A stretch of DNA of 64,000 nucleotides, taken from Patiria pectinifera (Eukaryota; Echinodermata; Asteroidea; Valvatida; Asterinidae). The position numbers and the translations under genes are program-made. Of the stretch, positions 1-64,000 are shown piece after piece. The first letter of the stretch is position 1. Each line of letters opens with the position of its first letter. Location of the stretch: NCBI GenBank assembly GCA_029964075.1, contig CM057134.1, forward strand, positions 21,492,905-21,556,904. Reading direction: 5' to 3'. The notes beneath the pieces were generated by a model, which was not told the DNA's origin, did not search any database, and saw nothing but the letters and a program-made list of their open reading frames with translations.

Positions 1-906
1 AAATCAGCTTTGTGACCCCATGATGACCTTTGACCCCAGTTTGGTCATGTGACATGTTGGGGCTGGGCTACTGATACTTTCGACAAAGTTTGGTTGAAAT
101 AGGTGAAAATATGTAAGAGCAATAGACTCAATGTCAACGTTTTATACTAACTAACTAACGAACTAATGGAGAGACAGGATGATTTTGTTGAGCTGCTATC
201 CCGCAGCTAAACAAACAGGCAACTAGATGGACATTTCCCTGATTTCCCACTCAGATTTGACTACAGTGCAGTATCGTTTATCTGCAAGCAACTGCGCTAC
301 ATTTGAAGGGTTCTCTGCCAATGCACAATTGTATTGTTCGCTTCGGACTACGGATATGCCCACCTTAGCCCGTACGACCTTACAAGCTTGGACCAATTGT
401 CCCCTTACTCTAACACCCCTCAGTGCAAACGTATTATATCCTTGGTATTGTTAATTATTTGCTATTGGACAGCAATTACGTTTTTTGAGCTTCCTTTTTC
501 ACACTGCTTCACTCCCTCATTTCCAAAACTAGCATACGACAAATGGACCTGTAACTGATATACAAATGTACATGATGTATGGTTGCAGCGTGGACAGTCG
601 ATATTAGCTTCCCGAGGTAGGCCTATTATTGGAAGAATTAACAAACTAGTTTGTCAACTTCACTTAACGAGGAGACTAAATATCGACTATCAACACGACA
701 TCAACAGTGTTATATTTGTTTTTATACGTCACACATATTCACCAAAATTTTGTTGGGGTATACGCATCAATTATCTCGGCAAAACGTTGCCGTGGTATGT
801 CTACTACTCGCCCGTATTTTGGCGGTGCACAAATACTCGCATGTGCGCTTGTTATTACACAGCAAAATTAGTGGCTGACACATTATGGTGCAATCAAGAA
901 AACGAA
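1..906. other. Left-edge non-coding sequence
   Basis: Intron or flanking sequence downstream of the last visible MIB2-like exon. No RING-type exon (paired CxxC motifs) is seen in any frame, and no repeat structure beyond the element starting at 907. Confidence 0.5.
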
Positions 907-1563
907 CAGGGTGTGTCAAAAAAGCGGAACCCAAACCCCCCAAAAATTTAAAAAAACCAATGAAGCACCAAACATAATAATAACTGGAAAGCCAATTTCA
1001 TATTTCTTTTGGATAAAAAAAGAAATACTGAAATTGCTTAATCTGTTCAAAGAATATTACTATTTAAACGCAATGACCCTAAAACCTGTGTTGTCAAAAA
1101 AGCAGTTCAATGTGTATTCTGACTGTTTTTAAGCAACAAAGAAAATGACACAGAATACTTGTTTCAACAACTGTCAACAACTGTAGTACACAATATCTTT
1201 ATTAACAACCCTGGTTAGGCAAACAATATGATTGATAAAATACACTTTTTGAAAGACAGGCCTTCAAAAGGACTTTGTTGAATATTTTTAACTTTCAAAC
1301 TGAGGTTTTATCGCTGGTGATGTTTGAAAACAATTGTGACGACGATTCTTGAGATCGCATTTTTGGACGAAAGAGGTTTTAGGGTCATTGTGTTTAAATG
1401 GTGATATTCTTTGAACGGATTAAGCAATTTCAGCATTTTTTCCATCTAAAAGTAGCTTATGAAATTGGTTTTCTAGTCATTATTAGGTTTGGTGCTACAT
1501 ATTGTTTTAAATATGAAATATCAGTTTTGGCGTTTGGGTTCCGCTTTTTTGTGACTCACCCTG
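907..1563. mobile_element. Tc1/mariner-like MITE, copy I (ends CAGGGTG/CACCCTG)
   Basis: About 657 bp with long, imperfect terminal inverted repeats of roughly 200 bp: the left GCGGAACCCAAACCCCC mirrors a right GTTTGGGTTCCGC. No transposase frame is present. It contains the uninterrupted ACTGGAAAGCC site into which another element has inserted in the two related copies. It lies 3' of the last visible MIB2-like exon. Confidence 0.8.
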
Positions 1564-1714
1564 TATATGGTATGGATATGCCCTTTGCTCAACTTTGTTG
1601 CCCATACGCCCTTGCTGCCTGTACATTGTACGTGAATGGGGGGACTAGGTATTCACAATGAATTTTGTGGATTATTTGAAAATAAAATAAAAAAATGATA
1701 AAAAGCAATCTCAC

Positions 1715-18771
<17,057 letters not shown>

Positions 18772-20580
18772 GACGGTTTCCTCTCCGTACGGTGTTGTTG
18801 GCTTGTTAGGCTACGCGTTCCGCGATCACAAAACTCCTCCTAAAAACCGTAATCCAAATGCTTCTCGGTCTTTCAATGTATTTCCTTGTGAGAGGCGCGC
18901 CTACAGGTTATGGCCCAATATTGTTTGGAGTGTATAGGTCGTCTAGGTATATGCACTATGCAGTTTGCCCCGGGCGCGCCGGCCCCAAATAACAACAAAA
19001 ACGTACAATGCATTTACAGCCAACTGAATATGAACTTGAGTTTGCATGCATTTTGTCGCTGTTTCCGATCCTTCATCACATGCGGCCGGGCCATGCTACG
19101 CGGCGCTGGGTACCAGTGAAGGGGAATTCCCGGCTGCCACGTCGTCGCGATGCAGCCGCAACGCAAAGCGGGAAATTCCGGTCTATTTTAGTATATCAAA
19201 ATCCGGCTCCTAAAATCGTACTCCTTTCCTCTATTATTGGTTAATCCCTCGCACGCGATCAGTCAATCTCCCAATTATCATACTTAGGCATGCGCAATAC
19301 TACCAACGAGTCATCATGGAGTCGGATATTCATGAAGACCTTTCTTCGTTTGTAAACATTAGCGTCATTTTATATGGGCTGCCGCAAGCGTAAAAATTGA
19401 AGCCGTGGTTGGCAACATATTTTTCAAAAAAAAGTCCCCATAACGACCTCAATACAAAGAAAAAAGGCATGTTTAGGAATTACGTTGTAGCTTTGTTGAC
19501 AATGTTGTATTTCCAACAATCAAATAATATTTTAATTATCTGTAATAACTCTTCTTCATTTTTGCAGTGTTGGACCTTCCATAGTTTTGCAACCCGTGGT
19601 TGGCAACCAAACGTTTGCCACGTACACCTGCCCCATCAATTCACACAATTCTAAATTTAGCCTTTATTATTGTATGTTAACTCCAGGTACTTTCCAGTTT
19701 TGGGGTCAATACAAAACAAAAGTTAAGGTGGTGGTACATGGTGTTCAATATTTTGGAACAATTTTGCAGATATCCCTTTTATGAAAATGTGCACATTTAT
19801 GAAAATATGTTTATGTTTTACAACCTACATATATTAAACTAAAATGGTTTGGATTTTGCTTGTGTGTTTTTTTTTTTTTTTTGAGTTGCTGTTTGATTTT
19901 GTGTCAGTTTTCCGGGGCAGATCAAAAGACAGAGGAGCAAAAATATTAAACAAAGAAAAAACCTCATTGAAAAGTAAATAGAACACTATATGGAGCAATT
20001 TGTACCCCCAAAAAAAATCAAAAGGGAAATTTTAAAAGAGAGGCTAAACAAACAAACTTCGGCTTGGATTTTATCACCCCAGCCACCATCTTGATCTCGA
20101 CTTCAACCACCCCCATCCCCATCGCGATCGGCACATTAGCCTATATAATTGATGGCACACTCCGTGCTTGAATGTCGACACGGTTTTTGTTTTTTTTGGC
20201 AACAGACATACTTGGCCTCCGTAAAATCAAAAGGGGCGGGGGGCTGGTGCGTCTAGCCCCTAGATATAGACTAGGCGCATTGTAAAGGGTTTTGGGGCTT
20301 GGTAGTTTCATATTCCTCGTTCATATCAGAACTCTCTATATACCATTTTGGGATAAATGGTTACTGAAAACAAATTATCCGAAATCGCGAGGGGCACATT
20401 ATTTTATGCTGGAGGGGGGGGGCGCACATTTATGTCCGCAAGAGGATAGCTGTAAATGGGAGGGGGGGGGCACGATTGGACAAATTCCTGCGGAGAAAAT
20501 ACACAGATGTTACTAATTAGTTTTGATAATAGCGAATGCTAATTTGCATAAATATGCATAAAATATGTACAAAATCAGCT

Positions 20581-21112
20581 TTAAAGGGAATATACAACAT
20601 TTGCAAACATCGAAAAATAAAGCTACCAAGTTTTTACGAAATACCTTTACTAGTATGTTGGTAAATGACAGTCTCAAGCATCTTGTAAAGTTATGGCACC
20701 TGGTGTGAAGTCATTTTCAAGAAAATGGTATTTTTGTAAACATTTCCAACGGTGGTCGGCCGACCAGCGTTGGAAAAACCTAACTATTTTTCAGCTACTG
20801 CTCCAAATTTACCATTTTTTCAGTCCAAATTTTGTTTGCTATTGGTTACATGTTCATGAACGGGTGCAGGCCAGCTAGACTGGTTCCCTTGCCTTACAAT
20901 TTTCCATCATCTATAAATTGATCCATTTTATCTTTTGTGGAGTCAGGGAACCAGACTACTTGAACATTTTTGTTTTTCTTGGTTTTTCCAACCTTTTCGA
21001 ACACAAACCTTCAAAAATGTCAGTGTAACAATATTTGATCTATTATACTAACCTCTCAAAGAGTTCATTTCTGAAAATTACAGCAAAAGCCAACGATGTA
21101 CATTCCCTTTAA
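20581..21112. mobile_element. MITE with TTAAAGGGAAT termini (TTAA-flanked)
   Basis: The left end TTAAAGGGAATATACA and right end TGTACATTCCCTTTAA are inverted. TTAA at each tip is the target preference of piggyBac-type transposons. The interior contains GGTCGGCCGACCAGCGTTGG, shared with partial copies at about 50880-51123 and 63090-63524. No coding frame. Confidence 0.75.
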
Positions 21113-22839
21113 TGCATTCGTTGACCCTAAGAACATGGGTTTAGACACCTCATTTGACACATTTGGACAAATTCCTGCGGAGGTATAGATTGAGCTAACA
21201 TTTGCATATTTTGCAAAAAAAACACCATAAATTATTCATTGAAAATGGATTTAATTAATTTGTTTAGCCCCAAACATCTGTGCACCTCGATTGATAAGTT
21301 TTGATGAACTCCTGGACGAAATCGAGTAGAGATTGTTATGGCGGAAGCTAATTTGCATATTTATTGTTTTTAAACAAATGCTCAAGGGTGCCAAGGTGGC
21401 ACCCCTCGGAATATTGATCTACAAGGTCCAAATGACAAGAAAATGCAAAAACATTTTGTGTGGATCCTAATTCAAGGTCCACCTCCAAATTGGGGTTTGA
21501 CACCCGGACTACTGTCGATTCTTAATCTTCAAGTTCCGTGCAGATTCAACTCGTTCTTGCTGATGTCGACTCCGAATCCATTTTGATAGTATTCATGTTC
21601 ACTGAAGCCTTTAAAAACCTGGGCTAAAACGTTGGACTACACGGTCTCATCTCTGGCGCTGTATTTTTTCCTCCGTAAGAACTCAGTACACATAATATGA
21701 AATAATATTTTTTCATTGATTTATCGATAAATTGGTAAATAAGTATTATAATACCTGCAGAATGCATAATGACTGAATAAACGCATTGGCTAATCGGTTG
21801 TTACGTCATTCCATGTCAGTTTGATCGATTGATTCATTGACCAGGATCAAGCAAAACGCTCATACATTGCCCCTCTAGCTCTTTCTGCAATGGGTAATTT
21901 TTACTCAACATGCACATCTACGAAAAAGAATCACAGGACATACCGTTTGTTCACTAAATCATGTATTTATTTACAGATGTATCAGAGTAATTAGAATTTT
22001 AACATGATTACCAAGAAAACAATCAGAATTTTATTTACATGTAAAACTGAAGATTTTTTTTATTAATCTTGACTAAACGATACATTTTATTATTAAAAAT
22101 TTTACCTGATAGGTTTTAGTAGCACACTAGCACATATTTCGAACCAAAAAATGTTCTATCCAAAAACGGGAATTCACAATATGGGAAATCATTATGAGGC
22201 GTTTCACTCATAAATTAAAGCGTTAAGGCATGGCAACCTTTAGAAATACAATTTCAAATTGAAATGCTAGTTTTTACAATGATATGAGTTTTCAAAGGAA
22301 ACAAGTTGGCCGAGGCAACTCATTGAAAAATTTTGAAAAGTTTAAAATGAATCAGGAACGTTTTCCTTTTCATTGCAAGAGATAAGTACATACTTTTACT
22401 ACTTGAAAAAAAAATATTATTGGAAGACAAATAGACTGAAAAATGTAATTGTTTTTAAATACTTTTCCTTCACAACTCTGCAAGTGAAAGTCTAGTTCAT
22501 GGAATTTTTGGACCGGCTTTGGACTGGATTTAAAGGCAATGGAATTATTTCTTACATCCAATTCAACCTTCATTATATTCCCACCAAATTCATAAAGTTA
22601 AACTGATTAACTTATTAACTACAATACAACTTACACGAGTAATCCCGCAGCTATTATGGCGAGTGGATAGCAATAATCCAGCACAGCTTGAACGTACGTG
22701 CATTGGCGTTCTTATTTATTTATTATTAATTTCTTTCTTATTGTAACTGGGTAGCCCATTCAGTGGAATCCACTGGTCTCCCATGGGGCCCAGTAAAGAG
22801 AAGACAATGTGAAGAAATTACAGTTTTAGAGGTGGGAGG

Positions 22840-22985
22840 AAAAGCCCAGAACACTTATCCGAGGAAAAACCACGGAATCAGGTAGGGACTGAAAACCCAA
22901 TCCACATATTGGACTAGGCAGGATTCGAACCCAGGTCACAGCGGTGGAAGGCAAGGAAAGTACCGCTACGCCAACAGACTCCCCA
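22840..22985 (-). mobile_element. tRNA-derived SINE fragment, reverse orientation
   Basis: Contains the SINE body CCCAGAACACTTATCC, a CCCAATCCACATATTGGAC segment and the reverse complement of a tRNA-like B box (CAGGATTCGAACCCAGGTC), ending at the A-box side near CGCCAACAGACTCCCC. It lies just 3' of the AGXT stop codon, so it may be part of the AGXT 3' UTR. Confidence 0.7.
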
Positions 22986-23166
22986 ACGTACACCAACCTA
23001 AATGTATGTAAGTGTGAACAGGACTCTTTGCCAACCAATGATCAATCGGACCCAGTGTCACTCACAGAGGACCAGTGTTGATTTCACCAAGGGTAGGCAG
23101 AGGACAGTGTGAAAAGGCCTTATGTGAGAGTGCTTCCTAAGTTAGCCTGACTCCTCTTGGATTCAT

Positions 23167-26100
23167 CTACAATTTGGAAGCAGGAATTTGCATCCCGCAG
23201 TGGCTTAGCGCCTCCTTCAGAGCACTCAGTAGTTTCTCCACGTTGTAAGGCTGGCAGTTGTGTCCCATTAGACCAATCCGCCAAATCTGACCAGATATGA
23301 AATAAAAAAAACTTACAGCAAAGGGGGCCAATTACCAAATCTTCCTTATATGTGCCATTCAGGAACTGCAGAGAGCAACGTTTAATGATGACAGAGCATA
23401 CAGAGCATAAGTGTTAATAATTCAAGCCCCGTATGCATGTGGCATGCAGTTCAGATCAGCAATTTCCAAATGAATGAGAACAAAAATTGTCATAGATATT
23501 CATGGTTTTATAGAAATATTCATAGTTTAATAGGAAAAAGCCTCATGTTTAAAATCACCCCTAGTTTGTATTGGTCCCAGGCATACAATAATGACATACC
23601 TTTCCTGCCAGTGCCCCCAGGCCTCCAGAGATCTCAATCTTGTATCTGCAAATGTATACAAAATAAATTCCACAAGATGTTTTTACTTTCCACATACAAG
23701 ATACCAATTCCTTTTATCAAATTATGTAACTCTATAACACTGTCAATAAACCTCTGTACTGATGACGTCACACTTTGTTGTGTGCTTTCTAGCCTGCTGG
23801 GGACGACGGTAGCCTCACAAAAAGCGCACACGTAAACAAAGTGTCATGTCATCATTACAGAGGCTTATTCCAGTGCACTCATCCTACAAAGAAGCGATCT
23901 TGCTAATAACTTGCGCAAAATGTTCAACCCCTGCAATTGGTGGGGGAACACCAATTTCAACACATGTGACTCAACTGTACAAAATACCATAAGCGTGAAT
24001 TTGCCAAAGCTTTGGAAATCAGAAGGCATCAACAGGTTTGGGGGGGGGTGCTCATGCCATATTTTGAAGGGGGAGCGCTAATCAAATCCTACAATCATGC
24101 ACACTATATTACCTAATAGTGTTGAAATTCCCCCTTCTCACGAACGGCTACACCTCTGGTGGACATGTACGTTATTATTATCAATACAATTTTCAAATGT
24201 TTTCAACAGGGGGGGGTGGGAGGGAGGGAGGCTTTGACACAAAAAGCAACCCCCTCAGATCCGCGCATGGCCGGCTATAGCAAATATTTTTAGGGGTAGA
24301 CTAGACTGTTTGCATGTAATGTCACCTTCTAACATTCGATACGGCTATTTCATTTTTTTTTGGGGGGGGGGGGCAATTTGTTTGGTTTTTCTGGGGGGGG
24401 GGAGGGGGCTTAACACAAGTTATGGGGGGCTCAAGCCCCCCCCCCCCTTAGCCCACCTGTAGTACCGCGTCTGGTTACTGCATATGGAATATGAATCAGT
24501 AGACAAAAGCGGATTTAAGATACATTTGTGGGTCCCTGACACACATTAGAAAGAAAACAAAAGTTGGCCACGTTAACAGAATCTCAGTAGAAACTAACTT
24601 GTCCATCATGTACTGTGTAACCTCCTTCCAGGCCACGCCCTGAGGCACCATCACGCCGGTCACAGTGGGTAGGCGGGCTGACCGGTCCGTCACCAGTAAC
24701 GTCAGGCCCAGCTTCTCAAGCCCCGCCCACAGCATCTCAGCGCACTGCCTGTGCCGCACCCAACAGTTCTCAAGGCCTTCCTCAGCCAGCATGGCTAGGC
24801 CTTCTCTCAGCGCGTACACAGAGTGTATCATTCCGGTGTGATGGTACCTGCGACAAAAACCAAAAAAAGACAGAAACTACTGCATACAAATCTTTCAACC
24901 AATTACTCTTCTTAAATCAAGGTTTCTCAAAGGAAGAAGTCATACAGAACCTACTATTGGTTGGTCACAAAGTTTGAAGGAAAAACAAGCCAGGAAGAAG
25001 ACAGCAGAATAAAAATCATCAAAAATCAGTGTTCTCTCCCAGATTTTTATTCAGGGGAAATTAAAAATTGCAGCTTTAATCATGTTAATATAATTTGGGT
25101 TAGAAAAAAATGTCCTGTCATGACATTAGGATCACTTCTTTAACTGTTAATTACCTTCTTGGACTCTCATCACATCCCCAATAGTTCCCAAGCTCGACCA
25201 TGTCCAGGTAGAAGGAAGGCACTCTAGTTTTCCTATGCGCCATCTTCTCTCTGAAAGGATAGAGAAATTACAAAGTCTTTAAAAACGTGGCAATGCTTTT
25301 GTAAGCTTTTGATACAGAGCATTCAGAAACTGAATGACTGAGATAACACATGGCCCTTCAAACTCTTTTGTGCGAGTTGCACACAACTTTTACTTTCAAT
25401 AAGGATCTTTTGTGGTTTATTTGAAAAGTGTGTAATAAAAAGCTGTGTCCTCTTGGAGTGATTCCCGTTTGTTTTCCCAGGTTTGCAGCATTGCTAATGT
25501 TGCTAGCATCCTGACGTTGGGCGTGATCCCTGGCTACATGGTATATATGGGTTGATGGCTTCTGACTAGCGCCCCTTGAACAAAGACATTGACAAATTTG
25601 AGAACCGCAAACAGAGGGCTGGATAGCTCAGTTGGTAGAGCACTGGAACGGCAATCCAGAGGTCGCAGGCTCAAACCCCGCTCCAGCCAAGAATGAAACC
25701 AGACAGAATTGAGGCACAAAGTACTATAGTGTATACAATTTCTCAGATAAAGTACAGGCCAGCCAGCATTCCAAGACTGATGACTCCTGACGATGCAGAG
25801 TACATTTGGCTATAGTATATATGGCCATGCATTTCTCATTTTATTCAAAATTAAGAAATTGGCCAATAGAAAAGGTAATGCAGATCTGTCATGGCACACA
25901 GCAACCAATGAAATCTCAGGATCTTTGAATGAGTTGCCTTTCTTGGTTGACAAGGTCACAGTCTAACATGGCTAAATACTGTCTTTGTTCTAACAGTGCT
26001 TATCAAACCATATTGAGGTTTTTGATGATGTAATTGCCTCACATTCTACCAATCTCAAAGCATCAGACCTACAATCTAACCACAAAAACACAAATCATTT

Positions 26101-29100
26101 TCTACATACTTATGGTAGACAAGCTGATTATTTCTTTGCAGTGAAAACAATTGCATAAAATAATGATACAGTGATAATATCTTTGGGATGTGGATGGAAG
26201 TACACAATCTCATATCTTGGAGCAACTCAACTCCTATGACTTTCTTCTATGTACTGTGTACATCATCTGCATTTTATGTAAATGCAACTGACTTATATTA
26301 GGAAATCTGTTTTGAACAGTTGTGGCTCCAAATGATAACTGTAATGATAAGTGTAATTGGCAATTTTGATGCTGACCTTGCTTTCATACTGAATGAGATG
26401 GGAGCCGTGCCGGGCGGGGCACCGAGGACCTTCTGAGAACCACTGTAAATCACGTCAATACCTGAAAATAGCCAAAGACAATGTGTACAATTTGGAATTC
26501 CATGGAGTTAAGGACAGTCTGCAAACGGCAACCAATGCTATTACTGAAGCCTTAAGGGCCAATGTTGCCTAAACTAATGCATATGCTGTCAGGTCTCCAG
26601 TTTAAAGCTATAGTCCATCATTTGCAGCCATCCGAAAAGTAACTGTCGTAATTATTGTTGAAAAACAAACTTGGATGAAAGATAGTAAGGGAACTAAACT
26701 CCCTGTGAAATTTTTCTTTCCGGGAAGCTGTCATTTTGAAGTAATCAACGAAAGAAGGCATTTCCAACGGTGATTCTTAAGAAGCACCGTAGGAAAATTT
26801 AACTTAGTAGTTCGTTTTGTTATTCAGAGCAGCGCGCACAAGTATTGGAACGACGCACACGCACGCACTGTTGTTATAATTCGTCGGATCAGTGCGCGAC
26901 GTCGCGTATAGCTGCAATTCAAAACAATTCAAAATATGATTCAGTAACTTTTGATTTGAAATTGAGATCTTAGAATGCTGCTTTTCTCGGAATGTACAGC
27001 TGAAGCTTAGCTGAAACTTCATCAGGTTAGTTGCTCAGTATCCTTCATTAGATTTTGAACTCTTTTGTTGCTTCAAACGAACAAAATGCACAAATTACAA
27101 ATGATGGACTGTAGCTTTAATGGAAGCCATGCCTGGCCTTCAGTTATCTGGTCTTATAGCCTTTAGTGCCATGGAGATATTCCTCAGGACACTTGGATGT
27201 TAATGGAATTGCATTGTTGTACGATCAATGGGCGCCATATACGAACAGCCGATGACGTTTTGTTAAGACTCATCACAAACTAACTCTAGTGTGCAGGTCA
27301 TACAAATTGCCCCATGCAGAGTCTGGTTTGTGCATATAATGTGTGTTATACCATGGTATTTAAGATTGTGAAATTAAATTGGCTGAGAACTGTTCATACA
27401 GCATACTGGATGACAATCTAATGGACTCTGTGGACAAAAAAATGGTGGAGTACATCACCTTTCATCGCTATCGACGACTTTTGATTATATTTGTCCCACT
27501 GCTACTGAACTCTCAGGCCTATTTAACTCTTTTCCAAAAGTCACCAACGAGGAGATTCTTGTGCCTGGAGTGTGTATGACCTGTACATTCAAGAACTCAT
27601 TTCTATAGGCAACACAGTGTTGCCTCTGTTAGTGGTGGAGTGTACTAACATCTTTCTCAAAATTGAAAACCGATGTTTGTATTTGAAAACCAAAACAATA
27701 ATCGAATCTTACCCCATTCATCCACAAGGAGTGGCACCCCTCCCAAGGATGCAACCGTGTCAACAAACAATAGGCAGTTGTACCTGATAGTGGGTAAACA
27801 TTCAAACCATTTCAAAAGGGAAAAGTATTACACAGATCACAGCACAACAGTAATTCACTGCCCCATATGCCTCTTAGAAAATGACACTGAAACTGGGCAA
27901 TTCCAATGCATGTACATGTAGTTATCCCACTTCTGCCACCATCAACCCCTTCCTTGTCTTTTGCTAGTGTGAATACTGCTCATAAAGGTGCACAAATTCT
28001 GCTCTGATCAAAATGATGAACTGTTACTTTTGAAATTAATTTTACAGTAGCAGCATGTAAAAAATCTCTTTTGTGAGTTTGGGAGGTTCTGAAAAGAACT
28101 GGGAAACTCAACGTTTCTGAAAGTAGCCTAAGCTTCGTCGATCATCAGGAAGGCATCTCTTGACGACAGGCACAACATTCTGTCAGAAACATTGCGCTTC
28201 CCCTGCTCTTTCCAGAACCTCGCAAACTCACAAAAGAGATTTCTTACATGGTGCTACCGTAAACTTGATCCTACTTCTATTTTCACCATGCCAACATTCG
28301 CATCATATCAAACTCTAACTTCCTGGACATTTCTGGCAGGAACTTTCTTAAATCCTTCAAAATCCTCCACTTTAGTAGGAAACCAATGGTGCATTTCTTT
28401 GTACTTTCGAGGGGTATCAAGCCCACTGTAACCAGCAGCGTAGGCAATGGAGAGGTTGGGGGGGGGGGAGGGACGCACGCCCCCGTTAAAAAATCGCTGC
28501 CCCCGTCACCAACCCAACCCCTCCCTGGAATTTTGTTAGTTGTATAAGTGACCATGGTAAACAGGTTTAACAGAAATTAGGCACCCCCTCCCCCCCTAAC
28601 ATCCATCCCCCTCCCCCACCTTGGTGAAAACATTAGCTATGCCACTTATCGAATGTAGGAGTACAAAAAGGACTGTGCCACGATTTTGAAGGACATGAAA
28701 GGGCTACTCCTGCAGTAACTCTTGCAAGTTCATTGAAATTTACCTGTGACAAAGTTCTCCAACGCCTTCGAGTGGCTGAAGTGCAGTGCCTGAGGACTCT
28801 CCTTGTGTGATGAAGAATACTGATGGATTGTACCTCCTCAGCCCCTTTAAATGTGTTAGAAACAAAAGAAGAGGTTCATATTTGGACCTCAAATAAAACT
28901 ATGGGCTCTGTGCACAAGTACTTCTTCAACGGCCAGAAAATGAGAGTTGGGGCAGACCTAGGCTAGCCTTTAGTCAAGTCGCACGCGCTTACCCGGACAC
29001 GTGACGCACCCCGGATGCTGGCACGTAAAAAGACTAGTACATGTACGAGCGGCGAAGCCGCGAGGGCCTTTACCATCTCGTGGAGAGTGCTTATGTTTTT

Positions 29101-32100
29101 CTTTACATTTGTCTACCAATTTGGTAGACAAATTTTCATGCATAATGCATGACATGTTGTGAATGCGTGCGCATCTTGTTTTTTTAGAACGCGTGTGGCG
29201 CGCGCACTCGAGGGCGCGCGCACGTGTCATCACCTCAAAAATGGCTTGTTGGTGGTGATTGGTTCACATACATCGGCATACATGCATGATTCAGTTTACT
29301 TGAAAAAATGAATAATGATTAGCTCCACGAGATGGTAAAGGCGCTCGTGGTTTCGCCACTCGACTGGTCTTTTTTCGTGCCAGAATCTGAGGTACCACGC
29401 ATCCAGGTAGACACGCGCGCCTTGACTTAAGGATAGACCTAGACTGTTCCTGGTCCATCCACTGCGTCTTTCGAATGACTCAAAGTTACTGCGGGCGAGG
29501 GTTAGTCTGGGACACCATCGCAAGATAAATTCGAAAACATATTCACTCACTTGAAGATGTTGTGGCTAAATAGCTTCAAATGGCACATTCAGAAGTTGAG
29601 TGTATGTAACCGTGAAAAATGACACACTTGGGGAAACTCGCGAAAAACTAAGACTCTATGGGGATTAACTAGCAAAACTAAACTAAACTCAGGATCTTTG
29701 AAGGGAAAAGTCGCGAGGAAATTGAATTAATAGAGACCAGAGACGAATTCTAGATTTTGAACAAAAAAAAAGGACCAAAAAGAATTTATTCACAAGAACC
29801 TTAAACCAAAAACCAAGAAATTAAGACTTAAACCCTAAAATCTAAAAACCAACACAGTGTGAATAGTGGATCTGTCAAAGAACACCCAAGCAGGAATAAA
29901 GTCAAATGACTCGAGCAGACAGAGCTCAAACAGGACAGGCTCTCCAGTTAGGAGGAACATAAAATACCGGTATAAATACTATGAAGTTGTCTCTGTTGGT
30001 CTGCTGGTTGATTAAAGTGTGGCTGGACCATGTGGCAGCTTATATAGGGGGAACATGTGGGCTAAAGTAAACAACCAGGGGGACACACTACCAAGAAAGG
30101 GGGGGGGGGGAATGTTAAGTAAAACTAAAATGATTTCTTTTTGTTCTAAAGGGGAGCTACTCCTATATACTATACACTACATACATAAAAAAATATACAA
30201 GATAAATTTGGCCCTGCCACACTCACGCCATCTTAAAATATTGCTGTCCCCAGCAATGGCGGTAAAAAAACACTTAATACAAATAAGACATGATAAAAAT
30301 AACCAAACAAATGCAAAAATACACGATACAATACACAACGAATCTATCAATCACTGCCTTTAGTCTGGAATAATTTAACTGCTGTCTTGGGATGAGTTAA
30401 AACTAATGAGGCGGTGGGATGGCATGGACCTCCTGCTGCTGCGCTACTTTACGGTGCCGCCGCATGTATCCCATTGTCTCATTATGTAGACTCGGCCAAA
30501 AGTACCACTGACGCACAACCTTCAGCACATGTCCATAGCTGCATGTTTCCATGTTGTGATGGAGATGCCGGAAGATGTCTTCCCTCATACCACGAGGAAG
30601 TACAGTTAAGTACCTGGCTTGAGTACCGTGCCCTGTCCTGAAGAAAAGAACACCACCTTTCACCTCCAAACGATCCCATTCTTGAAGAAGTCTCTGTACC
30701 ACTTTTGGCTGATGGGCCATCTTTCTACGGCTGATCCTCCTTGGACTGGCCCGCTTCATATCCACCACCTTCTTAATGGCTGGATCTTGCTGCTGGGCTG
30801 CCTGTAGACTTGGTCCACATCTGGTGCCTCCATCACCATGGCTAGATTGGCCACCGGTCGGGGCAATGGTAGGGACTTCTCTAGGGCTTCTTGGGGTGAC
30901 TTCAGGGGCGTGCGGAATCTGAGGCTCTGGCTCTTCTGTGGGGACTTGGGGTATGGGGACATCTGCAGCTGACGGTGGGGTGGAGATTTCTGGAACCGGT
31001 GAGGCTTCTGGAACTACTTTGGAGTGATGCAGGGCATACTCCAGCCTGTGAACGTAGTCTCTCTGCCGCTGCTGTTCACCAATCACTTGAGAGATCGTTG
31101 CCTTCAGTGCGTTGATTTCCTGGAACTGTTGTAGGATGACTTGCTGCATACTGGCTTGAAGTTGCAGCAGTCCCAAAATAGTTGACTGTGGGTTGACATC
31201 AGTCGGTTCATTTTCTCTGACTTGATTGTGACTGTCAGGCAGTGGATCAAATCCACACAACTGAAGCGGAGTCAGGGCATCTGCCATCATGAACTCCTTG
31301 GATCCACTAAAACAGCACTGTGTTGGTTTAACTAGCTGATTAAAGACGGCCAATGACCAAACAAAACAAAAAAACCTTGAAAAAAAAATGCCTAGTCCCT
31401 ATTAAAACAATTCCTGGCTAAGTTGTAAAAAACATATTCCCTACCCGGATCTTCCACCAAAAATAGTAAAAAAATGTAACCGTGAAAAATGACACACTTG
31501 GGGAAACTCGCGAAAAACTAAGACTCTATGGGGATTAACTAGCAAAACTAAACTAAACTCAGGATCTTTGAAGGGAAAAGTCGCGAGGAAATTGAATTAA
31601 TAGAGACCAGAGACGAATTCTAGATTTTGAACAAAAAAAAAGGACCAAAAAGAATTTATTCACAAGAACCTTAAACCAAAAACCAAGAAATTAAGACTTA
31701 AACCCTAAAATCTAAAAACCAACACAGTGTGAATAGTGGATCTGTCAAAGAACACCCAAGCAGGAATAAAGTCAAATGACTCGAGCAGACAGAGCTCAAA
31801 CAGGACAGGCTCTCCAGTTAGGAGGAACATAAAATACCGGTATAAATACTATGAAGTTGTCTCTGTTGGTCTGCTGGTTGATTAAAGTGTGGCTGGACCA
31901 TGTGGCAGCTTATATAGGGGGAACATGTGGGCTAAAGTAAACAACCAGGGGGACACACTACCAAGAAAGGGGGGGGGGGAATGTTAAGTAAAACTAAAAT
32001 GATTTCTTTTTGTTCTAAAGGGGAGCTACTCCTATATACTATACACTACATACATAAAAAAATATACAAGATAAATTTGGCCCTGCCACATGTACTTCGC

Positions 32101-35100
32101 GTGCGAACCTGTGTGTCCCCGTCCATGGGGATCTCAAAAGTGGTAAAAAAGCGCCCTCTTTTGTCGGCGCATGGAGCCCATAAGCCAATAATTTGATACC
32201 TTATATGCACAAATTTGACAACTTTCACCTGATAAAGTCAACAGACAAATGCACAGATATGGGACGTGGTCACCAAATTCACATTCTGCAATTTTTCACG
32301 CAATAAAAATAAGATGAAAATTTTGGTTGGTTGCACAAAAAGAAGAAAATATAGCTCATGGGGAGAGCCTTTTTAATATAAAACCCTGTGTATTTCTAAT
32401 CTGGTTGCCATCTTCAAAAGGGCCTTTGTCCAACCCCCCCCCCCCCCCCACTTCGTATTTGCTAGATTCTAAGTTAAGCTCGTGGGTTAACAATAACACT
32501 CTTCAAGCATTTGCTTGAAAACTAAAAGTAGGGCTGGATGATTTGTTCCTAACAGATTTTTCTTGAAAGAAACTTTTTAGAAACTTACATTTTCTATTTC
32601 AAGAAGTGAGAACACTTGTCCCATCGGCTTTTTGATGATTTTAACGTTTGCTCCTGAAAATGATTGGAATTATTCAAAACCATGGATTAAACAGCAGCAC
32701 TTGCGACACATATCTGATACTCAAACAGGACACAGAAAGGAAAGCGTTCCATACCTGGACATCACTTGACACTCTGTGCACAAACCCTATGAGACTGGTC
32801 TGAAAAATTCCAAGTGTTTTCTCAGTAAATGTTTCAATATTTTTCTTCTAAATTTGACTTTTAGAACATGCTATCGCTTTCTGATAGCTGACAGGATCCT
32901 GGAGGGAAAAATTAGTAATGTCCATGTATGGAATTCTTCCCCACAAAAATTTTGATGATATGGAGAAAATAATCTGTAAAATATAGATATCTGGGGGTTT
33001 TTTTCAATAGAGTTTTATTTGAACTTGTGAATTTCACTTGTTGTCATTTCAAATCAACACACTAACTCTCAACTCTCAAGCATTTTTGCAAGATCTTTCC
33101 CAGTCAAGCCCCAATTAAAATAACGGTTTCAGGGCCTTGCACTAAACTTTTCATTTATGAAAAGTCATGCCCAACTGGTACTTGTAGTTGGATTTTAGAG
33201 AAATTTGGTTGTTACAGGCTAATGCAAAAGAAAAGTACAAGACTCTACTAATTAGGACTTGCACTTAATTAAATATGCCATATTTGGTATTCTTCTGGAG
33301 ATTTTTTTTTAAAGAAACGTTCCAAGTTATTTTGAGCAAAGGCCTGTGTCAAGTAGAGTGTACAACAATTTACCATTTCTGTTGGCCAAGTCTGCGAGCC
33401 GTTTTCCCCAGAGTCCTTTCTCAGCAACAAGAATGGTGTCTCCTGGCTCAACGATGTTCATAGTTGCTGCCTCCATGCCTGCATGGCCGGTTCCACTCAC
33501 AGCCAATGTCAGCTCGTTACTGGTCTGAAAGGCATACTGGATACCAGCCTTCACATCATCCATTACCTGTGCAATGAAGATTTGCCTTTAATTATGCTGT
33601 AAACTTAACTGCTTCTGCTAAATGCATATCATTATGGTAACGGCGATCGTGAAGTGTAGGGCCCCTGTTAAGTTTCGATAAATTAAGAGTCAACGATGAT
33701 TCTTATTACTCAAAAATGACTTTTTCAACGTAACTCAGACATCTCTTAGTATAATGACACGTTTTTGTAATTTTTGAACAGTTTTACTGGGTCAAAAGTA
33801 TGGAAAAAGTGTTGCAACCTGACACCACTTCTGCAATTGTGTACAAAGTCTATGGAGAGAACATTTTCTAAGTATTTCCTAACAAAATTGGATTTTTTTT
33901 CAGTCCCAGATTCATGTCTTATCATCATTTTTGCAATGAATGACCTGTCATCATCATTTTACCCCCAATCTTAATTATGTCGCCAACTAGTAATAATGGT
34001 AGGTCAAATACATGTAAACAGTGTTAGCTGGAGTTAACCTCAGCCCCAAATTTTATCATTGGGTTGCCTAAATCATGACAACCCAATGATAAAATTTAGG
34101 CAGTGGATATTTTGCCGGAGACGGCAAACCTTTAGTAAACGTTAGTTTGCCGGATATGCACTGAACATGCGCAGTTGCTGTTTTTTTGTACTTAAACATT
34201 TTCCGGTGACAAAGTTTAGTCTGGCTCCATGCCAATATTATCGTTGTATTTTTGTATTAACAAGATGGGAATCAGACCATTTTATAATTTCGGACTTTAT
34301 TTCCCTTTAAAAAAAATCCTCCAGAGCCACCAATCTGAAAAAGAAAAAGTAATACTCTGCAATAAAATGTTTGAGACATATTAAAATAATAAAAGAAGAA
34401 TATTCTTATTTATTTGGGGATGGGAAAAAAAACCTTAAAATTATGGCGGGGGTCAGGATTCGAACTCGGGACATCCCACTCACTAGAGCTATTGCTTAAC
34501 CACTGCACCGACTGTGCTACACAACTTTGGTGGGAATTTAATACCGTAATTTTCGGAATATAAGCCGCGCGGCGTATAAGCCGCAGTAGGCAAAAATCTG
34601 CAAATTAAGATTTGCAGTCGGCGTATAAGCCGCACCGGCGTATAAGCCGCACCGACCGTAGTGGTTTCAATTTTGTAGGGCCTCCAAATTCTAGTCAAAA
34701 TGCCCTGAACCAGTTCCATTTACACTACGAAAGCTATAAAAAGGGCCACAAAAGTTATATCAAATCATTCACAGTTGATACTCTTACAATAATACAAACA
34801 AATATGGAAATGATGATGAGAAATAAACACCGGGAATTACTACCGGCTGCCCCGTCCGGTCTCAGCATGGCCCAGCAGCTAGCGCCGGTGTCGTGCCAAA
34901 AACCGTCCGGTGCCAAATAGTGTCCGCTAATTAGCATAATGCGATCTGATTGGTCATGCGTCTCTGACGTCACATTGTTTACGGACGCTTGCCAAATAGT
35001 GTCCGCGCTTAGCGTGCATCCTATTGCGTGCCTTGTCGAGCCGTCAATACATCGTATAGAAAAGATCTCTTTTCACCTGAATTTGCTTTTTACAATCTGT

Positions 35101-37371
35101 TTTAACGTTTTTCTTGTCATCTGTGATAACTATTTGACTTGGTTTCCCTAATAGTTTAAACATTATATTTGTGCAAAATGTGTTTTTTTCGCGTCAGTTC
35201 ACCTGTTTGGCCTGACGCCGTGTGAAGTGTGTGTAGTAGTACTGTGCTGTGTGTAGCATTATAACCAACGTTATATTTTATGGTTTCTCCCACCTAATAC
35301 TGTCCGATTTTTCCTGCCAAAAATTGTCCGATTTTTCCTGCCAAACTGCCCGATTCCTCCTGCCAAATATTGTCCGATTCCCCCCTACCAAATACTGTCC
35401 AATTTTTCCTGCCAAATACTGTCCGATTTTTCCTGCTAAACAGTGTCCGATTCCCCCTGCCAAATAGTGTCCGATTTTCCTGCGAAAAAAATGTCCGATT
35501 TTTTTTGCTAAATACTTTCCGATTCCCCCCGCCAAATATTGTCTGATTCCCCCGCCACTGAATATTGTCCGATTTTTCCTGCCAACAAATACTGTCCGAT
35601 TCCCCGCCCTGCCAAATATTGTCCGATTCCCCCTTGCAAAATACTGTCCGATTTTTCCAGCTTAATACTGTCCAGCAGGACGTACGTTCGTGCGCCCTTG
35701 TTCTCGCTCGATCGACGGCGCCCGGACACTATTTGGCACCGGACACTATTTGGCATGTATTACATGCCAAATGGTGTCTGGCGCCTACTGCGCATGCTCA
35801 GCGGACACTATTTGGCACCGGACGGTTTTTGGCACGACACCGGCAAATGATAACATTTTCCCCCAGCACTTGAGATATGTAACCCACCGTGTGTCGTCTG
35901 ACTGGAGGCTACATGTACAAATGCTGCTTTGTGGCAACAGACGCTGATTTGTTTTGTCCTAAGAATAAACAGGTCCATTTTTACAACAAAACTTATCAAA
36001 TTGTTGTGATTACTAACGTCAAAATTCAAGTTGCGATCGTAACTCTCTTCGAAAATAGTCAACACGATGCTGAAAATTTTATGGACGAATCCATTCATTT
36101 CGTAAGGGGTGATTTTTAGCCCCTGCTTTGAGTTTTACATCGTTTCTTGAATACATTTCAAGAAAAAAAAATTATATTGTGACATTGAACAACTGATTAT
36201 TGAATAGAGAAATATTTGGAACTCCATAAAAAGTATTAGTTTCTGTTTTTAAACAGCAGAAATATTGGTAATTATTGTTCCCAAGAAAGTACACCCCTTT
36301 ATTACAACAAATGATGTGGTCCATGGGAAAGGCATGCAGCATGCATGCAACACTGCACTAGGATCATGTACTGCCCCTGTCACATGAAAATCCGACTCCT
36401 ATGAAAATCGGACCCCTTTTCCCTTTTATTGGTTAATCCCTCTCACGTGACCGGTCACTTTCCTAATTATCATACTTACGCATGCGCAGTATTACCAATG
36501 AGTCCGATTTTCATAGAAACGTAAATTCACGCTACACCTGTCGTCGATGTCAAAGAGACAGCTTTCGCTAGCCGTACTTTTTACCTTTTCGTTGGACGTG
36601 CTTTCGGTTTGTTTATGACTTTCTTTATTGATGATTTATTTCAGCAACAAATCTTTCCTTATACCAGTACATTAAATATACATTTGAATATCATTTTTAT
36701 TCTTCACGGCTCGGCGTATAAGCCGCCCTGTGTATAAGCCGCAGTAAACATTTTCATGGGCAAATTCAACGTATAAGCCGCGGCTTATATTCCGAAAATT
36801 ACGGTACATGTTATAATTCAGCCCTATCATAAAGAGTACAGTGCCCTCTGTTGATATGGATTGCCGCCGGCAAACCTTTAGTAAACGTTAGTTTGCCGGC
36901 GTTACCTCCGGCAAAATATACACTACCTAAAATTTAGGGCTGCCTTAGGTAGCTCCAGCTAGAAATTGTAATTTAAAAGTGGATTTTGTTCCCTTATATT
37001 TAGGAACCGGGCTCGTAGATACACGATCGCCCTATTTTGGAATGCCATGTAATTGGAAGTAGAACTAGTAGTAGTCCTAGTAGTAGGCCATTTGGGTTCT
37101 TTGGCCCCAAGGATTTGCCTTTCATTATACACTGTACATGATTGTGATGTGACCAGTCATGACAGTACAGTAAGCGCGGCCTACATGGCCTACACACACA
37201 ATAAATTACCTTCACAAATTCCGGGTGCAAATGACCCAACATAGGCAGTGCCCCGGCAGCAAGAATCCTCGGTGGAACATTGGATGGTCCAGGTCCCATC
37301 AGCAACTTCTGAGGGACATTTATAGGCATCAAAAGCTCCTTTGAAGGAGAAATTTGAAGCTTTCGTTGCAT
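23167..37371 (-). CDS. AGXT: Alanine-glyoxylate / serine-pyruvate aminotransferase, complete, peroxisomal
   Basis: PLP-dependent class V aminotransferase converting glyoxylate and alanine to glycine and pyruvate. Exons in order: 37210-37371, 33374-33566, 32589-32653, 28744-28844, 27713-27783, 26377-26461, 25155-25250, 24599-24847, 23600-23645, 23167-23286. They total 1188 bases, phases are continuous and give 395 residues, close to human AGXT (392). Motifs: [18 protein letters not shown] near the N-terminus, [31 protein letters not shown] (cofactor aspartate), YSGSQK with the Schiff-base lysine at residue 208, YHHT, and WRIGLMG near the C-terminus. The protein ends ASKL, a canonical type 1 peroxisomal signal. 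An in-frame TGA just upstream of ATG 37371 rules out a mitochondrial leader within this exon. Introns hold a young LTR element (intron 3) and nested inverted-repeat elements (intron 1). Confidence 0.96.
25617..25688 (+). mobile_element. tRNA-like sequence (SINE head or degenerate tRNA)
   Basis: Folds as a 72-nt cloverleaf: acceptor GGCTGGA/TCCAGCC, D arm GCTCAGTTGGTAGAGC, anticodon stem CTGGA/TCCAG with loop ACGGCAA (GGC, alanine-like), T arm GCAGG/CCCGC. Position 33 is C instead of the invariant T, the T stem has a mismatch and the T loop is CTCAAAC. These defects favour a tRNA-derived SINE head or pseudo-tRNA over a working gene. It lies in AGXT intron 6. Confidence 0.65.
26602..27120. mobile_element. 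MITE with TTAAAGC termini, copy A
   Basis: Ends TTAAAGCTATAGTCCATCA and TGATGGACTGTAGCTTTAA are inverted, with TTAA at both tips. Closely related to 52448-52956 and more distantly to 39153-39574. Located in AGXT intron 5, with no coding content. Confidence 0.82.
28953..29460. mobile_element. Inverted-repeat element with roughly 100-bp arms
   Basis: The inner arms GCCTTTACCATCTCGTGGAG and CTCCACGAGATGGTAAAGGC are exact inverses. Outward, GAGCGGCGAAGCC pairs with GGTTTCGCCACTC, and the outer flanks (TAGTCAAG...CGCGC against GCGCGC...CTTGACT) match imperfectly. Foldback-type element in AGXT intron 3, about 140 bp from the LTR element. Outer limits approximate. Confidence 0.65.
29605..30221 (-). 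repeat. 3' LTR
   Basis: The downstream LTR in element sense. A weak purine-rich tract (AAGATGGCGTGAG on the minus strand) abuts it at 30222-30234 and may act as the polypurine tract. Confidence 0.92.
30403..31353 (-). CDS. LTR element protein: coiled-coil/proline-rich N-terminus fused to a pol linker and degenerate integrase zinc domain
   Basis: 316 residues. Residues about 55-115 are a glutamine/leucine-rich predicted coiled coil ([20 protein letters not shown]), which could mediate gag-like assembly. Residues about 115-175 are proline-rich. The C-terminal part ([20 protein letters not shown], then [24 protein letters not shown]) resembles the segment between RNase H and integrase in gypsy pol, up to the HHCC zinc-binding domain. 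Where the final cysteine pair is expected the protein reads MRRHRK, so zinc binding is probably lost. The frame is intact despite the missing enzymes. This fits a non-autonomous derivative moved by a relative's proteins. Confidence 0.8.
   Translation of the reverse strand: MAVFNQLVKPTQCCFSGSKEFMMADALTPLQLCGFDPLPDSHNQVRENEPTDVNPQSTILGLLQLQASMQQVILQQFQEINALKATISQVIGEQQRQRDYVHRLEYALHHSKVVPEASPVPEISTPPSAADVPIPQVPTEEPEPQIPHAPEVTPRSPREVPTIAPTGGQSSHGDGGTRCGPSLQAAQQQDPAIKKVVDMKRASPRRISRRKMAHQPKVVQRLLQEWDRLEVKGGVLFFRTGHGTQARYLTVLPRGMREDIFRHLHHNMETCSYGHVLKVVRQWYFWPSLHNETMGYMRRHRKVAQQQEVHAIPPPH
31475..32090 (-). repeat. 5' LTR
   Basis: The upstream LTR in element sense, identical to the other LTR except for one G. 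Fifteen bases inward, 31444-31459 on the plus strand reads CCCGGATCTTCCACCA. This resembles a tRNA 3' end with CCA, so its minus-strand complement is a candidate primer-binding site. I could not name the tRNA. Confidence 0.9.
34443..34515 (-). mobile_element. tRNA-like SINE head, reverse orientation
   Basis: Reverse complement of a tRNA-like promoter: GTCAGGATTCGAACTCGGGA (B box) followed by TTGCTTAACCACTGCACCGA (A box). It sits inside the outer element of the nested set, just left of the middle element. Confidence 0.65.
34884..35844. mobile_element. Innermost inverted-repeat element with perfect 45-bp termini
   Basis: The left terminus 34884-34928 (GCCGGTGTCGTGCCAAAAAC onward) is the exact inverse of 35800-35844. 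The terminal word TGCCAAATAGTGTCCG recurs inside, where it seeds a 24-bp satellite at 35297-35680. No transposase frame; 961 bp. Confidence 0.88.
35297..35680. repeat. Degenerate satellite of about 24 bp (TGTCCGATTTTTCCTGCCAAATAC type)
   Basis: About 16 head-to-tail units alternating CCGATTTTTCCTGCCAAA and CCGATTCCCCCTGCCAAA variants. The core GCCAAATA.TGTCCG matches the terminal inverted repeat of the surrounding element, so the array probably arose by amplification of that terminus. Confidence 0.85.
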
Positions 37372-37452
37372 CGTGATTCAACAAGTTGTCGGATAGTGTT
37401 TACATAGGCGATTTGGCGTACATATAGTGCGCCCTCAATAGTGCGCTCTTCT

Positions 37453-37480
37453 GCCGCCCCGCCCATCGGCTCCGCCCATC
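37453..37480 (-). promoter_or_regulatory. GC boxes upstream of AGXT start
   Basis: Two Sp1-type GC boxes (GGGCGG on the minus strand) lie 80-110 bases upstream of the AGXT start codon, in a short GC-rich patch surrounded by AT-rich DNA. This placement fits a TATA-less promoter. No transcription start can be read from the sequence. Confidence 0.5.
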
Positions 37481-37489
37481 GTTCAACAT

Positions 37490-40400
37490 AATGGTAATTG
37501 ATTTATTTTTTTAAATTTTTTTTTTCTGTTTTATTCATACAGAAACAAACTACTTTTCACCTCTGAAAATGTGTTTTTGTTTTTGGTTGTTGTTGCGCCG
37601 GCCGTACGTCTGAATTGTTGGGGCGAAAATGAATCTAAATTTGTATTTCAGTAATTATTAAAATCGCAAAAAAAGAGCAGTGCGAAAAAACAATTACACA
37701 TTTTTCGGGATGAGAATTAAAAAAAAGAGCACGGGGGAGAAACTTTAAATGCCATTGGTCCCTGCAGTTCATTCTCGCTCAAACAAAATGGGATAAATAA
37801 TTCCAATGCCCAACTCTTACCGAACAGACCCGCTTAGGTGTTTTTTTTAAATTATTTCAGAGAGTTTTCTTGGCTGTGCAGATCCTTTCCCCAAAAAATA
37901 GCAATCCGTAGGGGCCTAAATAATAAACAACAGGTTAACAAATTTGCAAATTAAGTCCGATTCTAGTTCTCAAAGTTTCAAAGTGGTGAGAACATTATAT
38001 TAATACAAGAAACGCACGCTCTTCCTTTAAAAGCGAGGCAGGAAGAAATAAACATCACCCGGTATGAAACTATTATTTTGTAACATGCAGTCAGTCACAT
38101 TCACTCCGGTCCGGTCCAATTTGCGGGTGGGCACTAATTTTGATGGGGCACTCAATGCGTTTGCAACGACTCTCCCCAAATTTTGAGTTGGGGTGAAGGA
38201 GGGGGGGAGGGGGAGGGGAAGGGGGAGGGGGAGGCAACAACCGCAGGTTTAGTTACACCGCTGGTAACTTGTGAAAAAGTGGAAATGGTTTAAAAAGTCA
38301 AATTGTGATTTTACGGTCTTCTGTCCTTAACACCTATTGGTTCCATATGCATATATGCACTTAATAATTATTTTTAAACAAAATAATTTATGCAATTGTC
38401 AATGAATAATTGGTCAGTATAATGAATCTTTATTCAACTTGCTTTCAAAAATCATTTCGGCAATTAACCCAAGCCAGACTACCAGCATACTTTAAACTTC
38501 ACAACCACCACATGTCATTTTGGGAACAATGTACTACTTAAAGAGTAAGGACATTTTACCTCACACACACCAGAAAACTCGGACCAACTTTCTGATATCC
38601 CCACCCCGACCTTCACAGAAAAACGTGCAGTAAACAACTTTAGGCAACGGCAGCCATTTTTAATGACTAGTATGCCTTCATAAAGAATTTGATGAATCGT
38701 TCTTTGATTTTGCAACGGCTGTACAGAAGTTTCCAATGTTGGCAACACTAACGTGGTATTTGCTGACTAAAAATGTTATTGAAATTAATGATATTTTTAA
38801 TTTGACAGCCACGTCAATACTGTTGCTGTATAATAAGTGGTTTTGTCGTAACTCTAATCATTGGCAAATCAGATTTTCGATTTTTTGTTGTAGGTTAGTA
38901 TGTTAAAGGCCAACGACATGAAAATACATGCATGACACATTGCATCAACAGCTAAATCCTTAATTGCAGTAAAAGTGTACAAATGTAACTGTTTCAATTT
39001 GAGATGAACCGAAAATCTACTTGCACTTTTTCTTCTCATCTACTTTTCTGTTTCCCTGCTTTTCTGCCACTTGAAAAGCACGTATTACTTTCGTCCCATG
39101 CCTAAGCACCAAGCCCCTTCTTTTGGTGTTTGAACCAATCACAATTGTGATTAAAGGCATATCGGATCATTTGCATTTATCCCCAAGTAATCTACCGAAT
39201 TATTATCAAACATTTTACTTGGATTAAAGATCGTACTGGTACTAAACACCCTGTGAAATTATTCCGTCTGGCTTGCTGTTATTTAGAAGAAATCAAGAAT
39301 CGAAGGTGATTTCCTCTATAATATCAGTCAATTGACTGATTTTAAGAAATAGAGAGTGCTATTGATGAAATTGTGTGTTGTGATCAAAAGGTTGTGCATG
39401 GATTTCACTGTTTTCTCAAAAAGTGAAATATCTTATCAAAAAGTGAAATATCCACTGAGCTAAAACTTCACCAGATTTAAATTCTGAATGTTCTTCTTTG
39501 GATTTTGATTAGTGTTAATTTTTGGAAACTAACAAAATGCATGAAAAGCAAATGCATCCTACATGTATGCCTTTAATGTCCAACATACTGATGTCCAACA
39601 TACACAAAAGTCTGCATGAGTTTGTTTTTGCATTCAATAGGGGACGTTGAACAATAGAGGACAATAGGGTCCCCAATTCCCAAGAGGTCCCCAATTTGGC
39701 GATGTGTACAAAACGTATGGGAGGTCTTCTTAAAATAGCAGGCAAATACACACTTGGGTGCGTGTTCTACATAACCCCGAAGACCGACACACAAAGGGAG
39801 AACAACAGATCCTTTCCGTCCTCAGGAGTTGGGTCTTTTGTTGAAAACGGCCCTCAATCGTACGGCTATGTGCTTAGTCTGTGGAAGAGTGTTATATTAC
39901 GGGGACAAAGGGAAACACAAAGCAATGTCCTCAAGACTATCGTAAAACACGACTGTGTGCTCTCTGGAGAGGCACACGCATTGTTGCCCATGTTTGCAGT
40001 GGGCAGGTTCTAATGGACTGGTTTATCACAATTATTCAATCAATCTCTCCCTGTCTCTGCTAGCAGAACACTTTCCCACGGATCAGTACATGGTCTTTGG
40101 GAAGCACGTAAGATGATAAAAACAGTAAACCCCATGTGATATGTTCCTAGATAACCAATAGGCAGAATGTATGGTGAGGTGTAGTCAATGTTATACACAA
40201 ATGGGCTTGCCTGCTTCCAAGAAAGAATGGTTCCAAGTTCTATACATGCACATCTAAGCGAGACACAGTTGTTTTTTTTAAATATGACAGTTAAAGAGGC
40301 ATTATGGCCTGAAATCCCTGACAATTATATGCTTTGGATTATTTACTTATACCATTTAAAAGGTCTGGTTGAAAGGAAACAAACCTAATGTCTTACCGTT

Positions 40401-40954
40401 CTCGAGAAAAGACGAACAAATATGCTTGTTTACCTTGAACGCGACGGCCTACATGTTCGTATTTCAAGTCATGTCTATTCAATGTATCATACATGTTGTG
40501 TGTGTGATACATAATACACACAGCACCAATACACAAATGTTGTTTCTTACACGTCCGCAGAATGCAGTTCACTGTGTTTCTGGATTCTCAACTAGCATCA
40601 ACAGCTCGATTTTTCGGGGACAAAATTTTGACCCCCGAAATTCGTTCTCGCATGGTTCTCGCAAGAAAAACACAAAAACGCCCAGTTTTTAAAGGATGGT
40701 TGTGTGGACATTTTATTCTACTTTTAAAGCGCTTTCCATTTAAGATCATTTTGTTTAAAATGCGTTTTGTAGCCCAATTGGATGCACTCCAGCCTGTAAT
40801 GTCCCTTTAAGTGTTATCCTACTCAGTGACAACACCAAACTTACAAACGAGAACTTTTGAAAGTCTCATGGTCAGAAGACCTACTGAACACTTATTGGTC
40901 AAGGCCATGCATTATTGAGATTGCTGTTTGCATGGTGTCGCACAGTTGACATTT
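37490..40954. other. Intergenic region between AGXT promoter and USP5 3' end
   Basis: About 3.5 kb with no supported exon. Holds a G-rich purine tract (38192-38234), a TTAA-type MITE (39153-39574), and a segment (39605-39990) homologous in inverted orientation to 45108-45470. Minus-strand AATAAA at about 40711-40716 is a good candidate USP5 polyadenylation signal, about 240 bases past the stop codon. Confidence 0.7.
39153..39574. mobile_element. MITE with TTAAAGGCAT termini, diverged copy C
   Basis: Starts TTAAAGGCATATCGGATCAT and ends ATGTATGCCTTTAA. Interior words such as CCCTGTGAAATTATTC and CTTGCTGTTAT are shared with 26602-27120 and 52448-52956, so it is an older member of the same family. 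Confidence 0.65.
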
Positions 40955-41978
40955 TTATAGACGTTGATAGAAGTACAAGTAGCCAAGGTCCTTAGGGGGA
41001 TGCGCAGACATTGCAACTTTACGATCATTGTAGATGACCCATCTGCAAAAGATTTAAAAAATGAAAGGCTTTGTGTCCGGGAAACTGTACAAGGAAATTA
41101 TCACAAATCAAAGGGTAAAAATCAAGTGGTAACAATGCAAATGACATGTAAGCAACTAAATGTTATATTGCCAACATTAATGGAGGTCAAGTAACTATAA
41201 GATTTTACAATAGCAAGTACACCTAGGATCAAAAATGCATAACTGGCAGCAAATGTTTAACTGCTTGTTTATTGTTTGCAATGCCAAACTTCTGGTTTCG
41301 GCACCTTCGCAAGGTGTAGAAAGGCTTGGAAAAACTCTTTATTTCAAACGTAAATTAAAAGCTAGAATTTAATCACAACGTTCTATTAGAAGTCAACTTA
41401 TCTCCTACCATCGTAGATGTGAGAAGATTATCTTATTAAATAAAAGTTGTTTGTTTTACTGGGGAGTGCGGTCTAGTAGTTGGTGACATATGATCAGAGT
41501 CTGGGTTCAAATCCAGCTGCTGGTCGTATGTTGTGTCCTTGGGCAAGCCACTTTACCCCAACTTGCCTCTCTCCACCCAGGAGTATAAATGGGCACCCGC
41601 ATTAGCTGGGAGTAACCTGCGATGGACTGGCAACCCATTTGGGGGGAATAGAAATATTCTCAGTCATTTCATGCCAAGGAAACCAGAGATTAAAACGCCA
41701 GCCTGATGGGCATATTGACTCGTAACTTTACTGATACAAGTACTAATGACTTGCAAATGACCTTCCCTTACCCTCAGTGCTTGATTAAACAGCGCCCTCA
41801 TTGTTCATGCATCAAGCCAATAACACAACCGACATCTTCAAAATCCCATGCTCAGATCTGATTTTTATATGAGCCTGTTCCAGTCTTGCTTACCTGCCAT
41901 CTTTGAAGATGTGACATACGTAGTGGCCACAGGAGGTGGACGTGCCCATGTGACTGATAAAAGCCATCAACCGATACT
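40955..41978 (-). CDS. USP5: USP5 last two exons: catalytic histidine box and stop
   Basis: Exon 41894-41978 encodes [20 protein letters not shown]; the H of CGHYVCH is the catalytic histidine. Exon 40955-41042 encodes [20 protein letters not shown] and ends YLYFYQRL then TAA. The D of YNDRK completes the triad. A tRNA-derived SINE (41463-41735) lies in the intron between them. Confidence 0.95.
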
Positions 41979-44900
41979 CTGAAATGCAACAAATAAGTTA
42001 CAAAATAACAGCTACAACGAAATCCCATCAACTTAAAATTAATATTAAACCAAAACCCAAAATGTACAACACCAATTCCTTTTAGGTGACTGCAAAACAA
42101 AGACAACGTAGATAAAATAAGCAAATCAAAATGTAGCTTAAGTTTATCAGGGAACGTTCCAGGTAAGGTTGGGCAAGTTAAAAGATTTTATGTGCTCTTC
42201 AGCATGCTGCTGCTCAGTTTCAGCGTGGTGATGAGCTTTTCAGCATTGCACACCACTGTGTTCATTCAGCATGTTCAGTGTGATGGAAGTGTCTAATTTC
42301 CCAGATAGTGTGATGAGAAACCACAACAACCTCAGAAGATATGGTACTTGATAACATTTATTCTTTATCAAGTTGGAATGATATACATGTACTTACTTCC
42401 GTTCCCGTCGCGGCATCGTTGGACAGCAGGCTGGGCTTCAGCTTGGCCTGTTTCCATGGCGACTGGATCGTCCAGGTGACTGAATATCCAATCAGCTGCT
42501 CGCTCTATGTTGTTATCCTAAAGCATTACCAAAGTACATTTTTTTTTGTTTCATTTTGGTTCACAGAGTCTGGCAGTTTATGTTTAAAGTTGGACAGTCC
42601 TAGGAAATTGTTTTAAAATACTTGGTGCTTTGTCAAGTATCAGTTTCAGAAATTGAAGGAATATTCCTTACCATTATCTTTCCTAATTTTAGCTCCATGT
42701 GGTGAAAAAACAAGTGCGATAAAATTAGATGGTATAGATTGATCTGTTGTACACAGTAAGATGCAGTTACTGAGATAGAACCACAACTACACACATCGCA
42801 CACTATTTCTAAGTTAAGATACGTACGTATTTCAACAACTATGATGGTCAGAGGAGGGTGTTCATGTTTATACGTGTAAATCGATATGGTGTGCCACATC
42901 GGTGGATCCAGGACAGGAACCAAACTCGGGTTCAACCGATTAGAAAACTTACAAAAGAAAAGTTATGAGAAGAACAAGCTAGAGTACAAACAAAAAAAAG
43001 AAAAGAGAAGAAAGAAAAATCCGCCATAAACAGCCCAAAACAAAACGTGCTGGGTGTGTACATGTATGAGTCCCTTGAGTAGGCTTTTGACATCACCCTG
43101 AATAGTTTCTTATTGAGATTGCTGGATAAGTCTTGAGTATTTATCAAGAGTTTTCACAATAAATTGGCAATCTGCCATTAAATTGGCGAGTTTCCAACAA
43201 AAAAAGTAAGCAAGGTGCCGTGTGCAGTGTAAAAGTTACGGCTAAAAGTTGGCAAAGTTCCAAGCGACTAGTGATTACATGCATCTTCAGCTTACCGTTG
43301 CTTTGAGTGCTCTGATGGCTTGATCTCTGCCGAATCCCATGCTCAAGATCATCGCTATGCTGTCTTCGTTCACGACAAACTCGGGCGCCTTCTTAGGCCC
43401 TGCTAGCTGCAATGGCTCTGCGAAATCTGAAGGATCACAAAGTGAAATTCGCTTCAATCAATTTCTGGACAAAATCTCTGTTAATCAAACAGTCTCAACT
43501 CCATAACTGACAAGCCCGGTTCATACTCGGCGCGAAAGCGAAAGCAAATTTGTGACGACATGGCAAGTATTCGCGCTGCGAATTCATGAAAGTTGAACAT
43601 ATTTCAACTCGGGTGAATTTCGCAGCGAACGTTTCACGACGTCGAATTCGCTTCGCATTCGCGTGAAGTATGAACCGGGCTTCATTTAGAGAATCGCAAT
43701 GCCATACTGCAATAACAATCTGAGATGTGCATTACTACTTCCGTTGTGGCAAACTGTCTGGTGCTCTGCAAAGAAGTTAAGAAATGCATGTGAAGCGATA
43801 CTGCAATGCAACAGTCAGATGCCACTGTTACGATTCATGAATAATATGATTTGCATGTCAAACGAGTCCCTCCTAAACACAAGACACTGTCACTTAGGTT
43901 GCCTGTATGAAGCTGGAACGTTGGGAAGAATACAGACAGTCTTATTTGTATACAAAAATCCTGCAGGATTCCAAAGAAGTTACTACGTAAATAGGATAGT
44001 CAATGCGAAGGTGCACCAATTAAAAACTAATCCAGTGGCTTGGCAATCCTTTATCGATCATTCATAAATACCTAAGACAGTTTACCCGTTTGTACTGGTC
44101 AAAAGCCAGTCACATGGGGAGTGGTTTGAAACGATTGATAAAACACTTTTCCATTGTCACATGAAATTTGGACTCCTAAGTACTCTGGTCCCTTTTAACC
44201 TTTTTTGTTGAATGTTCACAATCATCACTGAAATGAGTCCGTACTTCAACAGTCCTAAATTCTCACTACACCAGCACCGCCACGTTCTGCACCATATTGC
44301 GCAGAGCGCGCCATATAAGGAGATGTTTACAACTGCTTGCGAGAGGCACATACCATAACATAGCTAGAGGGTGTTTATAAAAACATGAAGTCAATTTGTT
44401 GAACGAAATTGTTGGAAATTTATAGTTTTTGACTCGTTTTGACTTTTTGACTGAGAGGTATTTATGAATGGGAACAAATATGTGCTTGGCCAATATTAAA
44501 CAAGTACATTTTAAACTGGCTTGGGGCCTGGTCGCCGATAATCAGCGTCCAGACCCCCTAGCCGGTTTTAAACGTACTTGTTTAAAACTGGCCAAGCACA
44601 TATTTATCCCTTATTAACCTCTTTGACCAGTAACCACGACCTTAAAATGCCTTGGTTAATGCACACTGTTGTTTGACCTTTGACGTACCTGCATCAGACA
44701 TATGTTGGAAGACCCAGTTCATGGCAGCATCCACCCCAGAGTTCTTGGTGTGGTAGACAGCCTTCCTGCATCCCTCCCTGGCAAAACCCATGTCCATCAA
44801 TTGCTGCACCGTCTCCTCGCTAATCTCTGGCTCTGCATTCAAAAACACACAGACAGTAGAAAATATTCAGTGTTAAGAAAGTAGCAGTATTTTGATCCCC

Positions 44901-47900
44901 ACATTGTTTTATGCCATGCTGCAATAAGCCTACAGGTACAAGCTTTTAGCAGCTCCACAACGGACTCTACCTGTATGCACTCCCTCTTCAACTAAAGAGA
45001 AAGTTGGAGGTCAGTCCCCTATTGCATTAACACTCAAGCCCTGACGCGATGGGTTCATGAATACTCAGAATAAAATTATTTGTGCGTACTTCGTGCCATG
45101 TCTGCAACACACACACACAAGTGTGTATTTGCCTGCAATCGGGGACCCCCTATTGTTCCTCTTTTGTTTTTACTAACTTTTAGGGAGACCTCCCATGTAT
45201 GTTTGTACAAGATCGCCAAATTGGGGACCCTATTGTCCTCTATTGTTCAATGTCCCCTATTGAATGCAGAAACAAACTCACACACACCCAGTCGTGCATT
45301 TCTATACGCCCGAGGACAATGCTTTGTGTTTCCCTTAGTTCCTGTAATATAACACTCTCCCATAGAGTAAGCACATAACCGTACGATCGAGGACCGTATT
45401 CAACAAAAGACGCAACGCCCGAGGACTGAAAGGATCTTTTGTTCTCCCTTTGTGTGTCTGTCCTCTATCGTAAAGCCATACACGTACATGTGCGCACACG
45501 TGGAGTGTCTACCTTTAATACTAGAACACCCATCTACTCTTAATGCATAGAGTCTGTAACACGTCTTGCTATGCGTCAAAGAAAATGGTAGCTAATTACC
45601 CTTACTTACTAATGCTTCTGGGCCAATATTTTGAGTGATTGAGGGCTCGATAACAACTCAACTGGGGGGAGGTATAAACAATAGAAATGTCACATGTATT
45701 GAAGTACATTTTCAGGTTTAGTAACTTTATTTCAAGTTGATTATAATAAATATTGTTATATCATGCGCTTGGATACTGTTATTTCATTGGTCTAGAGCGG
45801 CCATGTGTCCATTTAAAAAAGTGCATATCACACTGTGTTCATTATGCCTCAAAAGGGCGCTATTCAGCAGAGTTGTAATGACTCGAGTCAATGACTCGAC
45901 TCGAGTCCGACTCGAGTCACATTTTTCTGACTCGACTCAGGGACTCGATCTAACCGAGTCCCGACAGGTAAATTCGGAGCTCGAGGAGAGTCACTGCGAG
46001 CAAATGACTCGACTCGACTCGAGGAAGGCTAATACGACTCGAGTCCCAAAAATAAAAGCACAACTTACTTGCGAAAAATATTTGCAATGACTTACGCCGC
46101 GCCGTGTTGGCGTTGCCAGTTTTTGTTCACGTCACGTTATGTTCGCGAATTATGTACGTTCATATACAGCGGCCGTCTTTTTTCATTCCTCCATTATGAT
46201 ACAACAAACATACACCGTGTCGCGGACTCCCACCTTGTTGTTCTATAGCATGTAATGCTAACGGATCGGAACCAGACTTAAAACGCATTTCTCAATCCGT
46301 GGTTTCATCATTGGTTTCGGGCAATTTCTTATAAAGCTCTTGGTGGAACGCTGGCTAAATTTATGTCCCGATTTCACACACACAAAAAATGGATACGGAT
46401 GGGACCACCTTTAAATAATCAGAAACAGTTTTGTATAATGTAATTAGGTTTTGACGTTGTCAGCGATCAGCGAACAACAAAATCTAAACCCGAAGCCAAA
46501 ACAGTTATAAGACCGAAGTTTCACATCTTCTTATCTGTGACGTGAGTTAGCAATGGAAACTGTTGGTTGGGTACCTTACAGCATACTTTTTTTCTTTGGA
46601 TTTTCGTAATAGACTGGTGCCTTGTATTCTTTCTCTCTTGTGTTTGTTGCTTTTTATTGTAATTTATTATATAGTGTTCAAATATTTGTGACTCGAATTG
46701 ACTCGAGCTAAATACTTGACTCGACTCGACTCGACTCGACCACACACTGTGACTCGACTCGACTCGACTCGACCTTGTTGACCTAATGACTCGACTCGAC
46801 TCGAGTCACTTCTTTAAAATGACTCGACTCGACTCGAGTCACAAAAATCAGTGACTCGTTACAACTCTGCTATTCAGTGCCCTTACAAAAATATGGTCTG
46901 TTGAAGTATATGTACTCTGAATTTCTAAACGCAAGCCCACCATGTACCTCTAGCTGTATTGCCTCACCTGGTTCTGGGGGGCTGTCTCCTTCAGGTAACT
47001 CCACCTCACCTGGTTGGAGTCCGCTGCCCCTGTAAGCAGTCAAGTCTAACTCATCTTTACCCTACCTTTAGGCCAGACACTACCTCTAGCTGTATTGCCT
47101 CACCTGGTTCTGGGGGGCTGTCTCCCTCAGGTAACTCCACCTCCCCTGGTTGGAGTCCGCTGCCCCTGTAAGCAGTCAAGTCTAACTCATCTTTACCCTA
47201 CCTTTAGGCCAGACACTACCTCTAGCTGTATTGCCTCACCTGGTTCTGGGGGGCTGTCTCCCTCAGGTAACTCTACCTCCCCTGGTTGGAGTCCGCTGCC
47301 CTGTAAACAGTCAAGTCTAACTCATCTTTACCCTACCTTTAGGCCAGACACTACCTCTAGCTGTATTGCCTCACCTGGTTCTGGGGGGCTGTCTCCCTCA
47401 GGTAACTCTACCTCCCCTGGTTGGAGTCCGCTGCCCCTGTAAGCAGTCAAGTCTAACTCATCTTTACCCTACCTTTAGGCCAGACACTACCTCTAGCTGT
47501 ATTGCCTCACCTGGTTCTGGGGGGCTGTCTCCTTCAGGTAACTCCACCTCACCTGGTTGGAGTCCGCTGCCCCTGTAAGCAGTCAAGTCTAACTCATCTT
47601 TACCCTACCTTTAGGCCAGACACTACCTCTAGCTGTATTGCCTCACCTGGTTCTGGGGGGCTGTCTCCTTCAGGTAACTCCACCTCACCTGGTTGGAGTC
47701 CACTGCCCCTATAAGCAGTCAAGTCTAACTCATCTGGCATGTCAACTGCAACATCTAGGAGACACAGAAAAACACAACCAATATACCTCTTGCTTCACAA
47801 ATAATTTTAAACTAAGGATTGTACTTGGCAGTTGGCAGACTTCCTCTCATCTTCTTGCATCAGTACATGTGTAGTGGCAAATCCATATAAAAAAGGTACA

Positions 47901-50900
47901 CAATAGAAATGGAATTTTTCATCCCTCTTTTGTACAGTCTGTCTGCCCAATTATCAATCTGGCTATGCCTGTGATGTCTATGTTTGTTAGTTGTGAACTT
48001 GGCGTGATTGTGATTGGTGGCCATATGTGATGCGAACAAGCTAAATGAGTCGTTTGTCGGGAACTTTCATTTGGAGATTAAGGCCAAAATAGGGCCACTT
48101 CATCACATCACTTCATCACATCTCTTGGTGTTCCGACTTCCATAATTTTTGAACTAAAGATGGTACCAGCATGCGGTTTTCACAGCAGTAATGCTGAGAT
48201 TGTGCTTTTTTCAAAACTGTAAAAAAAAAAATTGACCAGGGTTGACAAGCGACTCATTTAGCTTGATCGCATCACATATGTCTGTCAATACTGCAACATG
48301 AGATAAGACATTAACAAGATTACATCACAACTCCCAATGGTCGAATGGAAACATCTGTCACTACTATCATGGAGGCCCCTTCAATGGCAGAAGCATTGTG
48401 CTAGCTATTGCTCAGGTAACAGGCATGCAACTGGGAATTTAGAAGGAAAAAATGAAGCTATTCCAAACCACACAACACTTTGTACAGCGTTTTTCAATTT
48501 GTAATGGCATTCATGAGAATTAAAAAAAAACGAGGAAATCAGCGGATCTGAGGAAAAGTTGCATGCCTGAGATAATCAGTCACAGGGCAGTTGGTTTGCA
48601 CAAAAAGGCTCACAATGGTTTCCTCATCGAAGGGGGCGCTGTGAGTGTACAAAGATCACGTTCCTGGATTCGTCAAGTTGGTCATTAGAAGACTCAGCAC
48701 CCCACAAGTAAAATGCTTACAAGATTTCAACAATGAGAAACAGAGACCAACTGTAGGAAGTAACTTTCTACAAGTGGTAGCCATAACTACCCATGTGTAC
48801 TGATGTGTGAATGAGACGTCATTGGGGTTTTATTTTACCATATACAAGGTTGTGAATTTTTCAGCATAAAGGTCTGCTCTTTTTAAAACTCCCACATTTC
48901 TTGTTCTTAAATCCCGCAACAAGAATATCTAGGTCTATGTGGATACATGTACAGAAAATATGTTGGATATGGAGTCCAACTGTACCTAAAGTATATGAAC
49001 TTGAAAAAAAGTAAAACTGCTGCAAACTGCTTACTGACTGGATGGACCTGAAATATATAAATCTTAAAATTAATGTGGCCTGACGTTGCGAACTTAGCAA
49101 GTTCTTCTTCAGAGGCTAAAACCTCTGAAGAAGAACTTGCTAAGTTCGCAACGTCAGGCCACATTAATTTTAAGATTTAAAGTATATGAAAGTATATGGA
49201 ACTTAACCCTAACAGAACTCAACCCATCAAACCCCAACAGCATGTTTTGTTGGAATCTGTCAGGATGGGTACAGTACCCCTAAACTGACAGTCTTTTACA
49301 TTGGGTTGGCACACCTCCAGAATCAAAGTCAGAAATACGTGTGTGCAGTTTCCCATATGGTGTTGGAATTTGCCAGGATGGGTATGGTTCCTAGTAAATC
49401 ATGCTAGGGAGTTACATGTAGGGTTAATAATGAATCTTGATCAAGTAAATGAGACCTTATCCTTTTATTCTGTCTGGCCCATTAACCCCAAATGCCTTGA
49501 TAATGTTTCATCATGTAGTCCACCCATAAACTTCCAATAAGTTCTCAATGCACACCAAAAGTCTTTTGAAATGTGTCAAGGGGAAAACAAATAAACACAC
49601 ACGCAAACTCTTCTATTGTGTAATTCTTACCAAGTTTCTTTGGCACCCAGTTTTCAGAGAGGGTGAACTTCTTCAGTTGTATTACCAGGAAATCAGGAAA
49701 GGTTGCCAGCTTTGCACTCCTGTAAGAGAACACAAGCACATCCATCAAATTTCTTTCATTTTTGGACAAAATAAAAAATTTGTCCAGACTTTCATACCGA
49801 CACTAGGTTATGTAATTCACAGATCATATTTTCAAACAGTTAGGGGTTTGTTATATGTACGCTTGCATATAATTACTAAAGACACCTTTGTACGTGCCTA
49901 CTCTAGTGATTGGACAAATGTTAGAGAGGTTTCATATTCGAACGGATACGTGTACGCATACATGTAACTATCCGTATTAAACTATTCCGTTGTATCGCAT
50001 TGCGTAAGCAAAAGGTTGTATCGCATCGCGTAAGCAGACGTATATGTTGAGTTGTCGGAAACAAGTAGATATCCAAAATGGCAGCCTCCAATTAAAGCCT
50101 CGTATTTCTGACTAATTCTGCTTTCAAACACAGACAAATGGCACATACATTCAGCAATTCATCGTCTTTCAATCAAATCATACATGATTAAATAACTTAT
50201 CAGAAAAGAGGGTGACACTTGAAAATTTTAAAATTTGTTTCACCCTGATGCGTTGTGCGATAGATCCGTGCCACGTACCCAAGTAGGGGATAGTGACTTG
50301 CGTGTGACGTCACAGGACCACAAAACTGATCATCAATCCGGCCTGTTGTCCCTATCCGTTCGCTTGTGAAACCTTTAAATTACCTAGTAGCCACGGACTT
50401 GGCCTGCAGGGCGGAGCTGAAGAAATCCTCCACAGTCTCTGGGGCCATGAATGCCTCTAGGCAAGCTGAGACAGGGATGCGAGGCCGGACCAGCTCCTTG
50501 GGATCGACCGGCTGCTTCTTGGCTTCCAGTTCCTTCTTCTTAGCCTCATAGGCTGCAACTTCCTCTGTAGAGATAGACAAGTGCACAGCCAATCAGCCAA
50601 ATTCTTTCAAACAAGCGCGAGTGCACAATAAGCTCTGGCCCGGTTTTGGAATGTCTCGCTTCATATGCAAAACAGATGCGAATACGCATCGATCGAGACA
50701 AAGGGGCGTGTTCTGAAAACTTTCGCCGAGAGTGCATTTACCTGTTTACTAACGACGACATTGCATTTGGTCAATTGCTAGTTATATTTTATGGGAAACT
50801 TAGGGTGCTCGTTTTTGGTCAATTTTCTGGGGACAGACCCTACCGACTGACCGACCGACAGCGAAGTGACATGTTGAAGATGTGGATTGACTCAATATGG

Positions 50901-53900
50901 TAAACTGAGGGCAGTATTTGAAAAAAGTCAGTGTTTTTACCAACCCTGGTCGGCCAAACCAGCATTGGAAATTGATACAAAAATACCACTTTTCTTGAAA
51001 TTGACAGCACACCAGGTGCTGTGATTTTACAGGATGCTATTTTTCACTAACAGTCCAGTAAGGTATATAATAATAATTTGGTATTTGTTTTGTGATGTTT
51101 GCTAATTTTGTATATTCCCTTTAGCATTCATAAAAGGTATTTTAGTTGGTTTTTTTTTTTGGTAAATGGGGGCTTCAGACAGGTTTGGTAGTTATAAAAA
51201 TGCATTTGTTTCTTGGGTCAGGAGCCCAAAATAGGGTCGGTAAGAAGTAAGAACTAAAAAATAAACAAGTGCGAGTGCACAATAAGCTCTGGGCGTGTTG
51301 CAAAAAGTCTTGCAGTAATCGATCAAAATTATCCCTGCCAGAGCTTAAAAATGCGACGCTTAAAAATGCGACGCCCATGGCACATGTCAAACACCATACT
51401 TTTGGTCAATTTTCAGGGACAGGCAGACAGACGGACAGACAGACCGACCACCAAGTGACATATAACGAAGCTCCTGCTAGAGCTTAAAAAGGGATGCCCT
51501 AATCATCGCAAGTCTTTGAGGAACATCTACACACCTTTATTGCTGGCTGCAGCTAGCGGTATCGGTAATGAGAGAAGGAAGTCAGAACGCTTCTTGTAGC
51601 GGACTTGGCCTGATTGCACACACTGTATTCTCTCCTCAAGCTCAAACTTGAAACAATCGCACGGGTTGTTACTACCGACACTATTGCGCTGGGAAACGAC
51701 ACAGAAAAGAGCGAAGGTAAGTTGAAAATCAAAGCAGCAGTTTATTTATTGGAAAATTCAGATAAAAAAAAAATGGTATCGATGTACATGCACATTATAC
51801 ATAAAATAACATATCAGAAATACCATGCCATATTCAAGGCATTCAGGATCGTTTGCTTTTCATGCATTTGTTCGTTTCCAATAATAACACCACTTAAAAT
51901 ACAGAGAAGAATGTTCAAGTCTAGCCTGTTGAAGTTTCAGCTCAGGGGATATTACACTTTTTGAGAAAACAGCAAAAATGCATAAATTTATTTCCTTGCA
52001 AGGCATAGGTTTCTATTGACAGGGTGATGGTTAGGTGAGTTATTCATTTTTTCTTGAAAATGACAGCACACAAGCCAAAATGATTTCACAAGATATTTGA
52101 ACCTGCTATTTACTTGCAATCAATGAGGATATTTCATAATTTTTTGGCAGTTTCGTTTTTGAACTTTTACAAATGATCCTAAAGGGTCCATGAAATTAAT
52201 TTTACACTGGAGCATATTTGTAGCAAAAATCCATTCCTCTGAAATGTATAAAAAAATATGAAGAAGTTTCTGCCTTGAATGCAAGCACAGTTTTGCTCAT
52301 AGATATGGAATTCGCATTAGCATAAAAACCAAAAAGGCACCAAATGCCCCTAAAATGGCAATATGAAGATTACAAATAAAATGAAATGGAACACAAAGGT
52401 ACATTTCAGGGAGTGCATTAAAAATAAAGTTCCATTACATGAGCCCTTTAAAGCCAGAGTCCATCATTTGCAGCTATCCGAAAAGTGACTGGCGTAATTA
52501 TTGTTGAAAACATACTTGGTTGAAAGATAGTAAGGGGACTAAACTCCCTGTGAAATTATTCTTTCTGGCAAGCTGTCATTTTGAAGAAATGAACGGAAGA
52601 AGGCCTTTCCAATTAGTTCGTTTTGTTATTCGGCGAAGCGCGCAAGCATTGGCACGACGCATACGCGTGTGCGGTTGCTTTAATTCGTCGGATCGGTGCG
52701 CGACATCGCATAGCTGCAATTGGCTCAGTGAGAACGTGTCTCGGACGCTGAATTCAGGCCCAATTCAAAACATGATTCAGCAGCTTTTGATTTGAAATCG
52801 AAATCCTAGAATGTTGTTTTTCTCGAAAAATGCAGCTGAAGCTGAGCTGAAACTTCATCAGACTGGTTGTTCAGCACCCTTCTTTAGATCTTGAGCACTT
52901 TCGTTGCTTCAAACGAACAAAATGCACAAATTACAAATGATGGACTATACCTTTAAATAGATTAAGCTTTTAATCTCATTGACAAAAACAAATTTCTTCT
53001 TGGCTCCAAAAAATAAACCGTTGCTTCAATGTACCATGCAACAAAAAGATATGAGAACTAAAAAGCACAAACTGAAAGCCAAATGTGACCAATAATCAAC
53101 GTACCTCAATGATGTTGGAGAGATGAAGTAAGAACTCTTCCGCATCCTGCTGCCGATTGGTGGAGAACTCGGGATGGCCTCGTCCAATCAGAGCCTTGAA
53201 CATTCGCGGTGTGATGCCTTCCTGGCTCTATTCAATTGAAGCCAAGCAATCAATGTATCAAGTCTACAGGTATGTACAGGCAAACTATAATAAAATGGTT
53301 TCCCTTACACTTATGACTTATCCACAATTTACTAAAACACAGCTTTGTTGAAATTGCGGTGTGGCCCTCCATGTTGAAAACATGATATCCCACATCAAAG
53401 CAGTCAACAATGGTTAACTCTAATTTCAAAGATAATTCTTGATTGAAATATAAGGGTGGGATGTCAAACTTCTATCAATATAATCAATTTTTGAAAACCT
53501 GAAATTCCAGACAATTTGAAAAATTATGGAAAATTTGAGAAGTCTTTGTCATGTTGTAAATTTTTGGAAAACTTAAAAAAAGTTAGTAATTTCAAAGTCT
53601 GGCAGAACTATAAGAATTTCTTCAGAATAAAGAATGATTGAAAACTACAAAGCGCATAATTTGAAGAAGGACAAAACAAAGTTGTCCCATTCCCAAGTGG
53701 GAACAAAAAAGTGATCATTTTACCAATTCCTGGGGTTCACCACTCTCATCAATGCTCTGAGGCTCCTTGGAATACTTGCCCGATTGAAGACCGTGGCCCA
53801 ACTTGGACCTGCGGAGGTTGAAAGACAAAATTTGAACATTATTTCTCTTTCCATGACTCATTTTGTTTCGAAAAAATAAATCGAACTCTCAACAGTGTGA

Positions 53901-56900
53901 AATGTTGTAAACATTAACATAAATAACAAAACAAAATCCACAAAGTTTTGGACCTGCTCTGTGAATTTTAGGGCTTTGTAAGTTTATTTTAATAAAAAAT
54001 GTCGTACAAGTTCACTAAAACAACTTTTTATATGAAATAAGTTCAATGTCTACTGAAAGGTGACGTACATTTGGATGTTGAAGTCTGACGTAGGATCTGG
54101 CACTGGGGTTGAGAAGATGACTTCGGTTTGATTTGCATATCTGTGAAATAAAGATAATGTCAAAATATGTAAAAATTCAAACTTAGCATTCGGCCTTGTA
54201 GTTCAGAGCATTAATCTTCCTGCTATCTGAACAGTCACTGACAGTCAAGTAATCAATCTTCTTCCCCTGCCATGCCTTTTACACAGGCTAGTCACCAACA
54301 GTCAGATCATAGTTCTTGTAGGCACGGTGACAGTCAAATTCCATCAACAGACAAAAACAGGTGACTGGTAGGCACAGCTGGCTTATCAATCTCCTACAGT
54401 CACAGCATAGCTATATCAGGTTTCATAACAATCACAGCCAGTCAATCCTGCTTTACGAAAATGAGTAGCACACAACTGTCATAATCAATCCCCTGATTTA
54501 TTTCGACTGCTGGGCCAGCCTTGTTTAAACTGCCAGCAGGAGAGGTGTTCAATCACTTTTATGCTTCCAAAGAATGTTATGGCAGAAAATATAAAATGGA
54601 TATTTCAATCAAAACAATTGCAAAGCATTTGAAATTGCACAAATGTTTATAAAAAAAGAGTGTCAAAAACTCAATCCCTCTGCTATACCTGATGCTGGAT
54701 ATACCATGTACATGCATACATATCTGTGCATGTACTGGTTTGAGTAGCTTAGTACATTTGTTCATACTTGAACTTATACTCGCACTCATATGACTGGTAC
54801 TCACACTCTTGGTAAGGTACTCGTACTCATGAAAACAATCTCCTGCTGGAATTTAAAGGTACATGCCGGAAAAGAACCCAGTTTTTACTGTTCAGTAGGC
54901 TTTTTAATATGTTTTTAGAGCAAAAAGCCCTTTGGCACATACATGTACGTAACCATTAAAATGTGCTCTTATTCTTAAAAAAGTACAAGTGCTTGAACTC
55001 ATGGAAATGTACTTGTAGTCACAAGAGAAAATGCATTGTACTTGTACTCATAGCAAGCACTTGTACACTGTACATGTTGTTGTACATGTACAATGTACTC
55101 GTACTGGTACTTGACTACAACACTAAGTACTGTGACCAGACAAATTCAATCTCCATAGAGGTATTAAACCAGTACTCCACAGCTATCCATCGCCTGCAGT
55201 CACAGTATGGGTGTATCAAGTAAAATAAGCAGTCACAGGCAGTCAATCTTGGTGAGTGCATTCTTTAATGCTTTTTTTGTTCTTCTAATTGTCACTTGAT
55301 TGATGTTTACTGGAATGACAGCTTGAATGATCCGATTTGTCAGATAGAGGGAGGGGTGAATACGGGTGAATTTACTTACTTTTGAATAAAATCTGGGATT
55401 GTGAACACAACTTGCATCACTGAGTTCATGTAGCAACTGTTGGAAAGGAAACATTACAAAGCATCAACAGACTAGACATTTCTTAAAACACTCTTGAAGC
55501 GCAGAGTCCGTTTTACTATACTCAAATAATGTTCCCTTTTGTTTGGACTTCGAATTTTCTTGACACGTCCCACAAGGTTTGTACAAACTCCCATTGACTC
55601 GGAGTAAGAATCGCAGATTTATTACTATTTCAGGTAATTCTCTGTGGCGAATTATAAGCTGTACATACAAAGGCTGATAACAATCCAGCACAGATACAGA
55701 CAAAATGTGCCATCAGAACACCCATACTGAAATGTGTAACCTTGTGGAGACATTTCTTTGTTCTTGTGTAGTAAAGTTTTCAAGTTTGAAATTGTAGTTT
55801 CAAAATGCTCTCATCGTAACCAGAATTAATTTCCTTGGCTGAAATTCAGATTAAATATCCCTTTTCTAAAACTCTTCCATTTGCGACAAATCAACCCACC
55901 TTGGAAATTCCTAGTTTTTAAGTAAAATCCATTTATCCATTTCGTGAAAACCTTGCGGAGACGTATTCATCTATAGAAATTGCCCTGTGGAGACGTATAC
56001 AATCTTTTGTTCCCTATTGTGTGCATGTCTCCAGAGGGCACGGTGTATCAGATCAAAGTGTATAGAGCCAACAGGAAATTGCACACATCATCGTAGGCAC
56101 TGTGTGGTCGAGTGAAAGCACCTTGATGGTGGGTGTACAATGGTACATGCATGCCAAACCCAGACCCATCGCCAAGAATGGCATTCAAGTGTTGGTGGCA
56201 GATTGCCAATTGAATATGCCTGGCAATTCAAGTGTTATGTAATGTCCGTGACAGAGATTAACAATGTAAGAGCTCAATGAATATACCTGAAAATGTTTTT
56301 TTTTAATTGTATACATCACATCATCTAGTCATGGTCAAGGAGATTACAGACTAGGAGATGTGGATCATTTCTCTGAATCATTAATTGGATATGCTGGTTA
56401 ATTGGCTCCGTCAAGGACATTACACTTCCTTTAATAATGCAGGAATTACCCCGACGCAATACATGTAGCCTTAATAATATAATTCACTACCCTTTAACCA
56501 GATCAGACCATGTGTGCAGGTTCATATGTGACCGGCTCTACAAAAAAGTCACTCTGAGCATTATTGTGTTATGGCCTGCTCAACATTGAGAGGGTGAAAA
56601 TTTCGTCAAAATGTAGTTTTCATTTTATGTCATGAATGACATCTTTAATACCTACAGTTTCAGGTTTCTTTCACAGAAATGTTGGTTTGGATGAACAAAA
56701 TGGAAAAAAAAAACATTTTGTCATGTTTGTGTGCATTATTCTGTTGTTCTACAACAAAGCCAGCTATTTCAAAGGCTGTTTTCTCAGTTGTGCAATTTGA
56801 ACTCCAAGGAAGTAATTAATATGCAAACACGTCATATCTCCAGAATGGGAGGCGCTATGGAGCTCTATTATATACCAAATGAAAGCTTACATTGCGGGCT

Positions 56901-59900
56901 TTCCAACCATGTATATAACTCCATTTCACCTTTTTGTGACATAATACCCTTTTTGTGGGGCCGGTCACATATGGCAAGCAGAATACACAACTTAGTTTCA
57001 CATGGATGAAAATACAAAGGCACAAACTCACTGGATCTTCGCCTGCTACTTGAATACAGAGTCTAACAGAGCCAAAAGTTATACCACAGGTTACTAACAC
57101 ATGATGGAAAATCATGGCATTGAAATGCCCTCACTTTTTGGTACTGTCACTTTTTTCACCACTAAGTTTAGAGGGTTTCAGCATGCGTTGAGCCAATGTA
57201 TGTAGTGTGTACCTATTGCCCAGGTTCCTGATGCCAGTGTAGCCTGATCCATACAGCGGCGTCAGCTTGCTGCCAGCCTCCTGAATCACATCCCACTCAG
57301 CCACCTTGGTGTTCAGGTCAATCTCCAGCTCTGTCATGGTCTTATCTGTCTGAAATTCAATTCAACACATTTCTTTCTCAAGATAATACATGATTAACCT
57401 GCATCTTGTGATGTGGTCCATGCATGTCAAAACCGGGCACTTCTGGGCAAGAAGTCATTGAGTTATTGCAATAATAGTAAAATACACACGTTGCTCTTTC
57501 AAACCTTTGTTTGTCCCTTTGTTTTTTTAAATTGGATATACCAAAGCAAAGCTTTTTATTTTGAATTCAGACTGTCCAAAAAGTCACTTTTACAGTGCAT
57601 TTTAAACGTTACTTAGCACCACAAAAAAAAACCTCAAAATTGCTGAAAATCAACCCATGTCATTTGCTTTTTTGTTTTGCAATTTTTCATTTGAAGCAAC
57701 AGAATTCCCCAAATGTTTAACTGCATTACAACCACACGTATTAACCGTTGACCTTTTAGCTCAGTAGATACAATACATTTTGAGAAAACAGAGAAAACAT
57801 CAACACTTTTTTTATCTCAGAACTGGATTCCATTGCTACATGTACTGTATATTAAACAGTGTGCCAATAGGCACCACCTTCAATGTTGGTTTTCTTCAAA
57901 ATGATACCACTTCAAGCGGAGTAATTTCACAGGGTATTTGCCACAAGTCCTATCTTCACTTCGAGAAGGTTATTGTATTTAAATTGGTAGGCATTTCTCT
58001 GGGCTATTGCAAATGATCCTACGTAGCTTTAACCAGTTTCGTCGTGATAACACGCACTGGCTGTTTTTATACATAGGTACGGCTGGCGGGTTAAGACGTC
58101 AAGATTGCATCGACTTGCCTGCGGGTGACATTTAAACACGCTAATCCCTCGTGCCTTTTGTACACACACACAAAAGCCGTGAAGTCTGTGGAGGCGGACC
58201 ATGTGTTGATCTTGAATTGGCTATTGTGTACGGCCTATTGTACAATTTACGCTCCAGTGCACGCCCCGAAGTAGTGAAACTAATGAGGTTTTGGCAAGAA
58301 ATACCGTACAAATACTGTTGAAATGACTCTTGCAAATCAGTGTTTGTGGCGTTTGGCTGTATATCTGAAGTTGGCTGGAAAGTTCTGCCTTTTGCGAAAA
58401 TCGAAATTTTCAGCAAAAACAATGCCGGCGGGAAGTGATTAACTGTCCTACCTTTTCCATGATCATCATGTTGATTCCAAAATGAGCCAGGTGCTGAGCT
58501 AGCTTGGGATCCTCCACCATGTCATCCTCATCGTAGGAAAACACATCTACATAGGCAATCCAGGGCTAACATGAATAAGTCTTGTGGAAATAAATGCAGG
58601 AATCATAATCAAAACATTTAGAAATTGATTAAACTTGTTGCTTTTTCAAAACCGTTTTAAACATAACTATTTTTCAAACTCCCAATACTGAGTTTTCATC
58701 TGCCCGACTAAAATTGTGCATCTTGTCGATTTGACCACGCCAAACAAAACGTTACAGATATAAACCGAATCCGAACCAAAGCTAATGTGAAGCCCAACAC
58801 TCAATCTGGCCAAAACAAATTAAGCAAAAACTGACCCGAAACTGAACCAAAAACTCCAACATCTGGATTGGGCAACTGTGTACACATTTTGTGCCTGAAC
58901 TTGAAAATCGTTGTCCGTCAGTATTGGAATCATACTGTACGGTACGGTGAAGGCTCATAACGTTACCTACCGGTGGGCCTACACCTTATAGACTGTGCGT
59001 GATGGACCACAAAGCCCATGCACATTCGCATGGTTGGGTTGACGTTGGTTGTAACAGGTACAGAACTCGGCAATAATATTGCACCGCGTGAATTTCCAAA
59101 CTGTTTCTTCTGTTTTTCTCCAGTTTCCAAAGTCGGTTTCAGGTTGGGTCTGTTTCATTTTCAGGTCGATTTGCACAACATTATCCGAGACACAAATTCC
59201 ATCATATGAACAGTTTGGTAGTGGTACTCGCTGCTGTAACAGATTCGAACCAGCCAGACGACCCTGGCAAGCTCGGTGGTTGAGTGGTAAGACGTCTGCA
59301 CTACTCAGCAGGAGGTCATGGGTTCGAGTCCCAACCAAGTAAGCTTGTGATTTTTTATTTTTTTTGCACGCCCTTGAACAACACTGAGTATACAGTGTTT
59401 ATTAAAGTTGAAAGGGTGCTGATAATTACCCGAGCCGGAGGCGAGGGTAATTATCAGCATACAGACTCTAAGCGGTATTAAACAGAGTGATAAATACCGA
59501 CCGAGCACATATTTATTCCAATTCATAAATACCTTATCCGTAAAAAATATCAAATAATTCGTTCAAAAAATCCCGATTTTGTTCAACAAGTTCACTTCAT
59601 GCTTTTTGAAACATCCCCTCTAGCAATATAATGGAGTGTTCAGCTGGCGAGTAAGATGTAAACAACCCTTTTATGGAGATTGACGCGCGCGTAACATGTT
59701 CTGCGCGATGTCACGCAGAACGCACCTTGGGCGTTGCGTTTTGAATTTACAACTATAAAATTCTGACTCGCTTGTAGTGTTGCGCATGCCTACGTGAGGA
59801 TTGTGAACGTTCAACCAATGAAACGGTAAGAGGCACTGGATTTTTAGGAGTCCACATTTTATTTTGACAATGGAAAAGTGTTTAAGACCAGCTAGCCATG

Positions 59901-62900
59901 TCTTTATCATCCGTTTAAGACCGGCCACGTGACGGGCTCTCGACCAATAGGAATAGCTAAACTGTCTTAGGTATTTATGAATGAACATTTACATGATTTA
60001 TTGTGCCAGCCTTATTACCTGCACCGTTGGCAGTGATGGTACCCAACTTGACCGCCAGTGGATACTTCAATTCTCCAAAATGCTCCAAGGCATGGTTATT
60101 GCCCCCCGATCCATCAAAGTAGCGCCGTCCACACAGGATAGCCCCATCCGTCAGGTTCATCCAGAGATTGTCAGTCAAGTCACACCGGCTACACTTCCAG
60201 CCTCTAGGGGGCACCTTGACTCCATTGTCCAACTGCAGCAGGTTTTCTGCATGTCTGAGGATTGCAAAAATAAAACAAAGCTAATAAAAGTGCAAAGCTA
60301 ATAACAGAAAATACAGTTTTGCCTTTGATAAAGATCCTGTCACAGTCAAATCGTTAAGCCCTCTTACTTTTTTGGTTTGTATATATTTCAACTCAATCTA
60401 CAAAGTAAGCAGTTTGCAGCAGTCTTATTAGGGCATTAATGTGTGCATGGCCAGTTTTAAACACTATGCTTAACCAGTTTGCGTCGGAGGACGTGATAAC
60501 ACACACTGGCTGTTTTTATACACAGCCACGGCTGACGGGTTAAGACGTCAAAATTGCCTCGATTCCCCTCCGGGTGACGTCTGAACATGCTAATCCCTCT
60601 TGTCCTTTGTACACACACAAAAGTCTGTGAAGTCTGCGGAGGCCGTTGTGCACGGCCTATTGTTGTACAATTTACGCTCCAATGCACATCCTGGAGTATT
60701 GAAACATATGAGGTTTTGGCAAGACATATCGTACAAATACCGCTGAAATGACTCTTGCGAATCAGTATTTGTGGCCTTTGGCTGTATATCAGAAAATTTT
60801 GCCTTTTGCAAAAATTAAAATTTTCAGCAAAAAAAATCCTGGCGCGAAGTGGTTATGACCGGTTGGAGTGTGGATGCTGATAATTGCCTGATCCTAAGGC
60901 AAGGGTAATTATCAGCATCCACTCATTCTTCAACTTAGTGTTTAATACCGGCAAAGTACATATTTATTCCCATTCATGAATACCTTTTCGCTCAAAAAAT
61001 CTCAACTTTCGGTCCAAACATGTCAAAAGTCAAAACAAGTGAAAAATGATAAATTTCCAACAATTTTCTTTTTTTGAAACACCCCGCTAGTTATATCACG
61101 GTATGGCCCTCTCGCGAAAAGTTCTGCAAACAACTTGACTCCCCATGTTATGGAGATTGGCGCGCGCGTTGCACGTACTGCGTGATGTGACGCAGAACGC
61201 AGCTGTGCCGGTGTAGTGTTAATTTAGGAATATGAAGTACTGCCTCACTGGTAGTATTGCGCATGCTTATGTGAGGATTGTGAATGTTCAACAAGTAAAA
61301 CGGTACTGGCACCACATTTCATAGGAGTCATAGAAATTTCATGTGACACTGGAGAAGTGTTTCAGACCAGCTAGCCATGTCTTTACCAACTGTTTAAAAC
61401 AGGCCACGTGACGGGCTCTGGACCAATAGGAATGGGTAAACTGTCGTAGGCAATTATATATCATATTTCATGTCAATAATTTTTGGTTATAGATATAGTT
61501 TTGGAATGTGGTAGAGTTGAGACAAGTCGGGCAAGTCAACCTACAGGTTCATTTAATTTAACCCTAACCCTGCTGAATCCAACAGGATCTAACTATACCA
61601 TAAACCTGTTGGAACCTGATGGATTGAGCAGTAAACCCCTGGCACAAATGTACATGTACATATTCAGCGCCGAATTCCGTTGGGTACTGATAAATAACGC
61701 CAAGTTGGACTCTGTTGGATCCAGCAGACAACTAAAAATTTGGCACAGTTGGATTATGTTGGATTGAGCAGGAAGTAACCGTTGGACTGTTGCATTAGTT
61801 GGTAGACCCGAGCTTTGGGGGTTAGGGTCAAATTTTGCAATAAAACAAAAATCCATTAAAAAAATCAGAACAAAATAAAACAATGTCTTTTTTCAACTTA
61901 CTTTGAGACTGTTCGTGCCTCTCCATCCCAAGCAGCAACTTGCTCCTGCCTAGAAGCTGACTCAGCAGCAAGGATCCCAGTCACTGCCTGCTGCACCTGA
62001 ACAAAAAAACCAAATCCTTTGTTAATGATCAGCATGGCTGTGAATCTTAGGATAATGGGGAATAGTCAATTTATAAGCCAATGGAAGAGGGACTGAGCAC
62101 AACAAGATACCGCTGAGCTGAGGGCACTGATGCTGGACCGGGATGCATGGAATGCGACCATCAGAGTCTCCTGAGAAGGCGTTGTTTGAAGACGACCTCT
62201 CGCATGATGATGATGATGGTTGCTAAACATCTGGTACTAGAATGTGAAGTTGAACTGGTTCTGAACTGTCCATAAGTTTTTTCTAAGTTCATGTATGATT
62301 GCCAAAAATATCGCCTGAGGTGTGCAACCAGGTAATAAACCGTGAAGGTTCACCCCTGGTGGTGCACTTCCAGGACTCTTTAATAGGAAAATTAACAGGT
62401 AAACATTCAAGACTTTGCAATTTTTTTTGGTTCACTGGTTTCTTAAGAAAATCATACCCGAAAAAGGCCTTTGTAAAATTGTAACTGGCATATCAATATA
62501 TGGCAACTGATAAACTGCCTGACTTGAGGAGAAATATCATGCTAGAAATTGGCATCTCACTTCCGAAAATCTAAATTAGATGCGGGTTAGTGCCACTTAC
62601 GGATGCGCGCCCCTAAAATGTATTCCATTTGTGATGATCATTCATCCGTTGAAAATTGAAGTAAAAAAGAAGACCAAGATGTCGTATTTTCAAGCTGTGA
62701 GAATAAACTTAAAGGACTTATTAGTGCATGTATTTAAGACCCCAAAAAATAAAAGTTGAGCACAGGCTTGCAGCCATGATCTGCTCAAGCCAACCTCTCT
62801 CAATTTAGAACCCATCGGCTGAAGGTACAAATGTAGGAATACAATTCCCTGGATTGCATCATGTGTATACCTTGAGAGGAATGTCTTGGTCAGGCAGTGA

Positions 62901-62992
62901 AACCACCAAGTAGTCTGGCAAGATGACCACCGAGTTGTGCTCTTCATATTCATACTGGTTCTGATCCTCCACATCAAAGCCACCCTCCACAC
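40955..62992 (-). CDS. USP5: Ubiquitin-specific protease 5 (isopeptidase T), 5' exon(s) outside window
   Basis: Cysteine deubiquitinase that disassembles free polyubiquitin. Exons in order: 62871-62992, 61902-61996, 60019-60254, 58452-58546, 57213-57349, 55380-55436, 54069-54140, 53724-53808, 53105-53227, 51535-51688, 50384-50564, 49631-49719, 47647-47754, 44689-44832, 43296-43426, 42397-42517, 41894-41978, 40955-41042. Phase is continuous throughout; about 706 residues plus stop. Features in order: [20 protein letters not shown], ZnF-UBP, Cys box ([12 protein letters not shown]), [11 protein letters not shown], charged insert, [17 protein letters not shown]1, UBA2, His box ([10 protein letters not shown]), WVIYNDRK, C-terminus YFYQRL. 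The ZnF keeps [14 protein letters not shown], the USP5-type ubiquitin C-terminus pocket; USP13 differs there. The variant N-terminal zinc finger would be encoded right of the window. The linker after 47754 holds an unusual tandem exon array. Confidence 0.96.
41463..41735 (+). mobile_element. tRNA-derived SINE with conserved tail
   Basis: The head resembles a tRNA promoter (GTGCGGTCTAGTAGTTGGTG and GGGTTCAAATCCAGCTG). The body contains CCTTGGGCAAGCCACTTTAC, GAGTATAAATGGGCACC, GTAACCTGCGATGGACTGGC and CCTGATGGGCATATTGACTC. This body type is widespread among deuterostome SINEs. It sits in the last USP5 intron. Confidence 0.8.
43296..44832 (-). CDS. USP5: USP5 exons for the two UBA domains
   Basis: Exon 44689-44832 encodes UBA1 ([33 protein letters not shown]). 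Exon 43296-43426 encodes UBA2 ([20 protein letters not shown]), completed by [17 protein letters not shown] in the next exon (42397-42517). Both carry the MGF loop that binds ubiquitin's hydrophobic patch. The intron between them contains an inverted-repeat element around 44060-44610. Confidence 0.95.
44060..44610. mobile_element. Inverted-repeat element related to 59404-59992 and 60872-61460
   Basis: Begins ATAAATACCTAAGACAGTTT; the reverse complement of this end closes the copies at 59992 and 61460. The right part is an imperfect hairpin (about 44483-44529 against 44556-44602, GTGCTTGGCCA...). It lies in the intron between the two UBA exons. Boundaries approximate. Confidence 0.6.
45108..45470. 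repeat. Repeat homologous (inverted) to 39605-39990
   Basis: Shares CCAAATTGGGGACCCTATTG, CCTCTATTGTTCAATGTCCC and AGGATCTTTTGTTCTCCC, in reverse complement, with 39605-39990. The two sub-blocks are in a different relative order in the two places, so it is a rearranged rather than simple inverted copy. No coding content. Confidence 0.6.
45868..46869. mobile_element. hAT-like MITE rich in GACTC pentamers, 8-bp target duplication
   Basis: Termini CAGAGTTGTAA and TTACAACTCTG are exact inverses, and CTATTCAG flanks both sides (45860-45867, 46870-46877), the 8-bp duplication of hAT elements. Both ends carry subterminal arrays of ACTCGACTCGAGT-type words, which form many overlapping palindromes. 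The interior has no transposase frame. It lies in the USP5 intron between the linker exon array and UBA1. Confidence 0.88.
46961..47754 (-). repeat. 136-bp minisatellite that duplicates part of a USP5 exon with its splice sites
   Basis: Six in-register copies start at 46961, 47097, 47233, 47368, 47504 and 47640 (plus-strand word GCCTCACCTGG; spacing 136, 136, 135, 136, 136). The rightmost copy is the true exon 47647-47754. Each other unit on the minus strand has a 49-bp intron-like segment (GTGAGG...GGGTAAAG) followed by an 87-bp exon-like segment ([20 protein letters not shown] onward), in the same phase as the parent exon. Candidate cassette exons: 47511-47597, 47375-47461, 47240-47325 (86 bp, one base deleted), 47104-47190, 46968-47054. 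The acceptors lack a pyrimidine tract, so use is uncertain. Confidence 0.92.
48022..48280. mobile_element. MITE with about 38-bp inverted termini
   Basis: The left end CATATGTGATGCGAACAAGC, then TAAATGAGTCG, is mirrored by a right end CGACTCATTTA, then GCTTGATCGCATCACATATG, with one mismatch in the compared words. 259 bp, non-coding, in the USP5 intron upstream of the linker exon. Confidence 0.75.
49058..49179. repeat. Perfect hairpin: 58-bp arms, 6-bp loop
   Basis: 49058-49115 and 49122-49179 are exact reverse complements around the loop CTAAAA. The arm contains GTGGCCTGACGTTGCGAACT. Such perfection implies recent origin or a structural role. It lies in a USP5 intron between 47755 and 49630. 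Confidence 0.95.
50615..51490. repeat. Repeat pair (50615-50870, 51265-51490) flanking a TTAA-type MITE fragment (50880-51123)
   Basis: Both outer segments share GCGAGTGCACAATAAGCTCT, TTTGGTCAATTTTC and a GACCGACC-rich stretch before AAGTGACAT. The middle contains CCAGCATTGGAAATTGATAC, ACCAGGTGC and TATTCCCTTTA, a truncated relative of 20581-21112. The segment lies between USP5 exons 50384-50564 and 51535-51688. Confidence 0.6.
52448..52956. mobile_element. MITE with TTAAAGC termini, copy B
   Basis: Close relative of 26602-27120 (TTAAAGCCAGAGTCCATCAT to ATGATGGACTATACCTTTAA), with TTAA at both tips. A stretch immediately upstream (52290-52445) is similar to 18280-18425. Confidence 0.8.
55380..55436 (-). 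CDS. USP5: USP5 exon: catalytic cysteine box
   Basis: A 57-bp exon encoding [20 protein letters not shown], directly after the exon ending YTGIRNLGN. The C in NSCYMNS is the nucleophile of the USP fold; most relatives read CYLNS. The split serine codon (AG|T) joins exactly to 57213. Confidence 0.95.
58026..58438. repeat. Interspersed repeat, copy 1 (pair with 60465-60850)
   Basis: Long shared stretches with 60465-60850: GATAACAC.CACTGGCTGTTT, TTTACGCTCCA.TGCAC, ATGAGGTTTTGGCAAGA, AAATTTTCAGCAAAAA. Ends look weakly inverted (AACCAGTTTCG/CGGGAAGTGATT), which suggests a MITE. It abuts USP5 exon 58452-58546 on its 3' side. Confidence 0.7.
59266..59338 (+). mobile_element. tRNA-like SINE head
   Basis: GGTGGTTGAGTGGTAAGACG (A-box region), an anticodon-like stem CTGC/GCAG, and GGGTTCGAGTCCCAACCA (T arm) form a tRNA-like structure. 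Acceptor pairing is poor, so a SINE head rather than a tRNA gene is likely. It lies in the USP5 intron between 58546 and 60019. Confidence 0.65.
59404..59992. repeat. Interspersed repeat with internal 15-bp hairpin, copy 1 (pair with 60872-61460)
   Basis: Opens with an exact hairpin TGCTGATAATTACCC (59417-59431) / GGGTAATTATCAGCA (59445-59459) and ends AGGTATTTATGAATG. Shares TGACGCAGAACGCA-type, CAGACCAGCTAGCCATGTC-type and CACGTGACGGGCTCT words with 60872-61460. Confidence 0.7.
60019..60254 (-). CDS. USP5: USP5 exon: ZnF-UBP domain
   Basis: Encodes [40 protein letters not shown] and [15 protein letters not shown]. This zinc finger binds the free C-terminal Gly-Gly of ubiquitin and activates the enzyme. 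The zinc-binding CxxC, the later cysteine and the histidines are present, and so is the arginine of CGRRYF that contacts ubiquitin. The whole domain is on one exon, phase 2 in and phase 1 out. Confidence 0.96.
60465..60850. repeat. Interspersed repeat, copy 2 (pair with 58026-58438)
   Basis: Second copy, in the same orientation, about 210 bp upstream in transcript sense of the ZnF-UBP exon. It is followed immediately by a second repeat type at 60872-61460. Confidence 0.7.
60872..61460. repeat. Interspersed repeat with hairpin, copy 2 (pair with 59404-59992)
   Basis: Begins with a hairpin GGATGCTGATAATTGCC / GGGTAATTATCAGCATCC (arms not perfectly complementary) and runs to CTGTCGTAGGCAATTATATA. 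Lies between USP5 exons at 60254 and 61902. Confidence 0.7.
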
Positions 62993-64000
62993 CTGACATC
63001 AAGACAACGATAGACAACAAAATCAGTATTAGTGGTAGGATTGGGAGGGGGGTAGGTAATATATAGCAAATATTGTTACACTTACTTTTTTTTATGTTTT
63101 GGGTTCGTAGATGCTATAAAAACCAAGAAAAACAATCATTTTCCTGTAGTCTGGTTTTTTTTTACTCCATTTAAGATGAAACGGAGCAATTTATAGACAT
63201 TGGGGAATTGTTAGGTCAGGGAACCAGGCTAGCTGGATTTGTACCCATTCATAGGTGTGTAATCGATTGCAAACAAATGCGGACTAACTAAATATGGTCA
63301 ATTGGGGCCAGTATTTGAAAAAAGCCAATTTTTTACAATGTTGGTCGGCCGACCAGCGTTGGAAATTGATACAAAAATACCTCTTTTCTTGAAAATGACA
63401 ACACACCAGGTGCCATGATTTTACAGTATACTTTAGACTGTCATTCACTAACAGTCCAGCAAGGTATTTCAAAATATTTTGGTAAAATTTTTTGATGTTT
63501 GCAAATGTTGTATTTTCCCTTTAATATCCGGATTGTTAAAAATTAGGTTTGAATTCCGCTATTCAGCTTGGAAATTGGAAACTGTATATTCAAAACCAAC
63601 TGTAAAAAGTAAGCATTCCATTTTTTGTGACACAGGCTAAAGAAAACAACTGGAACATCCCGCAATTTGCTCCATGGTCTCTGATTGTAACTGCATTCAG
63701 TCCCTACTGGTCTTCTTGGTTCATGAATAGCCTGCCCAGGTGACTGATCAGAGCTCCCACCCGATTTTCTTTCACTATTACAGCTCTGGAGGGTATTGAA
63801 TGCAGATCTCACTCGCGCTTGTTACTTTATGTTGGCTTGACTGTGAGCTGAACGGGAGCTTCTCACCATTATTCGGTTTGAAAAAAACAAAACAGGATAA
63901 CTGGATTTTGAAATTTCCAATATCTCCCACTAAGTGCTGTAGTAGTATACAAATACAGCATGGTTTGAGGGGAAGTAGTTGGAATTACTGGTCATGAGGT
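62993..64000. other. USP5 intron sequence at right edge
   Basis: No exon recognised; the N-terminal USP5 exon(s) must lie beyond 64000. Contains a fragment of the TTAA-type MITE family (about 63090-63524, with GTTGGTCGGCCGACCAGCGT and ending TTCCCTTTAA). Confidence 0.7.

Follow-up and report, generated by a model that had tools for sequence, protein, structure and literature searches.

The 64,000-nucleotide stretch of DNA analyzed here (the window) carries a USP5 gene on its minus strand, in which 15 homologous blocks were located. The protein joined from these blocks, an approximate model that excludes the N-terminal part, the C-terminal part, and at least one middle part, matched human USP5 (3ihp_A) over three stretches (E value of 2.1e-205), and UBA, UCH, and zf-UBP domains were found in it with Pfam. 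The 13 mapped introns are between 260 and 2814 nt long, and the longest one contains a tandem array that begins within the preceding exon (referred to below as the parent exon). A spliced test protein running through the parent exon matched human USP5 3ihp_A with an E value of 2.3e-80. The Pfam match to UCH, the catalytic domain, extends to residue 117 of this test protein, which lies inside the repeated segment, and the first 22 residues of that segment are 63.6% identical to human USP5. Searches with the USP5 peptide confirmed no relative in viral_contigs or genome_contigs, a result that is uninformative for an animal gene. Two other features were seen in USP5 introns. A 122-bp palindrome with a 96.7% self-match lies at 49058 to 49179, in the intron preceding the parent exon, and a weak tRNA match (Rfam, 32.9 bits) without ARAGORN support lies at 59270 to 59342 and is perhaps a tRNA-derived SINE.

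The tandem array was confirmed as real and is well observed. TRF reported a period of 136 bp with 5.8 copies and 98% matches (score of 1498), in agreement with the six-copy, 136-bp minisatellite described in the initial annotation. The array had been placed at 46961 to 47754 with the parent exon as its first copy; both the location and the role of the parent exon hold, but the array end extends further, to 46945. On the transcript (minus) strand, the units start at 47733, 47597, 47461, 47325, 47190, and 47054, with spacings of 136, 136, 136, 135, and 136. Each unit is composed of the last 87 nt of the USP5 exon and a 49-nt spacer that is the start of its intron. The spacer is invariant across the five complete copies, whereas unit 6 retains only its first 23 nt. 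The exon-like part of unit 4 is 86 nt long. AGGT motifs occur five times per unit, compared with 0.47 expected from the minus strand of the window. When 794 nt of the array were searched against the host genome (613.5 Mb), the only match among the best candidates scored was the array itself. No older copies of the unit were found elsewhere in the window by blastn-short, which gave matches of 10 nt at most and which strongly diverged copies would escape. For the 26-nt end of the spacer, blastn-short outside the array likewise gave only matches of 9 nt or less as a possible source. The array is adjoined by a 1002-bp element at 45860 to 46877 that is flanked by the 8-bp repeat CTGAATAG. The matching inverted ends of this element begin CAGAGTTGTAA, and the element is rich in GACTCGAGTC; judged by its target-site length, it is presumably hAT-like.

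Table 1. Positions in the window of the USP5 array, its units, and the neighboring exons
Feature	Positions	Strand	Basis
Preceding USP5 exon	49631..49719	-	Splice sites, 3ihp_A match
Parent USP5 exon, 108 nt, phase 1/1; last 87 nt are the exon part of unit 1	47647..47754	-	Splice sites, translation, 3ihp_A match
42-nt tail of the parent exon behind the internal donor CAG/GTGAGG	47647..47688	-	Donor scan, translation
Whole tandem array, 136-bp unit, 5.8 copies	46945..47735	-	TRF, unit starts, genome search
Unit 1 spacer, 49 nt, start of the real intron	47598..47646	-	Unit comparison
Exon-like part of unit 2 (87 nt, frame kept)	47511..47597	-	Unit comparison, translation
Unit 2, example of a 56-nt frameshifting segment with the best-scoring in-unit acceptor (2.1)	47511..47566	-	Acceptor scan
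Unit 2 microexon-like segment, 21 nt, in frame, acceptor 0.9	47511..47531	-	Acceptor scan
Exon-like part of unit 3 (87 nt, frame kept), with GGGAGG in place of the internal donor GTGAGG	47375..47461	-	
Unit 4 exon-like part, 86 nt, frameshift by 1-nt deletion; A to V; internal donor changed	47240..47325	-	
Exon-like part of unit 5 (87 nt, frame kept), with an altered internal donor	47104..47190	-	
Exon-like part of unit 6 (87 nt, frame kept), sequence as in unit 2	46968..47054	-	
Unit 6 microexon-like segment, 21 nt, counterpart of that in unit 2	46968..46988	-	
Unit 6 shortened spacer, first 23 nt; array end	46945..46967	-	
Next USP5 exon (UBA1)	44689..44832	-	Splice sites, 3ihp_A match, Pfam

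The parent exon is in phase 1 at both its start and its end. The initial annotation had proposed that cassettes with this phase would be frame-neutral and had singled out the copy at 47240 to 47325 as an exception. Translation agreed on both counts, with four of the five downstream units being 87 nt long, open, and exactly frame-keeping, while the excepted copy (unit 4) shifts the frame. A unit spliced in from its first base would add 29 residues, of which 8 are acidic, 1 is basic, and 5 are proline. An acidic, proline-containing linker had been predicted, but the added peptide would not be linker alone; because the Pfam UCH match ends inside the segment, the peptide would comprise the end of the catalytic domain as well. 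The predicted product that retains the first spacer contains a stop codon. Translation across a join of the internal donor of unit 1 with the corresponding AG in another unit gave the normal protein.

The splice signals of these proposed cassettes were scored with matrices built from 14 donors (that of the parent exon excluded) and 14 acceptors of USP5, which were chosen by homology, frame, and GT/AG and which amount to 14 sites from one gene. The cassette acceptor, gggtaaag/ATG, scored -4.8, below all 14 mapped USP5 acceptors (leave-one-out scores of -0.9 to 13.6; median of 5.8), and ranked at the 41.9th percentile among 3666 AGs of the minus strand. Pyrimidines occupy 5 of its 17 positions from -20 to -4, compared with 9 to 14 in the mapped acceptors. 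The acceptor of the parent exon has 14 pyrimidines of 17 and a score of 10.4 as a member of its own training set. No yUnAy branch motif was present in the 49-nt spacer; a match was also absent from the last 50 nt of 3 of 14 true introns, including the one before the parent exon. The cassette intron would be 49 nt long, compared with 260 nt for the shortest mapped intron. Introns of 49 nt and acceptors lacking a pyrimidine tract had been named as weak points in the initial annotation. The values obtained here do not support the description of the units as ready-made cassette exons, since length and phase keep the frame in four of five downstream units but the acceptor, the branch region, and the intron length lie outside the mapped range of the gene, with the branch part of this comparison being weaker because three true introns also lack the motif. 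The donor 9-mer CAG/GTGAGG occurs nine times in the array, at the six unit ends and internally in units 1, 2, and 6. It scored 4.4, just below the weakest of the 14 other donors (4.7, leave-one-out), indicating that this common donor is weak, and equally so in the parent exon and the copies.

Acceptors elsewhere in the units were examined by scanning for AGs scoring above -5. The acceptor at offset 31 scored 2.1 in units 2, 3, 5, and 6; a branch motif lies at -17, and the predicted 56-nt exon leads to a stop codon. Six nucleotides upstream, the acceptor TTACAG/GGG (offset 25) scored 0.4 to 0.6 in units 2 to 6, with a predicted exon of 61 to 62 nt that also leads to a stop codon; TTATAG in the parent exon scored -1.9, compared with 0.4 for TTACAG of the copies. 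The acceptor at offset 66 scored 0.9 in units 2 and 6, where it would give an in-frame exon of 21 nt, and its counterpart AG in units 3 to 5 scored -0.2 to -0.6, with a predicted 22-nt exon leading to a stop codon. Among the in-unit acceptors within the true range, the frame is preserved only by the one giving the 21-nt exon (units 2 and 6). Weak yet gene-like acceptors do occur in the array, and the acceptors of the 87-nt cassettes are not among them. Use of the internal donor of the parent exon, 42 nt before the exon end, gives a predicted product that is in frame and 14 residues shorter.

Seven columns vary across the six units, one of them being the deletion. Five columns vary among the five intact units, all at third codon positions and all synonymous, and these units thus encode one 29-residue peptide. 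The amino acid change (A to V) and the deletion are both confined to unit 4. The naive probability that five of five differences are synonymous by chance was 0.0006 to 0.0025 (transition weights of 1 to 4). Two of the five differences, however, distinguish unit 1, the functional exon, from the other intact units and possibly reflect its own ordinary selection, which weakens the case for strong coding selection on the copies. When these two were omitted, three of three differences were synonymous (P of 0.012 to 0.027), or three of four when the change in unit 4 was counted (P of 0.04 to 0.08). When selection was simulated on unit 1 alone, with the most changed unit dropped to mirror the exclusion of unit 4, all variation was synonymous in 1.1% of 8000 samples under a star model and in 0 to 2% under a turnover model (for each setting, between 50 and 2228 autocorrelated samples). 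For a spacer without variation, P was about 0.04; simulations with selection on all units gave an invariant spacer in 0 to 27% of cases over four turnover rates, the highest value coming from only 15 samples, and explained its invariance poorly as well. All of these tests were post hoc, being picked after the data were seen, and the synonymous-only signal is modest, with a P of about 0.01 to 0.08 once selection on the real exon itself is allowed for. The synonymous-only pattern would be expected if the copies were translated. The explanation that we prefer is a young array receiving variants from functional alleles, which would account for both this pattern and the invariant spacer without any use of the poor acceptors; the invariance of the spacer fits a young array.

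The array is probably a minisatellite that grew from the donor end of the USP5 exon, of the kind termed "mirage" in amphioxus, and that lies silent in the intron. As in mirages, the tandem unit spans an exon/intron boundary, and AG/GT splice signals lie within the units. We consider it most likely an array of this type. The exon would be defined by its own strong acceptor and the donor of the first unit and would be spliced straight to the exon at 44832, with the other five copies being removed with the intron. Unequal exchange would vary the repeat number, and the single peptide of the intact copies may reflect exchange or conversion that brought in variants from functional exon alleles already filtered by selection. 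This reading is favored because the acceptor, the branch region, and the intron length of the cassettes fall outside the mapped range of USP5. Arrays with a period of 60 to 300 and at least 2.5 copies were present in 4 of 20 10-kb stretches (200 kb at fixed places, C1 to C4), and at this background rate an array at some exon boundary in the genome would be unsurprising. Several points count against a silent array: the synonymous-only variation would not be predicted from selection on unit 1 alone, several in-unit acceptors lie in the true range, the common donor scores just below the weakest other donor, and the splice matrix is built on 14 sites from one gene.

One alternative, set out in the initial annotation, is that transcripts include some, or even all, of the four intact units as in-frame 87-nt cassettes separated by spliced introns of 49 nt. 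The spacing of the catalytic domain and UBA1 would then depend on both splicing and repeat number. The copied donors, the exact frame, and the common peptide agree with this proposal, and the invariant spacer might suit an intron that is used. The human G-rich introns of NDOR1 (intron 12, 49 nt) and ESRP2 (43 nt) are described as spliced despite very poor signals in the available part of PMC8363638, so that such a length does not by itself preclude splicing, and 18 of the 49 spacer nucleotides are G. Human USP5 isoforms 1 and 2 also appear to diverge at the same junction (PMC5126665, available part). The splice signals described above nevertheless make the use of the cassettes improbable, as do the frameshifted unit in the middle of the array and the treatment of a comparable predicted exon within the repeats of amphioxus PGBD5, which its authors omitted by judgment without RNA evidence (PMC3902484, available part). 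The in-frame cassette idea rests on the frame and on a modest synonymous signal that has an alternative explanation. For the same proposal in its selective form, in which the copies are under coding selection through splicing across ultrashort G-rich 49-nt introns, with copy number and splicing setting the catalytic domain-UBA1 distance at the junction where vertebrate isoforms appear to differ, we consider the chances to be slim.

The in-unit acceptors raise other possibilities. Together with the unit donor, those at offsets 31 and 25 could turn the units into poison exons of 56 nt or 61 to 62 nt, and array length would then tune nonproductive splicing. Both acceptors score above the weakest mapped acceptor (-0.9), every such product contains a stop codon, and the parental TTATAG is poorer than the TTACAG of the copies, but the scores are low within the true range, the pyrimidine counts are 8 to 10 of 17, compared with 9 to 14, and we regard this role as quite unlikely. 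Small in-frame changes have a somewhat more open, although still low, probability; these would arise from the two donors 42 nt apart (14 residues fewer) or from a 21-nt microexon of units 2 and 6 (7 residues more), with the rest of the array a bystander. The two donors of the parent exon share an identical 9-mer and the shortened product is open, as is that of the microexon, but an equal 9-mer need not mean equal use and the microexon acceptor has only 7 pyrimidines of 17. Such splicing and a silent array are mutually compatible. Finally, tandem arrays are sometimes misassembled, with one case in the available part of PMC3087553, and the copy number could be wrong or the array itself spurious. 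This is highly improbable for an array of less than 0.8 kb within a 24.2-Mb contig in which units 1 and 4 carry private variants.

The favored reading of a silent mirage-type array can be compared with published cases, each taken from the available parts of the papers. In amphioxus, the globin gene BflGb6 has units of 150 to 160 bp, with 6 copies in one haplotype and 3 in another, and in BflGb9 a 157-bp unit duplicates the 3' boundary of exon 2. Regular splicing is suggested by RT-PCR for these globin mirages, although the copied splice signals could serve as cryptic sites (PMC3087553), and mirages in general are inferred by their authors to leave splicing undisturbed (PMC3087553, PMC3902484). 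Amphioxus PGBD5 has 108-bp repeats, three or six depending on the assembly, the first of which adjoins the 5' splice site (PMC3902484), and Adh3 is a further amphioxus case of minisatellite instability (cited through PMC3087553 and PMC3902484). Like these four, the USP5 array is a few-copy repeat across an exon/intron boundary with copied AG/GT, and its 136-bp unit is within the published range of 10 to 160 bp (PMC3087553, PMC3902484). In contrast to the cases consulted, which are all from amphioxus, the host of the USP5 array is perhaps not Branchiostoma. The exon part of the USP5 array is also in frame and encodes one peptide in the intact copies, for which we met no equivalent statement in the available text on published mirages. 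Internal tandem repeats at human exon-intron boundaries (PMC2812944) are similar in being boundary minisatellites that alter gene structure; they differ in their 30-bp average units, their occurrence in recent primate paralogs, and their RNA-supported altered introns, whereas the USP5 array was examined in DNA and has one genomic match. The Rogers model of intron gain by AG/GT tandem duplication (cited in PMC3087553) resembles the present case in its AGGT-rich units and in the cross-unit join that restores the protein, but the internal AG of the USP5 units scores only -4.8 as an acceptor, and any new intron there would be hypothetical.

If a conserved gene, possibly in an animal other than Branchiostoma, indeed carries a mirage-type array, this would suggest that boundary copying is a general outcome of minisatellite growth. 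With one peptide in all intact copies, this array can discriminate between two histories, translation of the copies and resupply from functional alleles. Were the cassettes in use, protein length could be tuned heritably through the repeat number.

We take the human USP5 isoform 1/2 event to be the use of an alternative 5' splice site. The balance between the two isoforms is shifted by PTB knockdown (PMC5126665). Judged from the isoform 2 primer and the 3ihp_A alignment, this vertebrate splicing apparently falls at the equivalent position, in the stretch that links the catalytic domain to UBA1, but the available part of PMC5126665 describes it as the presence or absence of exon 15 and leaves a repeat array unmentioned. 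Among the matches listed from the open-licence literature, no title concerned a tandem array in USP5.

Several further features were observed elsewhere in the window. On the minus strand, exon pieces resembling a Mind bomb/ankyrin gene lie at 4294 to 7746 (Pfam), and exon pieces resembling a class V aminotransferase gene lie at 24496 to 37377 (Pfam), with the piece at 37 kb lacking a Pfam match and being assigned by eye. A good tRNA-Ala is located at 25617 to 25689. At 29604 to 32090, two 618-bp direct repeats that are 99.8% alike flank a minus-strand open reading frame (30403 to 31398) with a weak Integrase_H2C2 match under the Pfam cutoff, and the whole looks like a young LTR element. Two adjoining stretches of about 1.7 kb at 11069 to 14510 are 91% alike, and parts of them recur near 983 to 1567. 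A pure AT dinucleotide run at 17071 to 17299 has 114.5 copies with 100% matches, and a 24-bp-based array at 35296 to 35673 has about 15 copies with 73% matches and is open in two minus-strand frames and partly on the plus strand.
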